Positions 1 to 64,000 of a DNA stretch of 64,000 nucleotides are shown one piece after another. A program made the position numbers and the translations under genes. The DNA is taken from assembly GCA_029432815.1 (NCBI GenBank), contig JAROBA010000009.1, positions 62,001-126,000 on the forward strand. The letters run 5' to 3'. Source of the DNA: Pontiellaceae bacterium B1224. Its GTDB lineage: Bacteria; Verrucomicrobiota; Kiritimatiellia; Kiritimatiellales; Pontiellaceae. Positions within the stretch are counted from its first letter, which is position 1. Every line of letters begins with the position of its first letter. Below the pieces are notes generated by a model. That model worked only from the letters and a program-made list of their open reading frames with translations, was not told the DNA's origin and made no database searches.

Positions 1-1671
1 CGCTTCGTTCAGCAAAAGCAGATCGGCCAGGCGAATGTCTTGGCACTGAACCCGAAGGTGGTGGAGCAGTGTGTTGAAACTTTTGAGGACGATGACTCAA
101 TCAGCCGGGACGGCCCGCTACAGTCCAGCCTCTCTCAACGGCCCCTGCAAACGAGCAAAGCCGCAGTGGTGAATCTGGGCGGCGCTTTGGATTTGCTCGG
201 ACCGATCTGGATGGCGTTTGCTCCCGAGGCGATTCAGGACACGATGGAGGATGATCTCGAAACGTTAGCGGAAGCGCTGCACGCCACAAACCTGGAACTA
301 TATACCGTTGAAACCGATGATTCGTTACGCATTCATCTGAGCATTAATGATCTGCCCCTGTTAAAAACGCTCGGACCTCTGATGAAAGTGAATGTGGCGA
401 TGAAGTCTGCAAGATCTGTAAAACAATCACCGGTAAAATCAGACCTGGGCAACAGGAATAATGCCTGTGAGGACGTTTGGCTTGCCTCTGAAGCGATTGT
501 TGTGGATGGGAACATCGAGGACTGGCCATCGGGTGCGAGCAAGCCCCGCCCGCTACTGCTTGAGGGGGAGGACGGAAGGACCTCAGCGGCGTGGGTCACG
601 TACGATTCCGATTACCTGTATCTTTTGATGACAGTCGCTGACCCTATCGTAGCAGGATCTTCCTCGGAGTTCTGGAATAACGACGGGGTGCAGATTTTCA
701 TCGATACCGATAATAGGAAGGGCGGATCCTTCGGAAATAATGACTATCACTTCTTGGCCTATTGGTTTAACGGACAGCCCGTTTATGATGAGATTCAGCA
801 CAAGGCCAAGGCCACTGATCTCGCACAAATGAAAATGGTCAAGACCGATTCCGGCTACACGCTCGAAGCACGTTTCTCATGGGAGCAGTTGGGCGTGACC
901 CCGAATGCAGGGGCAGAGATCGGTTTCGATTTGAGGCTTGGCGACACCGACGACGGACATAAGCGCAAGGCGGTCATGACGTGGAATGACAAGCAAAACG
1001 AAGCGATGTACAGTCCGGTTAGTTGGGGAACCCTTCAGTTGCAAGATCGCCAGGACGTTAGGCCTGCCCCTGAAGCAATTGTTGTGGATGGGCAAATCGA
1101 GGCGGCATGGGATGGAGCGAGTTCATTTAATTTCCAGCAATCGATGGGGGAGACGATCTATGGTGCGCCAGATTTTCACCCCTCGGCTCGAATGGCCTAT
1201 GATGAAAACTATCTGTATGTCCTTTTTGAGGTGACTGACGACGCGGTTGTAGGAGAGTCCTCAAGTCATTGGCGTAACGATTGTGTGGAGATCTTTATCG
1301 ATGCGGACAATGGGAAGTCGACAAATTATTGGCCCGACGATTATCAGTTCTATGCCACGTGGCAGAATGGAGCCCCTCAATATGGTGAAAGGAAAATGGA
1401 TGCCAATCAGATTACGGAATGGGCGATGGTGAAAACGTCCACCGGTTACGTGGCCGAAGCACGGCTGTCCTGGAGTCAACTGAATGTGGTTCCAGAGGAA
1501 GGAACCCGGTTGGGAATTGAGCTTCACGTTTGTGAGACGGATAACGGACAGCAGCGCGAAGCGGTTTATTCATGGCGCGATCACAACGATCAGGCTTCCT
1601 CTTCGCCGAGTTCGTTCGGCACCATTGTCCTCAAGAAAGACGCCGTTGCCGAGCCGGAGACGAGCAAATAG
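1..1671 (+). CDS. Exported protein with two CBM9-like domains (5' end cut off by window)
   Basis: The frame is open to the left edge of the window, so the true start lies outside; the TTG at 40 is only the first internal start-like codon. About 160 N-terminal residues are unrecognised. Two tandem repeats follow, each opening with EAIVVDG (near bases 490 and 1072) and containing W-x-N-D-x-V-x-I-F-I-D-x-D and a closing S-W-G/S-F-G-T-I/L strand. This is the pattern of CBM9-like carbohydrate-binding domains in extracytoplasmic enzymes and sensors. The two repeats are also alike at the DNA level, pointing to internal duplication. No catalytic domain is visible in the part seen. The gene lies 61 bp upstream of a two-component system on the same strand, so it may be part of, or read by, that sensor unit. 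Confidence 0.75.
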   Translation, partial: RFVQQKQIGQANVLALNPKVVEQCVETFEDDDSISRDGPLQSSLSQRPLQTSKAAVVNLGGALDLLGPIWMAFAPEAIQDTMEDDLETLAEALHATNLELYTVETDDSLRIHLSINDLPLLKTLGPLMKVNVAMKSARSVKQSPVKSDLGNRNNACEDVWLASEAIVVDGNIEDWPSGASKPRPLLLEGEDGRTSAAWVTYDSDYLYLLMTVADPIVAGSSSEFWNNDGVQIFIDTDNRKGGSFGNNDYHFLAYWFNGQPVYDEIQHKAKATDLAQMKMVKTDSGYTLEARFSWEQLGVTPNAGAEIGFDLRLGDTDDGHKRKAVMTWNDKQNEAMYSPVSWGTLQLQDRQDVRPAPEAIVVDGQIEAAWDGASSFNFQQSMGETIYGAPDFHPSARMAYDENYLYVLFEVTDDAVVGESSSHWRNDCVEIFIDADNGKSTNYWPDDYQFYATWQNGAPQYGERKMDANQITEWAMVKTSTGYVAEARLSWSQLNVVPEEGTRLGIELHVCETDNGQQREAVYSWRDHNDQASSSPSSFGTIVLKKDAVAEPETSK

Positions 1672-1689
1672 GCAGCCACCCGAACGCAT

Positions 1690-1717
1690 TGGAACCGGAT
1701 GATGGCATCCGGTTCCA
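1690..1717 (+). terminator. Hairpin between CBM9 gene and histidine kinase
   Basis: GGAACCGGATG (1691-1701) pairs perfectly with CATCCGGTTCC (1706-1716) around a 4-base loop, with one further T-A pair outside. There is no following T run, so it could be a weak terminator, an RNA-processing site or a stability hairpin in a shared transcript. Confidence 0.45.
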
Positions 1718-1732
1718 GAACAGGACAGTTTC

Positions 1733-3727
1733 GTGAGAAAATACGGGAAACCAATAGAAGGAAAAGTGAGGCACTTTCAGTGGGCAGTGCTATTGCTGGT
1801 TATTGCCGTTCTGCTGCCGACCGTCTGTTTGCTCTGGTTGATGGGCCATGCGGTGGAGAATGAGCGCCTGGCGATTCGGCAGAAACTGGTCGATTCGTAC
1901 CGCCTGGTCTTATCGGATCAACTGAGATCGACCGATCAGGAATGGATCGAACGGATCCGACAGACGGAAATTCTATTAAGCGGGCCGCCGCCGCACATGC
2001 TTCCGGTATTAGTAGAAAATGGACTGGCCGATGGACTTCTGGTTTATGACCGGGAGAGTAATGAGCTGCTTTATCCCGTCGTTGGAGAAAAGGCGGCGGC
2101 ACCGGATTGGTCCGAGACCTTTAGAACCGCTTCCCAATTGGAATTCCTTCGAGCAGACCTAGAGGGGGCGATTGCGGCATACACCCGTATTGCGGCGAGA
2201 CAGGACGATTCGGAGATACAGCTTCGCGCGGCGGCCTCGGTGATCCGCTGTTTGAAAAAAGCGAACCGATTCGACGAAGCAGTCGCGGCATCGAAGGTGT
2301 TGTTGGAAAAAAACGAAGAGCCCCAGTCGGTTGAATCGGCGAGGCTTCTGTTTAATATTCGTCTGGGACTGTTGCAGTTGATGCAGCAAACCGGCTCACC
2401 GGATTTTGAAGAGGAATTGCGTGCGCTGGCGGCGCAAATGATGAATCCTCTCAGCTTTCCGGTCGAGATGCCCGCGGATGTCCGGGGGGCGGTGAAGCAG
2501 CAGATGCTGTCCTGGGTTGATGCCCTGCCGGAGTCATTCGAATACGCTTCAATATTTCAGCAGGCGCGGGCGCTTTTGGCGGCGGAGCAGCGATCGCTGG
2601 ATGCTTCTGAACAGCAGGTCGGTTTGTTTCAATCGCCGAAAAAGATTTCCCGGCTACCTGGAGAGCCACCTGTGTTTAGCTATTCGCTTCATGCAGAGCA
2701 GACCACGTACGTTATTTTGCTTTCTCAGGAAAAGATGACCGCATTTTTTGAAGGAGCACTGGGAGACTTTTTTTCATCCGATGTGTGTGTCCGCATTCAA
2801 GATCCGGAACGGCGGTTGATCTATTCAACTCAGGCGGTCGAACGAGCCGAGCTGGTCCGCCTGCCGTTAAGCGAATATTTCATGGGCTGGACGATCACAT
2901 TATGCCCCTCCGATGACGGGTTCTTTAACGATGCGGCCAGCAAGCAGGCGGTACTTTATATTTGGACGGGAACCCTTGTGATTCTGCTGTTTTTGGCCGC
3001 CGGGGCCGCGGCGGTCATTCTGGTGAGTCGGCAGGCAAAGCTGAACCGGATGAAAAATGACTTCATTGCCACGGTCTCACACGAACTTAAAACGCCGCTG
3101 GCCTCCATGCGAGTACTCATGGACACCTTGTTTGAAGGGCATTATGAACTCCCTGAGCAGGTGGAGGAATATCTGAAAATGATCAGTCAGGACAATATGC
3201 GTTTATCCCGCCTGATCGACGGCTTTCTCACGTTTTCACGAATGGAACGGAACAAGTGCGCATTTACGCTGACCGGCGAGACCGTGGAACCCATCGTGCA
3301 AGCCGCTGTCGACGCCATGCGCACCAAGCTGGATCAGAACGATTGCACGTTTACCTTGCAGCTCCCCGGATCGTTGCCTCTCATCTTGGCGGACGGAGAT
3401 GCATTGGCCCTGACGCTGATTAATTTGTTGGAGAACGCATATAAATATTCCGAGCCTCCCCGTTCGATCGGCCTGACGGTGATGCAGGACGGGCAGGAAA
3501 TGGTTTTTAAAGTGACGGATCATGGAATCGGCATGACGCCGCGGGCCGTGCGGCGCATCTTCGACAAGTTCTATCAGGTGGATCAACGGCTGGTGCGCAA
3601 CGTCGATGGGTGCGGGCTTGGACTGAGTATCGTGAAATATATTGTCGATGCCCACAGCGGATCAATTCATGTGGACAGTCGCCTGAATGAAGGCAGTACC
3701 TTTGTGGTGCGAATCCCCTTGGCATAG
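1733..3727 (+). CDS. PhoR-type sensor histidine kinase
   Basis: A GTG start is preceded by AGGA seven bases upstream. The 664-residue protein has an N-terminal membrane segment (about residues 17-37), a long extracytoplasmic region that includes a helical, TPR-like stretch (about 120-270), a second membrane segment (about 408-430) and a classical kinase core. HisKA carries V-S-H-E-L-K-T-P-L with the phospho-accepting His near residue 450. The ATPase domain shows the N box (N-L-L-E-N-A-Y-K-Y-S), G1 (D-H-G-I-G-M), F box (F-D-K-F-Y-Q-V-D) and G2 (G-C-G-L-G-L-S-I-V). Such kinases autophosphorylate on His and pass phosphate to the partner regulator, which starts 8 bp downstream. The ligand is unknown; the neighbouring CBM9 gene hints at a carbohydrate or envelope signal. 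Confidence 0.93.
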   Translation: MRKYGKPIEGKVRHFQWAVLLLVIAVLLPTVCLLWLMGHAVENERLAIRQKLVDSYRLVLSDQLRSTDQEWIERIRQTEILLSGPPPHMLPVLVENGLADGLLVYDRESNELLYPVVGEKAAAPDWSETFRTASQLEFLRADLEGAIAAYTRIAARQDDSEIQLRAAASVIRCLKKANRFDEAVAASKVLLEKNEEPQSVESARLLFNIRLGLLQLMQQTGSPDFEEELRALAAQMMNPLSFPVEMPADVRGAVKQQMLSWVDALPESFEYASIFQQARALLAAEQRSLDASEQQVGLFQSPKKISRLPGEPPVFSYSLHAEQTTYVILLSQEKMTAFFEGALGDFFSSDVCVRIQDPERRLIYSTQAVERAELVRLPLSEYFMGWTITLCPSDDGFFNDAASKQAVLYIWTGTLVILLFLAAGAAAVILVSRQAKLNRMKNDFIATVSHELKTPLASMRVLMDTLFEGHYELPEQVEEYLKMISQDNMRLSRLIDGFLTFSRMERNKCAFTLTGETVEPIVQAAVDAMRTKLDQNDCTFTLQLPGSLPLILADGDALALTLINLLENAYKYSEPPRSIGLTVMQDGQEMVFKVTDHGIGMTPRAVRRIFDKFYQVDQRLVRNVDGCGLGLSIVKYIVDAHSGSIHVDSRLNEGSTFVVRIPLA

Positions 3728-3735
3728 GTGAAACG

Positions 3736-4428
3736 ATGGAAACTCTATTAATCATTGAAGACGAGCCCCATATGCTTCGGGCGCTCAAGGATAATTTTTC
3801 GTTAGCTGGATATCAGGTCATCACCGCCAGTGATGGAGAAGAGGGCTTGAACGCCGCGCTCGATACCCAACCCGATTTAATCCTGCTCGATATCATGCTT
3901 CCAACGATTAACGGCTATGAAATATGTCGCCTGATTCGCGATCAGGGGCTCGACATGCCCATTATCATGCTGACGGCAAAAGGCGAGGAAACTGATATCG
4001 TTCTCGGGTTGAATCTGGGGGCCGATGACTATGTAACCAAGCCGTTCGGTGTGAGCGTACTCCGCGCGCGGGTGGCTGCCTTTTTGAGGCGCCGGAAACA
4101 GGAGCAGACCACACTCCATGAGTTTGATGGGCTGCAGCTGGATCTCGACGCCCACCGGCTAAGCCGGGACAATGAAGAGATCAAACTCTCGCCCCAGGAA
4201 TTTCGCCTCTTAGCCTATCTCGTGGAAAATCTGGGCCGTGTTTTAACGCGCGATACCCTCCTTAATGGGGTTTGGGGCTACAACTGCTTCGTCGGCCCGC
4301 GGAATATTGATCGGTTCATCACTTCATTGCGTAATAAGGTGGAGCGGGATCCGAAACAGCCACGATGCATCCATACCGTGCGCGGCTTCGGTTATAAGTT
4401 CGAGCCCCCAAAGGGCATCGCAGAATAA
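3736..4428 (+). CDS. OmpR/PhoB-family response regulator
   Basis: The protein has 230 residues, normal for the family. The receiver domain (1-118) has acidic E8/D9, the phospho-acceptor D52 in L-L-D-I-M-L-P, the LTAK switch region and the conserved Lys in T-K-P-F. A winged-helix DNA-binding domain follows (about 128-225), with L-S-P-Q-E-F-R-L-L near its start and V-R-G-F-G-Y-K-F at the end. The gene starts 8 bp after the kinase gene, so the two are a cognate pair in one transcript. It ends in a hairpin terminator shared with the convergent isomerase gene. Confidence 0.95.
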   Translation: METLLIIEDEPHMLRALKDNFSLAGYQVITASDGEEGLNAALDTQPDLILLDIMLPTINGYEICRLIRDQGLDMPIIMLTAKGEETDIVLGLNLGADDYVTKPFGVSVLRARVAAFLRRRKQEQTTLHEFDGLQLDLDAHRLSRDNEEIKLSPQEFRLLAYLVENLGRVLTRDTLLNGVWGYNCFVGPRNIDRFITSLRNKVERDPKQPRCIHTVRGFGYKFEPPKGIAE

Positions 4429-4449
4429 CCCTCTGAAGAAAGAGCCGTC

Positions 4450-4464
4450 TTCCAACCATTGGAA
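4450..4464. repeat. TTCCAA-N3-TTGGAA palindrome, intergenic copy 1
   Basis: TTCCAA CCA TTGGAA, a mismatch-free copy of the dispersed palindrome. It lies between the response regulator stop and the terminator hairpin. Confidence 0.8.
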
Positions 4465-4469
4465 ACAAA

Positions 4470-4501
4470 AAGACCCGAGGTTCGTAAGGACCCCGGGTCT
4501 T
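4470..4501. terminator. Bidirectional terminator between regulator and isomerase
   Basis: AAGACCCG is matched by CGGGTCTT across a loop of about 16 bases. It follows an A-rich run and lies between two genes converging on it, as expected for a shared rho-independent terminator. Confidence 0.65.
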
Positions 4502-4527
4502 GGTCGTGCCATGCAATGGCCGTGCGA

Positions 4528-5169
4528 TTATTCGCCGATGACGGCCTTTACGGCTTCTTTGATTTCATCGTTTGTGGCGTTTGCGTAGAAGTATTCTTTA
4601 AACTTCGCACCACCAATCGCGCCTTTCAGCAAATCCTGGTCGAGGTTTTTGAGGATCGTCAGCATGTCGGTATGCGTGACGGCTTTTACTTCGTTCAGGA
4701 TATTGCGGTTTTTGGCCATGATGGCCGCGCGTTCTTTCGGGTAGCCCAGCCCCATTTCCTGACTGAACAGCTTTTCGAAGATGTACTCGAGGTTGAGTTC
4801 AGCCGCCCATCCGAAACCTTTTGCAAAAGGCATGGCGAGCGCATTACCAGCATTAATCTGCGCGAAGGTGAATGCATCCACCGGATCCTGTGCATGGCCG
4901 CAGACCACGCCAGGGAACGAGTTGAGCGCCAGCATCGCGCCCGCGCCGGTACCACAGCCCGTCACCACAAAATCAGCCGCGCCGGAGTTCAGCAGAATGG
5001 CAGCCAGAATTCCGTTCTGAACGTAGGTCAGCACTTCAGCGTCTTCTGCCGTGTACATACCGTAGTTAAAAACTTCGTGCCCCATCGGCTCGACAACTTT
5101 TTTCAGCGCCGTTTCAACAATACAGTTTTTACCGGCCTGGCTATTTTCGTTAATCAAAGCAATTTTCAT
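4528..5169 (-). CDS. RpiB/LacA/LacB-family sugar-phosphate isomerase
   Basis: A 213-residue cytoplasmic protein. The RpiB signatures are visible: an N-terminal M-K-I-A-L-I-N-E-N strand, the anion-hole loop G-C-G-T-G-A-G-A-M and the I-N-A-G-N-A-L-A-M helix. Family members interconvert aldose and ketose phosphates such as ribose 5-phosphate/ribulose 5-phosphate, allose 6-phosphate or galactose 6-phosphate. At 213 residues it is longer than classical RpiB (about 150), with extra C-terminal helices, so the substrate may not be ribose 5-phosphate. The start is supported by AAGGA seven bases upstream. Its position beside the sulfatase array makes a role in channelling released sugars possible but unproven. 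Confidence 0.85.
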   Translation of the reverse strand: MKIALINENSQAGKNCIVETALKKVVEPMGHEVFNYGMYTAEDAEVLTYVQNGILAAILLNSGAADFVVTGCGTGAGAMLALNSFPGVVCGHAQDPVDAFTFAQINAGNALAMPFAKGFGWAAELNLEYIFEKLFSQEMGLGYPKERAAIMAKNRNILNEVKAVTHTDMLTILKNLDQDLLKGAIGGAKFKEYFYANATNDEIKEAVKAVIGE

Positions 5170-5312
5170 ATTCAGTTCCTTTTCTGAGTTTTATATACGT
5201 TCCAAAACGGCCCGAATATAAATAAATTACGCTACGGCGCGCAACCTTCGAATGGGGAAAACTAGGGAGAGTTCTTCGGAATACAGCTTTAAGATCCAGA
5301 AGTTTAACGTAC

Positions 5313-5402
5313 CAGGCGTCCCGCCTGCCCCGCCGCGCATCCAAAGGAAATATAGGCAGAATGATTCCCCTCATTGGAATGAGTTTGAAAAATTATTCTG
5401 CC
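5313..5402. repeat. Composite inverted-repeat element, copy 1
   Basis: CAGGCG (5313-5318) and CGCCTG (5322-5327) form a short hairpin followed by CCCCGCCG. After about 25 bases comes a second unit bounded by GGCAGAAT (5355-5362) and its exact inverse ATTCTGCC (5395-5402). The inner bases can also pair (ATTCC with GGAAT, and CTCATT with AATGAG). The layout recurs in copy 2, which argues for a REP- or MITE-like mobile repeat. Confidence 0.6.
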
Positions 5403-5420
5403 AAACAAAAGGACCCACCT

Positions 5421-5439
5421 TTTTCCAACCCTTGGAAAA
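5421..5439. repeat. TTCCAA-N3-TTGGAA palindrome, intergenic copy 2
   Basis: TTTTCCAA CCC TTGGAAAA with perfect 8-base arms. A second, degenerate copy (TTCCAA CCG TTGAAA) lies just to the right at 5455-5469. Confidence 0.8.
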
Positions 5440-5543
5440 GCAATCAGCACATTTTTCCAACCGTTGAAACGGCCCCTTTTCATAAAGCAGGCGGAGATTA
5501 GTCGCTATTCGCTCTGAATCACCTGCGGTACGGCCAATGTAAC

Positions 5544-5640
5544 GCAGGCGGCTCGCCTGCCCCGCCGAAGGCCCCGCACCGAAGATTATAGCAGAATGAT
5601 TCCTATCCTCAGGAATAGGAGGTTAGAAAAATATTCTGCC
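5544..5640. repeat. Composite inverted-repeat element, copy 2
   Basis: GCAGGCG (5544-5550) pairs with CGCCTGC (5554-5560) and is followed by CCCGCCG. The second unit is bounded by GCAGAAT (5591-5597) and ATTCTGC (5633-5639), with inner complementary arms TCCTAT and ATAGGA. Same order, orientation and spacing plan as copy 1, but the inner arms differ in sequence while staying complementary. Confidence 0.6.
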
Positions 5641-5697
5641 TAAAAAATCGTTGCACCGCGGGTGTGCGGTCGGCTCGAAGAGTCAGCCCTACCATCA

Positions 5698-7260
5698 TTA
5701 CTGCGCGTTGTATTGCGCCTCGGTCATCCAGCTCAGATCGGGCCAAAAGGCCGTATCGTTCGGCTGGGCAGCGCCCGGCGTGGTGCGCCCATTCGCAACC
5801 ATTTCCGTGATGCGCGCAGTTAATACCGCCACGGTTTCCGGATGCGCATCGGCGACATTCTTTTTTTCCAGACGGTCGGTGGAAAGATCGTAGAGCTCGG
5901 CCCCTTTTTTCCCTTTCGGGAGTACCAGTTTCCAATTGCCATCGGTGATGGAATAGCGTCCGTCGTTGCCGTGGTTCAGCAGCGGAAGGCGATCGTAGTC
6001 CGATTCCGGATCGATCAGAACAGATGCAAAACTCTGGCTATCTTCCCCGGCGGTGTCCGGGAGCTCGGTTCCGAGGAGCTCGGCAAAGGTGGCCATCAGG
6101 TCAATCTGCCCCATCGGTTTATCCCACTCGCGGCCCGGCGCGGCAATGCCGTTCGGCCAGCGCACAATGAACGGAACGCGGTGCCCGCCTTCGTAGACCG
6201 AGCGCTTGCCCTCTTTCAACGCGCCCCGGCTGTCGTGATTGAATTCCTTCAACCGTTTCTTCCACGAGCCTTCCGGTCCGTTGTCGCTCGTGAAAACGAT
6301 CAGCGTGTTTTCATCCAGCCCCGAGGTTTTAAGGAATTCGAGAATGCGGCCGATCTGATAATCGGTTTCGATGACAAATTCACCGTACGCGCCCGCGTCG
6401 CCCTGACCGTGAAATTCAGGCAATGGACAAACCGGATAGTGCGGCGAGGTATAGGGCAGATAGAGGAAAAAGGGTTTGCCGTTTTTTACATCGGCTTCTT
6501 TTCCGCTCATCCATTCGATGGCCTTATCGGTGAAGCGCGTCAGGCATTGGTTATCGATAAAGTCCGGCGCAATTTCAAAGTTGGTTTTGTGGGTGCGTGT
6601 TGGATCGGTAGACTGACCGGGCTCCGTTTCATAGGGCGGCATGATGCGATAGTCCATGTGTCGCGGATTTTTCTTTTTGTTCGTGTAAACCGTCGGCGGC
6701 ACGGCGGCATAGCGCCCTTCGAACCAGGCGAGAATGCCGTAGTTTAACGAGGCGGGAATACCGTAAAAATAATCAAACCCCTTATCGAGTGGCATGTCCT
6801 GCACCGGTTGCGACCAGTCGCGGTCTTCCGGAGTGCCCGGGAAATCCATTCCCAAATGCCACTTCCCCACCATCGCGGTGTTATAGCCGTTATCCCGAAA
6901 AAGGTTGGCCAGCGTCATGCGGCCATCGGCAATCATGCAAGGCTGCTCCGCATTATAAACCCCGGTCTTCAGATCCGTGCGCCAGGAATAGCGGCCGGTC
7001 AGCAGGCCGTAGCGCGAAGGCGTGCAGACCGAGTCCGAACTGTGGCCTTGCGTGAAGGCGATGCCTTCCTGCGCCAGCCGGTCCATATTCGGCGTCTGGA
7101 ATTTTGCCTCGGGATTGAGCGCACTGACATCGCCATAGCCTTGATCATCCGTATAGATCACAATCACGTTTGGCTTTTGATCTGTGGCTTGAGCAAAACC
7201 CGCCAGACAGGCCAATCCCGTAATGACTGCGTTTAAAACGTTTTGTTTATGATATTTCAT
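5698..7260 (-). CDS. Secreted S1-family sulfatase
   Basis: 520 residues with a Sec signal peptide ending near QA (residues 24-25). The alkaline-phosphatase-fold sulfatase motifs are present: metal-binding T-D-D (37-39), the formylglycine motif C-T-P-S-R with Cys79, G-K-W-H-L-G, a conserved S-P-H-Y-P histidine, and S-D-N-G. It hydrolyses sulfate esters once Cys79 is converted to formylglycine. The type is closest to the 9025 and 22308 sulfatases, with the same Y-x-L/M-L-T-G-R/Q pattern after the active-site Cys. It is the last gene of the minus-strand array; its ATG overlaps the stop of the preceding sulfatase gene (ATGA), indicating translational coupling. The sulfated sugar cannot be named from sequence alone. 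Confidence 0.93.
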   Translation of the reverse strand: MKYHKQNVLNAVITGLACLAGFAQATDQKPNVIVIYTDDQGYGDVSALNPEAKFQTPNMDRLAQEGIAFTQGHSSDSVCTPSRYGLLTGRYSWRTDLKTGVYNAEQPCMIADGRMTLANLFRDNGYNTAMVGKWHLGMDFPGTPEDRDWSQPVQDMPLDKGFDYFYGIPASLNYGILAWFEGRYAAVPPTVYTNKKKNPRHMDYRIMPPYETEPGQSTDPTRTHKTNFEIAPDFIDNQCLTRFTDKAIEWMSGKEADVKNGKPFFLYLPYTSPHYPVCPLPEFHGQGDAGAYGEFVIETDYQIGRILEFLKTSGLDENTLIVFTSDNGPEGSWKKRLKEFNHDSRGALKEGKRSVYEGGHRVPFIVRWPNGIAAPGREWDKPMGQIDLMATFAELLGTELPDTAGEDSQSFASVLIDPESDYDRLPLLNHGNDGRYSITDGNWKLVLPKGKKGAELYDLSTDRLEKKNVADAHPETVAVLTARITEMVANGRTTPGAAQPNDTAFWPDLSWMTEAQYNAQ

Positions 7261-9032
7261 TCATTTTCCTTTATAGGTTTCAGCCATTCAACATCGGTAA
7301 AGTAAGCACCGCCGGCCTTCCCGTTTTGATCGTAAAGATACGTCACCAGCTCCGTCGGTCCGGCGGGCAGATCTATTTCAAAAACCACGCCCTTACTATC
7401 CGGTTCAACATCGCACTCCTTCATGAGTCCGGCAAGTTCAACTTTTGCACGAACCGCAAGCACCGGCTTGTCGGCTTCCGCCGGCCACTGGCGCAGTGTA
7501 ATCCGATAGCGTCCCGCGCGTTTTACATCCACCAGCCACGGCCCAGTCACCTTCGGCAGCTTTTTGATCGCACCGAAATTCCAAGGCGGATTGCCGGATT
7601 CCATATGCCAGTCCTGCGAGCACAGCACGGTTTTCGGTTCCGCCGGATGGCCAAGATCGATTCGAACCGGCGTCAGGCGCGGGGATACGCGCTCCCAGAA
7701 GGGATCATACAGCGCCCGCAGCTGCTCAACCACTTCCGGGTGCTCGGCGGAGACATCGGTACGCTGCGCCGGGTCGGCCTGAATATCAAACAGCTTCTGT
7801 CCATCGGAATTGACCAGCCGCCAGCGTTCGGTCAGCACCGTCGAAAAGGCCAGCGGGCCCGGCGGCAATGCCTTGCCATACGCCCCGCCATGATATTGCA
7901 CCACGTGGTGCTTGCGCGTCCACGGATCCTTTGAATCATACAGCAGCGGTTTGAGCGAAATTCCATCGAGATCATATTCTGCCGGAACGGGAATGCCGCA
8001 CAGATCCGCCAGTGTCGGCAGCACATCAATGTGCGCGGCCAGCGTGTCGATATCCTTCCCGCCGGTCAGCCCGCCCTTCGGCCAGTAGATGAAAAAAGGT
8101 ACGTGGTGACCGCCGTCGTAGACCGACGATTTTTTACCGCGCATGCCGGCGTTGTAGCCAACGACCGGCTCGGAATCCAATCCCCGGAATTTTGCGCCCG
8201 CGGACGTTCCATTGTCCGTCATGAAAATCAGGATCGTATTTTCAGCGAGTCCCATTTCCGCGAGCCGTTCGCGAAAGACGCCCATGTTGAAATCGATGTT
8301 GGCGATCATCCCGTAAAACGCGGAGTTGGCGACCTGCTTATTTCCCTTGTACGGGGCCTCCCACTCCGGCGGCACGCGATACGGCCCGTGCGGCGCATTG
8401 AGCGGCAGATAGAGAAAGAACGGCTTATCCCGGTTCTTTTCCACAAACCGGATGGCCTCGCGGAACCAGACGTCGGTGCAGTAGCCCTCGAATGCTTCAA
8501 AGGTCCCGTTGCGCTCATAGGTGTCGTCGAAATAGTCGTTGCCCCAATAGTCCGAGGCCTGCCCGATCCCGCCGCAGCGATGCCACAGCACATCCTGAAA
8601 ACCGCGGTCCTGCGGACGGTGCGGCGCATTGTCGCCCAGGTGCCACTTGCCGATCATCCCGGTGGTATAGCCGGCATCGGCAAAAAGATTGGCCACTGTT
8701 TTTTCAGCCGGGTGCATCATCGTGCGCCCCGAGCTGGTGCGAAACGCTCCCGTAACGCCCGGATGGTTGCCGGTCATCAGCGCCGCGCGGCTCGGCGTGC
8801 AAAACGGACTCACATGGAAATCGGTAAAACGAACCGATTCGGCGTACAGCTTATCAATCTCCGGTGTCTTCAGAATCGAATTGCCATGGCAGCCCAGATC
8901 GCCGTAACCCTGATCGTCGGTCATCACTAAAATGACATTGGGGCGTTCCATAGCCGAAGCCATCCATGTCATTGCCGTACAGGCAACAACGAGTGCGATA
9001 TTTTTTCTATTTATCAGAATTCCTTTATTCAT
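7257..9032 (-). CDS. Secreted S1-family sulfatase with C-terminal extension
   Basis: 591 residues with an N-terminal hydrophobic signal. The core shows M-T-D-D-Q-G-Y-G-D, the formylglycine motif C-T-P-S-R (Cys78), G-K-W-H-L-G, N-A-P-H-G-P and T-D-N-G. A C-terminal beta-rich extension of about 120 residues (from about 465) is shared with the 13052 sulfatase and absent from the others in the array, so these two are close paralogues. The extension contains C-S-Q-D-W and G-R-Y-x-x-T-L-R-Q-W-P motifs and may help bind substrate. It overlaps the next sulfatase gene by 4 bp and the upstream one by 8 bp. Confidence 0.93.
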   Translation of the reverse strand: MNKGILINRKNIALVVACTAMTWMASAMERPNVILVMTDDQGYGDLGCHGNSILKTPEIDKLYAESVRFTDFHVSPFCTPSRAALMTGNHPGVTGAFRTSSGRTMMHPAEKTVANLFADAGYTTGMIGKWHLGDNAPHRPQDRGFQDVLWHRCGGIGQASDYWGNDYFDDTYERNGTFEAFEGYCTDVWFREAIRFVEKNRDKPFFLYLPLNAPHGPYRVPPEWEAPYKGNKQVANSAFYGMIANIDFNMGVFRERLAEMGLAENTILIFMTDNGTSAGAKFRGLDSEPVVGYNAGMRGKKSSVYDGGHHVPFFIYWPKGGLTGGKDIDTLAAHIDVLPTLADLCGIPVPAEYDLDGISLKPLLYDSKDPWTRKHHVVQYHGGAYGKALPPGPLAFSTVLTERWRLVNSDGQKLFDIQADPAQRTDVSAEHPEVVEQLRALYDPFWERVSPRLTPVRIDLGHPAEPKTVLCSQDWHMESGNPPWNFGAIKKLPKVTGPWLVDVKRAGRYRITLRQWPAEADKPVLAVRAKVELAGLMKECDVEPDSKGVVFEIDLPAGPTELVTYLYDQNGKAGGAYFTDVEWLKPIKENE

Positions 9033-10533
9033 GATTCACTTTCCCTTCCACACATGGTTCGCCTGCAACATACCGGTTTAGGAGCGCACGCATGGCCGAC
9101 ACCTTTTCCGGATATTGATTATAGAGATTGTTCGACTGACGCGGATCGTCCTTGAGGTTGAACAGCAGACAGGGATTATTTTCCGAATACATTTCCAATC
9201 CAAAATAATCCAGATACTCCTTCGGCTCCTGCCGAGGCGAGGAACCCGAATGCGCATTAATGAACACCCAGTCTCCCTGCCGCAACGCATATTTTCCTTT
9301 GTCTGTATTCTGAACGGTCGCCGTGCGTAGCGGCTTGGGATAGTCCTCCCCTTTCAGAACCGGCAGAATGCTGTAACTATCAATGGCCTCATCGCTTCCG
9401 AGCTGATGCCCGAGAATATCGGCAAAGGTTGCCGCCAGATCCACCTGGCTGACCACCTCGGCCGACCGTGAGCCCGCTTTGATCTTTCCCGGCCAGCTGA
9501 CGATAAAGGGAATGCGGTGGCCGCCTTCATAGAGATCGCGCTTCATTCCACGAAAGTCTCCTGAACTCCACTGGTCAAACTTTTGGAGTCGCGTAAGGCA
9601 ATGGTTTTCCGTCCCGTTGTCCGCAGAGAAAACGACCACGGTATTTTCAAGCAGTCCTTTTTTTTCCAGAGCGGTCATGACCTTGCCGACCATGGCATCG
9701 GTCTCAATCACAAAGTCCCCATAGTAGCCCGCCTTGGATTTTCCATGAAATGCCTTGTTGGGAACAATCGGATAATGCGGTGAGTTGAAGGCGAGATAGA
9801 CAAAAAACGGGGCGTCCCCATCCTGCTCCTCAACCCACTCCACCGTCTTTTCTGTAACCGTCGGAAGAATGTCATAGGGATTCCAGTCCTCAGCCATGGG
9901 ACCGGCCCGGAAACCGCCACCGCCTGCCAGCGGTTTCGACTTCATCACCGGCTTGGTCGGGATGGTGAGAAAACGATCATTTTCAATCCAGCAATAAGGT
10001 GGGAAATTGATCGTTCCATCGCCGAAATAGTGATCGAATCCCTGATCAACCGGGCCGCCCGGGAAACGCTTCGTCCAATCATAGGAGGACGCCTTCGCCA
10101 ACTCTTTTTTGTCCACACCCGGCTTCCGAATCGCATCCCAACCCCAACCGAGATGCCACTTTCCAAACATGGCCGTCCGATAGCCTTGCTGCTTAAACAT
10201 GCGTGCAATCGTGAATTCGTCCGGTTCAAAGACGGATTCTCCGAATGCACCTACGATATCGTGGAAACGCCGCCAATGATGCTGCCCCGTAAGCATCGCA
10301 TAGCGGCTCGGCGTGCAGATTCCAGACGAGCTGTGTCCATCGGTGAACGTCATGCCCTGACTGGCCAACCGATCGATGTTCGGCGTTTGGATCTTGGCTT
10401 CCGGATCACCGTAGGAAACATCCCCAACGCCCATATCATCCGCATAGAGAATTATTACATTGGGCTTTTCCATCGCCGAGACCAGCGATCCAGCCAGCGC
10501 CGCAACGGCGAAAATTAACAGACGCATATTCAT
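9025..10533 (-). CDS. Secreted S1-family sulfatase
   Basis: 502 residues with a signal peptide (about 1-20, ending SA). Catalytic motifs are A-D-D (31-33), C-T-P-S-R with Cys73 for formylglycine, G-K-W-H-L-G, N-S-P-H-Y-P and A-D-N-G. The start lies 2 bp after the TAG stop of the beta-helix gene upstream, and the stop overlaps the next sulfatase by 8 bp, so the genes are tightly coupled. A second in-frame ATG two codons later is possible. It resembles the 5698 and 22308 sulfatases more than the two with C-terminal extensions. Confidence 0.93.
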   Translation of the reverse strand: MNMRLLIFAVAALAGSLVSAMEKPNVIILYADDMGVGDVSYGDPEAKIQTPNIDRLASQGMTFTDGHSSSGICTPSRYAMLTGQHHWRRFHDIVGAFGESVFEPDEFTIARMFKQQGYRTAMFGKWHLGWGWDAIRKPGVDKKELAKASSYDWTKRFPGGPVDQGFDHYFGDGTINFPPYCWIENDRFLTIPTKPVMKSKPLAGGGGFRAGPMAEDWNPYDILPTVTEKTVEWVEEQDGDAPFFVYLAFNSPHYPIVPNKAFHGKSKAGYYGDFVIETDAMVGKVMTALEKKGLLENTVVVFSADNGTENHCLTRLQKFDQWSSGDFRGMKRDLYEGGHRIPFIVSWPGKIKAGSRSAEVVSQVDLAATFADILGHQLGSDEAIDSYSILPVLKGEDYPKPLRTATVQNTDKGKYALRQGDWVFINAHSGSSPRQEPKEYLDYFGLEMYSENNPCLLFNLKDDPRQSNNLYNQYPEKVSAMRALLNRYVAGEPCVEGKVNHE

Positions 10534-10535
10534 GA

Positions 10536-13052
10536 CTATTTCTTTTCTGTTTCAAATTCAAACTGGTGTAATTGCTGACCGCGCCAGACCGAAGCCTTAT
10601 GACGGCCCGCTCTGAGACCCTGTATGGTGTTTGCAAAAGTTTTGGGAACAACTTTTTTCCCATCAATCTCCAGCACCACATCGTCGCTCTCAAATCCATA
10701 CTTAGCCATTCCAGTGAACTTAGGCACATTGATCAGCAGAACACCGCGCAGGGAGTCCATGCCAGTGGCTGTCAGTTCGGCCTGCGTATCCAACGGTTTA
10801 AACTGTGTGCCCATGACTTTCGCGTAGCGGATCTTGGAAGCTTTGTTCGCCTCCACATTAATCGGAAGGATGATCCGAGGTTCTTCCGCCATAGCTTTTA
10901 AACGATCGGAAGTCACACCGAAGCCCTTCATAGGAAAGTTTTTAAAACCGACCGACAGGGCCGGCGAACCGGCGACCACCGAGAAGTCACCCGCGGCCGG
11001 ATTCACAAACTGAACATTGCCATACAGGCTGCCCGCATCGTCGCCTGTTTTACTTTGACCAGCGATCCAGAGTTCCACTGCTTCACTGGCAGGGTTGTGC
11101 ATAAAACTCTTATTGCGCGAACCTCCCCAGAGCTTTGGCTTAGAAGCCGAATAACCCGTGCCCCAAAAGATATTGGATTCAAACACATCCTGCGTCGGTT
11201 TGGGATACGGCACGTTGCAGGTGTAGCCCTCTCTCAGGATGATATTGTTCCTGACGATGCGTTTATAGCCTTCCCTGGTCTTCAGTCCCCCGGATAGACA
11301 CAGGTTGTTATAGATTTCATAGTTCGTGGAACCATCATCCAGATCGATATCCCAGCCATGATCGCACTGCATACGGTTATGGCGCAACGTACTCGTCTGA
11401 TAGGCATCCCAAAACGGCGAGTTAGGATCGTCCTCGATCCAGTTGCTGATCAATGGCTTGCCGCTTTTGTCTTTATGTTTGGGACCGGACGGTCCGGCCT
11501 GGTGCCAAAAGCGGTCGCGGCCCCAGGAGTTAAACGCCCCATGGTCGTGCGTCTCCAGCACCGTCTCAAAACAATCGTTCCACTCGATCAAGTGGCCACC
11601 CCAGGTGCCGTCGCAAATATTGATCGCCGCTCGCGGGGTGTCGAACACGGTATTGTGACGCACGGTGATGCGGGACGACATCGAGATATTGACACCGGCA
11701 CTCTGCTTTTCCACCCGGCCGCACCGCGTCATAAGGTTATCCTCCACCAGACCATCCGCCGGATATTCCTCCGTCTTCGGGCCGATTTCCCGATCCACAC
11801 GATCAAGCGGATGCGGCATGGTCAGATAGCTGAAGCGCGGTGACCGCACTGCCGCAAACGATCCGACAAAATTCACATCACTCGCGCCATTGTTTTTAAA
11901 CAGGTTCCCACGAATGACTGTTTTGCGATTGTAGCCATCGACAAACACGGCGTTCCCGCCCAGTTCTTCGAAATCACAGTTTTCGATAACGATGTGTTCC
12001 GTTCCTCGCAGATGGACGGCGCCGCCGCGATAGATGGCCCAGTCGCTTTGCAGTAACGGCTCGCGGGTATCCATAAAGGTGCGCCGGGCACCGGCAAAGC
12101 GCAGGCCCTGCAGTTCTATCCATTGGACCGGCTTCGCCGTCTCCGGCGTTGCAAGTTCCAAGCCGGGAATCTTGTTGCCGGGATCGGGGATCTTCATGGA
12201 TGCAACCGGCTTTTTTAGATCGCCGTACACCTCAACCAAATGGCGCAAGCGCACCACTTCCACCTTCGCAGTATTCAGATCGCAACCGGCCTCCGGCTGG
12301 TAGTAGAGCGTGTTTGATTCGGCATCATGAAACCATTCCCCGGGAGCATCGAGTTCCTCGAAGATGTTTTCGACCATGCGCTGGCTTTTGTGCATGCCCA
12401 TCTGGCGGTTATTCTGCCAACCGCCTTCATAGGTCACCTCGCCATTGGCATTCTTTCCGGTAATCCGGTAATGATATCCACCCCAGCGAGCGCGATGCAT
12501 AGCATGGATGTAGCCGCCAGACGGATCGTCCCAATTTGCCGCACGCTGTGTAGAAAAAGCATCGGCGGCATAGCCCTGATAGGCTTCCGTTTTCTTCACC
12601 GCATCATAGTTCGGGTAACGCGCCATGCGCTGATTGGTGCCGTCAATAAATAACTGATCGATGTCCAATCCTGCCGGGGTCTTCGCCTGAAAAATTCCGT
12701 TTTCATACGGCTTCCAATCCAAATCCAGCTTCAGCCCGCCGCTGAGTACCGCCTGCCCACGGTTCTGCGCGCGATAGACCACTGGATACTGCTCCGAGCC
12801 GGAATCCTCCGGCGTAAATACCAGCGTTTCGGGCAGATAGTAAACCCCGTCGGCAAGCGTCACCGTGCAGGATTCCACACCCAGCTTATTTGAAGCGCGC
12901 AACGCATCCCGGGCCGCTGCGACCGTCGCGAACGGAGCATCCTTTGTTCCCGCATTTGAATCTGACCCCGCGGGATTTACAAAAATTTCCATCGCTAAGG
13001 ACGTCATCGACAGACATCCCAACGTGCAGATTAGACCAATTGAACTTTTCAT
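10536..13052 (-). CDS. Secreted right-handed beta-helix protein with C-terminal PDZ-like domain (GH141-like)
   Basis: 838 residues with a signal peptide (about 1-20). The N-terminal part (about 21-740) is a parallel beta-helix. Its opening F-V-N-P-A-G-S-D-S-N-A-G-T-K is the typical cap of helix-type polysaccharide enzymes, followed by G-V-Y-Y-L-P-E-T-L and by F-N-S-W-G-R-D-R-F-W and D-L-D-D-G-S-T-N-Y-E-I-Y-N-N-L near the putative active groove. The overall pattern recalls GH141 (fucosidase/xylanase type), but a polysaccharide lyase is not excluded. The last 80 or so residues look like a PDZ domain (G-V-L-L-I-N-V-P ... V-V-L-E-I-D-G-K). The start codon shares one base with the stop of the upstream sulfatase (TAATG). 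Confidence 0.82.
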   Translation of the reverse strand: MKSSIGLICTLGCLSMTSLAMEIFVNPAGSDSNAGTKDAPFATVAAARDALRASNKLGVESCTVTLADGVYYLPETLVFTPEDSGSEQYPVVYRAQNRGQAVLSGGLKLDLDWKPYENGIFQAKTPAGLDIDQLFIDGTNQRMARYPNYDAVKKTEAYQGYAADAFSTQRAANWDDPSGGYIHAMHRARWGGYHYRITGKNANGEVTYEGGWQNNRQMGMHKSQRMVENIFEELDAPGEWFHDAESNTLYYQPEAGCDLNTAKVEVVRLRHLVEVYGDLKKPVASMKIPDPGNKIPGLELATPETAKPVQWIELQGLRFAGARRTFMDTREPLLQSDWAIYRGGAVHLRGTEHIVIENCDFEELGGNAVFVDGYNRKTVIRGNLFKNNGASDVNFVGSFAAVRSPRFSYLTMPHPLDRVDREIGPKTEEYPADGLVEDNLMTRCGRVEKQSAGVNISMSSRITVRHNTVFDTPRAAINICDGTWGGHLIEWNDCFETVLETHDHGAFNSWGRDRFWHQAGPSGPKHKDKSGKPLISNWIEDDPNSPFWDAYQTSTLRHNRMQCDHGWDIDLDDGSTNYEIYNNLCLSGGLKTREGYKRIVRNNIILREGYTCNVPYPKPTQDVFESNIFWGTGYSASKPKLWGGSRNKSFMHNPASEAVELWIAGQSKTGDDAGSLYGNVQFVNPAAGDFSVVAGSPALSVGFKNFPMKGFGVTSDRLKAMAEEPRIILPINVEANKASKIRYAKVMGTQFKPLDTQAELTATGMDSLRGVLLINVPKFTGMAKYGFESDDVVLEIDGKKVVPKTFANTIQGLRAGRHKASVWRGQQLHQFEFETEKK

Positions 13053-14845
13053 TACCTATTTCCTATATCGTTAAGTAATTCCACTTCGGTAAAGTAAGCG
13101 CCGCCCGCTTCTCCCTTGTCATTGTAGAGGAACGTTAGCAGCTCTGCCGGACCGGCGGGGAGATCCAGTTCGATGACAATCCCGTTGCTGTTGGCCGGCA
13201 CAGGGACCTCTTTTTCCTGACCCGCAACTTTAACTTTAGCCCGGACCGCCACTAACGGCTTGTTGGCCGCCTCCGGCCACTGGCGCAGGGTAAAGCGATA
13301 GCGTCCGGCCTGTTTTACATTCACCAGCCATGGAGCGGTGACTTTAGGCAGTGTTTTGATCCGCCTAAAACTGTAAGGAGGATACCCTTTTTCCATGACC
13401 CAGTCCTGAGAACAGAGTTCGGTCGGGTTCTGATCGGGATTGCCCAAATCTGTACGAGCCTTGCGATTCAGCAAAACCGGGGAAACCTCTTCCCAGAACG
13501 GCTGATAGAGCCCCTTCAGGCGTTCCACCACTTCCGGGTGCGCCTCGGCGACATTGTTCTTCTGAGCAGGATCCTTCTCTATATCGTACAGCTTGAAGCT
13601 GTGGAGGGGCGTTTCCCGCCATGAATTGACCAGCCGCCACTTTTCGGTTAACACCACGGTATCCGCATAGGGTTCATCAAGCGGCGATGTAAATCCTCTA
13701 CCTCCGTGATGCTGGATCACCAGATGGTCCCGAGGCCAGTTATCCGGTTCTCCTTTCAGGAGCGGCACCAATGACAGTCCGTCGACATCATACTCTTCCG
13801 GTACGTCGATCCCGCACAGCTCGGCCAGGGTAGGCAGTACATCCAGATGAGCCGCCAGCGTTTCAACATCTTTGCCTTCAGTCAATTCGCCCTCCGGCCA
13901 ATAAATGAAAAAGGGAACCCGATGCCCACCATCATATATCGACGACTTCTTGCCGCGCATCCCCGCGTTGTAACCGGCCGATGGCTGGGAATCCTGGTAC
14001 CTGCTGAATTTTCCTCCACCAGCCGTTCCGTTATCGGTCATAAAAATGAAAATGGTATTTTTCGCCAGCCCCAGCTCATCGAGATGTTTACGAAAAACAC
14101 CCATGTTCCAGTCGATGTTAGCGATCATCCCATAAAAAGCGGAATTCACGACCGCCTTGTTGCCTTTGTATGGCTTCTCCCATTTCGGTGCAACGCGATA
14201 TGGGCTGTGCGGCGCATTCAGCGGAAGATATAGGAAGAACGGATCCTCCTGGTTCTGCTCTACAAAACGGAGGGCTTCACGGAAAAACACATCGGTGCAG
14301 TAGCCTTCGAACTTCTCAAAGGTACCGACCCGGCTGCCCGGTGTAACCCGCTCAAAGGTGTCATCAAAGTAATCGTTGCCCCAATAGTCGGAACCCTGTC
14401 CGATCCCGCCGCAACGATGCCAGACCACATCCTGAAAGCCTTTGTCCTGCGGGCGTTGGGGCGCATTGTCCCCGAGGTGCCATTTACCGAACATCCCCGT
14501 TGCATAACCCTTGTCCGCAAAAAGATTCGCGATCGTCTTTTTCTCGCCATACAGAAGGGAAAGTCCACCGGTCGTACGATATGCCCCGGTTCGCCCCGCG
14601 TGCTGCCCGGTCATCAGTGAGGCCCGCGTCGGTGTACAGAACGGGCTCACGTGGAAGTCCGTAAACCGAACCGATTCGGCATGCAGCTTATCCAACTCCG
14701 GCGTCTTCAATATCGGATTACCATGACACCCCAGATCACCGTAGCCCTGATCGTCGGTCATCACCAGAATCACATTGGGCCGTTGCGCCCCCCATGCTGC
14801 TACTGACAGAAGCAACACTCCAAAAACTATTTTGATGTACTTCAT
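13052..14845 (-). CDS. Secreted S1-family sulfatase with C-terminal extension
   Basis: I chose the ATG at 14845 (MKYIKIV...) over 14851 because AAGGA then sits at a normal distance and the signal peptide begins cleanly. The 597-residue protein has M-T-D-D-Q-G-Y-G-D, a formylglycine motif C-T-P-T-R (Cys70) with Thr where the other five sulfatases have Ser, G-K-W-H-L-G, N-A-P-H-S-P and T-D-N-G. The C-terminal beta-rich extension (C-S-Q-D-W, G-R-Y-R-F-T-L-R-Q-W-P) matches the 7257 sulfatase closely, so the pair arose by duplication. It starts 8 bp after the fusion gene upstream and its stop overlaps the beta-helix gene start. Confidence 0.92.
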   Translation of the reverse strand: MKYIKIVFGVLLLSVAAWGAQRPNVILVMTDDQGYGDLGCHGNPILKTPELDKLHAESVRFTDFHVSPFCTPTRASLMTGQHAGRTGAYRTTGGLSLLYGEKKTIANLFADKGYATGMFGKWHLGDNAPQRPQDKGFQDVVWHRCGGIGQGSDYWGNDYFDDTFERVTPGSRVGTFEKFEGYCTDVFFREALRFVEQNQEDPFFLYLPLNAPHSPYRVAPKWEKPYKGNKAVVNSAFYGMIANIDWNMGVFRKHLDELGLAKNTIFIFMTDNGTAGGGKFSRYQDSQPSAGYNAGMRGKKSSIYDGGHRVPFFIYWPEGELTEGKDVETLAAHLDVLPTLAELCGIDVPEEYDVDGLSLVPLLKGEPDNWPRDHLVIQHHGGRGFTSPLDEPYADTVVLTEKWRLVNSWRETPLHSFKLYDIEKDPAQKNNVAEAHPEVVERLKGLYQPFWEEVSPVLLNRKARTDLGNPDQNPTELCSQDWVMEKGYPPYSFRRIKTLPKVTAPWLVNVKQAGRYRFTLRQWPEAANKPLVAVRAKVKVAGQEKEVPVPANSNGIVIELDLPAGPAELLTFLYNDKGEAGGAYFTEVELLNDIGNR

Positions 14846-14853
14846 AAACATCC

Positions 14854-17800
14854 TTAATCCATCGTATATTCAATGGGCTCAATGGTTCCGTCATCGCGGA
14901 AGGTCATCTCTTCAAAGCAGGCCGAGCGGCGGTGATTGCTCCCGCCGTTCACATCGCCGCGATGATAGAAGAAATACCACTTTCCATTAAATTCAATGAC
15001 CGATGCATGATTGGGCGATTTCGGCGAATTGGGAGCCAGCACGCCTTTATATTCTGCAAACTGCGGCAACGGCGAATCGGCCATCCAGTATTCCGTATTG
15101 CCACCAACCCGCGCATGAAAATAATAGATCCCGTTGCGCTTAAAAACGTGTACGCCCTCGGCCACCGTCTCATTCGTTAAACGCGTCCACTCTCCATCCA
15201 GCTCGATCATGCTGTCTTTCAGTTTCACGCCCATCACATGTTTGCCGGGAATATCATAATCCACCTGTTTGAGATCGCTCCCGTACATATAGGCCTGCCC
15301 ATCGTCATCCACAAAAACCGTTGGATCGAATATCTCAGTAATTTCCTGTTTATGGAACTGCTCCCACGGGCCGACTGGCGTGCGGCTTCGCACCACCCCA
15401 ATCTTCCATCGATAGAACGGAAAGTAAAAATAATACCAGCCGTCTTTATAGGCCGCATCGGGCGCATTCATCTGTTCATACGCCCAATCAAATTCGCGCG
15501 GTTTCAGAAACACGCCGTGGTTGATCCAGGTTTTCAGATCGGATGATTCCAGCAGCATATAATCCTGCATGCTCTTATAGCTTTTTGCATCGGGCTGATC
15601 GCGCGAGCAGTAGACATATACCTTGCCGTCGAAGACCTCCGCCGAAGGATCCGCCGCATAGAGGAACCCGGGGTCGGTATTCTTCAGAATCGGATTCCGG
15701 GAAAGACCGGGCTGCTCGTTCTGAATCGTGAACTCGTAGTGCTTGTAGCCCCGGAAGACTTTACAGGTGATCGACTTCGGCTTTTGATTCAGCACGTTCT
15801 GCAGATCTTTCAGCGTATCGACGTCTTTGCCATTTGCAGCAATCAGCGTATCGCCCTCCTTCAACCCGGCTTGCTCGGCAGCAGATCCCGAATCCAGCTG
15901 TGTGATATAAGCACCGCTGGCCTGCCCGCCGGACGCATCGATATGATCCGGGTAGTCCGCAATGGAAACCAGGGTCATTCCCGCCCAGTTCATGGGCTTG
16001 GATTCGACCGCCTGCTTCTTTTCCGCTTTCGCCAGAACCGGCGCGACATATTCCTGGGCAATCGTCGAAGCCAGCCAGCTCTGAAGAACCACTTGATCCA
16101 CCCGCGCAAAATCAACGCGATCCGCAAAGCCGACGGCATGCCCCTGCTCATCAAAAGTGTTTGCTGTCACTGTCGTTGTTTGAGTGATTTTCACCGGCTT
16201 TGTGTAAAGGGCAGAATTCACGGTTGGCTCAGAACCATCCAGCGTGTACCGCACCTCGCCGCCGCGGGCATCCGGTCGGATTTCAACGAGGCATTCGTTT
16301 TCAAACTCATGAAGGCTGTTCATGATGCGGGTCATCTGATGACCGAACTGATCCATCGGGAAATTTTTAAACCCGAGTTTCAGCGCCGGCGAGGTTGGTT
16401 TGACCTGATAGTTCCGGTTCAGTGGATCCACAAACTGCGGGTCGGCCAAAATGCTGTCTTTGCCCTGTTTTTCCTGCCACTGCTCAAAACTCTTGAGTCC
16501 TCCCCTGCCCGCAAATTTGCGGCTGTTTACATTCCACCAGAGGTTGGAATCAAAGGTGCCCCACATCCCGATATCCGATGGCATGCCGATGTCGCCGATA
16601 ATATAGTCGAAACGGCCGCGGCCGCCTTCGGCGCCACCGGCAAGCACGGTAATGTTATGCATGAAAACATCTTCGCTGTTGTCTTTCGGCCAAACGTGCA
16701 ATCCGGTCGGCACCGCGCTGACCATAATGTTATTCGTCACCTTTCGGAAAAACCCGTCGCGCAGCTTCAACGTCGAACCCAGCATCAGGTTGTTATAAAT
16801 TTCGTAATTGCTGCTACCGTCATCCAGATCAATGGTCCAGTTGCCTGCACTCACACCGGAGCGATAGTTTCCAACGCGGTTATTCCGCAACACAACCGGT
16901 TTCAGGCTATCGAGCATCACCCACTCTTTGGTCATCCGTTTTCCATCCCAGAACCGCTCACGGCCCCAGGAGTTAAACGGACCATGCTCCCCGGTATCCA
17001 GAATGGTATCGTAGATATCGCAGTTGGACATTTCGTGGCCGCCCCAGGTTCCATCGTTGAAGGTGACGCCCGCGCGGGCAATGCGATACACACTGCAGTG
17101 ATCAATCGTAATATCCATCGCCATCGAAACGAGCACACCGGAGGTCTGCTTTCCATAGACTCCGACATCGCGCGTGATGGTATTTTTTACGCTGCAATCG
17201 CGAGGATAGTCTTCCGTCTTCGGCCCCGGTTCCAGATCCTTGATCTGATCTGTTTTGATCCAGGTTTCCCACGTCTGATATTCACGCACGGCTTTCGGGC
17301 TACCCACAAAACAGACCGCGCTTTCGCCGGTGTTCTCAATCAGGCTCCCGGAAATATGTACCTCCCGATTAAAGCCATCCACAAAGATGCCGGTTCCGCC
17401 GACCTGCTCTATGTGGAAATTTTTCACGGAGCAGTTTTGGCTGTCTTTGAAATAGACCGCGCCCCCACGATGAATGGCCCAGTCCCCACGGGCAATATCT
17501 TCATATTCATTCATGAACGTCGCACGGGTCTGGGTTAGATGAAACCCTTCAAAACTCACATGCTCCACTCCCACGCATTCAATGATGCGGTCCAGAATGG
17601 CGGCTTCCACCACGACCTCGTTCAGATTGACATCAGCTGGCGGCTTGAAATAGAGAATCTGGTTTTCCACATCCTGGAACCACTCCAACTCGGCATCGAG
17701 TTCTTCAAAAATATTTTCCACATAAAACGGGGACCCCGGATGGTTCTGACTTTTCACACCGACGCCATACCGACGCTGTGCCTGCCAACCCCCTTCACTG

Positions 17801-18489
17801 AAATAAATATACCGGGTTTCCGCATCGATCGATTCGATACGAAACTGAAAATTGCCCCAGTTTTTATTATGAAACGCGTGAACAATTCCGTCCTGCGGAT
17901 TCGTCCAGCGGCCCACCCGGTCATCCAATGTACCCGGCTGCCATTCGATCTTTTTCGTCGAGGCTTTTTCGCTACCGCCCGCATGAAGATAGCCCTTGCC
18001 GGTCCGCAGCGGATTTTCGAAATCCCAGTTCGGATAGCGCGCGCGGATCATGCGTTTATCAGACATGAAGAGCTGGTTGATTTCTTTTCCTTCCAGCGCC
18101 GTCCCTTTGAGCGACTGTTGATAGATCCCGTCTTTGTAGGACTTCCAACCTTTGGAACTCAGGGGCAGGCTGCCTTTAAGCACCACGGCTGACCCCGGCA
18201 CTGCGCGATAAACAATCGGTGCGCTCTGTGTTCCCGAATCCTGCGCCCCCAGATGAAAAGGCTCGGTCAAGGAATAGGTCCCGCCCTGCACCCAAACCGT
18301 TACGGGTTCCTTTCCCGCCAACTTCTGTGTTTCAATCCGTACGCGGGCACCTTCCAATGAAGCCAATGGAGCGGCCTGTTCCCCGCTGCTCGAATCGTTT
18401 CCGGCCGGGCTGACATATAACTCTACCGCCTGCAAACTACCGCTTACCAGCAAGAGACCGGTGATTAAAAACTGTTGCGTCCGTTTCAT
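14854..18489 (-). CDS. Secreted multidomain enzyme: beta-helix, CHB_HEX-like, PDZ and GH43
   Basis: The ATG at 18489 (MKRTQQF...) has a strong AAGGAAGGG and begins a signal peptide; a longer frame to 18600 lacks one. The 1211-residue protein has a right-handed beta-helix (about 23-690) with the same F-N-S-W-G-R-E-R-F-W and D-L-D-D-G-S-S-N-Y-E-I-Y-N-N-L motifs as the neighbouring helix proteins. Next comes a chitobiase C-terminal-like module (about 720-790; Y-T-L-D-G-S-E-P-T), a PDZ domain (about 840-925; A-G-L-K-E-G-D-T-L-I-A-A-N-G) and a GH43 five-blade propeller (about 932-1211). The GH43 part shows its three expected acids: Asp in A-A-D-P-S, Asp in N-A-P-D-A-A-Y and Glu in A-E-G-V-H-V-F. 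It thus appears to join two glycan-cleaving activities in one secreted chain. Confidence 0.88.
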   Translation of the reverse strand: MKRTQQFLITGLLLVSGSLQAVELYVSPAGNDSSSGEQAAPLASLEGARVRIETQKLAGKEPVTVWVQGGTYSLTEPFHLGAQDSGTQSAPIVYRAVPGSAVVLKGSLPLSSKGWKSYKDGIYQQSLKGTALEGKEINQLFMSDKRMIRARYPNWDFENPLRTGKGYLHAGGSEKASTKKIEWQPGTLDDRVGRWTNPQDGIVHAFHNKNWGNFQFRIESIDAETRYIYFSEGGWQAQRRYGVGVKSQNHPGSPFYVENIFEELDAELEWFQDVENQILYFKPPADVNLNEVVVEAAILDRIIECVGVEHVSFEGFHLTQTRATFMNEYEDIARGDWAIHRGGAVYFKDSQNCSVKNFHIEQVGGTGIFVDGFNREVHISGSLIENTGESAVCFVGSPKAVREYQTWETWIKTDQIKDLEPGPKTEDYPRDCSVKNTITRDVGVYGKQTSGVLVSMAMDITIDHCSVYRIARAGVTFNDGTWGGHEMSNCDIYDTILDTGEHGPFNSWGRERFWDGKRMTKEWVMLDSLKPVVLRNNRVGNYRSGVSAGNWTIDLDDGSSNYEIYNNLMLGSTLKLRDGFFRKVTNNIMVSAVPTGLHVWPKDNSEDVFMHNITVLAGGAEGGRGRFDYIIGDIGMPSDIGMWGTFDSNLWWNVNSRKFAGRGGLKSFEQWQEKQGKDSILADPQFVDPLNRNYQVKPTSPALKLGFKNFPMDQFGHQMTRIMNSLHEFENECLVEIRPDARGGEVRYTLDGSEPTVNSALYTKPVKITQTTTVTANTFDEQGHAVGFADRVDFARVDQVVLQSWLASTIAQEYVAPVLAKAEKKQAVESKPMNWAGMTLVSIADYPDHIDASGGQASGAYITQLDSGSAAEQAGLKEGDTLIAANGKDVDTLKDLQNVLNQKPKSITCKVFRGYKHYEFTIQNEQPGLSRNPILKNTDPGFLYAADPSAEVFDGKVYVYCSRDQPDAKSYKSMQDYMLLESSDLKTWINHGVFLKPREFDWAYEQMNAPDAAYKDGWYYFYFPFYRWKIGVVRSRTPVGPWEQFHKQEITEIFDPTVFVDDDGQAYMYGSDLKQVDYDIPGKHVMGVKLKDSMIELDGEWTRLTNETVAEGVHVFKRNGIYYFHARVGGNTEYWMADSPLPQFAEYKGVLAPNSPKSPNHASVIEFNGKWYFFYHRGDVNGGSNHRRSACFEEMTFRDDGTIEPIEYTMD
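18143..18157. repeat. TTCCAA-N3-TTGGAA palindrome inside the GH43 fusion gene
   Basis: TTCCAA CCT TTGGAA without mismatch, about 340 bp inside the coding region, where it encodes S-K-G-W-K. Confidence 0.7.
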
Positions 18490-18530
18490 AACCCTTCCTT
18501 CATATAATCGTGTGTTCATAAATTCTGTTC

Positions 18531-20078
18531 TCACTTTTTCCCGGCACCGGTCGGCCCTCCCGTATAGGACTCCACCCACGTCAACGCGGGCGCTTCCCAA
18601 TCCGGAATGCCGGGACCTGCCTTTTGAGCATGGTAATCGACGTGGAACGGCTTTTCCTTCGCCAGCGGCACATCTTCGTTAATCATGAGCGGTCGGGAAG
18701 TATCCCAGAACAGCTCGTACGCCTTCTTCATTTCCGACACGACCTCCGGGTATTGTGCTGCCACATCCTTGGTCTGCCCCGGATCTTTTTCCATGTCGTA
18801 AAGCGCGCCTTCCACAAGGCGGAAGCGCTGGTTGCGCACGGAATAGGTCTTCCACTTAAATTGATCGGGATCAGCACCGCGATTCCAGCGTGTCACATGC
18901 TGAAAGTGCAGCCGATCCTCCCAGGCTGCGTCTTTCTCTAGAATCAACGGCTTCAGGCTTCGGCCTTCGAAAGCCTGCGTGGACGGGAGCTCCGCTCCGG
19001 CGAAATCCGCCAAGGTTGGGAGAATGTCAAGATAGGTGACGACCCGATCCACGGTTTTTCCCTCTTTGATCATTCCGTCCCAGCGTACAAAAAACGGAAC
19101 CCGCACACCGCCTTCATCCACGGTTCCTTTCAGCCCCTTCATACCCGCATTGTAGGTCATCATGGCTTTGCCGTTTGCATCGGTGCCGATTTTTACCTGC
19201 GGACGTCCGGCCTTGCCCTTAAGTCCATTGCCGGCAGTGGTCGTTCCATTGTCCGACGTAAAGATGACAATGGTGTTTTCCAACAGATCCCATGCTTCCA
19301 ACTGCTTGAACATCTGCCCCATGCAGTCATCAATATGCTCGATCATTCCGTAAAAGCCGGCGGAACGACTGGGAAACCCAAAATCTTCAAAATATTTCTG
19401 ATACTCCGGCGGCGCTTTGAACGGGGCATGCGGCGCATTGGTTGAGAGGTAGGCAAAGAACGGCTTGCCGGAATCCTTGACCGATTTAATCCAACCGAGC
19501 GTGGCTTTGAAGAAAACATCCGTGCAATAGCCCTTGGTCTGCACGAACGTGCCGTTATGCTTGATCACCGGATTAAAGTAGGTGTTGCCTGGCACATCCG
19601 CGCACGAACCCGGATATTTTTGCCCAATCCCGCCCGCACCATGAATAAACACTTCATCGAACCCACGGGCTTCCGGCTGATACGGAGCTTCGTCTCCCAA
19701 ATGCCATTTGCCAAAATAGCCGGAGGTGTAGCCCGCCGGTTTCAGCACCTGCGGAATGGTGATGGCCTTGAGGTTGACCCGTTCGCGTTCATAGATCGTA
19801 TGCGTGACTCCGTTCTTGATCGAATGAACCCCGGTCATGATCCCGGCCCGGCTCGGCGCGCAGGTGGAGCCCATCATGAAGCGGTCAAAACGAACGGACT
19901 GCGCATGCATTTTATCCAGCTCCGGCGTCCGGATCCATGGATGCCCATGCGCGCCGACCGGCGAATAACCCTGATCATCCGTCATAATGTAGATAATATT
20001 GGGCTTTGCCGCCTGAGCCGAAACAATCCCGGTCGCCAGCAAAATAAAGGTGCGGAGTGCTGTACTTGTTTTCATCAT
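18531..20078 (-). CDS. Secreted S1-family sulfatase
   Basis: The preferred start is the ATG at 20078 (MMKTSTAL...), which lies 10 bp after the TAG of the beta-helix gene upstream and begins a signal peptide ending AQA; the frame extends to 20126 but that would overlap the neighbour. The 515-residue enzyme has M-T-D-D-Q-G-Y, the formylglycine motif C-A-P-S-R (Cys73), G-K-W-H-L-G, N-A-P-H-A-P and S-D-N-G. It differs from the other five in the array around the active site (S-T-C-A-P-S-R-A-G-I-M-T-G), so it probably acts on a different sulfate position. A short C-terminal tail of about 35 residues ends in a Lys-rich stretch. Confidence 0.92.
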   Translation of the reverse strand: MMKTSTALRTFILLATGIVSAQAAKPNIIYIMTDDQGYSPVGAHGHPWIRTPELDKMHAQSVRFDRFMMGSTCAPSRAGIMTGVHSIKNGVTHTIYERERVNLKAITIPQVLKPAGYTSGYFGKWHLGDEAPYQPEARGFDEVFIHGAGGIGQKYPGSCADVPGNTYFNPVIKHNGTFVQTKGYCTDVFFKATLGWIKSVKDSGKPFFAYLSTNAPHAPFKAPPEYQKYFEDFGFPSRSAGFYGMIEHIDDCMGQMFKQLEAWDLLENTIVIFTSDNGTTTAGNGLKGKAGRPQVKIGTDANGKAMMTYNAGMKGLKGTVDEGGVRVPFFVRWDGMIKEGKTVDRVVTYLDILPTLADFAGAELPSTQAFEGRSLKPLILEKDAAWEDRLHFQHVTRWNRGADPDQFKWKTYSVRNQRFRLVEGALYDMEKDPGQTKDVAAQYPEVVSEMKKAYELFWDTSRPLMINEDVPLAKEKPFHVDYHAQKAGPGIPDWEAPALTWVESYTGGPTGAGKK

Positions 20079-20088
20079 TTTTATAACC

Positions 20089-22284
20089 CTATTTATTGTT
20101 TTTCTTCTTTTTAGCATGCGCTTCATGTTGAGCCTCCAGCGGCATCTCCTTCGCGAAGCGTTTCAGAAATGGATCGCGGGTGGTGCCGATTTTAGCGACC
20201 GTTTCCAGCGGAAGCGGCTCGATCCCTAACTCAGGCGCCGGAGAGCCCGACTTGAACGAAAAGTCGCCATGCACCAGATCGGCGAACATGGGGTCGGCGG
20301 CAACGCTGTGCACATCGATCTTATTCTTCGCGCCCTTCTTGCGCTGGGCTGTCAGGATTTTTTCCGCGTCTCCGCCTTCATGCCAGTAGAGATTGTAATC
20401 GAGCCCGGAGCCTACCCGGTCAATTTTCGTGTGGAAACGGGCGGGCGTATTTTCAGCAGTGAAATAAAACAGATTCCGACTCATTTCGCTGTTCGGATCA
20501 ACCGTATTTCCGGCGCCGCCCGTCGTCATGATGCAGTTAACATACATATTGTGCTGACACGTGTTCAGCCCCTTGATTGCGATGCCGCTCGGGCTAATCG
20601 TGCCAAACAGCAGATTGTGGCTGACCGTGGTGCCATGGCTATCATCATCTGTACGGATCATGGCACCCTGCGGATGGTTGTAGGTGACGTTGTAACGCAC
20701 GATGTTTCCATCGCCGTTGGCGGAAAGATAGATACAGTTGCCGTCGTGCAACAGCTTGAGACAATCATGCACTTCGTTAAACTCGATGATGTTTCCGCGT
20801 GCATGCATATATGGCTCAAAGGCCGCCCACTCCGTGGCAGAGTTCAACGTGATTTCATCCCAACGAATCGTCGGGACGTGTTCACGCGTGCCTTCGGGAA
20901 ACGCCCACTTCTTGATATAAGGATTGTTAATCCCCATCTTTTCAAACGTCGGCGCAAAGAAGCGTCGGCGCACCCCGGACACCACCATTCCGGTGTAGGC
21001 CTGATCATAAATATGATTGTTGGAAATCCGGTTATGTCCGCTCTGCCACACAAAAATGCCTGGCGAATGCAGGAACAGCTGCCCCACTCGTGTAATCTCG
21101 TTGTTGTGAATGATATTGTTTTTATTCACATCCTTTTTCCCGGGCCCATGGCCGGCGAGTAAAACCCCTGTTCCGCCGAGGTCCTTGAAGGTGGAATCCT
21201 CCACCGCAATGTTCTGACAAAATAAATCGAGCCGCACCCCGTCGCTTCCGCTGTCGGAAAACGTGCAATTGCGGACCGCGCAGTTTCGGGCCCCGCGGAA
21301 ACGCACCAACCCGTTGGCTTTGTCCCACATATTCCAGTCGTGCTGGAGCCCCTTGTCTTCCGGCAGCCATGTCTGGCGGTCCGCGTGAGCAAAGCGCAAC
21401 CCCTCAAATACGACACCTTCCACGGGCTGATCCTTTGTCCCGGCCAGAGAAGCATCATTCACGCCTTCCACCCGGATCAATTCATTCAGAACAGGCGCAA
21501 TAATTTGATCTCCCGGCGACCCCGACTCCGGCCAGTAGTAGAGCATCCCTTCCTGCGAATTGAGCGCCCACTCGCCCGGTTGATCCAAATGGTCGATGCA
21601 GTTTTCAACCACCCAATTCCCGAACATGTTGTAAGTGGCAGGAACACTCAGCGTTGCTGTTTTTGCAGCAGTGTCGACGGAGGCGATCCCGAGATAGTTG
21701 CGCAGCCATGCACGGGTAGGCGCTCCGAAGATTTCCAGATCCTCTAGATTCTCCCAAGATTTCAACCCTCCACCTTTAAAAGAAAACTCAACCCGATTCT
21801 TCAATGCCCCGGCATACTTTCGCCGATCAGCGTCCACGCTCACCGCAAAGTTTTCAGACCGCGCACGCGGCAAGAGTTTACCGCCGTCATACAGGCAGTG
21901 AAAAAATGCATCCCCCTTGGCCCACGGCACCTTGGCTTTCCAAATGCTTCCACCCTGCAAATCCGTTTTTTCCCAGCCGGCAATGATCCGACCGCCGCTG
22001 ATTAGTGGACTTGCCCCATCGGCTGCCCGATAGCGCGTTACGGCGCCCTTCGGCGCGGAATCTTCCAACCCGAAAACCAGGGTTTCGTCCAGGGAATAAA
22101 CGCCGTCGCGAATAGCGACATCGATGTCGCCCTTTTCCCCGGCGGTACGCAAGGCCCGAACCGCATCCCGCGCGGCGGGCAACGTCGCGATTTCCCCGCC
22201 GGGCTCCACCACCAACTCACGGGCGGACACTGCTCCAGCGAATACCAAAAGCCCGAAGGTGCATCCAGCGACTGCTCTTTTCAT
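20089..22284 (-). CDS. Secreted right-handed beta-helix protein (GH141-like)
   Basis: 731 residues with a signal peptide ending SARE. After it come a helix cap and D-G-V-Y-S-L-D-E-T-L, and many N-x-I/V-x-x-N-x-x-Y/F turns typical of a parallel beta-helix polysaccharide enzyme. Unlike the other helix proteins of the array it lacks the PDZ tail, and its F-N-S-W-G motif is replaced by Y-L-S-A-N-G-D-G-N around the groove, so substrate or mode may differ. It ends in a Lys/Asn-rich tail. AGGA precedes the ATG; the gap to the sulfatase upstream is 23 bp. GH141 is the family it most resembles in layout, but a lyase is possible. Confidence 0.78.
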   Translation of the reverse strand: MKRAVAGCTFGLLVFAGAVSARELVVEPGGEIATLPAARDAVRALRTAGEKGDIDVAIRDGVYSLDETLVFGLEDSAPKGAVTRYRAADGASPLISGGRIIAGWEKTDLQGGSIWKAKVPWAKGDAFFHCLYDGGKLLPRARSENFAVSVDADRRKYAGALKNRVEFSFKGGGLKSWENLEDLEIFGAPTRAWLRNYLGIASVDTAAKTATLSVPATYNMFGNWVVENCIDHLDQPGEWALNSQEGMLYYWPESGSPGDQIIAPVLNELIRVEGVNDASLAGTKDQPVEGVVFEGLRFAHADRQTWLPEDKGLQHDWNMWDKANGLVRFRGARNCAVRNCTFSDSGSDGVRLDLFCQNIAVEDSTFKDLGGTGVLLAGHGPGKKDVNKNNIIHNNEITRVGQLFLHSPGIFVWQSGHNRISNNHIYDQAYTGMVVSGVRRRFFAPTFEKMGINNPYIKKWAFPEGTREHVPTIRWDEITLNSATEWAAFEPYMHARGNIIEFNEVHDCLKLLHDGNCIYLSANGDGNIVRYNVTYNHPQGAMIRTDDDSHGTTVSHNLLFGTISPSGIAIKGLNTCQHNMYVNCIMTTGGAGNTVDPNSEMSRNLFYFTAENTPARFHTKIDRVGSGLDYNLYWHEGGDAEKILTAQRKKGAKNKIDVHSVAADPMFADLVHGDFSFKSGSPAPELGIEPLPLETVAKIGTTRDPFLKRFAKEMPLEAQHEAHAKKKKNNK

Positions 22285-22307
22285 GTTTCCTCTGCCTTAC
22301 GTATGGT

Positions 22308-23774
22308 TTAGCGGTTTTTCTTCTTTTTCGAGACGACGTTATTTTTCCAGATATCGACGTTCGCATCGTTCTTTTGGACAGCACCGGGCGTGGTTCTTCC
22401 ATCGGCAACCTGCTTCTTCAACAATGCAACGAGGATATCCACTTTTTCAGGATATTCATTGGCGAGGTTATCGGTCTCGGCAATATCTTCCTTCACGTTG
22501 TACAGCTGAAACCTTGCCTCTGCCCCGGTGGCTTCCTTCATGTTGTCATCCGGCCGCAGAATCAGCTTCCACTCCCCCTCGCGGATTGCAAAGCGGCCTT
22601 TGAAGTCGTGGTGAACGATGGACTCGCGCTGTGCTTTTGAATCGGCATCCTTCAACAGCGGAAGGAAACTGATGCTGTCCTCCGCCGTGTCATCTCCGAG
22701 TTCGACCGCAAAATACTCCGCAAAAGTCGCGAACAGGTCCGACATACAGATCAGCCGGTCGTTTGTCGATCCTGCAGCCACAACACCGGGCCAGCGAACA
22801 ATGAAGGGGATATGGTGTCCCCCTTCGTAGATGCTGGCCTTCTTGTCCCTAAATGGTCCAGAGACCTCATGCCCGAACTCAAGAAAGGTGTCGGCGGGCA
22901 AATGGCATCCATTATCAGTACCGAATAACACAATCGTATTTTCCTTCAGTCCGTTGCGTTCGAGCGCCGTTAAGATCTGCCCGATGGCATCATCGGTCTG
23001 CGCAACAAATTCAGTATACGGGTCGTCGATCCCGCCCCGCCCTTTCCAATCCTCACGGGGAACGACGGGTTTATGCGGGGAGTTGATCGGGAAATAGACA
23101 AAGAACGGCTGCTCCTGTTCGCCCTTGGCAAATTCGTCAAAGGAATGTACCACGGCATCGGTCAGGCGCCCCATCATCTTGATCGTGCTCAGGTATTCGA
23201 TCACCTTGTCGTTTTCAATCACGCTGCTCATGGAACTCGAATGATGGAATCCAAGGTAATAGTCGAATCCCCGGCTAACCGGACCATCGGGAATCACGGT
23301 TCCGACCGGAGCGCCGTAATACCAAAGTTCCCGCTTCGTTTTCATCTTTTTGGCCCCTTCGGGGATCTGGTACTGGAAGTCCAGATGCCATTTACCAAAC
23401 ATTGAAGTCCGGTAGCCCTGCTCTTTGAAGAGGGACGCCAGCGTCATCCGGTCCGGCGCAATCAGACAGGGTTGTCCGCCTTTCGAGACTCCGCTCTGAT
23501 GCCTGGAGCGCCAGTTATAGCGCCCCGTAAGCAACGCATAGCGCGAGGGGGTGCAGACCGACGCACTGGTATGCGCATCGGTAAACATCATCCCCTCGTC
23601 GCAAAGTTGGTTCAGGTGTGGCGTCGGAACCTTCGACGCCTCGGGATGGAACCGTTGAATTTCCCCGTACCCCATATCATCGGCATAGATCAGCAAAACA
23701 TTGGGTTTCGGCGTGGCATATGCAGCCATCCCCGAACAACAGAGTGCGGTGAACAGGAATCGTTTTACCTTCAT
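22308..23774 (-). CDS. Secreted S1-family sulfatase
   Basis: The ATG at 23774 (MKVKRFLF...) overlaps the TGA of the fucosidase gene as ATGA and has GGAG seven bases upstream; the longer frame to 23870 has no signal. The 488-residue enzyme has A-D-D-M-G-Y-G-E, the formylglycine motif C-T-P-S-R (Cys74), G-K-W-H-L-D, N-S-P-H-K-P and T-D-N-G. It groups with the 5698 and 9025 sulfatases by its Y-x-L/M-L-T-G-R/Q pattern. Its link to the GH29 gene suggests the two act on the same sulfated fucose-containing unit (inference). Confidence 0.93.
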   Translation of the reverse strand: MKVKRFLFTALCCSGMAAYATPKPNVLLIYADDMGYGEIQRFHPEASKVPTPHLNQLCDEGMMFTDAHTSASVCTPSRYALLTGRYNWRSRHQSGVSKGGQPCLIAPDRMTLASLFKEQGYRTSMFGKWHLDFQYQIPEGAKKMKTKRELWYYGAPVGTVIPDGPVSRGFDYYLGFHHSSSMSSVIENDKVIEYLSTIKMMGRLTDAVVHSFDEFAKGEQEQPFFVYFPINSPHKPVVPREDWKGRGGIDDPYTEFVAQTDDAIGQILTALERNGLKENTIVLFGTDNGCHLPADTFLEFGHEVSGPFRDKKASIYEGGHHIPFIVRWPGVVAAGSTNDRLICMSDLFATFAEYFAVELGDDTAEDSISFLPLLKDADSKAQRESIVHHDFKGRFAIREGEWKLILRPDDNMKEATGAEARFQLYNVKEDIAETDNLANEYPEKVDILVALLKKQVADGRTTPGAVQKNDANVDIWKNNVVSKKKKNR

Positions 23775-25897
23775 GACACGTCTCCGGTGGTTTCCACCGC
23801 CAGTTCCTGATACGCGGTGTTCTCGCCCCCGCCTTGCGTCGAAATCGGCGAGACGGCCCATAGGATCCATCGGAAGTTGCCCAGTGTCTTGTCATCCGCC
23901 GCCCGCAGCGAGGCGGCCGTGAACGGAGCGGTGCACGCCCCGGTGTCGATCTGCCCGAGCACGGTATAGTTGCCCAAATCCCAACCGGGATCCGATAGGG
24001 ACGCGCTGCCATACACCGTTAGCTTCTGCGAGCCGCGCCGCCCCTTTTGGTTGTACGACCAACTCGTAATCGCCGAGACCGGGCGAAGCGCTCCCAAATC
24101 CATTTTATAGGCGCCGTCCGTTATTCCGTTTCCAAAAATCGGACCAAAGCCCTTCGCAAGCTTGCCGTCGGTCAACGAACTCAACGGATCATTCCCGGTC
24201 TTGCGGTTTGCCTTGATTCGTTGACCGCCCGCCGTCGGGACCAATTGCTTGAAGCCGTGGGCGCTGGATGCGGTTTCGATCACGACCGTCGAACCCTGCA
24301 CATTTTTCACCTTGGCCGAATCATGCCCATCCAGATCGACTGCTTTCGTGCCCTGCAGGGCAACGGCCGCATTTTTCTGAATGACGTTTGGATGATGCTG
24401 TTCTTCGGTGGTCTCGATCTCAAACGTCCAGGCATATTCGCTCGGTCCAAGATTGCGCGGCGGCGTAATTTTCAGTCCCTTCGGCGTCATGCTCCAGCTG
24501 ACGTTTGCCTTCGAGCCGAGCAGACGGACCGACTTGACCTGCCCTTTCTTCCAACCCGCCGTGCCCGTGATGGTGAACGGCGCCGTCGGCTTGGCCATTT
24601 TGATGGCATAGAGATTTTTACCGTTGGTGGTGAAGCAAAGGTGTTCGTCCTTTTGGTCGCACTCTTTCCAGTAACGCGATCCATAGATCGCGTCGCCGTT
24701 GATTTTGAGCCAGTCGCCCATGGCGCGCAGGCGTTCCACCTGCGGCTCCGGAATCGTGCCGTCGCCGCGCGGGCCAATGTTGATGAGGAAGTTGCCGTTG
24801 CGGCTGATGACCTCGATCATTTCATGCATCACCCCTTCGACTGTTTTATATTTGTCGCCTTCGAGATAGCCGAAGGAGGTGCCGAAGGTGGTGCAGCTCT
24901 GCCATTTGGGGCCAATCACCTTGAGTTTCAGATTATCCTTTTCCAGACAACCGACGCCATCCGGCCAGTTGCGGTTACCGCCCTTGTTGTTCACATAAAC
25001 GTCCGCGCCGCGGGCGGCACCGTCGTTCATGAAGTCCGTAATCATATCCCGAACCTGATCGTCGAAATATTTGACTTCCGGTTTCGCGGTTCCTTTTCGA
25101 ACCTGATTGCCATCGCGGGTGTAGATCGGGAAATCATCCATCCATAACATGTCGGGCTGATACTTTTCCTGAATCTCTTTCCAGCGCGCCACGTAGCTGT
25201 CGACGAATTCCTTAGAGGTACCAAACGGCCCATAGAGAGAAGCCGCTTCAGGATTCCGTTTGATCTCCTCCGCAATATCCGGCAAAGGCTCGGCATTCAC
25301 CACATACAGCTTCTTGGCAAAAAAACTTTGATGCCGTTCGCGATGATAGGACGGCGCATATTTCAGGCCCTGCTTGCGAACCGCCTTGCCCAGATCCCCG
25401 ACGAGGTCGCGATGCGGCCCCATATCCACGGCATTCCACGGCGTGAGGTCGGAATCCCAGTTGGCCCAGCCATCGTGATGCTCAGCCGTCAGCACGACAT
25501 ACGTTGCGCCCACCTCTTTAAATAGCTTGGCCCATTCGTCCGGGTCCCAGTTTTCCGCCTTGAATTCAGGAATGATATCCTTGTAGCCAAACTCCGGCGG
25601 GGTCGCACCCCAACGCTCCTTCAAATAGGGATAGTAGTGCTCGGGATCCCGATAGATCATTTTCGGCACATGCTCCGCATAGCCGCGCCCGCCTTTGCGG
25701 TAGCCTATTTCGCTGTAGGGCCCCCAATGAATGAAAATTCCGATCTTGCCGTCGTCAAACCACGCCGGCACAGGCATATCCTGCAGCGCCTCCCAGCTTC
25801 CGTCATACGGAGCCGATGCCTCAGCCTCATAACTTAATAGACCCAACAGGCTCATCCCTGAAATCACAGTTACAAACAGTTTGTTTTTCATATGCAT
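23771..25897 (-). CDS. Secreted GH29 alpha-L-fucosidase
   Basis: 708 residues with a signal peptide (about 1-28). The TIM-barrel core shows G-I-F-I-H-W-G-P-Y-S (residues 53-62), A-E-H-H-D-G (138-143) and D-M-L-W-M-D-D (249-255), where D254 is the likely nucleophile. This is the signature of GH29, which cleaves alpha-L-fucosyl residues with retention. A beta-rich linker and a C-terminal discoidin-like domain (about 590-705) follow and may bind glycan. The start is supported by AAGGA six bases upstream; 10 bp separate it from the GH30-like gene. It is the clearest clue that the target polysaccharide contains fucose. Confidence 0.92.
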   Translation of the reverse strand: MHMKNKLFVTVISGMSLLGLLSYEAEASAPYDGSWEALQDMPVPAWFDDGKIGIFIHWGPYSEIGYRKGGRGYAEHVPKMIYRDPEHYYPYLKERWGATPPEFGYKDIIPEFKAENWDPDEWAKLFKEVGATYVVLTAEHHDGWANWDSDLTPWNAVDMGPHRDLVGDLGKAVRKQGLKYAPSYHRERHQSFFAKKLYVVNAEPLPDIAEEIKRNPEAASLYGPFGTSKEFVDSYVARWKEIQEKYQPDMLWMDDFPIYTRDGNQVRKGTAKPEVKYFDDQVRDMITDFMNDGAARGADVYVNNKGGNRNWPDGVGCLEKDNLKLKVIGPKWQSCTTFGTSFGYLEGDKYKTVEGVMHEMIEVISRNGNFLINIGPRGDGTIPEPQVERLRAMGDWLKINGDAIYGSRYWKECDQKDEHLCFTTNGKNLYAIKMAKPTAPFTITGTAGWKKGQVKSVRLLGSKANVSWSMTPKGLKITPPRNLGPSEYAWTFEIETTEEQHHPNVIQKNAAVALQGTKAVDLDGHDSAKVKNVQGSTVVIETASSAHGFKQLVPTAGGQRIKANRKTGNDPLSSLTDGKLAKGFGPIFGNGITDGAYKMDLGALRPVSAITSWSYNQKGRRGSQKLTVYGSASLSDPGWDLGNYTVLGQIDTGACTAPFTAASLRAADDKTLGNFRWILWAVSPISTQGGGENTAYQELAVETTGDVS

Positions 25898-25907
25898 ATC
25901 ATTTCCT

Positions 25908-28844
25908 TTATCGCTCTACTTCGAGCTTAATAAACTTAGCCTGCGAAGAGGCTTCTGTACGATTCGTTACCGACCTGAACCCATCTAACACCGAAGAAGC
26001 CCCCGCAATAGTAACGATGCCTGTATTCGGAGTAACCGTCAGATCCTCCGTTGTCGTCACCGTATACGTAAGAGACGGATCCGTGTTCTGATTATAGACA
26101 AAATAAAGGTATTTATTTCCAAATAGGTTCGTGATGAGCATGTCCGGTAAAATTGCGGCTGCGTCATTACTGATCGGGTTGCCGCCTAGCGCATATTCCA
26201 TCAGGTTGTCGAAACCGTCCGGTTCGGCATCTCCCTTCGGATCAGTCTGTCCATACTGCTGCAGCCACACATCAAACAGTTCATTTTCATCTGCGAGCCT
26301 ATGCACCGCCACGGCATTGAGTTGCAGCTGATCCCAGATGGTCACGCCGTCACTGGTGGTTCGCTCGATCTTAAAGGAAAATTCGGTGTCATCGGCAATA
26401 AAAACCAGCGTGGCCAGAATGCCGGCGCCGGAGGAACCGTTAGCATACTGACCCAGATCCGTGTCATCCACAAAGATACGCGATCCGTCCTGCCCGCTGC
26501 GGTAGTCGAAGAACAGCAGTTGCACGCGGTAAAACTCACCAACGGTCAGGCCGCGCAGCGTCGGTGTCACATTAGCTACATCGGGATACTGCCCCGAGCT
26601 GCTGATCTGCGTGCCGCTGTGATAGCCCGTATAGTTCGGCGAATTCACGCCGAGCACATTCGATGACCAATTGCTTCCCGCAGCAAATGTGATACCGTCA
26701 AACGTTAGCTCAGTACCACCGGTGTTTTCAGCAAAGATCAACGTTCCATTCGTGTTAAAGAGGCCCTCACTCAACAATCCATCCGACTGCGGTGCACTGG
26801 ATGCGGTCCAGGACATTTCCGGGGAAACAACTAGCAATGAGACCGTTGCCGGTTCGCTTACGTCCGTTCCGTCATCGGCAACAAAAGTAAACGAATCAAT
26901 ACCCCAGAAACCGGCATTCGGCGTATATACGAGGTTCGGCGGTGTACCGGAGAGCGTTCCATGGGCCGGCACATGATCCACGGAATAGGACAGATCCAGC
27001 CCAAGCACTGACGATGCGGTCAGCGTAATCGCCACTGAATCATTCATATCCAGAGCCACATCCTGGTCCTCTGCGACAGGCGCTGTCGCCACCCCGAGGA
27101 CCCTCACTTCGGCCAGATGAATGGGATTGGTTCCCCGGAGCTGAACCTTTACATACCGGCCGATTGCCCCGCCGGCGTCCAACGTAACCTGCGGGTCGGG
27201 ATGTTCGGACTGGTAGGTTGTCCATACGACGTTATCATCCTCATCAAAGATGGTTACGTCATAATCACTTAAGCGGATCTTTGCACCCTCTGAGTCTATA
27301 CGGTTGAAGAGCTGAACGAAGTTGATCGAACATTCTTCACCCAGGTCCAGCCGCCACCACGGCTGATCTTCCGTATCCGTATGCGTAACTGAACCTTCAG
27401 CCCATACGCCCAGCGTGTTGTTATCTATGGCGTGGGATGCGGGCGCACTGTAATCCGTGGAGCTTTGCGTTGCGGTTCCGTTTAAAGCGAGGTTATCCAC
27501 ATCCGACTTAACATGGATGAGGTAGCAGTTGAGACTTAACGCTTCAATCGAAGCGCTGAAACGGTTGTCCGATACGGTGTACGAGGTATTGGACCCTGAA
27601 ACGGAGGTGTTGGCGGTCCAGCAGGTCATATCAACGGTTTCATCCATTTTGGAAGCATCCGCCAGCACCTGAACATTGCTGTATGTATTGAAGCCTTCAT
27701 TGATGACCCACAAGGCGATTTGATCATCAACACGAAACGCCATGGTGTACACCTCGGGCAGCGCATCGGCATGAGATGTAAGATAGTTGCTGTCAGCCGC
27801 ATGGTTGGCAAAGTGCTTCATGATGTAATATGCGCGCATACACACTCCAGTGCCGCCGCGTGGAAAGTAGATGGGCCGGGTTTCACCGTTTTTATTCCGT
27901 GACCAGATCTCGAAAAACAGTTCCCCTTTCACTCCAGCGGCATACATATCACTCTTTTCAGCATAGGCCGCCAGTGGAATGGAAATATCCAGCTCCGCCC
28001 CGGAGGTCGGGTTGCCCCCGCCGTGGCGGGATTCATCGTTATAGACCGGTTTGCCCAGAGCAGCCGCCTTTAATACGAGCGACCTCCACTGTGCAGTATC
28101 CTGATTGCTGTAATTATGGTTGCAGAATGAGTGGTAGAGATCTTCAGTCTCCAGCTCGGCGACATCGTCTACATAATTGATACATGCTGGCAACCCCCAG
28201 TGTCCCTGGTCGGAGATTAACGGCATGGCAACCCCGCGTGCATCAAGTTCACCGTTTAGTTTGATGATTACTTCAGCCGCAATATCCGCCGGGAAATAGG
28301 ACGACCACTCCTTGGCTACAGACAAATAGGAAATAGGTACGCCCTGTTGGCTCATGTATTCGACATAGTCCGCCAGAAAGATGCCATACATATCCGTATC
28401 GATCACCCGAGTCTCATAGTTACAAAACCAATCCGGCAAATTATTATCATTGCCATACCCGTCGTAATCAGATTTCAAGGTGCCGAAAAACTTGATGTCC
28501 GGATTAATCGACTGGATGTCCTTCATACTCTGGATCTGATCATCATAGTACGCCAGGTTTTTAACCCCTTCCTCCAATTCCTGATGCTTGTCATACTGCA
28601 CCCGGCAGACATCGAATTTGATATCACCGAATCCCCACTGGATAATCTGTTCCGTATTCTGCGCACCCTGCACGGCAAAAGAGCTGCGCTCCATGTCGCC
28701 GCCCATCATATCGATTTCCTGACGATAGTTGGTAGTATTCAACACAATGGACTGCCCCCGACTCAGTGACGAACATGAGACAATGACTGGTATCAAGATT
28801 AAGTTGTGATTCAGCAACCGCCTTATCCTTCGCCCTTTTTCCAC
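25908..28844 (-). CDS. Exported GH30-like glycosidase with discoidin, cadherin-like and C-terminal modules
   Basis: I chose the GTG at 28844 because GGGAGGAG lies seven bases upstream and the hydrophobic signal follows; a TTG a few codons later is an alternative. In the 978-residue protein the N-terminal barrel (about 22-430) begins Q-E-I-D-M-M-G-G-D-M-E-R, like clan GH-A enzymes near GH30. Candidate acids are Glu in V-A-K-E-W (about 179) and Glu in Y-N-D-E-S (about 269). Then come an F5/8C (discoidin) domain (about 450-590), a cadherin-like Ig domain (about 590-670), a beta-sandwich module (675-850) and a tail with an E-P-D-G-F-D-N-L-M-E-Y-A-L-G-G-N-P hinge. The exact family needs a profile search. 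Confidence 0.72.
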   Translation of the reverse strand: MEKGRRIRRLLNHNLILIPVIVSCSSLSRGQSIVLNTTNYRQEIDMMGGDMERSSFAVQGAQNTEQIIQWGFGDIKFDVCRVQYDKHQELEEGVKNLAYYDDQIQSMKDIQSINPDIKFFGTLKSDYDGYGNDNNLPDWFCNYETRVIDTDMYGIFLADYVEYMSQQGVPISYLSVAKEWSSYFPADIAAEVIIKLNGELDARGVAMPLISDQGHWGLPACINYVDDVAELETEDLYHSFCNHNYSNQDTAQWRSLVLKAAALGKPVYNDESRHGGGNPTSGAELDISIPLAAYAEKSDMYAAGVKGELFFEIWSRNKNGETRPIYFPRGGTGVCMRAYYIMKHFANHAADSNYLTSHADALPEVYTMAFRVDDQIALWVINEGFNTYSNVQVLADASKMDETVDMTCWTANTSVSGSNTSYTVSDNRFSASIEALSLNCYLIHVKSDVDNLALNGTATQSSTDYSAPASHAIDNNTLGVWAEGSVTHTDTEDQPWWRLDLGEECSINFVQLFNRIDSEGAKIRLSDYDVTIFDEDDNVVWTTYQSEHPDPQVTLDAGGAIGRYVKVQLRGTNPIHLAEVRVLGVATAPVAEDQDVALDMNDSVAITLTASSVLGLDLSYSVDHVPAHGTLSGTPPNLVYTPNAGFWGIDSFTFVADDGTDVSEPATVSLLVVSPEMSWTASSAPQSDGLLSEGLFNTNGTLIFAENTGGTELTFDGITFAAGSNWSSNVLGVNSPNYTGYHSGTQISSSGQYPDVANVTPTLRGLTVGEFYRVQLLFFDYRSGQDGSRIFVDDTDLGQYANGSSGAGILATLVFIADDTEFSFKIERTTSDGVTIWDQLQLNAVAVHRLADENELFDVWLQQYGQTDPKGDAEPDGFDNLMEYALGGNPISNDAAAILPDMLITNLFGNKYLYFVYNQNTDPSLTYTVTTTEDLTVTPNTGIVTIAGASSVLDGFRSVTNRTEASSQAKFIKLEVER

Positions 28845-28886
28845 TCTGTTCTCCTCCCTTTTTCTTACAGAACGCCCTTTCGGCGA

Positions 28887-28903
28887 GCCTGCAGAATGCA
28901 GGC
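28887..28903. other. Hairpin between GH128-like and GH30-like genes
   Basis: GCCTGCA (28887-28893) and TGCAGGC (28897-28903) form a perfect 7-bp stem with a 3-base loop in the 134-bp gap. No T run follows, so it is more likely an RNA stability or processing hairpin than a terminator. Its GC-rich arms loosely recall the CAGGCG/CGCCTG part of the repeats near 5.3-5.6 kb. Confidence 0.4.
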
Positions 28904-28978
28904 GGTAGGTTCTCCGAACCCTAAACCCAACCCCCAAGAGGCCCGTGATGCATATAGTGACGACGTCGCTACTACGTT

Positions 28979-31900
28979 CTACTTCTTAACTTTCAATTGA
29001 ATAAAACCTGAACCCGCAGAGCTCTCTATTCCATTGGTTACCGTTGTAAATCCATTCACAACATCGGACTCGCCAACAACAGAGACTTCATTCGTCGCGG
29101 GATACATTAAGTTCTCTGTTGCGCCAACCGTGTACGTGAGTGCCGGATCGGTGTTCCGATTGTAGATCATATAGAGATACTCGGTCCCGGATGCATTGGC
29201 AATCATGGTTTCAGGAGCGATCAGAGTTGCATCATCTACCGTTGGATTACCTCCCAGCGCATATTCCATCAGGTTGTCTAAACCGTCCGGCTCGACATCC
29301 GTTTCCGGCAATGCATCTGCTCCGGTCAAACCATAGAAGGACAGCCACGTATCAAATGGATCCTCTTCTGAATCGACCCGATACAGAGCCACCGCATTAA
29401 GAATAATCTGACTCATGTCCGTTCCGGTTTTCTCGATATGCTCAATCAGGAAGGTGAACTCGGTGGCATCGGCAACAAACACCAGCGTTGCCAGGATACC
29501 CGCTCCGTTCGCGCCATTCGCATACTGCCCCATGGGGATTCCATCCAGCACAATCCTGCGGCCCTCCTGATTTGCCCGATAGTCAAAGAACAGCAATTGC
29601 ACCCGATAGGTCTCACCGATGGTCAATCCGCTCAACGTGGGCGTCACATTCGCCTCCGCCGGATACAGTCCGGAGCTGCTGATCTGCACGCCGCTGTGAT
29701 AGGCCGTATAGTTCGGTGAATTCACGCCGAGCACATTAGAGGAAGCATCCGTTCCGGCCACAAACGTGATACCGTCGAAGATCAGTTCCGGCCCGCCGGT
29801 GTTTTCGGCATAAACCAGCGTCCCGTTGGTGTTGAACAGGCCGGGCGACAAGAGCCCGCCGGACTGCGACGCACTGGATGGCGTCCAGTACATTTCCGGA
29901 GACTTCACCAAAATGGCAACCGTGGCCGGATCGCTGTCGGTCGAACCGTCATTGACAATAAAGGAGAAGGCATCCAGCCCGGAAAAGTTTGTAGCCGGGG
30001 TATAGGTCAGATTCGGAACCGCGCCACTCAGCGTACCGTTGACAGGCAGAGAAACAACTGTATAGCTCAGGCTGTCTCCATCGGCATCGGTGCCGGACAG
30101 CGTGACAGCAACCGCTGTATTCTCATCCGTCGTAATGCGCTGAGCCGTGGCAACCGGACGGAAACTCAGCTCTTCCGCAATCTGAATATTATCAATGGCC
30201 GGATCTGCTGCGTTGTACAACCTGTTCGCTGTACGGAACCGCAGCGTGACTTCCTCATGTCCGGCGTAGTCCGAAAGATCAACAACGACCGAGATCCAGG
30301 CCTCGTCGCTACCGGCCTGTTGCTGCCCCGTCTTTTTCCAGACATTGGAAGTCCAGGAACTGCCGTCAAATACATCCAGCGACAGGAAGTCGATGTAGCT
30401 TCCATACATGTGATAGTCAAAGGCCAATTCCGCGCTGGAAACCGTGCTGAAATCAAAAACACACTCGACCATATTGGTCACATAGGAGCCGGCATCATGC
30501 CCTTCGGAGAAGAGATAATAATCGCCATCAGAAGCCCCGTTCGGCCCGGCAGCGGCAGTCGGCGTTCCGCCGGTTCCGACTTCCCAGAACCGGGCATCCC
30601 TATTGTTATACTCCGTATCAAATTCACGCCAGGCACCGATGCCATTCTCAAAACTTTCAGCATACGGAAGGCTCTGAACTTCAGTCAGCGTAATCGGATT
30701 ATAGTGCTTGATGAAGCGGAAGCGCAGGTTGTCGCCGGTTGTGGAATCCGCTGCCATATCAATCACATTCGAATCCGTAATGCGCAGACGCATACCGGTT
30801 GAAGGATGATCAATGTAATACCAGCCATACTGATATTCATTCAGATCCCACTCCACCGATGACCCGGCGGTGCCGGCAGCAGCCAGGCCGACAGAGGAAC
30901 CATCATAGGACAGGCGTCGCCCATCGCTGAGTCCTGTAATGTATTTGTAGCCGTTCGGCGCAGTTTCCAACATGAACTGCTCGGTGGCAAGACGGTGTTC
31001 AACGTCGGCCGTCGTCACGGTGCTGTTATCCGGATGATCGATCAGACGCAGATAACGCCCTTTGTTGTGGATGATGTAGGATGTCTCATCGACGAGATAA
31101 TCATTCCCGTCCCAACCGGCCAGCAACAGTCCACACTCCGCAAGATCTTCCCAGCCGGGATCGCCGCTGTCATTTCCGTAGTGCAATACCAACCGAGGAG
31201 AATTCATATCGGTCGGGTCTGAATCCGCCGAGCACCCATCCGTTGTATCCGGGTCGCCCCCCATTCCAAATTCAAAAATCGACCAGCCCTTGAGGTATTC
31301 CACACTCTCAGCGCGCCACATAAATTCCGCCAACCAGTTATAGTTGTGATTGCGGCTCCAGGTGGTCTTATCTCCGGCAAAGTCGCGGACGGCGAATTCG
31401 GTCAGCATGATATCCTGGCCGTACGCATCGTACAGCGTCTGCATGCGGCTGAAGAGCGTGGATGGGCTGCCGGTTTGAGCACCGAGCGGCTCATACTCAT
31501 GCATGCCCATATATTCGGACCGGAGCCCCTGCTCCTCTGCCAGCGCTTCATAGGTTTGGCGCCAGGTATTATTCAGCCCATCCGGGTTCGGCCCAAGCAG
31601 CGGAAGGCGCGTGCGTTCCATGCGCGGCCATTGATACACCGCGGTTTCCGCCTCCATATTCGACTGATCTTTGTTGTCCGGCTCATTGAACCCCATTGCG
31701 ATGGTGCAGTTGGCTCGGCCATACCACTCCGGCTGATAACGCAAAAAGCCGGCCGTCGGGGAGCTCATCGATCCCCACTGCATCGGATAATACTGACCGA
31801 CGTCCAGATCGCCTTCATCCACATAGGTCCATCGATAGGCCCAGCTGGGTCGGAACATGGAACTGAAAAAGAAATGCGACGCCTGCCCCTTTTTCGGAAA

Positions 31901-33817
31901 ATGGGTTTCATAGTTGATTTTCCAATGTTTGGAAAACTCGGTGCCGTCTGCCACCTGCACCACATTGGTGCCGTTGAGGCCGAGCACCAGCCCGCTCCAG
32001 GCGTTGACGATTTTGACGTGCTCGCCGTTGCCGGCGTCTTCCAGCCGCCAGCGCTGGTGCGGCATGGAGGAATAATCGCCTTCAACAATCGCCGCGCCTT
32101 GATTGGCAGAAGCATTCATGACCTCGAAGCAGCGTTCGGTTTCCCTGCTGCGCAGACGGAAGGTATCGGTGCCGAAATTATACAGCACCTGAAACTGCGG
32201 CTCCTCCGGTGTAATGGCCGATCCATGGGTCGAAGAGGAAAGATTCCAACCATTGGAACGGTTTTCCAGCGTGTAATAGTCGTTCTCATAATCCATGAAA
32301 TCCAGAGCCGGCGGTGCCTCGTCGAGCACGTCGGTCCAGAGCGGATAGCCGCCCATATTATTTTCCGGAAGTACGACCAGTTCGCGAACCACCGCCTGGC
32401 CGGGATCGAGCGAGCGAATGCGGATTTTGGTGGTCGTTGCCGCGGCACCGAACCAGAGGTTCAGATCCAGCTCGCTGTTGTTTGAAACGGCTCCGCCGTT
32501 AAAAAGCACCCAGCTTCCGCCGTTATCGTACGCTACTTCAAAATCCTGGATCTGCGTGCCCGCTGCGCCCTCGTAACCGGAATAGAGCTGAATCCCGCGA
32601 ATGTTTTCGGCCTGCGGCAGATGAATTTCCAAATCGTGCGGACCGGCGGTATTGGCACTGGCCCAGGCGGAGGCATTGTCGGCATAGCCGTCGATCGCCA
32701 GCTTCGGATAGTTTTCGCCGTCCACGGAGGAATAGTCATACTGACGCAGTTTGGCGATGTTAAGATCAACATCGGTTCCGAACAGAACTGCGGCTCCGTC
32801 AGAGGTCGGCGGATAAAGCGCCAGCTCTTTTACGCGTGCCGTGCTGTCGGTGGTGTACAGACGGAACGTCTGCGCTGTGACCGGAGCGTTGAACGCCAGA
32901 TTGAGGTTGGGCAGCGTATTGCCGGACACTTCGGTCCCGGCGATATCGACCCAACTCCCGTTATCATCGACCTGCAGCACGAAATTAGCCATCGCCGAAT
33001 CTGTCGCCCCGCCGCTGAACAGGTGCGCACTGCCGATGGTCATCGGAACCGCCAGCTCGATTTTGAGCCAGTGCGGACCGGAAGAACCGCTGACCCAGCG
33101 GTTGTCCTGCGACACAAAGCCGTCGGTCGCATACTGAACCGGGTTGTCCGATGTGGCTGAGTCCGCAGTTACCATCTGATATTTGGCCAGGTTATAATAA
33201 AAATCCTGTGAAGACTCTGTGGTATCCACCGGCGACAGATCGCGTATCTGAAATGCATTCACATGTGAATCAACCGATCCACCGCTACCGTTATCGCCGG
33301 TAATCGTCAGCGTCTGGGTGGTTCCATCCGCTGTAAACGTTCCGGTTGCATATTGAACCAATCCGGCGTTCAGCGAAACCGTGCTTTCCACGGCCTCCCC
33401 ATCACCGAAGGTCATGTTGCGGGTAGAGACCACTGCATTGCGGGTATCCGCAAACCAGACCTGAATCAGGTAATCGCGCCCCGGAACCAGACTGTAGCCG
33501 CCCACCGCAATGGACGACTCCGTGCCGAAATCTACATTGCTGAGCAGCGTGTCGTAATCCGTATCACCCGTGGTGGCGGTGTACACATCCACCCCGTTGT
33601 TATTATCCAACACTGAACGTGAAGCAAAGGGAACCCCGTTTACCGATGGACTCGACGCCCCGGTTGCACTCGCATTCACCGCCGCCACCAGCGTCCCTGT
33701 TGTCGCCACATCACTGATGCCGCCCACATCCGTTGCGCTTCCCCACGTAATCGTCGCCGCCTGCGTTGCGCCGGCGGCGAACAGGAAACCCATCAAAAGG
33801 CACTTCAGTTTTTTCAT
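28979..33817 (-). CDS. Exported GH128-like multidomain glycosidase
   Basis: The ATG at 33817 (MKKLKC...) starts the signal peptide; the frame opens four codons earlier. In order the 1612-residue protein shows an N-terminal beta domain (21-195), two discoidin-like domains (about 205-480), a ricin-type beta-trefoil (about 500-620), a catalytic barrel (about 640-870), a second trefoil-like domain (905-1040), a MAM-like domain (1045-1220), a cadherin-like domain (1222-1305), a beta-sandwich module (1310-1475) and a C-terminal tail (1486-1612). The barrel has G-F-N-E-P-D (Glu about 709) and L-T-E-F-A (Glu about 806), the acid/base and nucleophile pattern of the Glyco_hydro_cc/GH128 group of beta-1,3-glucanase-like enzymes. 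It is the first gene of the minus-strand array. Confidence 0.78.
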   Translation of the reverse strand: MKKLKCLLMGFLFAAGATQAATITWGSATDVGGISDVATTGTLVAAVNASATGASSPSVNGVPFASRSVLDNNNGVDVYTATTGDTDYDTLLSNVDFGTESSIAVGGYSLVPGRDYLIQVWFADTRNAVVSTRNMTFGDGEAVESTVSLNAGLVQYATGTFTADGTTQTLTITGDNGSGGSVDSHVNAFQIRDLSPVDTTESSQDFYYNLAKYQMVTADSATSDNPVQYATDGFVSQDNRWVSGSSGPHWLKIELAVPMTIGSAHLFSGGATDSAMANFVLQVDDNGSWVDIAGTEVSGNTLPNLNLAFNAPVTAQTFRLYTTDSTARVKELALYPPTSDGAAVLFGTDVDLNIAKLRQYDYSSVDGENYPKLAIDGYADNASAWASANTAGPHDLEIHLPQAENIRGIQLYSGYEGAAGTQIQDFEVAYDNGGSWVLFNGGAVSNNSELDLNLWFGAAATTTKIRIRSLDPGQAVVRELVVLPENNMGGYPLWTDVLDEAPPALDFMDYENDYYTLENRSNGWNLSSSTHGSAITPEEPQFQVLYNFGTDTFRLRSRETERCFEVMNASANQGAAIVEGDYSSMPHQRWRLEDAGNGEHVKIVNAWSGLVLGLNGTNVVQVADGTEFSKHWKINYETHFPKKGQASHFFFSSMFRPSWAYRWTYVDEGDLDVGQYYPMQWGSMSSPTAGFLRYQPEWYGRANCTIAMGFNEPDNKDQSNMEAETAVYQWPRMERTRLPLLGPNPDGLNNTWRQTYEALAEEQGLRSEYMGMHEYEPLGAQTGSPSTLFSRMQTLYDAYGQDIMLTEFAVRDFAGDKTTWSRNHNYNWLAEFMWRAESVEYLKGWSIFEFGMGGDPDTTDGCSADSDPTDMNSPRLVLHYGNDSGDPGWEDLAECGLLLAGWDGNDYLVDETSYIIHNKGRYLRLIDHPDNSTVTTADVEHRLATEQFMLETAPNGYKYITGLSDGRRLSYDGSSVGLAAAGTAGSSVEWDLNEYQYGWYYIDHPSTGMRLRITDSNVIDMAADSTTGDNLRFRFIKHYNPITLTEVQSLPYAESFENGIGAWREFDTEYNNRDARFWEVGTGGTPTAAAGPNGASDGDYYLFSEGHDAGSYVTNMVECVFDFSTVSSAELAFDYHMYGSYIDFLSLDVFDGSSWTSNVWKKTGQQQAGSDEAWISVVVDLSDYAGHEEVTLRFRTANRLYNAADPAIDNIQIAEELSFRPVATAQRITTDENTAVAVTLSGTDADGDSLSYTVVSLPVNGTLSGAVPNLTYTPATNFSGLDAFSFIVNDGSTDSDPATVAILVKSPEMYWTPSSASQSGGLLSPGLFNTNGTLVYAENTGGPELIFDGITFVAGTDASSNVLGVNSPNYTAYHSGVQISSSGLYPAEANVTPTLSGLTIGETYRVQLLFFDYRANQEGRRIVLDGIPMGQYANGANGAGILATLVFVADATEFTFLIEHIEKTGTDMSQIILNAVALYRVDSEEDPFDTWLSFYGLTGADALPETDVEPDGLDNLMEYALGGNPTVDDATLIAPETMIANASGTEYLYMIYNRNTDPALTYTVGATENLMYPATNEVSVVGESDVVNGFTTVTNGIESSAGSGFIQLKVKK
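31918..31936. repeat. TTCCAA-N3-TTGGAA palindrome inside the GH128-like gene
   Basis: TTTTCCAA TGT TTGGAAAA with perfect 8-base arms, within the coding region (encodes F-S-K-H-W-K). A second mismatch-free copy lies about 310 bp away. Confidence 0.7.
32244..32258. repeat. TTCCAA-N3-TTGGAA palindrome inside the GH128-like gene, second copy
   Basis: TTCCAA CCA TTGGAA without mismatch; encodes S-N-G-W-N on the coding strand. Confidence 0.7.
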
Positions 33818-33886
33818 TATTACATCCAAATTTCAATATCCATGGATACGGCAAAACAGTTTGATCGGGATACACCGACGGAGTTT

Positions 33887-33901
33887 TTCCAACCTTTGGA
33901 A
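33887..33901. repeat. TTCCAA-N3-TTGGAA palindrome, intergenic copy 3
   Basis: TTCCAA CCT TTGGAA without mismatch, 70 bp upstream of the chosen start of the GH128-like gene and directly beside the terminator of the gene before it. This is a plausible operator position for the whole array. Confidence 0.75.
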
Positions 33902-33902
33902 T

Positions 33903-33925
33903 AAAACACGCCCCTTGAAGGGGCG
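33903..33925 (-). terminator. Terminator of the PEP-CTERM gene
   Basis: On the minus strand CGCCCC and GGGGCG (33909-33914 and 33920-33925) form a GC stem with a 5-base loop that can tighten further, followed by TGTTTTATT. It separates the 33958-36719 genes from the sulfatase array. Confidence 0.7.
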
Positions 33926-33957
33926 CATCTACTCATGAGTTACGGCAATCAATGCAG

Positions 33958-34695
33958 TTATATCATGAAAAGGCGGCGAATGAACAGAATACCACCGCCG
34001 AACGCTGCAACCAGCCCCAGCGTTACCGGTTCTGGGATAACTCTGATCGTTTCGCCCGTCACTTCGAACACGTCGCCGAAGGTCGCCGGGGTTGCACCGT
34101 TGTATGTAAGGTCGCCAGCAATAACCAGTCCCTGGTAATAGCTCAAATCCGCACCGGTGATAGTGAGAGTGCCATCGCTCGAACCGCCACCGATCTTGTC
34201 GGCGAAGTCAATCGAACCATTGCCGGCACCACTACCGCCGGCGGCATCAAAACTTGGCAGCTGGCCAAGGACGGCTGCACCTCCACGAATAGTGAGAAGA
34301 CCGTCAGCTCCATCCCGTCCGATGAAGAGTGTTGCCCCTGGATCAGCACTAAAACTTCCGGACAGAAGGTCAATGGATCCACTTCCTGTGCCCCCGTTGC
34401 CGATAAGCAGGGAGTTGGGCCCATTGAAAACCAGTAAGCCCCCGTCAATGGTTATCGAGCTTGTGTTTGATTGCCCTACCGTCATATTAGCGGTCTCGCT
34501 GCTGCCCTGAACATCAATGGAGCCTCCCAGGCCTACCGTTATTGATGTGCCGGTCTGCTGCCATCTGTCACCGGCCCCCACAACAACCGCGGTGGTAATA
34601 TTGGTGCCGTCGGCCAGCGTGGCTCCATAATTAACAGCCTGAGCGGCCCCCGCCACCAGCAGACCTGCGCCGAATGCGCATAGTGCTTTTTTCAT
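33958..34695 (-). CDS. PEP-CTERM protein with autotransporter-like repeats
   Basis: The ATG at 34695 (MKKALC...) has AGGAG at normal spacing and starts a signal peptide ending AQA; the frame runs further upstream without support. Of 245 residues the middle carries Gly/Ser-rich repeats of the form G-x-L-L-I-G-N-G-G-T-G-S-G-S and L-F-I-G-R-D-G, as in beta-helical passenger domains. It ends in I-P-E-P-V-T-L-G-L, a hydrophobic helix and R-R-L-F-M-I, a PEP-CTERM sorting signal recognised by an exosortase and associated with surface or exopolysaccharide material. It is paralogous to the N-terminal third of the adjacent 34761 gene. Confidence 0.88.
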   Translation of the reverse strand: MKKALCAFGAGLLVAGAAQAVNYGATLADGTNITTAVVVGAGDRWQQTGTSITVGLGGSIDVQGSSETANMTVGQSNTSSITIDGGLLVFNGPNSLLIGNGGTGSGSIDLLSGSFSADPGATLFIGRDGADGLLTIRGGAAVLGQLPSFDAAGGSGAGNGSIDFADKIGGGSSDGTLTITGADLSYYQGLVIAGDLTYNGATPATFGDVFEVTGETIRVIPEPVTLGLVAAFGGGILFIRRLFMI

Positions 34696-34723
34696 CTTCT
34701 TTCTCCTTATTGTTGGTTTCCAA

Positions 34724-34743
34724 GGGGAGGCGCCCGCCTCCCC
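34724..34743 (-). terminator. Strong hairpin between the two passenger-repeat genes
   Basis: GGGGAGGC (34724-34731) and GCCTCCCC (34736-34743) form a perfect 8-bp GC stem with a 4-base loop, 29 bp before the downstream ATG. There is no T run, so partial termination or transcript processing is more likely than full termination. Confidence 0.5.
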
Positions 34744-34760
34744 CAAAAACTGATCCGGGC

Positions 34761-36719
34761 TCAGTATCGCAGCTCGTAGAACAGGACGGTCTCGCTGCCG
34801 ATGGAATTGGTAACCGGCGAACTCACACCTGATTCCGCCATGCCCCATTGGCCGTATACGAGGTTTGCATTGGTCCACACATCGCACGCCGTTCCGCTTT
34901 CCCAGCTCAACACGACCTGACCGCCAGAAATGACGCCCATGGCAACGTCTCCGATCTCCTTGAGCACCGTGGGCGTTCCGAGCACATCGAACTCGCGGTA
35001 AGCAATCACATCATTCCCGCTTGCGCCATCGAGGTATTCATCGAAGTTGCTGAAAGTGATGGCCTTGACGCCGGTGGCAATCACATCGTTGCCGGCCTTG
35101 GGGGTCATATAGACAGCCGTCCAAGAATTGACCGGCGAGGTATTGGGCTCGTAGGTCCCGCTGCTGAGAAGCTCTGTGCTGTCGTCCATATAGGTTACGG
35201 TAACGTCATAGCCCTGATTGGCACGACCACCGGCTCCGGTGTTCCAGGCCGCATAGGTGTTGATGTTGGTGATGTCGTAACCCAGCGTGTTGACGGACGT
35301 ATCGAACGTGATCGTAAATGAATCTTCCGCTTCCAGCAGAACCTGATCGCCGTCGTTTGCAGAAGTACCGGTGGCACCATCATTGATATTGGCCCGCTGA
35401 TCGACGACAATCCCTCCGCTGTTGTCAACGAGGCTCAGGAACGAGGCCTGGTTCGTGTTGGCCAGATCGTCGGTGCTGTACGGCGTAAACGAAGCCGGGA
35501 AAGCATCCGTGGCCGTAGTCCCTGATTTCTGGGTAGAAATGTCCACCAGCCGCACCGGAACCACATCGATCACAAACGTGTTGGTTGCACTGAACCCGTT
35601 GGAGTCTACCACCACCACTTCGGATGTATAGGTGCCGACCGCCATATAGGTGTTAGAAACAACCACGCCGCTGTCCGAGTTTCCATCGCCGAACGTCCAT
35701 GAATAACTGGAGATCGATCCCTCACCGGAAGGTATACTTGCTGAAGCATCGAAAACCACTTCCAGCGGAACTTCCCCCGATGCGGGCGTTGCCGTTGCTA
35801 CGAGTTCCAGCGGTTGTAATTCAGCCGTAATCTCCACGGAATTGCTGGCGGTATTCCCCAGATCATCCATGATGGTAAGCCACGCGGTATAGGTATTGGT
35901 GGCCGCATAGGTGTTGGTGACCACCGCTCCACTGGCCGTATTGCCGTCACCGAAATCCCATGCATAGCTGACAATGGTTCCGCCGGAGATACTGTTGGTT
36001 CCATTAAACACCACTTCCAACGGAGCATAGCCGGAGCTCACAGAAGACTCGATAGCGGCTGCGGTTTCCGGCGGAGGGAGCGCACTGAGAGTTTCTCCGA
36101 CTACTGAGAACACCTGACTGAAAGCATAAAGACTGTTGTCCCCATTGTACGTAAGGTCGCCACCAAGATAGAGCGATTCATAATAGGCATAATCCGCCTC
36201 CGTGATGGTCAGGGTGCCATCGCTGGTTCCGCCACCGATCTTGTCGGCAAAATCAATAGATCCAACCCCGGCGTTATTGCCCGCATCAAAACTCGGTTTG
36301 GTACTGATAGAAGCCGCCCCTCCTCTAATCCTGAGAACCCCCGCAGCTCTATCGCGTCCGATAAAAAATGTACCGGTTAATGTAGACGTTAAAGATCCTG
36401 ACCGAAGATCTATTATGCCATTCCCTCCACTACCATTCCCGAGAAGCATAGCATGACTGCCTGCAAAGCTCACAGGGCCGCCATCAATGATCAGCGTAGA
36501 CACTTTCACATGACCTATCGTCACATTTTTAGTCGTCGAGGTGACCTCGACCGATCCGGCATTGGTAACCGTCAAGGTCACCGCGTTCTGCTGGTAATCC
36601 GGACCAATGATTGCCGTATCAATCACTGAATTCGTTGTATATGATGCCACAATGTTGGCCTGAACGGCTCCCGCGGCCATCACCAATCCCGCCATCAACA
36701 CCTTAATTTTTCGATTCAT
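34761..36719 (-). CDS. Exported protein with passenger repeats, two PKD domains and a GGRANQGY module
   Basis: 652 residues with a signal peptide ending VQA. Residues about 25-215 are paralogous to the 33958 protein (shared S-I-D-F-A-D-K-I-G-G-G and D-G-T-L-T-I-T). Two PKD domains follow (about 225-300 and 310-385), each with W-D/T-F-G-D-G-N. Then comes a roughly 190-residue module (about 390-590; A-W-N-T-G-A-G-G-R-A-N-Q-G-Y and R-E-F-D-V-L-G-T-P) also found in three other proteins of the window. The end is F-Y-E-L-R-Y without PEP-CTERM. It is transcribed divergently from the discoidin kinase gene, 186 bp away. A surface glycan-binding role is inferred. Confidence 0.82.
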   Translation of the reverse strand: MNRKIKVLMAGLVMAAGAVQANIVASYTTNSVIDTAIIGPDYQQNAVTLTVTNAGSVEVTSTTKNVTIGHVKVSTLIIDGGPVSFAGSHAMLLGNGSGGNGIIDLRSGSLTSTLTGTFFIGRDRAAGVLRIRGGAASISTKPSFDAGNNAGVGSIDFADKIGGGTSDGTLTITEADYAYYESLYLGGDLTYNGDNSLYAFSQVFSVVGETLSALPPPETAAAIESSVSSGYAPLEVVFNGTNSISGGTIVSYAWDFGDGNTASGAVVTNTYAATNTYTAWLTIMDDLGNTASNSVEITAELQPLELVATATPASGEVPLEVVFDASASIPSGEGSISSYSWTFGDGNSDSGVVVSNTYMAVGTYTSEVVVVDSNGFSATNTFVIDVVPVRLVDISTQKSGTTATDAFPASFTPYSTDDLANTNQASFLSLVDNSGGIVVDQRANINDGATGTSANDGDQVLLEAEDSFTITFDTSVNTLGYDITNINTYAAWNTGAGGRANQGYDVTVTYMDDSTELLSSGTYEPNTSPVNSWTAVYMTPKAGNDVIATGVKAITFSNFDEYLDGASGNDVIAYREFDVLGTPTVLKEIGDVAMGVISGGQVVLSWESGTACDVWTNANLVYGQWGMAESGVSSPVTNSIGSETVLFYELRY

Positions 36720-36905
36720 CCCTTTATCTCCATTTTATCCTATGTTCCGTTCACCGCCTGGCAAGTGAAGCCGACTCTTTTCCTATTTTTCACCTGTACA
36801 GCATGCCAGAACCAAAAATCCTGCCCATCCACCGTTTGGTAGATGCCAGCACGCCTGTTTTCCCGTACCATTTGCTGAATCATGAGTTCATGCTATAAGG
36901 ATGTT
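36720..36905. promoter_or_regulatory. Divergent promoter region of the first discoidin kinase
   Basis: This 186-bp region must hold promoters for the PKD gene (-) and the kinase gene (+). TTCAC and GTGAA form an imperfectly spaced inverted repeat near 36749-36768, a possible regulator site. No clear -35/-10 pair could be assigned with confidence. Confidence 0.4.
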
Positions 36906-38876
36906 ATGCGACGAATTGCAGTCATAGCCGTGTCATTGCTGCTGGGAGACCTGCCCCAGGCCTTGGCCGACCCGGGGAACGCCCATCTGGAAAAACGGTC
37001 CCTGCCGGAACTGGAACAGCGGTTGGCTGATACCGACGCCGAGCTAGAACAGCTCGCCAGCTATACTCTGCGCGGGGGCACCGGCTCGCTGGGCTATCGA
37101 TCAAAGACACATAACGATCCCAACGTACAGGAGTGGGTTAGAATCGAGCTGGGCGAAGAGGTTCCGGTCGAGCAGATCGTTTTGGTGCCGGCCCTGTGGC
37201 GGGCTGCCAACGACGGCCTTCTGGCCGAGGGATTCCCGACCGCGTTCCGCATTCTTGCGGGAACAGATCAGACGACCCATGTGGTGGCCTCCTTTTCCGA
37301 AGAAGACAGTTTATTGCCCCGCATCGCTCCGCTGGCGGCAACCTTTTCCCCCGTCCAGGCATCCTGGGTCGGAATCGAAACCACGACCCTTTCGCCCATG
37401 ATCCGCGGCGACCTGCACATCCTTGAGCTCTCCGAAGTCATGGTGTTCAGCGGACAGGAAAATCTGGCCCTCAACCGCCCCGTCAGCGCATCAAGCTTCG
37501 ACCGGAGCACCGGGAATCCAAGATTCCTGACCGACGGATTCACGCCCTATCTGATGGATGCCGCCCTGGGCCCTCAGAGCCAGACCAAGCTCATTCGGGT
37601 TGCGCAGCAAGCGCCGCCGCCCTATCTTGAAATTGATCTTCAAACCCCCGGCCCGGTCAACCAGATCAACCTGCACACGGCCGACGTGGCCCTCTCCATC
37701 CCGATGCAGCGTCTGAGCACCTGGGCGGTACCCCGCCATGTCCGCATCACCGGAGCCAACCGCACCGACTTTTCGGATGAAACGGTCCTGTGCGAATACC
37801 GACAGGAATCGCTCTACGACAACGGCCCCATCATCATGCGCCGCTTCCCGGAAATCACCTGCCGCTATATCCGCATTGCAATCCTTGATCCCCGTCCGAT
37901 CGTTTCAGACCAGGAAACGGTACATGAGATCGCTTTCACGGAAATCGAAGTGTTCTCCGGCGGGCTGAATATGGCGCGTGGTGCGCCGGTCACCCACAGC
38001 CGCGGCCTGAAACCGTATGATCAGGCGCTGGCACGAATCACCGACGGGCTCAACTACTATGGAGAGATCCTGCCCATACGGGATTGGATGAACCAGTTGG
38101 CGCGCCGTCACGACCTTGAAACCGGACGCCCCCTCATTGTTGCCGAGATGAATGTCCGCTATACGCGCCAAAAAACCAACCTGCACCGTTTGGCCTGGCT
38201 CGCGGCCATACTCGGGGTTGGCATTGCCTTCGCCATCCTGGTCGAACGCTTCATCCACCTGCGCCAGCTCACCCGGATGAAAGAGCAGTTTGCCGCCGAC
38301 CTGCACGACGAACTGGGTGCCAACCTGCATACCATCGGGCTGCTGAGCGACCTCGCCGAGGAAACGCGCGAAAACCCGGAGGAGCAAAACGAATATCTTC
38401 ATCGCATCCGAACCGTGACGGAGCGATCCGGAAAGGCCATGCGCAATGTGGTCGACCTGCATGAGTCCAGCGACCTGTTTGTGGGATTAAGAGCGGACAT
38501 GCAGCGGGCGGCGGAACGCATCGTCACCCGGTTGGAACACGATCTTGCAATCGAGGGAGAGGAACTCCTTTCCCGGCTGAAGCCGCGCCAACGGATCGGT
38601 CTGTTTCTTTTCTACAAGGAATGCCTGATCAACATCTGCCGCCATTCCGGTGCCACCCGGCTCAGTACCCGCCTGACAGCCAGTCCTGAAGAAGTCCGCC
38701 TGCTGATCACCGACAATGGTCGGGGATTGCCGGATTCCATGCAAAACGGAATTCCTCCATCACTCAAACGCCGGGCAAAACTGCTCAGGGCAAAACTGAC
38801 CGTCGAAAGTCCCGCGGAAGGGGGAACACGCATCACGTTAACACTCAAACCCCGAAAATTAGGATTTATCAAATGA
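36906..38876 (+). CDS. Sensor histidine kinase with discoidin-like sensor domains (copy 1)
   Basis: The ATG at 36906 follows AAGGA and begins a signal peptide (M-R-R-I-A-V...). The 656-residue protein has two discoidin/F5-8C-like beta-sandwich domains predicted outside the membrane (about 55-183 and 186-352). Each ends with an E-V-M-V-F-S-G or E-I-E-V-F-S-G strand, a hallmark of such domains. A single membrane helix (428-450) leads to a HisKA_3 domain with F-A-A-D-L-H-D-E-L-G (His467) and a HATPase domain (N-I-C-R-H-S-G-A, D-N-G-R-G-L-P). This is the NarX/DegS class that signals to LuxR-type regulators. Discoidin domains often bind glycans, so polysaccharide sensing is inferred. The stop overlaps the regulator ATG (ATGA). 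Confidence 0.88.
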   Translation: MRRIAVIAVSLLLGDLPQALADPGNAHLEKRSLPELEQRLADTDAELEQLASYTLRGGTGSLGYRSKTHNDPNVQEWVRIELGEEVPVEQIVLVPALWRAANDGLLAEGFPTAFRILAGTDQTTHVVASFSEEDSLLPRIAPLAATFSPVQASWVGIETTTLSPMIRGDLHILELSEVMVFSGQENLALNRPVSASSFDRSTGNPRFLTDGFTPYLMDAALGPQSQTKLIRVAQQAPPPYLEIDLQTPGPVNQINLHTADVALSIPMQRLSTWAVPRHVRITGANRTDFSDETVLCEYRQESLYDNGPIIMRRFPEITCRYIRIAILDPRPIVSDQETVHEIAFTEIEVFSGGLNMARGAPVTHSRGLKPYDQALARITDGLNYYGEILPIRDWMNQLARRHDLETGRPLIVAEMNVRYTRQKTNLHRLAWLAAILGVGIAFAILVERFIHLRQLTRMKEQFAADLHDELGANLHTIGLLSDLAEETRENPEEQNEYLHRIRTVTERSGKAMRNVVDLHESSDLFVGLRADMQRAAERIVTRLEHDLAIEGEELLSRLKPRQRIGLFLFYKECLINICRHSGATRLSTRLTASPEEVRLLITDNGRGLPDSMQNGIPPSLKRRAKLLRAKLTVESPAEGGTRITLTLKPRKLGFIK

Positions 38877-39532
38877 ATATCAACGTCATGCTGGTGGAAG
38901 ACAGCCCGGAATACCGGGACGTCATAGAAATCGCCATAAATAAAGAAACGAACATGGTGTTATCGGGAACGTTCGGGGCGGCGGAAGTGGCGCTGCGGAG
39001 CCTGCAGGATCCTGTACAAAGCACTAAACCGGATATCATCCTGCTTGATCTGAACCTCCCCGGCATGTCCGGGCTTGATGCCATTCCCTGGATTGGAAAA
39101 TACGCCCCTGCCGCCAAAATCATCATCCTTACGCAGTCCAACCGGGAAGCCGACGTCTTGCAGGCGATCTCACAAGGAGCTTCCGGCTATCTGCTGAAAT
39201 CCTCCACCGTGAAGCAGATCAAGGAAGGCATCCGCAGTATCATGAACGGAAATGCCCTGTTAGACGGCGGCGTGGCCAGATACATCACAGATGCAATAAA
39301 AACAAAATCAGCAAAGGTTCCGCTTGAGAAACCACTCTCCGAACGGGAAATGGAAATCCTCACGTTACTCGGAGACGGACTGGTTAAGAAGGAAATCGCC
39401 AACCGGCTTGACATCAGCTTTGGCACTGTAGCTACCCACATCCGCCACATCTACGAAAAGCTCCATGTGGAAAACGCCCCCGCCGCCATCTCAAAAGCCT
39501 ACAAAAGCGGCATTCTCCCTTCCGGGGATTAG
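38873..39532 (+). CDS. NarL/LuxR-family response regulator (copy 1)
   Basis: 219 residues. The receiver domain has E9/D10, phospho-acceptor D59 in L-L-D-L-N-L-P-G, T-Q-S-N and K-S-S-T. The C-terminal LuxR helix-turn-helix (about 150-215) contains L-S-E-R-E-M-E-I-L and the recognition region F-G-T-V-A-T-H-I-R-H-I-Y-E-K-L. It is overlapped by 4 bp with the kinase and is clearly its partner. It is a close paralogue of the 50999 regulator. Confidence 0.93.
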   Translation: MNINVMLVEDSPEYRDVIEIAINKETNMVLSGTFGAAEVALRSLQDPVQSTKPDIILLDLNLPGMSGLDAIPWIGKYAPAAKIIILTQSNREADVLQAISQGASGYLLKSSTVKQIKEGIRSIMNGNALLDGGVARYITDAIKTKSAKVPLEKPLSEREMEILTLLGDGLVKKEIANRLDISFGTVATHIRHIYEKLHVENAPAAISKAYKSGILPSGD

Positions 39533-39963
39533 CACCTTTCACAAACCAGATGACTTTCCCCTACAGTAAGGACGAAACGGGCAATGCTTCATTGGCTGCG
39601 TCATAGATCCCACTAAGCCGAGCATATGGACTCATGCTTCCAGCTCTCTCTATAAACCTAGATCCGGGAATGAAAATGAAGGAAACGGTATTTTATCCAA
39701 TGATACCGGCATCAAACCCAAAACACGCTTCACACCCACAGGGTTCGTCTTGTTGTTTCATTCATGTTCACCGTTTTCACCACATCCACTGCGCTTTTAA
39801 ACCCTAGAGGTAGGCAACTACATCTGCGGGTTTAAAATCTTGTGGCTGCAGTAAACTTGGCCATTCCCGAATCTAGGATAAAAGCCGTTTTTTTGACCTG
39901 CTCGCAATGTGCAGGATTTATCGCACAGGCCACCACGTGGCCTATAAGGGCGCAGAAAAAACC
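39533..39963. other. Non-coding gap between converging genes
   Basis: This 431-bp stretch lies between the 3' ends of the regulator (+) and the SHD1 gene (-). No convincing gene is present. Its one clear feature is a long hairpin at 39795-39837. Confidence 0.6.
39795..39837. other. Long two-part hairpin in the convergent gap
   Basis: Outer arms TTTTAAACCC (39795-39804) and GGGTTTAAAA (39828-39837) pair perfectly. Inside, AGAGGTAG and CTACATCT pair at seven of eight positions around a GCAA tetraloop. The total is about 17 base pairs with one small internal bulge. It may end transcripts from both sides, though no T run follows, or it may be a small structured RNA or relic repeat. Confidence 0.5.
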
Positions 39964-41850
39964 TTATTCATTTCTCATCCAGTCCGGGCGATCCATCACG
40001 GTGGGCCGGGGCGGGGTAACACGCTCCCCTGCTCGATTAAAATGCCTGCTCACCGGGAGCCTTTTGAGCTCCGTCAGAATATCGAACAGAAAATTACTGG
40101 AGGTCTTATGCTGGATAATCTTTCCGCGCGAATCGGACATCGTAATCAAAAATCCACCATATTTCACACCGCGCATTGGAGCGGTGTCGCGGGTCGCCAT
40201 TCGATCCACCCGGACGGGTTCACCATAGAATTCGTGAGATTTATTATTCGAATCGTCCGGCGTAAACGTCGTTGACTCCCGAGCCAGCAAGACATAGTTA
40301 TCCCCGTCCACCTCTTCTCCAATCGCAAAATATTGAAGGGTGAGCGGATAGTTGTAGTCGCCGGTTCCTTTTTGCTTAATCTGCAAACCGAATGTGTACT
40401 CAAAGAGTTGCTGGTTAAGCACCGCCGACGACCAGGGCGGAGGATCCGGCGGTTCGATCTGTTTGCTTTTTTTAGTAAAATTGATATCGAAATCAGGAGG
40501 GGTTGCCAGATTGACATAGTGCTGATCGGCCTCGGAAAGCTGCGTGTAAGGAACCTTATGCTGCTTTCCGTTTTCTGTTTTAACAACCACATAGCTGGCC
40601 ATCTTCGTCATAAACTCAGCTTCAAATGTATTGTCATCTGCTGTGGTCCAGAGGCGCATGAGTTCCTCCTCAACCGGTTCTGCAGCCGGCGGTTCCGGCT
40701 CAACCGTGACGGCAGCAGCTCGGGGTTTACTCTTATAGTCGCGAAATACCGGGCCGTTTGTTACCGAGGCATCGCCGGGGTCCAGTCTGTACCAGATGTC
40801 CTCTGCCATGGTCAGCGTAGGCTCTTCCGTCTTGAACATGGGTAGCTTCGGGCCCAGTCGATAGGGGTTCGTTGGATACTCTTCGCCCTTCACTTCCACG
40901 ACCAGCATATAACAGGAAATGGCCCCGTTAACCTCTCCGAAGATCACATCCATATCCACCGGTTCGCCGGCTTTGAGGGTAATCCAATCCCCGATGACGG
41001 CATATTGGTTGCCCAGCACAAAGCGTCTTGAGTCCGAAGCATCCGACTGCCACAAAGAAGCGAACGCATCCTCATTGGCCCCGGGCCAGCAGGCGATCAG
41101 ATTAATCTTCCCGTCCACCCGCACCGCAAACAATTCATCTCCGTGCCCCCGGAACCGGAATGTAATGTCCTCGGGATAAACGAGCTTCCCTTTGTAGTGC
41201 AGCATAAAAAGACCCGCCGCAGTACCGGACTGGCCAAACGCTTCCGGCGCCAGGTTCGCAGGAAGCGGAGGAATCATGAAATGGGTAGTATACAGCTTTT
41301 TAGGTGCCCGGTAATATTTTGCCCAGACAGAAGGTTTCCAACCTCTCACCATAAACTCTTTGACGTCATGCCGGAACTCTTCCGTTGAATACGGATAAAG
41401 GCTCCCATCGCGGCGGCGCTTCATATCATAAAAAGTGCCTTCAAAATCGTTCCCGATACTCATGCCTCCGCCAAACGGAGTGACGTCACTCAAATCCGGC
41501 GTTAAATCGAATCCGGCATACCCACCACCGGTGCCAACCCCATCGCCGATCCCACTCATTTCCGGCAGATAAATCTCCGGCATATCGGCGCGCTGCACCT
41601 TAGTGACGATTCGTTCTGAAGATCTGGGCTTGGAATCTTTTTTTACCTTCACCTTCGGCTTTTTGAGTTTCATTTTCGGGCGTTCAACCGGCTTCGGCGG
41701 AACAAACTTTTTTTCCTCCTTATTCACCACATTGAAAACCACCAGCAATCCGGCCAGCATAAATACAGCCGCATGCACCACCAGACTGATGACCAATCCA
41801 CTGGGAGCTCCCTTATTAATCTTCTGACTCTTTTTACTTTGCTGCGTCAT
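39964..41850 (-). CDS. Membrane-anchored protein with TonB-like N-terminus, PA14-like and SHD1 domains
   Basis: 628 residues; AGGAG precedes the ATG. A single helix near residues 18-40 (L-V-I-S-L-V-V-H-A-A-V-F) is followed by a Pro/Lys-rich stretch (P-P-K-P-V-E-R-P-K-M-K-L-K-K-P), which is the layout of TonB-type energy couplers. The central region (about 130-330; F-E-G-T-F-Y-D-M-K ... F-R-G-H-G-D-E-L-F-A-V-R-V-D-G) resembles PA14-like lectin domains. Around 400-455 is an SHD1-type domain (L-W-T-T-A-D-D-N-T-F-E-A-E-F ... V-P-Y-T-Q-L-S-E-A-D). The C-terminal 150 residues are unrecognised. No ExbB/ExbD genes are adjacent, so a TonB role is uncertain. Confidence 0.7.
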   Translation of the reverse strand: MTQQSKKSQKINKGAPSGLVISLVVHAAVFMLAGLLVVFNVVNKEEKKFVPPKPVERPKMKLKKPKVKVKKDSKPRSSERIVTKVQRADMPEIYLPEMSGIGDGVGTGGGYAGFDLTPDLSDVTPFGGGMSIGNDFEGTFYDMKRRRDGSLYPYSTEEFRHDVKEFMVRGWKPSVWAKYYRAPKKLYTTHFMIPPLPANLAPEAFGQSGTAAGLFMLHYKGKLVYPEDITFRFRGHGDELFAVRVDGKINLIACWPGANEDAFASLWQSDASDSRRFVLGNQYAVIGDWITLKAGEPVDMDVIFGEVNGAISCYMLVVEVKGEEYPTNPYRLGPKLPMFKTEEPTLTMAEDIWYRLDPGDASVTNGPVFRDYKSKPRAAAVTVEPEPPAAEPVEEELMRLWTTADDNTFEAEFMTKMASYVVVKTENGKQHKVPYTQLSEADQHYVNLATPPDFDINFTKKSKQIEPPDPPPWSSAVLNQQLFEYTFGLQIKQKGTGDYNYPLTLQYFAIGEEVDGDNYVLLARESTTFTPDDSNNKSHEFYGEPVRVDRMATRDTAPMRGVKYGGFLITMSDSRGKIIQHKTSSNFLFDILTELKRLPVSRHFNRAGERVTPPRPTVMDRPDWMRNE

Positions 41851-42094
41851 CTCTACTCCTCGTCTGAAACAGGTTTAGTTTTTATACTTTCCGTGAAAAT
41901 GATTCACTGGATACCCGTCTAAGTCTGAATAAATAACGCTCCCACAACATCCGCTTGGACAGATTAAAGTCTGCCGAAAAGTTATATCTCATTGCCCGAA
42001 AGATGTCTAGTCCACCATTTGGCTGACACTCAGATTCTAAACCGGCTCCCGGCCTCACCAGAACAACCTTCCTGACGCCGGTATATTTTTCAAA

Positions 42095-43781
42095 TTACGG
42101 AAGCCAGCGTACACGGTAAAAACCGGCACTGTTCGTTGCGGGCATTGTCAGCTCCAGCGGAGACGTCTCCAGCGAAATAAAATTGGTTATGGTTTTCCAG
42201 AGACTGGAATTCATCAGGCTGGGGCTCCACTCCAGCAAATATTCCGCACCGACAACGCCGGAAAACTGGGTATAGAAAAACCCATTGGAAGCCATCGTTC
42301 CCCCCGCAACAAACGCCGGAATATATTCATCCCCCAACAGGGTCGGCGTACCGAAGATATCGAACTCGCGCCCGATCACGACGCCGTTTGCATTGGCATT
42401 ATGGGTGATATCGAATGTCACGGCTTTGACGCCCGAGCCAAGTACACGGCCGGGCGCATTTGTAAACGAAACGGTGGTCCAGTACGACGCCGGATTGTTC
42501 GGTTCCCAGTGCTCCGGCCCGGCCAGCGTGGCGGCTGAACCATCCATGAAAGTGAGGATGATTTCATAGCCCTGATTGGAGCGGCCGCCGCTGGCCGGAT
42601 TCCATCCGAAACACGTACGTATCCCGGTCAGGTCGTATCCCCGTCTATTCACCGACGTGTCAAAAGTTACAGTGATGGAGTTATCACTCATCATTCTGAC
42701 ATTACTGGTTTCTCCTGTATTGTCTGCATCCGTACCGACACTTCCATTAAACAGCTCAGCATGCTGGGTTGCGGCTTCATCGCCTCCTGTCGCTGAGCTT
42801 TCAAAATAGTGAGTTTGCGCTAAATCGCCGTCGCTGCATGCAGGAGCTGTATCTGCCTGGCTGGAGGAAACCTGATAATTTATATTGGGAACCTGCCCCA
42901 CATGCACAGAGTCCAGACTCATGGTTTTGGCCTCGGCATTGACCACCCGCAATGTATGAAGGCCTTTATCCAGGCTGTTGTGGCTATAAACCGTTTCCTG
43001 ATAGAGCGTACTGCCGCTGTAGCAGCTGACCGTCTGCCGGAACACGCCATCGATGTAGACATCAACATTGCCCATGTTGCTGGCTTTCATTGATTCGAAG
43101 GAGACGTCCGTACCATAGAACGTGATTTCAAACGCATCCCCGGCCGTAGTGGTGGTTTGAATATCACCATTGTAGCAGCTCGTAATTTCCTGCGTTGACC
43201 AGGAGCCGGTATAAACCACCCCTGCTGTATCGTTCAGATGCTCATAGCCATCGGTCTTCACAAAAGAAAAAGATTCCGGATGCTGATTGCGGTAGATGCT
43301 GCAGTCGACTGTTTCTCCTCCGGCAATGGAGTTATACAGCAGCCAGAAGCTTTGTTTGGTGGTTACATCGGTTCCGTTGACCGAACGAATCAAGTCATAT
43401 TGCTCGAATCCCTGCAGCTGCGCATAACTGCCATACGGAAGCGACTCGAAGAAAACTCCATTCAAATCCGGAGCTCCCAGCACCGACTGAATGGATCCAT
43501 CATAAATGCTGGAAATAAACCCGCCCATCAGAGGCTCGGCATCCGAGTTCGGAGACCGTCCTGCATCATAGCTGATGGGATCCGGTTCCGGAGCCCCCGG
43601 TTTTCCGAACTGGTCCATCGGGAAGTTCACAAAACCCAGTGCCAGTGCCGGGGAGTTTGTTGCAACGGTATAATCGTTGGATCCCGGATTAATAAACAGC
43701 GGATTGGCAATCACCGAATTTTCGTCGCTCGCCGTCCAGCTGAAAGAATTAACAGTTACATCATCGTCCCCGTTAAAAAAA
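42095..43781 (-). CDS. Distal part of frameshifted beta-helix gene: PDZ, binding domain and GGRANQGY module
   Basis: This is the continuation of the 43773-45683 reading frame after a one-base shift in a T7 run (43775-43781). The first residues (D-Y-T-V-A-T-N-S-P-A-L-A-L-G-F-V-N-F-P-M-D-Q-F-G) match the C-terminal helix segment of the neighbouring helix proteins, so the two halves are one ancestral gene. Then follow a PDZ-like domain (G-V-F-F-E-S-L ... I-R-S-V-N-G-T-D-V), a small carbohydrate-binding-like domain, the roughly 190-residue GGRANQGY module and a C-terminal end F-Y-R-V-R-W-L-P. There is no plausible independent start or ribosome site, so as written this part would not be made without frameshifting or slippage. 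Confidence 0.7.
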
Positions 43782-45683
43782 CAGATTGTAATCCGTGGTG
43801 GCCTCCTCCCCGGCCCCGCCGACACTGATGGGATGATAGGCCGAAGGGTTGACAATGATATTATTGAAAAGTTCATCCCGGCAGGTGTCGTACCAGACAT
43901 GAAGATCAAGGCCGCGGTTAATCATGATGTTGTTATAAACCTTCCGACTGAATCCTTCGCGCAGCTTAACGGACGTATTCAGAATGAGGTTGTTATAGAT
44001 CTCATAATTGCTCGATCCATCATCGAGATCGATGCCGAACTCCGTGGGTTCATCGTAGTGAAAACGATTGTTGCGAATATGCGTCGTTTTCCATGCTTCC
44101 AGAAAAGCGTAAGGCCGCTTAATTGCCCCGTCTCCTCCGTTGTGGTTGTAGCCGCCAATGGAGTAAAAGCGGTCGCGCCCCCAGGAGTTAAATGGGCCAT
44201 GATCGTTGGTTTCGCGAATGCAGTCAAAAACATCATTAAACTCAATAATATGGCCGCCCCACGCCCCGTCGCAGATATTGATGCCTGAACGCGGACTGCT
44301 GTGAATCGTGTTATGACTAACCGTAATACTTTCCGCCAAAAACAGATTTACACCGGCGGTCTGTTTTTCAAATCGCCCCATATTAAACATATGGTTATAG
44401 CTGATCGTAATATCCTTCGGATAATCCTCGGTTTTGGGGCCGATCTCCGTATTGATGTCTATATCCGCAGCGTCGGTAATATAATCGTCCCACTCATTTG
44501 TATCCCATAATGCGACCTTGCTACCGCAAACGTTGACGCAGGTTGCCCCGTTGTCGAGGAACTCATTATTCGTGACAAGGTGGTTTCTATTGTAGGCACT
44601 GAAGAAAACTCCGTTACCTCCGATGCGGTCAAAAACTGAATCTGAGACCGTCACGTTTTCCGCATCCTGTATGAAGATGGCACCGGCCCGTGCCAGACGC
44701 CAGTCGCTGCGATTCATCGGCTCATACTCGCGCGTAAACAGGGTGCGGTGGGTGCCGGTGAAGGCGAAATTTCTGAAGGTGAGATATTTAACTTTTGTTT
44801 CGGCTGTCCCCACCACGCGAATTAGCTCTTCAAGCGACGCGGCTTCAACGATTGCGGTCGACAGATCAACGCCGTTCGGCGGATAGAAATATAGTTTTCC
44901 ATCCGATTCGTCGTAGAACCATTCGCCCTCGGCGTCGAGTTCTTCAAAAATATTTTCTACCATACGGTAGGTACTGTGAACACCGGAACCGCGGTTGTTA
45001 TCGCCCACCCAATCCAGATTCAGTGAACTGCCGCTCTTCCCTGTAATCCGATAGGAATTTCCGCCCCACCGGCTTCCGTGCAAACCACGATAAAAGCCTC
45101 CCGCCGGATCAGACCAGCTGTTTACTTTGGTGCTGCCGATGGCATCACTTGCATAGCCGTTGAGAATGGCTGTATCCTCATCGTAGTTCGGATATCGCGC
45201 CATCACCTGAAGATCGTTGTTTATAAACAGCATGTCGAAATCGAGCCCCGAGCCAACCGTTGCCACCTGAATATTTCCGGAATGGGTGGTCCATGTCGGA
45301 GACAACGGAATGGCACCACTGATGATCACGGTTTCATTGGAATAACCGGAATACGTAACCGGAACAGAAGCAGAGCCTGAATCGGTGGTTCCGAATTCAA
45401 GTGCTGAACCTAAATAATAGGTCCCTCCCCTTACCCAGACATGGATCGGATCAATGGCTGAAGGCAACGCGGCACGTACGGCCAACTGTGCTTTTTCCAA
45501 GGTTTGGAAAGGAGCATTCATGCTGCCCGCATGGGAGTCGTTTCCCGTCGTTGCCACATAGTAGTCTAGCGCAAACACATTCAATCCAAATAGCAAGGCG
45601 CCGACAACAGCCGCGCTTTTTCCCACCCTCTTCCAGACATTGGAACACGGACCAAAAAATTTACTTTTTTTATTCCACATCAT
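43773..45683 (-). CDS. Secreted right-handed beta-helix protein, proximal part (GH141-like)
   Basis: 636 residues in frame before a premature TAA at a T7 run. The signal peptide and helix cap (Y-Y-V-A-T-T-G-N-D-S-H-A-G) are followed by G-G-T-Y-Y-L-G-S-A-L, F-N-S-W-G-R-D-R-F and D-L-D-D-G-S-S-N-Y-E-I-Y-N-N-L, the same motif set as the 10536 and 14854 proteins. The ATG at 45680 is an alternative start with better spacing from AGGA. Removing one T at 43775-43781 joins this frame to the distal part, giving about 1195 residues. Three copies (two perfect, one with a mismatch) of the TTCCAA palindrome lie within about 220 bp of the start. Confidence 0.82.
   Translation of the reverse strand: MMWNKKSKFFGPCSNVWKRVGKSAAVVGALLFGLNVFALDYYVATTGNDSHAGSMNAPFQTLEKAQLAVRAALPSAIDPIHVWVRGGTYYLGSALEFGTTDSGSASVPVTYSGYSNETVIISGAIPLSPTWTTHSGNIQVATVGSGLDFDMLFINNDLQVMARYPNYDEDTAILNGYASDAIGSTKVNSWSDPAGGFYRGLHGSRWGGNSYRITGKSGSSLNLDWVGDNNRGSGVHSTYRMVENIFEELDAEGEWFYDESDGKLYFYPPNGVDLSTAIVEAASLEELIRVVGTAETKVKYLTFRNFAFTGTHRTLFTREYEPMNRSDWRLARAGAIFIQDAENVTVSDSVFDRIGGNGVFFSAYNRNHLVTNNEFLDNGATCVNVCGSKVALWDTNEWDDYITDAADIDINTEIGPKTEDYPKDITISYNHMFNMGRFEKQTAGVNLFLAESITVSHNTIHSSPRSGINICDGAWGGHIIEFNDVFDCIRETNDHGPFNSWGRDRFYSIGGYNHNGGDGAIKRPYAFLEAWKTTHIRNNRFHYDEPTEFGIDLDDGSSNYEIYNNLILNTSVKLREGFSRKVYNNIMINRGLDLHVWYDTCRDELFNNIIVNPSAYHPISVGGAGEEATTDYNLFF
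45495..45509. repeat. TTCCAA-N3-TTGGAA palindrome inside the frameshifted beta-helix gene
   Basis: TTCCAA GGT TTGGAA without mismatch, about 175 bp into the gene. It encodes F-Q-T-L-E, a different reading frame of the palindrome from most other in-gene copies. A near-copy with one mismatch is at 45631-45645. Confidence 0.7.
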
Positions 45684-45701
45684 TTTTCCTCTTACTGTTC
45701 A

Positions 45702-45718
45702 TTTCCAACGATTGGAAA
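45702..45718. repeat. TTCCAA-N3-TTGGAA palindrome, intergenic copy 4
   Basis: TTTCCAA CGA TTGGAAA with perfect 7-base arms, 18 bp upstream of the frameshifted beta-helix gene, close enough to overlap its leader. Confidence 0.8.
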
Positions 45719-45898
45719 CCATGCTTTTTTTCTTTGAGGCGGAGACCTATATTAAAAAAAACGATCTGACTTTCGGCACGAACGCACGACAAACGTTAAA
45801 TACCAGCCGCCAGATACATGCGGTATATTGTATATGATCACGAGTCGGCATCAATAATTCGAAAGAATCAGGTCGAGTCTATGATCATATTTGAAGTT

Positions 45899-45932
45899 AA
45901 AAAAAACACTGCGCCCCAAACGGACCGCAGTG
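45899..45932 (-). terminator. Rho-independent terminator of the PEP-CTERM gene
   Basis: On the minus strand CACTGCG pairs with CGCAGTG (45907-45913 and 45926-45932) around a 12-base loop, directly followed by a run of eight T. It lies 23 bp after the stop of the 45956 gene. Confidence 0.85.
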
Positions 45933-45955
45933 CTTACGAAAACAATTCATTGAGC

Positions 45956-46675
45956 TTAGATCATGAATCTGCGGCGGATGAACAGGATTCCCCCTCCGCA
46001 TGCGGTGATCAAACCCAGCGTAGCCGGTTCCGGCACAGCGACACCGACTATATCAAACTCGGTATAGGTCGCAGTTCCGCCAGCATTTGCACCTGTAAGG
46101 AAATCAAACTTAACCGATTTCACTCCGGTTCCGATCATACCGGCATCATCTGAAATTTTCACTTCCGTCCAGACATTGACCTCTCCGTTTTCATCGGCAG
46201 CAGCTACAGTGTTGGCATAATGCGTTCCGTTGGTAATTTCCTCGAACGAATCATCCATATAAATAAAGGTCAGCGTGTATTCCTGGTCCGAACGGCCTCC
46301 GCTCCCCGTATTCCAGGCAGCATAGGTATTAATTCCAGAAATATTATATCCCAATGTGTTCACCGAGGTATCAAGATTGATAGTAATCGATCCTGTGTTG
46401 AACTGCGCCTCAAAGCCTACGCCAACCCCGGCAACTCCATCAAAAAGACGACTCGTTGTATCGCCTCGCCCACCTGTATCTATATCGGAAGCACTCAGAA
46501 ACGTTGCCTGATCCGAATTAGCGAGGTCAGTGGCACTAATGGGGGTAAATGTTCCAGGGAATGGATCAGTTTCCAACGTCCCGGAACCTTGACTGTCAAT
46601 TATGAGTGCAGCACTTGATACGAATGGCAATGCCAGCGCAACAAATGAAGCAACTATTGTCGTCCTTTTTTTCAT
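45956..46675 (-). CDS. PEP-CTERM protein consisting of a GGRANQGY module
   Basis: 239 residues with a signal peptide (about 1-22). Almost the whole mature protein is the roughly 190-residue module shared with the 34761, 42095 and 46781 proteins (A-W-N-T-G-S-G-G-R-S-D-Q-E-Y and T-E-F-D-I-V-G-V). It ends with V-P-E-P-A-T-L-G-L, a hydrophobic helix and R-R-R-F-M-I, a PEP-CTERM signal nearly identical to that of the 33958 protein. It is therefore the minimal form of the module with a surface-sorting tail, flanked by its own terminator and by that of the next gene. Confidence 0.87.
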   Translation of the reverse strand: MKKRTTIVASFVALALPFVSSAALIIDSQGSGTLETDPFPGTFTPISATDLANSDQATFLSASDIDTGGRGDTTSRLFDGVAGVGVGFEAQFNTGSITINLDTSVNTLGYNISGINTYAAWNTGSGGRSDQEYTLTFIYMDDSFEEITNGTHYANTVAAADENGEVNVWTEVKISDDAGMIGTGVKSVKFDFLTGANAGGTATYTEFDIVGVAVPEPATLGLITACGGGILFIRRRFMI

Positions 46676-46731
46676 TCTTTATTTCTCCTTTGTATTTAGC
46701 TTTTCCTTCATAAAAATATTTTTTATCAAAC

Positions 46732-46765
46732 GACCTCCTCTCCGCTAAAGGCGGAAAAGGAGGTC
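46732..46765 (-). terminator. Terminator of the LamG/PKD gene
   Basis: GACCTCCT (46732-46739) pairs with AGGAGGTC (46758-46765). Inside it TCCGC (46741-46745) pairs with GCGGA (46751-46755), giving a long GC-rich stem. On the minus strand a T/A-rich stretch follows. Confidence 0.8.
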
Positions 46766-46780
46766 TGGAGCAGAGATGAG

Positions 46781-48793
46781 CTACTCAAAAATAACCCGAT
46801 AAAACTCAGCTGCCTGGTTTTTCTGAGGCAGAACGATTTTAGTCTGAGGAGGGGTTCCCACCACATTGGTGAACGTGCTCCATGTTCCGACGGCCAGGTT
46901 CAGCGTGCTCTGAACGCTGTACTGATAGGACGAATCGGATGCCCATGAGAGCGAGGTTCCGCCATCTGCCAACTCAAGTACAATCACATCCGGAACCGGT
47001 TGGCCGGATGGAACTCCGAGAATATCAATTTCGCGCCCCACCACAACACCACCTGCATTCGCATTGAAGAAATTATCAAAGGTAACGGATTTAACGTTTT
47101 TGGCCATCGCCAACCCGTTTGTTTCCACAAAGGTCACCTTGGTCCAGTAGTTCGTATCCCCATCGTTTGGTGCCCAATGCTCAGAATCGGCCAGCACCGC
47201 TTCGCTACCATCAGCATAGGTCACCCGAATTCCATAGCCCTGATTCGCGCGACCGCCGCCGCCCGGGTTCCAACCGGCAATGGAGGAAATTTCCGTAATG
47301 TCATACCCGTAGGTATTCACCGAAACGTCAAAATTAAGCGTCACAGAGCTGTTTGCATCCCATCGCACCTCGCCCGCTCCGCTAATGCTTCCATCCGTAT
47401 TGCCGATGCTGCCGTCGAACAGGTTGGTCGTGCTGGTGGCTCCATTAAGCACACCTAAAGCACTGAGAAACTGGGTCTGGGCCAGGTCGTCCGTAAGGAA
47501 GGAAGGCAGCGTGGCAATATCAAAGCCTTCTGCCGTCACAACCAGATCTGCACCTACATATTGCGACACTTCGATAACAACCGAATTTGTATCGATGAGT
47601 CCATTGGAATCAACCACCACAACGGCTGCCGTATAAACACCGGACAGCATATAGGTGTTGGTGGCGTTCACTCCGCTGGCCATATTTCCATCACCAAAAT
47701 CCCAGTCATAGGAAACAATGCTCGTGCTTGAGGTACTGGCAGAAGCGTCGAACGCAACCTCCAGTGGATATTCACCGACAGTGGGTGTTGCCGAGACAGC
47801 GGCCGTAACAAAATGAGCAACCGAGATATCAACAGAACTGGAACCCGAGCTTCCGTTGGCATCGATAACCTCTAGTGAGGCCGTATATTCGCCGGTAGCC
47901 GAATACGTGTTGGTTACAATCATACCGCTGGTGGTGGTGCCATCGCCAAAGTCCCAGTTATAGGAAACAATATTCGTGGAGGACGCACTGCTCGAACCAT
48001 CAAAAATCACCTCAAGCGGTGGCGGACCACCCAACGTGGACGCGGAAATGATGGCCGATGTTTTCATAGTAAAAAGTTCCGTAATTTCAGCTCCGGACAG
48101 CTCGTGGTCATACACCCGAAAATCATCCAGGAGTCCATGGTAGTAAGCGGTCGAGCCCCCCGAACTGCCGATAAAAAAGGAAGTGATACCCGTCATAACA
48201 TTGGTTTGACCGGTTCCGCTTGCATAAGGAGTGGAGTCACCGTTGACATACATGGCCATGGTTCCATCGGTCGCATTTTTGGTGAATACCCAATGATTCC
48301 ATTGCCCCCACAGCGTGGAATAATCGCCAACAGGAACGCCCTTGGTTATGCGATTACGCGGTGTTCCACTCCTGTTTGCATCGAAGTAGATCGTCGGTCC
48401 GCTCCACGGGAAATGACAGTTCAGCAGCCGACTGTTCCCCGTAAAGCCGGAAAAGGCGTTTTGCTGCACTTTCTGACTGGGATCGCCATAGCACCAAAAG
48501 GCGATACTTAATTCATTCGACACCGTTCCCAGAACATTGCCAATTGTAACAGAAGTCGGTATGCCATTTGAAATGGCAGTGGGCGAACCATCAAAATAGA
48601 GGGCTCCGCTACCGATCGCGGCATTATTAGTCCAAACCGGATTGAAGATAACTCCATCATAGTTACCGGTTGAATCGGCGGCCGTCGAACCACTGCCTTC
48701 TTCAAACTCCCAATGACCGACCAGTGCGGCCTGACTGATACCGGCAACCAATACGCCGGCAAATAACAACATAATTTTCCTGCTCACTTTCAT
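46781..48793 (-). CDS. Exported LamG-like lectin with two PKD domains and a GGRANQGY module
   Basis: The ATG at 48793 (MKVSRK...) has GGAG upstream and starts a signal peptide ending SQA; the frame extends to 48904 without support. The 670-residue protein has a LamG/concanavalin-like domain (about 22-230; G-H-W-E-F-E-E-G-S-G), two PKD domains (about 245-320 and 330-405, with W-D-F-G-D-G) and the shared module (about 410-600; G-W-N-P-G-G-G-G-R-A-N-Q-G-Y, R-E-I-D-I-L-G-V-P). It ends F-Y-R-V-I-F-E, without PEP-CTERM. It is divergent from the second discoidin kinase, mirroring the 34761 gene and the first kinase. Confidence 0.85.
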   Translation of the reverse strand: MKVSRKIMLLFAGVLVAGISQAALVGHWEFEEGSGSTAADSTGNYDGVIFNPVWTNNAAIGSGALYFDGSPTAISNGIPTSVTIGNVLGTVSNELSIAFWCYGDPSQKVQQNAFSGFTGNSRLLNCHFPWSGPTIYFDANRSGTPRNRITKGVPVGDYSTLWGQWNHWVFTKNATDGTMAMYVNGDSTPYASGTGQTNVMTGITSFFIGSSGGSTAYYHGLLDDFRVYDHELSGAEITELFTMKTSAIISASTLGGPPPLEVIFDGSSSASSTNIVSYNWDFGDGTTTSGMIVTNTYSATGEYTASLEVIDANGSSGSSSVDISVAHFVTAAVSATPTVGEYPLEVAFDASASTSSTSIVSYDWDFGDGNMASGVNATNTYMLSGVYTAAVVVVDSNGLIDTNSVVIEVSQYVGADLVVTAEGFDIATLPSFLTDDLAQTQFLSALGVLNGATSTTNLFDGSIGNTDGSISGAGEVRWDANSSVTLNFDVSVNTYGYDITEISSIAGWNPGGGGRANQGYGIRVTYADGSEAVLADSEHWAPNDGDTNYWTKVTFVETNGLAMAKNVKSVTFDNFFNANAGGVVVGREIDILGVPSGQPVPDVIVLELADGGTSLSWASDSSYQYSVQSTLNLAVGTWSTFTNVVGTPPQTKIVLPQKNQAAEFYRVIFE

Positions 48794-49006
48794 TATCGCA
48801 TCTCCTTTTCGCTTCATGTTTACAGCCATACCTATCTGACCCATCCAGGACCTGTCATTCTGAACCCGGTGGCCGCCACTAAACCGACTACCGATTGACG
48901 CCAAAATTTAGTACAAGTAAAGAAACCTGTCTTGTCCATCATACTGTTGACACGGAATTTACGGCACCGCCTTTGCGTTTGATGCTTACTATGCTAAATA
49001 GAATGC
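48794..49006. promoter_or_regulatory. Divergent promoter region of the second discoidin kinase
   Basis: This 213-bp region must serve both the LamG/PKD gene (-) and the kinase (+). A TTGACA at 48947-48952 and a TATGCT at 48990-48995 are visible but are about 37 bp apart, too far to form one promoter. No TTCCAA palindrome is present. Confidence 0.4.
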
Positions 49007-50812
49007 ATGAAACTGCTTACCCTCCATTCTGCCGTTCTTTTCCTGATCGGATTGCTGTCGTCTATGGCCAGCGCACAGATCCAGAAAACAGAGTTGCAGA
49101 AAATGGAGCTGGCGGAACTGGAACACTACCTTGACGACATAGACTCAGAACTGGAGCAATTGGCCGCCCTTACATTGCGCCGGGGCGTGGGATCATCGGG
49201 CTATCGGTCCAGTTTGCATGGTCAGCCAGATACAACTGAGTGGATCCGTATTGAATTAGGCGAAGAAACCACCATTGATGAAGTCGTGCTGGTGCCGATG
49301 CTGTGGAGCGATTCTCAAACGGATATTCAGTCCGAGGGATTCCCTCGAGCATTTCGGGTTCTGGCAGGAATGGGCAAGAGCACCAACGTGGTTGCAACCG
49401 TAACTGAAGAAGACCATGTAACGCCTCGTATAGCCCCGTTAACTATATCTTTCCTTCCAGTAAAAGCGTCATGGGTCATCATCGAAGCCAACATCCTCAA
49501 CCCTCGCCTTACGGCGAAACACTATTTCCTGCAGCTCTCGGAAGTCATGGTGTTCAGCGGCATGGAAAATGTGGCCCTGTACAAGCCCGTTAAAGTGCCG
49601 GCCCAGTCACCGGAGACCGGCACCTCGATTGAAGACCGCTTCATTGTGGACGGATTCACGCCCTATATGTTGAACGCGTCCAGTGGAGCCCAAAGTAAAA
49701 CCTTAGTGATCGCTGTCACAGAAACCCTTTCACTACCCACGTTAACCATTGACCTCAAGGCTCCCTATCCGATCAATCAGATCAACCTCCATTCAGCCGG
49801 TTTGCCACACGCTATTCCGATGGAAAACTTCACCAGCTGGGCCGTACCCCGCCATGTGCGTGTGATGGGGGCCAACCAGCCGGACTTTTCCGACGCAACC
49901 GCCTTATGTGAATACCAACAGACAACCATCTACGAAAACGGCCCCGCTATGATGCTGCGTTTTCAGGAAACACAGTGCCGATATGTCAGGGTGGATATCC
50001 TCGATCATCATCCTGTAGTTTCATTAACTCCCAATCCGCCGTTCATTGCTTTTTCTGAAATTGAAGTCATATCTGAAGGGAATAATGTTGCGCTTCACGC
50101 TCCCATCACAACCTCTGCCAACCTTTCCTACAGAGAGGGAACACTGGCTCGGATTACAGACGGTCTGAATTATTATGGGGATATCCTCCCCCTGAAGGTC
50201 TGGATGAATCAGCTGTCTCGACGACATGACCTGGAAACCCTCCGGCCCCATGTTGCCAAAGAATTGAATCGACGTTATGACCAGCAGAAAATAAACCTTC
50301 GCATCACGCGCTGGCTCGCGGCGGCACTCGCGGTTGGCATTGTGATCTCCTCACTCATTGGTCGAATCATGCGCATGCGCCAGAAATCGAAACTTCAGGA
50401 ACGTTTTGCCGCCGACCTGCACGATGAGCTCGGGGCTGATTTACATACGATCGGGCTCTTAAGCGATCTTGCCGGGGAGCCCCTCAGCGACCCCCGGGAG
50501 CTCTCGCGCCTCCTGAAACAAATCCGCACCACCACCGAAGAAACCGGCGAGGCCGTACGGCAATGCGCAACCATGCACATGAATGTGCCCTATCTTAATC
50601 TTGGAGCAACCATGAAACAAATTGCGGAACGCGTGGTGGTTCAGCTTGAACACGAGTTTACCATCGAGGGAGCTGAACATCTGAACAAACTTAAACCGAT
50701 GGTTCGCTCAGACCTGGTCCTTTTCTATAAAGAGGCGCTCATCAACATATGCAGACACGCAGAGGCCTCGAAGCTCGAGCACACACATTCATGCAACATC
50801 ACGGAGAATTAA
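49007..50812 (+). CDS. Sensor histidine kinase with discoidin-like sensor domains (copy 2), cut short by a frameshift
   Basis: 601 residues in frame. Layout and motifs match the 36906 kinase: signal peptide, two discoidin-like domains ending E-V-M-V-F-S-G and E-I-E-V-I-S-E, a membrane helix, HisKA_3 with F-A-A-D-L-H-D-E-L-G-A-D-L-H-T-I-G-L-L, and the start of the ATPase domain (N-I-C-R-H-A-E-A). It then hits a stop after C-N-I-T-E-N because of a shift at a (CA)4 run (50780-50787). The ATP-lid and D-N-G-H-G-L-P motif lie in another frame downstream. As written the protein would lack ATP binding and be inactive as a kinase, though it could still sense or bind ligand. Confidence 0.85.
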   Translation: MKLLTLHSAVLFLIGLLSSMASAQIQKTELQKMELAELEHYLDDIDSELEQLAALTLRRGVGSSGYRSSLHGQPDTTEWIRIELGEETTIDEVVLVPMLWSDSQTDIQSEGFPRAFRVLAGMGKSTNVVATVTEEDHVTPRIAPLTISFLPVKASWVIIEANILNPRLTAKHYFLQLSEVMVFSGMENVALYKPVKVPAQSPETGTSIEDRFIVDGFTPYMLNASSGAQSKTLVIAVTETLSLPTLTIDLKAPYPINQINLHSAGLPHAIPMENFTSWAVPRHVRVMGANQPDFSDATALCEYQQTTIYENGPAMMLRFQETQCRYVRVDILDHHPVVSLTPNPPFIAFSEIEVISEGNNVALHAPITTSANLSYREGTLARITDGLNYYGDILPLKVWMNQLSRRHDLETLRPHVAKELNRRYDQQKINLRITRWLAAALAVGIVISSLIGRIMRMRQKSKLQERFAADLHDELGADLHTIGLLSDLAGEPLSDPRELSRLLKQIRTTTEETGEAVRQCATMHMNVPYLNLGATMKQIAERVVVQLEHEFTIEGAEHLNKLKPMVRSDLVLFYKEALINICRHAEASKLEHTHSCNITEN

Positions 50813-51002
50813 GCTGAAGATTATTGATAACGGCCACGGACTTCCGGATATGGCGTCGCATACGGTTCCCAAATCACTCCGTCGCCGGGCCCGGCTCATG
50901 GGAGCCAAAGTGGAAGTGGAAAATGTGAGTTCAGGCGGAACCAGCATTCTGCTGACATTTAAACCCGGAAACAAGCTGCTTCCCTTCAGGAGAAAATCAT
51001 GA
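50788..51002 (+). pseudogene. Displaced C-terminal ATPase segment of the second discoidin kinase
   Basis: In the shifted frame this segment reads L-K-I-I-D-N-G-H-G-L-P-D-M-A-S ... L-R-R-R-A-R-L-M-G-A-K and ends in TGA overlapping the regulator ATG. It aligns with the end of the 36906 kinase. The stop/start overlap is the same ATGA arrangement as in copy 1, so it is the true 3' end of the kinase gene. Gaining two bases (one CA unit) at 50780-50787, or losing one base, restores one frame. Confidence 0.75.
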
Positions 51003-51646
51003 ATGCCAAAACCAGAATCATGCTCATTGAGGATCACCCGAAATATCGCACGGTCATAGAAATGGCCATGAAAAATGAGGAAGATATGGTCCTCTGCTCC
51101 ATGTTCGGAGCAGCCGAAATTGCGATTAGAAACATCAAAGAAGGGAATAATAAACCGGATCTGATTCTGCTCGACCTTAACCTCCCGGGAATCAGTGGAA
51201 TTGAAGCCATCCCGTTGATTACCTCTCTGATCCCGGAAACGAAAATCATCATCCTGACTCAGTCGAATCACGAGGCCGATGTCCTGAGCGCAATCCAGCA
51301 GGGAGCTGACGGATACCTCTTGAAATCATCCACGGTTAAGAAGATTAAAGAAGCCGTCCGTACCGTGATGAGCGGAGGTGCCTCGCTCGATGGAAATGTT
51401 GCACAGTTTATCCTACAGCAGCTTCAGAAAAAATCCACAATCCAAACAGACAAACCACTCTCGGAACGGGAACTCCAGATTCTGGCACTCCTGGCTGAAG
51501 GCCTGCTCAAAAAAGAAATCAGTAACCGCCTCAACATCAGCTACGGCAGCGTTGCCACCTACATCCGCCGGATCTACGAAAAGCTCAATGTCCTCAACGC
51601 AGCACAGGCCGTGGGCAAAGCGCATCGTTTAGGGCTTCTCGATTAA
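50999..51646 (+). CDS. NarL/LuxR-family response regulator (copy 2)
   Basis: 215 residues. The receiver domain has E11/D12 and phospho-acceptor D59 in L-L-D-L-N-L-P-G; the LuxR domain has L-S-E-R-E-L-Q-I-L-A-L-L and Y-G-S-V-A-T-Y-I-R-R-I-Y-E-K-L. It is closely similar to the 38873 regulator along its whole length, including the recognition helix, so the two may bind related sites. It remains intact although its kinase is frameshifted; phosphate could come from the first kinase (inference). Confidence 0.93.
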   Translation: MNAKTRIMLIEDHPKYRTVIEMAMKNEEDMVLCSMFGAAEIAIRNIKEGNNKPDLILLDLNLPGISGIEAIPLITSLIPETKIIILTQSNHEADVLSAIQQGADGYLLKSSTVKKIKEAVRTVMSGGASLDGNVAQFILQQLQKKSTIQTDKPLSERELQILALLAEGLLKKEISNRLNISYGSVATYIRRIYEKLNVLNAAQAVGKAHRLGLLD

Positions 51647-51651
51647 AGCAT

Positions 51652-52659
51652 TCAGTTCGAAGACCCTTCCGCCGGAACAGCGTTGATTTGTTCAACGGCG
51701 TGCATGCGGATGAAACGCAGGCCGACATCCGTCGGGAAGAGGTTGGTTACGGCTGAAAAATCCGCAGTAAAATTTTCATTCGTACTGGCAACGCTCACGG
51801 TGTCATTGGTCCAGGCACCGATGACCATGTCATCGCGGATTTCAATCACATAGCCCAGATCATCGCAGCCCTTGCGCAGCGCATGGATATATGCAAAGAA
51901 CGATCCGCCATCGACCGCGCCGTATTCCACGGGGTAACCCGTGTCGGCGGCATTGGTCGGGTTGCCGCCGAAAGCATACTCGTTCCAGTTGTCGAGTGCA
52001 TCGCCGTCCGGATTATCGGTCTTACCGGCGTCGAGGCCAAGATCGGGATATTGTTCCTCCAGCCAGACGTCATAGTTATACGGCTCCGAAGAGCCCACCT
52101 GGATCAACATCTCCTCTCCATTTTTATCACCGAAAAACAACAACCCCAGCCCGGAAACGGATGTAATGGATATAGTCCTCTGGGGAATTTCCATCGTTTC
52201 TCCTTCAGAGAAATCCCAGCTCAACGTGTTCGAGTCCCCATGATCAACGATTCCATCTGTTACACCCGGACGAATTACCCAGCCGACATATTCGTCCGAG
52301 GTCACATAAGCGGATAGCGTAACGATATTATAATCCGTTGGGTTGGTTCCCAAATTTATCAATTCGGCCGTCCATACATCCCCGGTATTTACCGTAATGC
52401 CCATTGTGACGGTATCTGCGCCAATCCCCAGCAGACCGTAAGGACCGCTATTTGTATTTTCAACGTACACATCCCATCGAAATCCCGGATCGCGGGGATA
52501 ATTTGTCGAGCTGGTGATGCTCCCGTGGAAATTGGAATTGTGCGGATCAACAACCATGCTCGACCACTGTGCATCCTTCAATACGATAGGAGCCGCTTCA
52601 ATGGATAGGGTCATCAGAATAGCCCCGAAGAGCATGATCGATCTTTTCATTCCTCTCAT
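51652..52659 (-). CDS. Exported protein with TSP3-like hinge and conserved C-terminal tail
   Basis: The ATG at 52659 (MRGMKRS...) has GGAGG seven bases upstream; a signal peptide ends near EAA. Of 335 residues the N-terminal 190 or so form an unrecognised beta-rich domain. After it comes a D-N-P-D-G-D-A-L-D-N-W-N-E-Y-A-F-G-G-N-P hinge, a calcium-loop-like motif seen before the tails of the other large exported proteins here, and a roughly 90-residue tail ending near F-I-R-M-H-A-V. It converges on the second regulator with only 5 bp between stops. A perfect 12-base palindrome TTTGTTAACAAA (52756-52767) lies about 100 bp upstream. Confidence 0.75.
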   Translation of the reverse strand: MRGMKRSIMLFGAILMTLSIEAAPIVLKDAQWSSMVVDPHNSNFHGSITSSTNYPRDPGFRWDVYVENTNSGPYGLLGIGADTVTMGITVNTGDVWTAELINLGTNPTDYNIVTLSAYVTSDEYVGWVIRPGVTDGIVDHGDSNTLSWDFSEGETMEIPQRTISITSVSGLGLLFFGDKNGEEMLIQVGSSEPYNYDVWLEEQYPDLGLDAGKTDNPDGDALDNWNEYAFGGNPTNAADTGYPVEYGAVDGGSFFAYIHALRKGCDDLGYVIEIRDDMVIGAWTNDTVSVASTNENFTADFSAVTNLFPTDVGLRFIRMHAVEQINAVPAEGSSN

Positions 52660-52755
52660 CGTCTTACCTCCACGTTGGCCGATCGACTTACAATTTCCGC
52701 AGACAGGGTTTCTTTGTCCGACAGAGCTCTGCACGTCCTACTACACCGACCTCTA

Positions 52756-52767
52756 TTTGTTAACAAA
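52756..52767. promoter_or_regulatory. 12-bp palindrome upstream of the 51652 gene
   Basis: TTTGTTAACAAA is a perfect palindrome in the 166-bp gap between two minus-strand genes. It could be an operator; a chance occurrence is also possible. Confidence 0.3.
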
Positions 52768-52825
52768 GTACACATACACCCGCGCAATCAAAAATGCGAT
52801 CATTTAGTTTTATTTCTGAGCACGA

Positions 52826-55800
52826 CTAATTGTGTCGGATCTGGAGCTGGAGGAATCTGACCGGTTTATCGGTTTGATAGCGGTTGGTGACGGGCTCGTA
52901 GCCATCGACGGCCGGGCCGATGCGGAGTTGATCCTGCGCGTTGGTGTGCAAGACCGAACTCACCAGATTCGTCGAGTCGATCAGCTGATAGCTGAGGCCC
53001 CGCTCGATAAAGTCCGAGCGGCGGTCGTGGACAAATTCAAACCAGTTCGTTCCGTCCTCGCATGTAATATTTTTCCAAACCTTGGAACCGGCATCCGCGT
53101 TCGTTGGATTCATACCGAGCGCATATTCCGCCAAGTTGGCGTAGCCGTCGTTCTCGACATCTGCATCGGGCAGCGCGGCAGTGCCCGCCAGCCCGTAAGC
53201 GGCGGCCCAGGTTGGATAGTCCATTCCGACGCTACCGTACAGCGTCACTTTATCGATTGCTGCCAGCGTATTGGCCGTCGTGCTCGTTCCCCGGCCCCAG
53301 GCGTAGATGCGAAATTCGGTGGCGTTGCTTATGGTGCTTGAACAACTCACGCTCACCCCGTCGTAGGCTCCCGTCAGACCGACCATATTGGTGATGACGA
53401 CCGATCCCCCAATCCGGTTTCCCGCAGCATCCGTGATGGCATATTCATCCACGGACGTCGCCGCTTTACCGGTCGCCTTGAAGGTAATTGCATACAGGTT
53501 GAGGGAAACGCCTGCGTCGGGCGTGATGGTAAAGGCCAGATAGTCATCACCAGCAACGGCGGCCTCGAAGCTGTCCGTGGTGGCATCATCCACCCCGATC
53601 CCGATGCATCCGAGCGTGTTTGTAGTGCCGAAGGCCGCGCCGACAGCATCCACCCCGCTGTCATCACCCACGGTCGCAACAAATGCGATGCCCATCGGGG
53701 AGGTGAACGGGCTGGCAGTCACATTCGAAGGAACGACAGTTACCTCTCCATTCGAGTCAAAGTCATAGCCGATGAGTACCGACCGAACGACGCCAATGCG
53801 CAGGGTCGCCGTATCCGTTCCGCCGTTGCCGTCGGACACCTGGATCGTCCACTCGTTAGGGCCCGCGTTCGCGATGCCGGGGGTTCCGCTCAGCGTGGAG
53901 CCATCGGGTTCGACGGTCAGCCAGTCCGGCCCGGAGAGGATGGAATAGGTGAGAATATCTCCATCATCAATCGCGGAACCGGCCAGCGAGCTGGTATAGG
54001 CCGCGTCAATCCGACTGACTGCGGCGGCTGTGAGGGTTCCGAAGGTTGGAACATCGTCAACCGGATCGACCGTGATTGAAACGGTGGCGGCGCTGCTATC
54101 AGCAAAACCGTCGTTGACCTTGAAGGAGAAACTGTCGACGCCGAAATAATTAGGGTCCGGCGTGTAGGTCAGGTTCGGCGCCGTTCCGCTGAGCGTGCCG
54201 CGGGTCGGTTGGGAAAGCACGGAATAGATCAGGCTACTGTCCACTGAATCTACCCCGCTCAGGGTGATCGCAACGGACGTATCTTCGTCCAGCGTGACCG
54301 ACTGTGACGTAGCAACCGGCGTGGTTTCAGCGCGTGAAAATGCACTAAAGGTTGCTTCAGCTGGGGCGGTATCATTACCGGAAGCAACGGCCATCCCCAT
54401 CTCCACCTTTTCAGCCATCGGAAGAGTGATTTGCGCAATATTCGTCCAACTCTGTCCATCCGGCGAACAGTAGCCGATGAACGTATCCCCGCTTCGAACC
54501 AGCTTGGCATAGGGCCCGAAGTCCTGATGCACGGTTCCCGCCGTCTGCATGAGGCCGTTCGTCGTCGAGCGGTAGACCAACTGCATCTGCCCCGCCGGAT
54601 CGCGAACGACCGCCACCGTCCGGGCTCCGGAGACGAGAATCGTCCCGTTGCTGTAGGCTGCGGTATAATCTTCTGCCCAGTTTGAATAATCGGTCTCCGG
54701 TTCGTTTCGTTCACGGAACATGATCCCCGCTTGGGCAGTCGCATTGGATGCGGACAAGGAATCGATCCGGGCCATAACCCTTCCGTTTCCATAATGCAGA
54801 TCGGAGAGATAGAAAAAATTATCCGCGTGGTCGGAAATATTTCCGCAGCCCCGGAGCGTGTAGGAGTTATCGGTGCTGGAAGCCCCGCTGCCGGCCAGCG
54901 CCGTGCTGCCGATGTCATTCTTCCACATGATTCGGCTCAGCTTACCGCCGGAATCGGTTTCCAGGTCGAGGTAAAGGTCGCAGCGTTCGAAGCTTCGTGA
55001 ATAAATGTAACTGTCCTTGATCGCATCCCCCAGCGGTGCGCCCAGTGGACGGTTAAACTGATCATAGTAGTCCGTAATCCACTGCCAATCCGCGTCTGAG
55101 GCATCGACCGTCTTCTGATGGTAGTAATAGGCATACTTCTCCGCATAGGCTAAGAAATAGCCCAATGAATTATCAGCAGCATTTTCCATCTCACGCCGGT
55201 TGGAGCTGGAATCTGAAGGATTCCTCAGCATCGTCAGCTTCTGATTTTTTCCGCTTTCCTTGGCAATTGCAATGGCCTTTGTGATGGAGGCAGGACTCCC
55301 GCCCGACGTGTATCCTTCCCGATACGTTCCATCCAGATACGCAATGCGTGTACGATTATCGCCGTTGTTGTTCATGCAGAAATTCCAGTCTTCAGACCCC
55401 TCATACAAGGGTTGCAGCATGCTAACCGGCACGCCCGTTTTATCGATAAAGTAGCCATCAATCGGCGACCCGTGCTCCCAGTTCTCAAAATCCTGGAACG
55501 GCGTAACACCATCCGTAGCGTACCCTTCCTGCAGCCCCATTATTTTGTGGGCGCTCCCCACCCACCAGTCGATAAAACCGGGGTGACTCCGCTCGTAGGT
55601 CGGCCATCCCCGAATCTCATAGGTGGGATGAATCCAAGCCGCCCAGTTGTCGGGTTCATAGATCGCAGCATCGATTCCAAAGCTCCCGTAAAAGAGTCGC
55701 GAGTTCCAATAGAAGACTACGACGATATCTGGATTATAGCTTTTCAGTTCTGCGGCCTTCTCATAGTAGCCCTGAATACTCCCGTTGGCCTTTTCCAGCA

Positions 55801-57958
55801 CGACAAAATCATAGCGGTTGGCAATGCGCCTCGCTTCGTCATTTGAAAAGGAAGCACTTCCATTACGGATCAGCATGGTTCTCGGAATACGATCCCAGGA
55901 AAAATTTGGAAAGGCATTGGCGAGCTTGTTGGTTGTCGTCGGCTCATAAGGGGTTGAACCATACGAGTGCCCGCCCGATATATCAGCGAACGGATGGTCC
56001 GGATCTTCCACCGTCAACTCCGGGTTTCTTACAATGAAGCTGAACAGGACTTTCTCGATGGCAAAATGTTTGCCGCCGGTATTGCTGCCCGCCCCGGTAA
56101 CGGAAAAAGAATCACCGCTCACACCGTACGTTTCATCAGGAGTCAGGAAGCTCGCGGTCGCCAGGTTCGTTCCGACCCCGAAAATCATTTTGTGGCCATT
56201 CCCGCCATTCGTCTCGATAACTTTCATGCTCGTGAATTCATTTTCCACCAGCACCAGTCCGCTCGTCGCAAGGTCGCCCCCGTCGACCGTGAAATCCTGC
56301 AGGGTCATCCGGATCGATTCGGCAATATCCAAATCAAAATCAGCACCGACGCCCCAGCAATTGTTAATGTCCGAGGGCGTGGACGCATCGCCGAGCGAGC
56401 GCACCGTGGCATTGTTTGCAACATAGGCATAGTCCGCCCCGCTAAACGCATCGACCACCACACTGAATTCGAGGGGTTCCGCTTCCGCACCGTCCAGCAG
56501 GCTGTTCCCGGTCCACTTGATCTGATAAACCCAATTCGAACCGGACTCCACCCGCGTGCAGGAGAGATCCGGCGAAGAGAGACTCACGCTGCGGTAGCCA
56601 TTGGCCAGCACCAGATCCGCGGCGGACCCCGATTCAGTCCCGGCCTGCGGCTTTAAGGTCATCCAGAAATGGCTGTTGCGGCCCGAGTCATTCGAAGCCT
56701 CACCGTACAGCGCCACTTTATCGATTGCCGCCAGCGTATTCTCAGTCGCGTTTGTGCCCCGGCCCCAGGCATAGATGCGGAATTCCGTGGACTCGGCAAT
56801 AAACTCAACCGACGTGCCGCTCAAATCCACTCGCACCCCGTCATAGTGCCCGGTCAACCCGGTCCCATTCGTGATGACGGCCGCGCTTCCAAGCAGATTT
56901 CCCGAACCGTCCGTTACAGCATATTCATCTACGGAGGAATCCGCCTGTTTCGCCGCCTTAAAAGAAAGTTGGGTCAAGTGAAACCCGGCCCCATCGTCAG
57001 GAGTGACGGTAAACGTGACATAGTCATCGCCGGCGACCGCGTCAGCGAAAGAAGATGCAGTCGCAGCATCCACACCAATCCCCACAGCTCCGAGCATGCT
57101 CGCTGTGCCGAAAGCCTCGCCTTCTGCATCCACCCCGCTGCTGTCGCCAGCCGTCGTCATAAAGGTAATGCACATCGGCGACGTCAGCGGACTTACCGTG
57201 AGTTTATCGGCGACCACGGTCACATCACCGGGCTCTGCTGCAGCTGCATCAAAGTCATAGCCGGCCAGAATGGCACTCTTGATCGTCATTCCGTTCACGA
57301 TCACCTTATCGAATAAGGTGGCGGAATTCGGCGGCCCACCGCCCCCATAGATATAGAGACGGAAGGTTATCCCGTCTTCCATGCCTTGGAATCTCGCCGC
57401 CGACAAATCGACCACAATATTATTAGAAGCTTCGGCCCAGGTCCCGGCATCCGTCGTCTGCCCCGTCGCGATTTCCGCCCCACCCGCGTAGCCGTCGACC
57501 GAGGAAAACAATGCCCAGCGCTCTGCCGCATGCGTAAGTTCTTCAACAAAGGTCCGGAATGTCAGCGAATCCAGGTTCACCTTGTACCCGGCATCCGGGG
57601 TAACACTGAACTCCATGTAATCATTGGCAAGAATTGCGGCGGTCAGGTCGTCGGCATCCAGCATATCGTCAAAAGCAAAATTATCGCCTGAGCCGCCGAA
57701 CGCGACAGGCTCCCCCGCAGCAAATACATTCCCTTCCGCATCCAGTCCATCTGCGGGAGCAAAGGGAATCTCATAGCTTGCCGTTAAACCGACCCCCACC
57801 CCGAAATCGGAGGCGGCCACATTGGCCCCAAGGGCAGTTACCTCCGAGGTGCTGTAGCCGTCGCTCGTTTCAAAATCATAGCCCGCAAGTATTTCTGCCT
57901 GCGCAAAGGAACTAAGTCCCAGCAAACATGTACATAAAATGATAGATTTATTTGGCAC
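52826..57958 (-). CDS. Giant exported GHL15-like glycosidase with repeated beta modules
   Basis: A GTG start follows GAGGGGG; the 1710-residue protein has a signal peptide ending AQA. Three copies of a roughly 190-residue module (I-L-A-G-Y-D-F or V-L-I-G-Y-D-F ... R-I-Y-A-W-G-R-G-T) lie at about 22-228, 230-430 and 1393-1575; the last two are most alike. The region 690-990 looks like a hypothetical glycosyl hydrolase of the GHL15 type (R-Y-D-F-V-V-L-E-K, N-P-D-I-V-V-V-F-Y-W-N-S, G-Y-F-I-D-K-T-G). A concanavalin-like domain (1040-1205), a cadherin-like domain (1212-1300), a putative-Ig domain (1303-1390) and a W-F-E-F-V-H-D-R-R-S-D tail follow. Activity is unproven. Confidence 0.75.
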   Translation of the reverse strand: MPNKSIILCTCLLGLSSFAQAEILAGYDFETSDGYSTSEVTALGANVAASDFGVGVGLTASYEIPFAPADGLDAEGNVFAAGEPVAFGGSGDNFAFDDMLDADDLTAAILANDYMEFSVTPDAGYKVNLDSLTFRTFVEELTHAAERWALFSSVDGYAGGAEIATGQTTDAGTWAEASNNIVVDLSAARFQGMEDGITFRLYIYGGGGPPNSATLFDKVIVNGMTIKSAILAGYDFDAAAAEPGDVTVVADKLTVSPLTSPMCITFMTTAGDSSGVDAEGEAFGTASMLGAVGIGVDAATASSFADAVAGDDYVTFTVTPDDGAGFHLTQLSFKAAKQADSSVDEYAVTDGSGNLLGSAAVITNGTGLTGHYDGVRVDLSGTSVEFIAESTEFRIYAWGRGTNATENTLAAIDKVALYGEASNDSGRNSHFWMTLKPQAGTESGSAADLVLANGYRSVSLSSPDLSCTRVESGSNWVYQIKWTGNSLLDGAEAEPLEFSVVVDAFSGADYAYVANNATVRSLGDASTPSDINNCWGVGADFDLDIAESIRMTLQDFTVDGGDLATSGLVLVENEFTSMKVIETNGGNGHKMIFGVGTNLATASFLTPDETYGVSGDSFSVTGAGSNTGGKHFAIEKVLFSFIVRNPELTVEDPDHPFADISGGHSYGSTPYEPTTTNKLANAFPNFSWDRIPRTMLIRNGSASFSNDEARRIANRYDFVVLEKANGSIQGYYEKAAELKSYNPDIVVVFYWNSRLFYGSFGIDAAIYEPDNWAAWIHPTYEIRGWPTYERSHPGFIDWWVGSAHKIMGLQEGYATDGVTPFQDFENWEHGSPIDGYFIDKTGVPVSMLQPLYEGSEDWNFCMNNNGDNRTRIAYLDGTYREGYTSGGSPASITKAIAIAKESGKNQKLTMLRNPSDSSSNRREMENAADNSLGYFLAYAEKYAYYYHQKTVDASDADWQWITDYYDQFNRPLGAPLGDAIKDSYIYSRSFERCDLYLDLETDSGGKLSRIMWKNDIGSTALAGSGASSTDNSYTLRGCGNISDHADNFFYLSDLHYGNGRVMARIDSLSASNATAQAGIMFRERNEPETDYSNWAEDYTAAYSNGTILVSGARTVAVVRDPAGQMQLVYRSTTNGLMQTAGTVHQDFGPYAKLVRSGDTFIGYCSPDGQSWTNIAQITLPMAEKVEMGMAVASGNDTAPAEATFSAFSRAETTPVATSQSVTLDEDTSVAITLSGVDSVDSSLIYSVLSQPTRGTLSGTAPNLTYTPDPNYFGVDSFSFKVNDGFADSSAATVSITVDPVDDVPTFGTLTAAAVSRIDAAYTSSLAGSAIDDGDILTYSILSGPDWLTVEPDGSTLSGTPGIANAGPNEWTIQVSDGNGGTDTATLRIGVVRSVLIGYDFDSNGEVTVVPSNVTASPFTSPMGIAFVATVGDDSGVDAVGAAFGTTNTLGCIGIGVDDATTDSFEAAVAGDDYLAFTITPDAGVSLNLYAITFKATGKAATSVDEYAITDAAGNRIGGSVVITNMVGLTGAYDGVSVSCSSTISNATEFRIYAWGRGTSTTANTLAAIDKVTLYGSVGMDYPTWAAAYGLAGTAALPDADVENDGYANLAEYALGMNPTNADAGSKVWKNITCEDGTNWFEFVHDRRSDFIERGLSYQLIDSTNLVSSVLHTNAQDQLRIGPAVDGYEPVTNRYQTDKPVRFLQLQIRHN
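53073..53087. repeat. TTCCAA-N3-TTGGAA palindrome inside the GHL15-like gene
   Basis: TTCCAA ACC TTGGAA without mismatch, in the region coding for the C-terminal tail (S-K-V-W-K). One-mismatch copies occur at 57377-57391 in the same gene and at 58286-58300 at the matching place in the next gene. Confidence 0.7.
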
Positions 57959-58038
57959 CGGCGCCCCCTCTTTAAACCTCTAAAGAGAGCAATATCCATA
58001 CCATCCACAGCACCCATTCACGATCGCCGGAACCGGGA

Positions 58039-61000
58039 TTAGTCCGCCCAAATCTCCAGCTGAATGAACCGGACCGGTTTGTCAGTCAGATAGCGGTTGG
58101 TGACGGGTTCGTAGCCATCGACGGCCGGGCCGACGTCGATTTGATCCTGTGCGTTGGTGAAGACAACAGAGGTGATCAGGTTTGTTGAATTCAGCAGCTG
58201 GTAGCTCAACCCTTGTGCGATATAGTCCGACCGGCGATGGTGGATATATTCAAACCAGTTCGTTCCACCTTCAAACGATGCGTTTATCCAATCCTTGGAA
58301 CCGGCATCGGAGTTGGTTGGATTCATACCCAGAGCATATTCCGCGAGGTTATCGTAGCCGTCGCCCAGACCGCCGTTTTCAATATCCGCGTCGAGCTGCG
58401 CATCGGGATCCTCCAGGCCGTAGTCAAATGCCCACGCGGAATAACTGCCGGCGGGAATGAGCGATACATTAATGCCGAAATCGACATCCTTTAAATTCCA
58501 TCGTTGCGGGTTGGCGCTGGGCGCACCGCCCAAATCGGCCGATGTCACATAAAGCATATCACTCTCCGCCAGAAGGCCCGTCAAATTATAGGTTGAGGCA
58601 TTGAATCTGGATGCAAATAAATTACCTTCAGTCCCGCTTCCCACAACCACCTGATGGCCATACCCATTCCCGGTTTCTTTATACGAGGCACCCGAAAAGT
58701 GGTTTAAAGAAGCCGTATACAATCCCTGACTCGCAGCAATCTGAATATTCTGAAGGGTGAGCACCAACGTCTCCCCGGCATCCATATGACCGTTGCCTAC
58801 AGCCCAGCCATTCCCTGTAATGATCACCGAGGAATCGTTCGTGCCGATTGCTGCCGTTCCATTATGGGCATTCCTATCCGTATCCGAGCCGATATAGGTG
58901 GTGGCGGCAGCACTGCCGGACCAGGCCTCGACCAGTACGTCGAATGTCAATGTGTCGTTGGTGGAGTCACCGTCATAATCCCCGCCGGTGTAAGTTACGG
59001 AATAAAGATAGTCATTACCGGAAGCAACCCCTGAAACAGTCAGGTTATTTGTGCTTCCCTCAACCATCAACGTGTTGCCCAATAGCGCCGCATCGAGATC
59101 CGTAAAACTCAACGTGGGCGGCACAACCGGAGGAATAACCGCCACCGATACATTGATGCCGAAGTCGACGTTGGCCACTCCCCATCGGGTTGAACGGGTC
59201 CCGCCCCCGTTCTCCGATGAGACATAAAGCGGGCCCGTACCGACATCTATCGGGCCCGACTCCTGATCGGTTGCAAAATAATACGTCGGCAGATTGGTTC
59301 CCGAACCTAAAATTGCGATATGGGAATTCGCGGTAGAGGCGGTTTGCTCCAGACGCGCGGAAGTAAACCCGGTTGAGTCCACCCGGCTGATGATTGCTTC
59401 ATCAGAAAAAGAAACGGCCATATTTTCCAACAGAAACTCCAGACTTTCTCCGACGTCTATTCTTAAGTCGCCCACAATAAAGGCGGAATCGACGATCGAA
59501 ACAGTTGATGCCGTGCTGCCGATCGTTGCGGAGCCCGTGGCCGCATCCATGGTGCCGCCATCCCAGCCCTTCACTCGCAGTTGAAAGGTCAGCGTATCAT
59601 TGGTGCTATCCCCGTCATAATCCGCACCGGTGTAGGTCACGGAATACAGATGGTCATTGCCCGACGCAGCGCCCGAAACGCTCACATTATTTGTACTACC
59701 CCCAACCATCAGCGTGTTATTCGTCAACGATACGTTGAGATCCGCAAAGTCCAGCGAGGTCAGCACATCCTCCGCAACGACCAGAATTTCTAGGGTTCCC
59801 GTCACTGTGAGTCCACAAAGGTCTGACACCTGAACCCTCCAGCTGCCTGCTCCGACATCCGTTGCGCCCGGCATTCCAGTGAGCGTTCCGTCGGCCGCAA
59901 TTTCCAGCCAGGCGGGACCGTTCACTTTGCTATACGTTATGGGATCCCCATCGACATCGTTGGCCCAGCTGGCTAGAGAGTCATGGTAAGCGCGATCCGC
60001 AACCGCATGCCCGGCTGTAAGCGCACCGGTGCTCAATCGCGGTGCATCATTGGTTGCGGTCACCGCAATCATCACGGTGGCCTTAAGGCTGTTCTCTATG
60101 CCATCGTTTACAATGTAGGTGAAAGCATCTGACTCCGCATAATCCGCATCCGGCGTATAGGTCAGATCGGGAGCGGTTCCGCTCAAGGTTCCGTGAGCAG
60201 GTGACGCTGAAATAGAATAGGTCAGCGGGTCATCATCGATATCGAAACCCGAAAGCGTAAGGGCCAATGAATGGTCTTCCATCACGGTGTGGCGGCTTGA
60301 GTCGGCGCGGGGCCGATGATCGTTAATCGTGAACGACCAAACTGCACCCGTAACAACCGAGCCGTCGCCCAGCACGCTGTCGATGCGCCAATAATAGGTC
60401 TGATCATTGGTCCACCCACCCGGATTGAAGATGTTGTTGGTCTGGCTCCCCGCAAAAGCGAGGCTGTTGGAAGCCGTACCGAGGTAGATATCGTAGGAGA
60501 CCGCTCCCAGCCCGCCGAGCCACATCAAGTCACAATCGTATAAAACATTCGCACGCCCGTCTGCCGGAATCGGCACCGACGCCTGCGTCAGCTTGCGGCC
60601 GGGAATCCAATATTCGGTATCCCCATATTCATAGGCCCCAATATCGGGAGCGGCCCCGAGATATCCCGCCGTGACATCGATGTCGTTGCCATTGACGGAA
60701 CACGTGACATTGGTTCCCTGATCCACCAGCTCAACGGCATCCGCCTTCGGCCGGAAGTCCCAGTGGTCCGGATCGCGCAACAGATCCGTCATATTCGACG
60801 ATCGGCTCTGACCCACATAGTTGCAGGAATTTGTTCCAGGCATTGGATTATCGTTCAGGCTGTCGGCCGCATTGTTGCGGGTCGTCGTATGTTCGTTCCC
60901 GCCTAAAGCCACAGGAACCGCAAAGTCGGATTGTCCTCCACTAACCCCTGTTTTACTGAACGCTACATTATTATAGACTTCATGAAGGTCGCCCTTGAGA

Positions 61001-62553
61001 TAGAAGGCGTCGCCCACACCCGCAATCCCCTTGATGAATGTGGCCATGGCCACATTACGATATAAATTGGCCCGCACACCCAGAAGGATGGGCGTATTGC
61101 TGCCGTCCCATCGATAATCCCGCCGGTTGCCAACAAACCAGTTATAGCGGCCGACGGATTCGGTGACGTGCTCATGCGGACAGTATACGGATGATGTATC
61201 GCTCCCCTCCATTTTTCCGCATCCGGTATGATAATTATATTCAACCGTCCAGGGCCGCCCTTCCGTATCATCATACAGATGCAGAATAATTCCCTGGGCG
61301 CTTCCGGCGGTATCAACCGTGTTACGCCGATAGACAAAATCCCTCGTCTGCTTAAAGGACATCGTACCTTGACAATGCCCTTCGATGGTCGTGCCGATTT
61401 CATCGTCGCTGAGGTTAACAACGGCGTGGTCGATGTTATAGAAAAGGTTGTTCTCCACCAGCATGTCTTCCACATAGTTGCCCCATAATGCCCCCCCATC
61501 GGCATATCGGAACGCGCAGTTAAACACCGTGATATTCTGGCAGAAATCTGATTCAGTTCCCGTAAAATAGGCCGTTATCGGCTGCGCGATACGGCCCAGC
61601 GATCGCTGTGAACAGACATAATAGTCAAAGTCGCAATTCTGGATCGTGATGTGGTCGGACGACTCGAAATAAAAGGTCGTTGCAAAAAAATCGATGCCAT
61701 CAATTACGACATCGTGCGTATCGGCATCACCGATCACCGCCAGGGTATTGGTGCCTTTTGCGTAAATCTGCCGCCCCGTGGGATCCAGCCCGTCATCCGC
61801 CCAGAGATACAGGGTTCCGGTGGACTCGTCATAGCCCCACTCCTCGGCCGAATCCAATAAGACGCGCTCTGCGTTATCCTTTCCGCCTTCAAAGAAATAT
61901 TCGTTGGTGGTCTTATATTTTTGAACCTCGGCATAATTAAAGGTGTTGGAACCGGCGATGTGATTTTCGACCAACCGGGCTGCGGTGTGATGGTTCCCGC
62001 AATTGAGTATCGCGATGCAGTCGGTTAAGGAAAAACCAAGCCCGACCAGCTCCTCATCGACCAGCGTGCCGTTCGACGATCCGGCATCCCATTCAATCCG
62101 AGCGGCCCCCTTCGACCAACACGCATCCGAAAAGACCAGCGCGTTAGGATAGCGCGCCAGCGTCATGACCTCCCCATCCACAAACAATTGGGTAACATCC
62201 TCCGATACGGTCGTTTTATAGACGTTGCCGATGTCCAGCGCCCAGCTGTTGGTGATGGCAACCGTGCCGTCCAGCGTCACCGTTTCGTCCTGATAGGCCG
62301 TCAAGGTAATGGGGTTCCCCGAGCTGCCGGCCACACCGGCCAAATCGACGACTTCGCGGTACGTGCCCCCCCGGATGTAGCAGGTGTCGCCTGGAGCCAT
62401 CTGGTCAACGGCATGCTGAATCGAGGCAAAGGGCCCCGCCAACGTTCCGTCATTCGTATCACTGCCGGCAGTGGAGACAAAATAGTCCATCCCTGCCGAC
62501 ACGCTTGCAGCTCCAACAACTAACAGCATTTCTAATCCACTCTTAATATTCAT
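58039..62553 (-). CDS. Giant exported beta-helix protein with Fn3, cadherin-like and tandem modules
   Basis: 1504 residues with a signal peptide; GAGGG precedes the ATG. A right-handed beta-helix spans about 22-660 (cap F-V-S-T-A-G-S-D-T-N-D-G-T-L, then G-G-T-Y-R-E-V-V). It lacks the F-N-S-W-G motif of the array's helix proteins, so it belongs to another helix branch. Next are an Fn3-like domain (665-760), a cadherin-like domain (762-845), a putative-Ig domain (850-930), two tandem copies of a roughly 200-residue module (935-1140 and 1150-1370; D-Y-D-G-D-S-T-N-D-T-L-T-F) and a tail nearly identical to that of the 52826 protein. Lyase or hydrolase activity cannot be told apart from sequence. 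Confidence 0.75.
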   Translation of the reverse strand: MNIKSGLEMLLVVGAASVSAGMDYFVSTAGSDTNDGTLAGPFASIQHAVDQMAPGDTCYIRGGTYREVVDLAGVAGSSGNPITLTAYQDETVTLDGTVAITNSWALDIGNVYKTTVSEDVTQLFVDGEVMTLARYPNALVFSDACWSKGAARIEWDAGSSNGTLVDEELVGLGFSLTDCIAILNCGNHHTAARLVENHIAGSNTFNYAEVQKYKTTNEYFFEGGKDNAERVLLDSAEEWGYDESTGTLYLWADDGLDPTGRQIYAKGTNTLAVIGDADTHDVVIDGIDFFATTFYFESSDHITIQNCDFDYYVCSQRSLGRIAQPITAYFTGTESDFCQNITVFNCAFRYADGGALWGNYVEDMLVENNLFYNIDHAVVNLSDDEIGTTIEGHCQGTMSFKQTRDFVYRRNTVDTAGSAQGIILHLYDDTEGRPWTVEYNYHTGCGKMEGSDTSSVYCPHEHVTESVGRYNWFVGNRRDYRWDGSNTPILLGVRANLYRNVAMATFIKGIAGVGDAFYLKGDLHEVYNNVAFSKTGVSGGQSDFAVPVALGGNEHTTTRNNAADSLNDNPMPGTNSCNYVGQSRSSNMTDLLRDPDHWDFRPKADAVELVDQGTNVTCSVNGNDIDVTAGYLGAAPDIGAYEYGDTEYWIPGRKLTQASVPIPADGRANVLYDCDLMWLGGLGAVSYDIYLGTASNSLAFAGSQTNNIFNPGGWTNDQTYYWRIDSVLGDGSVVTGAVWSFTINDHRPRADSSRHTVMEDHSLALTLSGFDIDDDPLTYSISASPAHGTLSGTAPDLTYTPDADYAESDAFTYIVNDGIENSLKATVMIAVTATNDAPRLSTGALTAGHAVADRAYHDSLASWANDVDGDPITYSKVNGPAWLEIAADGTLTGMPGATDVGAGSWRVQVSDLCGLTVTGTLEILVVAEDVLTSLDFADLNVSLTNNTLMVGGSTNNVSVSGAASGNDHLYSVTYTGADYDGDSTNDTLTFQLRVKGWDGGTMDAATGSATIGSTASTVSIVDSAFIVGDLRIDVGESLEFLLENMAVSFSDEAIISRVDSTGFTSARLEQTASTANSHIAILGSGTNLPTYYFATDQESGPIDVGTGPLYVSSENGGGTRSTRWGVANVDFGINVSVAVIPPVVPPTLSFTDLDAALLGNTLMVEGSTNNLTVSGVASGNDYLYSVTYTGGDYDGDSTNDTLTFDVLVEAWSGSAAATTYIGSDTDRNAHNGTAAIGTNDSSVIITGNGWAVGNGHMDAGETLVLTLQNIQIAASQGLYTASLNHFSGASYKETGNGYGHQVVVGSGTEGNLFASRFNASTYNLTGLLAESDMLYVTSADLGGAPSANPQRWNLKDVDFGINVSLIPAGSYSAWAFDYGLEDPDAQLDADIENGGLGDGYDNLAEYALGMNPTNSDAGSKDWINASFEGGTNWFEYIHHRRSDYIAQGLSYQLLNSTNLITSVVFTNAQDQIDVGPAVDGYEPVTNRYLTDKPVRFIQLEIWAD

Positions 62554-62580
62554 TCCATTCCCTCTTATTTTAATAAAACT

Positions 62581-62599
62581 TTTTCCAATGGTTGGAAAA
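62581..62599. repeat. TTCCAA-N3-TTGGAA palindrome, intergenic copy 5
   Basis: TTTTCCAA TGG TTGGAAAA with perfect 8-base arms, 27 bp upstream of the giant beta-helix gene and abutting the stop of the small gene at 62600. Confidence 0.8.
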
Positions 62600-62815
62600 T
62601 CAGGCCTTTAGAATCAGAAGCTGAATAAACTTTTGACGTTCATCCCTCCACGCATGCGACTCAACCGTATGGTTAACTGCACCGCCACCAACACCATGGA
62701 TGTACACTGCCAGCGAATCCTTATCAAAATTGTCCTGATAAAGAACCACTGCCCGTACTCCTGCTGTAGCAGTAACCACCAGCACCGCAACCGCTAAACA
62801 TTGCTCAACACCCAT
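62600..62815 (-). CDS. Small exported protein, probably the remnant of a larger gene
   Basis: 71 residues: a hydrophobic signal-like N-terminus, a short segment V-V-L-Y-Q-D-N-F-D-K-D-S, and then directly K-F-I-Q-L-L-I-L-K-A at the end. The last part resembles the F-I-Q-L-x-I/V termini of the large exported proteins here (for example F-I-Q-L-E-I-W-A-D). An internal deletion joining the start and end of a large gene would explain this. AGGTGG lies upstream of the ATG. It may still be expressed as a small secreted peptide. Confidence 0.45.
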   Translation of the reverse strand: MGVEQCLAVAVLVVTATAGVRAVVLYQDNFDKDSLAVYIHGVGGGAVNHTVESHAWRDERQKFIQLLILKA

Positions 62816-63123
62816 TCCCGTACCACCTTTTTTCCTAGCCTAGCAATGTACTAACTACCGGAGTGTTGCCCATCCCTATTTTTCAGGATGGTAACGGCGA
62901 ATAACACAGCTCATATCTCACAGTTTGTGAGGAAGACCATTTTTCTTTCGTGCAACCGTCGTCTTTCCGCGGCGCCATGTTCCTCTTTATGGCGAAATTC
63001 TTTAATCTGGATTCTGGAGGGGTGCCGGCCTCTGGCTTACCCCTATTTTGACACCAAAATTCGGTTTTCATCCACACTTCCGATTATGCTAGCTTAAGTG
63101 ATTGTTTTTTGGAGGATCCCTTT
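62816..63123. other. Upstream region of smc
   Basis: This 308-bp region between divergent genes has no convincing coding sequence. A short hairpin CTCACA/TGTGAG is at 62917-62931, a TTGACA at 63048-63053 and a TATGCT at 63085-63090; the spacing between the last two (31 bp) is too long for a standard promoter. The smc ribosome site GGAGG is at 63111-63115. Confidence 0.5.
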
Positions 63124-64000
63124 GTGTATTTGAAAACCTTGGAAATAGTCGGTTTTAAAAGCTTTGCCAATAAGACCAAGCTTGAGTTTGAGCCCGGCAT
63201 GACGGCGATTGTCGGCCCGAACGGCTGCGGCAAAAGTAATGTCTCGGATTCGGTACGCTGGGTATTGGGCGAGCAGCGGGCCCGCGCGCTTCGCGGAGCC
63301 AAGATGGAAGACGTCATTTTCAACGGCACCGATTCCGCCAAACCGCTGGGTATGGCTGAAGTCAGCATCACCCTGGCCGACTGCACGGAAGCGCTGGGCA
63401 TTGAGTATAACGAGGTCTGCATCACCCGTCGCGTATTCCGTTCGGGCGAAAGCGGCTATTTCCTGAACCGCAAAGCCTGCCGCCTGAAAGATATACATCG
63501 CCTTTTCATGGACACCGGGGTCGGCACCGATTCCTATTCCGTGCTGGAACAGGGAAAAATCGATCAGATTCTTTCCGCCCGCCCTGAAGACCGCCGTACG
63601 GTTTTCGAAGAAGCCAGCGGCATCACGAAATACAAAGCCGACAAAAAAGAAGCCCTGCGCAAACTTGAACACACCGAAGCCAACCTGCTGCGGCTGGATG
63701 ATGTGATCCGCGAAGTGAAACGCCAGATTATTTCGCTGCAGCGTCAGGCGGGCAAAGCCAAGCGGTTCAAAGAGCTTTCCGAAGAAATGCGCGGATTGGA
63801 CATCTATGTCACCAACCAAAAGCTGAAAGAGTATTCCCGGAAAATCAATGAACTGACAGGCGAGCTCCAGATTCTGGAACGCAAGGTGAACGAACTGCAC
63901 CGGCAGGTGGAAAGCGCCGAAACCGAAGCCGAATCATCTCGCAAAGCACTCACCCAGCTGGAAGAAACAATCTCCACCGCCATGGAACAGGCTTCCGCCG
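63124..64000 (+). CDS. smc: Chromosome segregation protein SMC (3' end beyond window)
   Basis: A GTG start with GGAGG eight bases upstream opens a frame that runs off the right edge (292 codons seen). The N-terminal ATPase lobe has the Walker A motif G-P-N-G-C-G-K-S-N-V and the SMC-typical D-S-V-R-W-V-L-G-E-Q. Next come F-M-D-T-G-V-G-T-D-S-Y-S and Q-G-K-I-D-Q-I-L, then R-T-V-F-E-E-A-S-G-I-T-K-Y-K, and the start of the coiled coil from about residue 175. SMC condenses and organises the chromosome with ScpA/ScpB. This housekeeping gene marks the end of the accessory glycan-degradation region. Confidence 0.97.
   Translation, partial: MYLKTLEIVGFKSFANKTKLEFEPGMTAIVGPNGCGKSNVSDSVRWVLGEQRARALRGAKMEDVIFNGTDSAKPLGMAEVSITLADCTEALGIEYNEVCITRRVFRSGESGYFLNRKACRLKDIHRLFMDTGVGTDSYSVLEQGKIDQILSARPEDRRTVFEEASGITKYKADKKEALRKLEHTEANLLRLDDVIREVKRQIISLQRQAGKAKRFKELSEEMRGLDIYVTNQKLKEYSRKINELTGELQILERKVNELHRQVESAETEAESSRKALTQLEETISTAMEQASA

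Follow-up and report, generated by a model that had tools for sequence, protein, structure and literature searches.

What do sensor kinases and their response regulators control when they lie back to back with genes for exported proteins and polysaccharide-degrading enzymes, and how could many such pairs work side by side in one cell? This question is raised by two gene units of a Pontiellaceae genome and by the ~90 to at least 130 sulfatase genes found in each of four Pontiella-like genomes; how sulfatase-rich bacteria select the genes to be expressed is not described in the literature found. Both units are located in the window, i.e., the whole stretch of 64,000 nucleotides analyzed here (C204:62001-126000 of a 5.38 Mb source genome in 204 contigs). 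Among the genomes compared, the closest relatives include the Pontiellaceae isolates B12219 and B12227 and Pontiella sulfatireligans.

Each unit consists of a sensor kinase gene, a coupled gene for a NarL-type response regulator and a divergent gene for an exported PKD protein, as given in a preliminary description of this DNA. Pfam recovered F5/8 type C, HisKA_3 and HATPase_c, along with Response_reg, GerE and the two PKD domains. In unit 1, kinase P0002 (36882-38876, forward strand) has two discoidin domains, a transmembrane segment, HisKA_3 and HATPase_c, with the likely true start at the nearly invariant M9 (36906). It is followed by regulator P0003 (38873-39532, forward strand), whose recognition helix reads S-F-G-T-V-A-T-H-I-R-H. 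On the reverse strand, exported protein P0001 (34761-36719) combines two PKD domains with a CBM32-like module of ~190 aa (34953-35510), and a PEP-CTERM-tailed protein (33958-34887, C-terminus VIPEPVTLGLVAAFGGGILFIRRLFMI; true start probably within the called open reading frame) comes second. The remainder of this divergent cluster (5698-33829, reverse strand) encodes CBM/GH-like proteins, a GH29 fucosidase, sulfatases, GH43 and beta-helix proteins.

Unit 2 comprises kinase P0005 (49007-51002, forward strand), regulator P0006 (50999-51646, forward strand; helix of the Y189/R192 type), exported protein P0004 (46781-48904, reverse strand; laminin-G, two PKD domains, CBM32-like module), a PEP-CTERM protein that itself carries the module (45956-46675, reverse strand), and a cluster remainder (39964-45683, reverse strand) with a beta-helix protein, a module protein and a protein with a TonB-like N-terminal anchor. 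In both units the second divergent gene thus has a PEP-CTERM-type tail, a feature absent from the plan first proposed. The kinases share 53% identity over 583 aa, the regulators 60%, and the exported proteins 41% across the two PKD domains and the module; the N-termini of P0001 and P0004 are unlike each other, with laminin-G being found by Pfam in P0004 only. Kinase 2 is frame-shifted near 50770-50805, so that the called frame ends at 50812; the shift precedes the ATP-binding half, which runs on in another frame to the regulator start. Intact relatives exist, and the shift may reflect either decay or an assembly error; it may leave unit 2 without function in this assembly. Stops are also present in kinase copies of some relatives (G016:C145, G008:C194). 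Two further observations concern the neighboring proteins. Small proteins with short matches to the two PEP-CTERM proteins occupy the same second-gene place in many related loci, and the 628-aa protein at 39964-41850, which has the TonB-like N-terminal membrane anchor and no Pfam match, has relatives of 48-51% identity in further kinase clusters (L033, L036, L037).

The gene order was found to be conserved elsewhere. In the studied Kiritimatiellota genomes the regulator, counted when directly behind the kinase, is adjacent in 48 of 50 core loci, and an immediately adjacent divergent gene lies upstream in 43 of these 50. In the loci from named PVC genomes, which overlap with the first set in two isolates (G008 and G016 there), the regulator was present in 72 of 75 testable cases and a divergent neighbor in 55 of 72. 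Large exported proteins are encoded in the divergent runs, together with hydrolases such as sulfatases and fucosidases. For 12 kinases of the source genome, the first 12 kb of the divergent side contain 13 sulfatases in all, against 2.7 expected (Poisson p = 5e-6, a value that ignores the clustering of sulfatases). The G016 kinase that groups with unit 1 (L102) faces a GH29-sulfatase-beta-helix-sulfatase-sulfatase run, the enzymes of which are 78-91% identical to those in the divergent run of unit 1. The PKD/module protein, taken at first to be a fixed partner of the kinase, is the first divergent gene in a subset of loci only and turned out to be one among several possible first genes.

Apart from the core family, a distant kinase subfamily (28-30% identity) shows the same divergent layout (L043 on C129, L110 on C124 of G016, and L101 in G004). 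In L043 and L110 the kinase faces PKD/module proteins, and their modules share 79-87% identity with the unit 1 module; regulator and target therefore seem to have been re-paired. A variant layout was seen in L033, L080, L094 and L103, where the kinase gene comes after a co-oriented gene for a protein of ~900 aa.

The kinases follow one layout, namely an N-terminal signal-like segment, two discoidin/CBM32-like domains, a membrane helix and the HisKA_3/HATPase core. Some Pfam scores lie close to the cut-offs: F5_F8_type_C reached 28.5 for P0002 (cut-off 28.2), HATPase_c of kinase 1 26.0 (cut-off 26.4), and PF22633 32.5 for the P0005 sensor (cut-off 27.8). In a structural model of the kinase (pLDDT 83.5) the core matches DesK and the sensor matches the tandem CBM32 of ZmpB, with 7jnf as sensor fold match; alignment of the full kinase returned kinase cores only among the matches listed, none of them informative on the sensor. 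For the ~190-aa module, no relevant Pfam family was found in 19 members. Its model (mf1701fe122e7, pLDDT 78.7) is a discoidin/CBM32-like beta-sandwich, which aligned with 4a42 at Z 13.3 and an rmsd of 2.4 A over 123 residues. Since sensor and module are both CBM32-like, the kinase and the PKD target protein appear to carry the same, likely sugar-binding, fold.

When the divergent gaps were compared side by side, an imperfect palindrome was visible. In most gaps such a palindrome of 20-26 bp is present, with its center ~42.5 bp ahead of the point where the divergent operon is inferred to start. An unsupervised EM search for palindromic motifs placed a site in ~38 of 45 gaps, while no clear site of this type was found in the other ~7 loci; the log-likelihood ratio was 212 at width 24 and 247 at width 26, compared with 54-64 for dinucleotide shuffles at width 24. 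Odd widths, which correspond to a dimer centered on a base, were tried and rejected (100-129 versus 196-258 for even widths). In held-out PVC genomes, scores of at least 12 occurred in 29 of 54 kinase loci versus 35 of 386 upstream regions of other genes from the same loci (p = 1e-13), some of the 35 possibly being real sites. Four loci without a site at the kinase have a weaker operator of the same type ahead of a co-directional ~900-aa gene, an arrangement seen in L033, L080, L094 and L103.

Operator 1, a 26-bp palindrome found by the EM motif, lies at 36823-36848; the genome contains it exactly once, and the closest other match has three mismatches. Operator 2 (48930-48955) has GTC-type half-sites, and a second copy with two mismatches lies 112 bp upstream of the gene for a 2213-aa F5/8-domain protein on C55. 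A third operator (62868-62893) is situated 315 bp upstream of the gene at 58039-62553, with a TACATT exactly +30.5 from its center. Its match is the operator of a kinase/regulator pair on another contig (C33); operators 1 and 2 do not match it. Two more copies of the C33-type operator carry one mismatch and one carries two, and in the C122 cluster four such sites each stand ahead of a gene or sub-operon.

On the divergent side, the -10-like motif TAnnnT has a preferred distance from the operator center, which is 30.5 bp in the training genomes (exactly so in 16 of 38) and 31.5 bp in the held-out genomes (15 of 31), over a background of ~0.7 per position elsewhere. A weaker copy was found on the kinase side (11 of 38 training loci at 31.5). 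Units 1 and 2 themselves have no perfect -10 hexamer at the expected offset, weak hexamers only. With TAnnnT at 30.5-31.5 bp, the operator center would fall at about -42.5 of the inferred start, which is the position of the lux box, a 20-bp inverted repeat centered at -42.5 (PMC3376562). An inverted repeat of ~20 bp near -42.5, as in class II sites of LuxR/NarL regulators, is hence present when positions are counted from inferred starts. Given this geometry, activation of the enzyme operon by the regulator, bound at a class II position, is most likely; the regulator may act on its own operon as well. As a separate observation, a TATAA-like box starts 11-13 nt before the best-placed ATG in roughly one-third to one-half of the core kinases (e.g., 36906), which implies that the kinase mRNA may be leaderless.

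Taken together, we consider it probable, with fairly good confidence, that each unit works as a two-component system that switches a single polysaccharide-degradation cluster through an insulated operator. The two periplasmic discoidin/CBM32-like domains of the kinase would bind a glycan fragment, as their fold and gene context suggest, upon which the HisKA_3 kinase would phosphorylate its partner NarL-type regulator, as its family suggests. Strong, albeit indirect, evidence points to binding of the regulator dimer to the locus-specific palindromic operator in the divergent gap. Judging by the promoter geometry, the regulator would be placed where a -35 box would lie and would switch on the divergent operon, with its genes for exported binding proteins, sulfatases and glycosidases.

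The strongest competing explanation holds that these are ordinary NarX/NarL-type systems sensing something other than glycans, such as ions, the envelope state or a surface polymer, which came to lie beside catabolic clusters merely by joint recombination. The kinase core is indeed an ordinary DesK/NarX-like one, and discoidin folds take diverse ligands, in other families lipids and proteins too. However, operons for exported proteins, sulfatases and glycoside hydrolases are consistently faced in several phyla, sulfatases are enriched on the divergent side, sensor and target protein alike have CBM32-like folds, and the operator geometry sits on the enzyme-side promoter. A non-glycan signal therefore appears rather unlikely, and glycan sensing is the preferred reading.

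Kinases of this family are numerous. The source genome encodes ~14 core paralogues, which are 41-57% identical and of which two are truncated at contig ends, and further distant ones. Three other genomes of the genus contain 10-15 members each, and one genome of another family within the order contains a single member; in G061 (same genus, 4.4 Mb, 10 contigs) the kinase found only a 27% match. The family was also detected in named GTDB genomes of Akkermansiaceae, Opitutia/Puniceicoccaceae, Pelagicoccus, Pontiella, Rhodopirellula and Aporhodopirellula. Judged by these sequences, it spans Kiritimatiellota, Verrucomicrobiota and Planctomycetota, and the idea of a system confined to Kiritimatiellota had to be given up. 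In a quick tree of 82 kinases the groups are intermixed, with 29 label changes against a minimum of six, and the starred branches force at least eight label changes for the set from the source genome and its relatives. Such an intermixed tree fits old paralogy combined with lateral transfer.

These data also bear on the preliminary view of units 1 and 2 as a duplicated, two-copy cassette. Their like gene plan, their distance of 12 kb and their 53-60% identity would be in accordance with a recent local duplication. In the tree, however, the unit 2 kinase is sister to the C139 kinase (62%) and the unit 1 kinase to the G008 and G016 copies, so that neither window kinase has the other as its closest relative; besides, there are ~14 paralogues in the genome, and operators 1 and 2 fall into different classes. 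As the two kinases are not sisters, a local duplication is very improbable, and the units are better seen as two members of a large family.

How such paralogues could be kept apart is indicated by the operators. Their outer half-site is conserved (YATC/GATR), whereas the inner bases vary by locus yet remain mutually complementary, inner positions 8-11 forming Watson-Crick pairs in 51, 56, 50 and 41 of 73 sites (permutation maxima 45, 36, 33 and 36). Across 67 regulator-operator pairs, the regulator columns coupled most strongly to the operator were 189, 192, 188 and 184, then 13, then 187, the permutations used for this covariation not fully removing shared ancestry. Five of these six columns (184, 187, 188, 189 and 192) belong to the DNA-recognition helix alpha-9, which determines specificity in this regulator family (PMC3246441). 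Shared ancestry inflates coupling scores and should not concentrate them in this helix. When the set was thinned to 43 regulators sharing less than 70% identity in the receiver, the top ranks were still taken by helix columns, joined by receiver column 36; at 15 regulators (less than 60%), the helix signal is no longer resolved.

The residue-base tables of the recognition helix read like a code. H189 goes with A5 in 106 of 112 half-sites, and residues other than H189 with G5 in 17 of 20; T188 is paired with T6 (90 of 92), and D, E or Y188 with C6 (24 of 34). At position 187, alanine corresponds to C10 (48 of 66) and aspartate to G10 (20 of 28), and for position 184 the tables give G184 with A9 (12 of 12), P184 with T9 (8 of 8) and F184 with C9 (8 of 8). 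Nearest-neighbor prediction of half-sites reached 0.73 when based on the helix, compared to 0.65 for the receiver, 0.60 for the rest of the HTH and 0.55 at random. When the code was applied to further loci, the top-scoring sites were mostly weak, and those few that were strong were sites already known. As recognition helix and operator half-site change together, the paralogous circuits appear to be insulated from each other. That the palindrome is instead an RNA element (attenuator or terminator hairpin) is scarcely credible, even though its inner arms are self-complementary around a short TTT-containing center, given that G-T pairs are few and not enriched at the varying inner pairs, that outer position 4/23 varies Y/R without pairing, that the sequence tracks the recognition helix, and that the -10 box at a fixed distance downstream would leave the palindrome mostly outside the transcript from that promoter.

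It appears likely, at a somewhat lower level of confidence than the reading of the single unit as a switch, that these loci represent a PVC-wide and probably laterally spread system, in which each cluster has a private operator, a residue-base code leads readably from helix to half-site, and the wiring is predictable. If this is true, one could predict from sequence how a dozen or more glycan circuits of a genome are wired in parallel, and private docking sites would allow a marine bacterium to operate a dozen sugar sensors at once with no cross-talk between them. The data supply, cluster by cluster, a regulator family, a promoter to be controlled and an operator, and make it possible to test which substrate belongs to which cluster. 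The ~67 natural regulator-operator pairs moreover form a data set for DNA-recognition rules in the NarL family and for the avoidance of cross-talk among paralogous two-component systems.

In the openly licensed literature, no earlier description of the architecture or the operator was found, as the preliminary description had supposed, nor any work matching NarL recognition helices to paralogue operators. The closest report concerns Pontiella agarivorans, where kinase and regulator genes near some sulfatase/GH clusters were suggested to be substrate sensors (PMC10880615). They share the kinase and receiver Pfam families and the GH/sulfatase neighborhoods with the loci described here, whereas discoidin sensors, divergent layout, expansion, distribution and operators are not part of that report. 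In terms of known families, the loci are of the NarX/NarL type, having a HisKA_3 and HATPase_c kinase and a coupled Response_reg and GerE regulator. Like NarX/NarL and DesK/DesR they show coupled kinase and regulator genes of these families and a lux-box-like operator at about -42.5; they differ from those systems in the sensor domain, the target operons and the one locus-specific operator per paralogue. The NCBIfam equivalogues score well below their thresholds (NarL 117 bits versus 250, NarX 47 versus 578). With CBM32/F5/8 type C domains, sensor domain 1 agrees at or near the Pfam cut-off and the module by its modeled fold, the 190-aa module being distinct in lacking a Pfam sequence family.

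The proposed likeness to Bacteroidetes regulators in role, with different parts, held up. Like hybrid two-component systems (HTCS), the kinases are membrane sensors beside one polysaccharide cluster that they are thought to control, with many paralogues per genome. In contrast to the Reg_prop/Y_Y_Y sensors of HTCS, for which Y_Y_Y had no match in the source genome, the sensor here is discoidin/CBM32-like, and while an HTCS is a single polypeptide comprising kinase, receiver and AraC-type HTH, kinase and regulator are encoded by separate genes here, with GerE in the regulator. The SusC/SusD pair of Bacteroidetes PULs, judged by SusD, is likewise missing (SusD_RagB in none of four genomes, Bacteroides control positive), and the features tested exclude the named HTCS and PUL families. 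The system is thus best read as a PVC-wide analogue of polysaccharide-utilization-locus regulation that operates without SusD or hybrid kinases.

Follow-up and report, generated by a model that had tools for sequence, protein, structure and literature searches.

A putative carbohydrate-binding module with a predicted discoidin-like fold in four exported proteins of a Pontiellaceae bacterium

Introduction

What does a domain that recurs in four exported proteins of a marine-type Pontiellaceae bacterium do, and does it belong to a family that is already described? A preliminary description of the window (the whole 64-kb stretch of DNA analysed here) had proposed that the proteins at 34761, 42095, 45956 and 46781 have in common a module that looks like a discoidin-type binding domain and may be an undescribed glycan-binding family. 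If the module binds glycans, it would stand for a binding family not yet catalogued, with algal or sulfated polysaccharides as its ligands, and the group of bacteria that hosts it is very rich in sulfatases.

Results

All four ORFs are present, each on the minus strand, and the common module was confirmed in them by motifs and by pairwise BLASTP. On the basis of motifs, pairwise identity and profile, the module extends over 34950..35537 in protein A, 42338..42880 in ORF B, 46031..46609 in protein C and 46997..47551 in protein D (all minus strand). The copies are 180-196 residues long (first given as roughly 190). Pairwise identities between the four copies were 38-47%, with scores of 84-148 bits, compared with at most 22.7 bits for shuffled controls (50 shuffles per pair). 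A scan of the whole window found the three motifs originally proposed in every copy: the first, of the W-N-x-x-x-G-G-R-x-x-Q-x-Y type, reads WNTGAGGRANQGY, WNPASGGRSNQGY, WNTGSGGRSDQEY and WNPGGGGRANQGY, the second is VK[SA][VI]xF, and the third is [RT]E[FI]D[IV][LVF]G. When a module profile was searched against the window, the same four proteins were recovered and no fifth copy was found. The module has a near-invariant signature, GYDI-x2-I-x2-Y-x-GW...GR-x2-Q-x-Y, and in the module alignment (protein C numbering) W121 is conserved in 57/61 sequences, Q131 in 57/62, R128 in 55/62 and E206 in 61/62.

The four carriers differ in what accompanies the module. Protein A (34761..36719, minus strand, 652 aa) contains a signal peptide, an N-terminal domain that we call X, two PKD domains, the module and a C-terminal tail, while protein D (46781..48793, minus strand; its ORF reaches 48904 and the ATG at 48793 is the likely start) has a signal peptide, LamG (PF13385), two PKD domains, the module and a tail. 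Protein C (45956..46675, minus strand, 239 aa) consists of a signal peptide, judged by eye, the module and PEP-CTERM. Its assignment as a PEP-CTERM protein rests on this signal peptide, on a TIGR02595 score of 20.3 bits (cut-off 16) and on an exosortase encoded in the genome (PF09721, E 1.8e-52); against Pfam PF07589 it scored 18.6, under the cut-off of 20.7. ORF B (42095..43909, minus strand, 604 aa) carries PDZ-like and CE2_N-like regions, both scoring under the Pfam cut-off, followed by the module and a tail. In relatives, the counterparts of ORF B and of the preceding ORF (43773..45683, minus strand), whose product is a right-handed beta-helix protein (PF13229, with GH141_M scoring under its cut-off), are fused in a single ORF of 1214-1396 aa. 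The window gene is therefore split by a frame change in a stretch of seven T around 43776-43785, with ORF B as its downstream half. Accordingly, the layouts proposed earlier stand for the version with only signal peptide and PEP-CTERM, for PKD and for LamG, but the beta-helix lies outside the 42095 ORF. Likewise, "different anchors" holds for the one protein with PEP-CTERM, but the C-termini of the other three are formed by similar tails of 60-75 residues ('FYRV/FYEL'-type), a type of tail also present on other exported proteins of the genome. The window is abundant in sulfatases and beta-helix proteins.

We then asked how the module relates to catalogued families. No Pfam or NCBIfam family was reached over the module by any member, and no PDB sequence matched it at E<=10, so that the proposal of an undescribed family is borne out within the scope of Pfam-A, NCBIfam and PDB sequences. 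The F5/8 type C domain gave no Pfam match at E<=1 in the four window proteins; among 62 module sequences the best matches of this type were PF22633 at E 0.0033 and PF00754 at E 0.014 (one sequence each), and none reached the curated Pfam cut-offs for PF00754 and PF22633. Using a comparison profile built from 17 sequences of this genome's own F5/8C domains, a four-sequence module profile reached an hhalign probability of 11% across 112 columns, more than the PKD and LamG controls did, whereas larger module profiles gave 0.2-0.6%, and with the 62-member profile the PKD control outscored F5/8C. Profile comparison did not establish homology to F5/8C, and PKD and LamG controls gave similar noise.

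The fold prediction gave a different picture. The AF2 model of the module (mean pLDDT 81.3, pTM 0.79) is a discoidin/CBM32-like beta-sandwich, and Foldseek against the PDB returned a best E of 9e-5 and 28 matches at E<=1e-3, many of which are CBM32. The top VIA Z, 14.2, was to HSPC034/IFT25 (1tvg, 131 residues, rmsd 2.4), and the Z to CBM32 4a42_B was 12.6 (123 residues, rmsd 2.5); in a second model, made from distant relatives only, 4a42_B was the top row (Z 12.8). Several CBM32 structures had Z of 10.5-12.8 to the module models, and IFT25, SUN (SUN2) and APC10/DOC1 ranked among or above them. Matches in a viral structure library were mostly to F5/8C-like, tail and unnamed proteins; they superposed poorly and were set aside. 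The module is thus predicted to adopt the galactose-binding-like (discoidin/CBM32) beta-sandwich fold, and the term "discoidin-type" is sustained at the level of fold, through comparison of two AlphaFold models with known structures, but not by sequence profile.

There are nine copies of the module in this genome, and the relatives found so far are in Verrucomicrobiota and Planctomycetes. Among 24 relatives scanned with Pfam, five carry a catalytic family (GH43 in two, an alginate lyase with CBM6, a GH78 rhamnosidase and a SASA esterase), a further four a right-handed beta-helix and ten PKD; the remainder have PATR (two), Big_12 with F5/8C (two) or nothing (one). Tandem copies occur on GH43 and beta-helix proteins. 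As is general for carbohydrate-binding modules, a discrete domain is here appended to carbohydrate-active enzymes (GH43, GH78, alginate lyase, SASA esterase) and to beta-helix proteins.

Most genes for PKD-bearing module proteins lie beside a kinase gene. A histidine kinase with an exported F5/8C-like sensor, HK1 (36882..38876, plus strand), is divergent to protein A and is followed by a NarL/LuxR-type response regulator, RR1 (38873..39532, plus strand). A second kinase, HK2 (49007..50812, plus strand), is divergent to protein D; its frame changes near 50780, and the homologous C-terminus runs on in another frame to about 50999, where RR2 begins (50999..51646, plus strand), a response regulator homologous to those of other module loci. 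A divergent F5/8C-sensor kinase was found at 9/11 PKD-bearing module ORFs versus 0/12 that are PKD-free. Such an association raises the possibility that the PKD-stalked module acts as a co-receptor, capturing glycan and helping the kinase, whose own exported regions are F5/8C-like, to switch the locus on. We regard this as unlikely, since the divergence can be accounted for by a common promoter region, without contact, and none of 14 other HK1-type kinase regions fetched from this genome carries the module. It follows from these 14 regions that the kinase family does not need the module, and a requirement for it was rejected. The co-receptor proposal is compatible with carbohydrate binding and would cover one use of the module.

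In all nine kinase-linked PKD module proteins, a PEP-CTERM gene lies immediately downstream. The one adjoining protein A (33958..34695, minus strand; ORF to 34887, with an internal ATG near 34695 as likely start) encodes a protein that aligns with the N-terminal 219 residues of A at 47% identity (E 3e-50), and in five of the nine kinase-linked pairs the N-terminal domain X of the PKD protein is homologous (47-61%) to the adjacent PEP-CTERM protein. Three more cases show this twin layout without the module, with X homology of 70-87%. To see whether N-terminal domains are shared merely because one type of X is widespread, we compared ten proteins with a set of 41 PEP-CTERM-like ORFs, at least one of them spurious, drawn from 40 regions that include 41/47 TIGR02595 matches. 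Five of the ten share X with some PEP-CTERM protein; the adjacent one was the top match for four of these and, for protein A, the second by 3 bits. Four (the L050, L053, L158 and L159 proteins) have no N-terminal domain in common with any of the 41 ORFs, and protein D and its PEP-CTERM neighbour have only the module in common. Gene order and X homology are the observed basis for a putative two-protein surface system, with the module as its ligand-binding end: an X-PEP-CTERM protein displayed on the cell surface would be docked, through X-X contact, by an X-PKD-PKD-module-tail protein bearing the glycan-binding module as an exchangeable part, the divergent F5/8C-sensor kinase and NarL regulator would tune the pair to one glycan, and the kinase pair would be a Verrucomicrobiota counterpart of PrsK/PrsR. 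We consider this composite doubtful.

Discussion

Because the module is attached to several kinds of carbohydrate-active enzymes, glycan binding is a well-motivated, putative function, and we propose that the module is probably a non-catalytic carbohydrate-binding domain of discoidin/CBM32 fold, from a family that Pfam and NCBIfam lack. In an enzyme, the module would act as a tether between the catalytic domain and its polysaccharide; in PKD-stalked and PEP-CTERM proteins, a binding site of the same kind would be exposed on the cell surface or in the exopolymer. The conserved loop W121-(N122)-R128-Q131 of protein C, between strands 110-120 and 131-139, would form or support the putative site. 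Counting against this proposal, the conserved W, R and Q may instead be structural in role, most PKD, PATR and PEP-CTERM carriers are without an enzyme, and the catalytic partners are very diverse, a pattern that suits a general tether or adhesive function better than a single ligand.

The predicted fold also fits two other explanations. One is that the module, rather than forming a separate family, is just a highly divergent member of F5/8 type C (PF00754), for which the common fold and the four-sequence profile speak; considering that the larger profiles gave 0.2-0.6% and that the best match among 62 members was at E 0.0033, we find it improbable. Like CBM32 and F5/8C domains (PF00754, PF22633), the module is a predicted beta-sandwich that serves as an accessory domain on carbohydrate-active enzymes, but it differs from them in having no significant sequence or profile match, a near-invariant signature of its own and a length of about 180 residues versus 127 in PF00754. 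The other is that the module binds protein, or itself, and docks enzymes and stalked proteins on a surface layer with no sugar binding. HSPC034/IFT25, SUN and APC10/DOC1 domains are eukaryotic and protein-binding, with no exported-enzyme context, and since they have the fold predicted for the module, with IFT25 and SUN2 high in the structure comparison, they count against the carbohydrate-binding proposal; furthermore, a PEP-CTERM protein and the neighbouring PKD protein and enzyme all carry the module, and module-module contact could join them. However, CBM32 is equally frequent among the structure matches, and sugar-binding modules are typically found as here, attached to enzymes such as GH43, GH78, alginate lyase and esterase. 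Protein binding is therefore, in our judgment, a rather unlikely role, and we prefer carbohydrate binding.

Several features of the module loci resemble known systems. Passages of Haft et al. (2006; PMC1569441) describe a PEP-CTERM/exosortase system with a linked kinase and regulator, PrsK/PrsR, and the module loci are similar in that a kinase and a regulator are linked to PEP-CTERM proteins, in a genome that encodes exosortase. They differ in that their regulator is NarL-type and their kinase has F5/8C-like sensor domains, whereas PrsR is sigma-54 interacting; those passages do not list PrsK/PrsR for Verrucomicrobium spinosum. The pattern in which twin X proteins and PEP-CTERM are linked to a dedicated sensor kinase could offer a handle on both the role and the regulation of PEP-CTERM proteins outside Proteobacteria. 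Among the PubMed Central open papers listed by literature searches, no title or abstract describes the module or the twin arrangement. For Pontiella agarivorans, the text of PMC10880615 has no occurrence of PKD or PEP-CTERM and its passages do not mention the module; they place glycoside hydrolases and sulfatases of polysaccharide-degradation loci near HisKA_3 kinases and response regulators, a layout like that of the module loci.

Identification of the module

The preliminary description had placed a common module, marked by three motifs, in four exported proteins. Their ORFs, all on the minus strand, encode the PKD proteins A (34761..36719) and D (46781..48793, also with LamG), protein C (45956..46675), consisting of a signal peptide, the module and PEP-CTERM, and protein B (42095..43909), which comes from the downstream part of a beta-helix gene that is split here. 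Each ORF, with all three motifs, was confirmed at the stated position. The module spans 180-196 residues, with pairwise identity of 38-47% among the four copies and pairwise scores of 84-148 bits, compared with at most 22.7 bits in shuffled sequences (50 per pair). When the six frames of the window were searched with a profile built from 65 distinct module stretches, exactly these four ORFs matched.

The suggestion that the family might be undescribed was supported within Pfam-A, NCBIfam and PDB sequences, which gave no family match over the module. For the four window proteins, neither Pfam-A nor NCBIfam gave an above-cut-off match over it; Pfam-A detected PKD and LamG, with PEP-CTERM, PDZ and CE2_N below threshold. 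Scanning 62 module sequences singly produced scattered weak matches only (best, F5/8C-type, E 0.0033), and no PDB chain matched the module profile at E 10. An hhalign comparison of the module with F5/8C returned probabilities of 0.2%, 0.6% and 11% for three profile versions, and with the 62-sequence profile a PKD control outscored F5/8C; homology to F5/8C was not established by these three comparisons. Since F5/8C scores low and the window and distant-relative profiles match each other at 99.9%, the family appears to be distinct from F5/8C by these tests. The module is real and, in these libraries, uncatalogued.

Predicted fold and domain context

The earlier guess of a discoidin-type fold was supported by structure comparison of two predicted models. 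An AlphaFold2 model of protein C, built from a 62-sequence alignment (mean pLDDT 81.3, pTM 0.79), retrieved 28 PDB chains at E≤1e-3 with Foldseek, including IFT25, many CBM32 domains, SUN2 and APC10. In structure alignments it matched HSPC034/IFT25 (1tvg) with Z 14.2 and rmsd 2.4 over 131, CBM32 4a42_B with Z 12.6, and many other CBM32s and SUN domains with Z 11-12. A second, weaker model (30 distant sequences, with a Mariniblastus protein first; pLDDT 72) had the same fold, with 4a42_B as its top match (Z 12.8). The fold is therefore predicted to be discoidin/CBM32-like.

Among 24 relative proteins scanned in Pfam (L-numbers denote loci in this genome or relatives), five joined the module to catalytic families: GH43 (L037, L039), alginate lyase with CBM6 (L050, own genome), GH78 rhamnosidase (L066) and SASA esterase (L069). 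A right-handed beta-helix is present in L037, together with its GH43, and in four further relatives (L057, L055, L038, L046). PKD domains occur in ten, four of which also have LamG (L040, L008, L009, L041), PATR in two (L044, L067), and Big_12 with an F5/8C-type domain in two (L052, L043); the one protein lacking a Pfam match, L042, comes from the downstream part of another beta-helix gene that is split. The module is also repeatedly found as a standalone protein of 237-256 aa (L013, L020, L021, L026, L047, L049, L060). Sulfatases made up six of ten window neighbour ORFs scanned, and beta-helix proteins are also abundant. This domain context is as expected for a carbohydrate-binding module, which is the most likely role of the family.

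In multidomain proteins of the Pontiellaceae type, the module takes a C-terminal position and in most cases precedes a tail that ends in FYRV, FYEL or a similar motif; L067, L065 and L069 have it close to the N-terminus. The tail, of 60-75 residues, is common to A, B, D and L139:4940-7186, otherwise different exported proteins, and is possibly a sorting signal. Elsewhere in the window, the minus strand at 5701-23891 carries a run of six sulfatases, between which lie beta-helix proteins and a fusion of beta-helix, PDZ and GH43 (14857-18678). Two very large exported proteins are encoded at 28979-33829 and 52829-57979; Big_9 is present in both, accompanied by F5/8C, Glyco_hydro_cc and ricin-B in one and by a GHL15 match in the other.

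Distribution and frame breaks

The genome carries nine module copies, four in the window and five on three other contigs. Matches were found in 20 of 288 class genomes (four-sequence profile, E≤1e-3), where several same-genus genomes lacked the module, and in 25 of 387 phylum genomes (62-sequence profile, E≤1e-5), a survey that scored eight candidates per genome, making its copy numbers lower bounds. Two peptide patterns, run against genome contigs, picked out 13 loci, each of which belongs to Kiritimatiellales/Pontiellaceae, to another group of Verrucomicrobia or to Planctomycetes (Phycisphaera, Phycisphaeraceae, Mariniblastus).

In relatives, the beta-helix, a PDZ/CE2_N-like region and the module form a single ORF of 1214-1396 aa. 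The window gene is split at 43773-43909 (minus) by a change of frame at a T7 run near 43776-43785. The histidine kinase HK2 (49007..50812, plus), divergent to D, changes frame near 50780, its last 70 residues continuing in another frame up to its response regulator gene, RR2. The two breaks lie less than 10 kb apart and may reflect either errors in the assembly or genuine inactivation.

Paired proteins beside a sensor kinase

More surprising than the module is the layout around it, in which twin proteins sharing a domain, one ending in PEP-CTERM and one carrying PKD and the module, lie beside a sensor kinase. Neighbourhoods were compared for 23 module ORFs, those of the window together with those in 14 regions (L050-L063) fetched from three same-genus genomes. 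A PKD motif was present in 11 and absent from 12; a homologue of HK1, the kinase divergent to A (36882..38876, plus), lay immediately upstream and divergent in 9/11 PKD-bearing ORFs (exceptions L053, L055) vs 0/12 PKD-free ones.

A small PEP-CTERM protein gene lies downstream of all nine kinase-paired genes, ∼0.8 kb off in L059. In five (A, L051, L059, L061, L062), the PKD protein's N-terminal domain, X, also makes up nearly the whole PEP-CTERM protein (33958..34695, minus, for A), at 47-61% identity. Two pairs (D with C; L060) have the module itself in common; direct BLAST between the L060 proteins gave only E 0.052, and the module profile finds the module in both. The L050 and L057 pairs have no part in common. 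Twins also occur without the module, in L139 (69.5%), L156 (78%) and L157 (87%), the L157 PKD protein having a second X copy, 40% identical, after its PKD domain. At L157:2795-6346, three adjacent ORFs carry X at 67-87% identity, and the PKD ORF adds the second, divergent X.

When ten proteins were compared with 41 PEP-CTERM-like ORFs recovered from the window's own genome (at least one spurious), the neighbour ranked first in four of five shared-X cases and just behind the best match in the remaining one; the other five proteins shared no X with any of the 41.

The genome also encodes an exosortase. In Haft et al. (PMC1569441), PrsK/PrsR are described for Proteobacteria, with none listed for Verrucomicrobium spinosum, and further regulators are said to remain to be found. 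The kinase-regulator pairs described here are candidates for such PEP-CTERM regulators.

HK1, HK2 and three other HK1-type kinases gave HisKA_3 and F5/8C-type matches, some below cut-off. HK1 had 19 match rows in its own genome, and the module was absent from all 14 regions fetched around other HK1-type kinases there; ten ORFs scanned from these regions included one sulfatase, one GH28 and one GH95. Many loci are therefore served by this kinase family, with PKD-module proteins as one type of neighbour among others. HisKA_3 kinases near sulfatases and hydrolases have already been reported for Pontiella agarivorans (PMC10880615). TonB-like-looking proteins, with an N-terminal membrane helix, a K/P-rich stretch and SHD1 as their sole Pfam match, are encoded near module or kinase genes at 39964-41850, L055:3666-4871 and L131:6192-8000.
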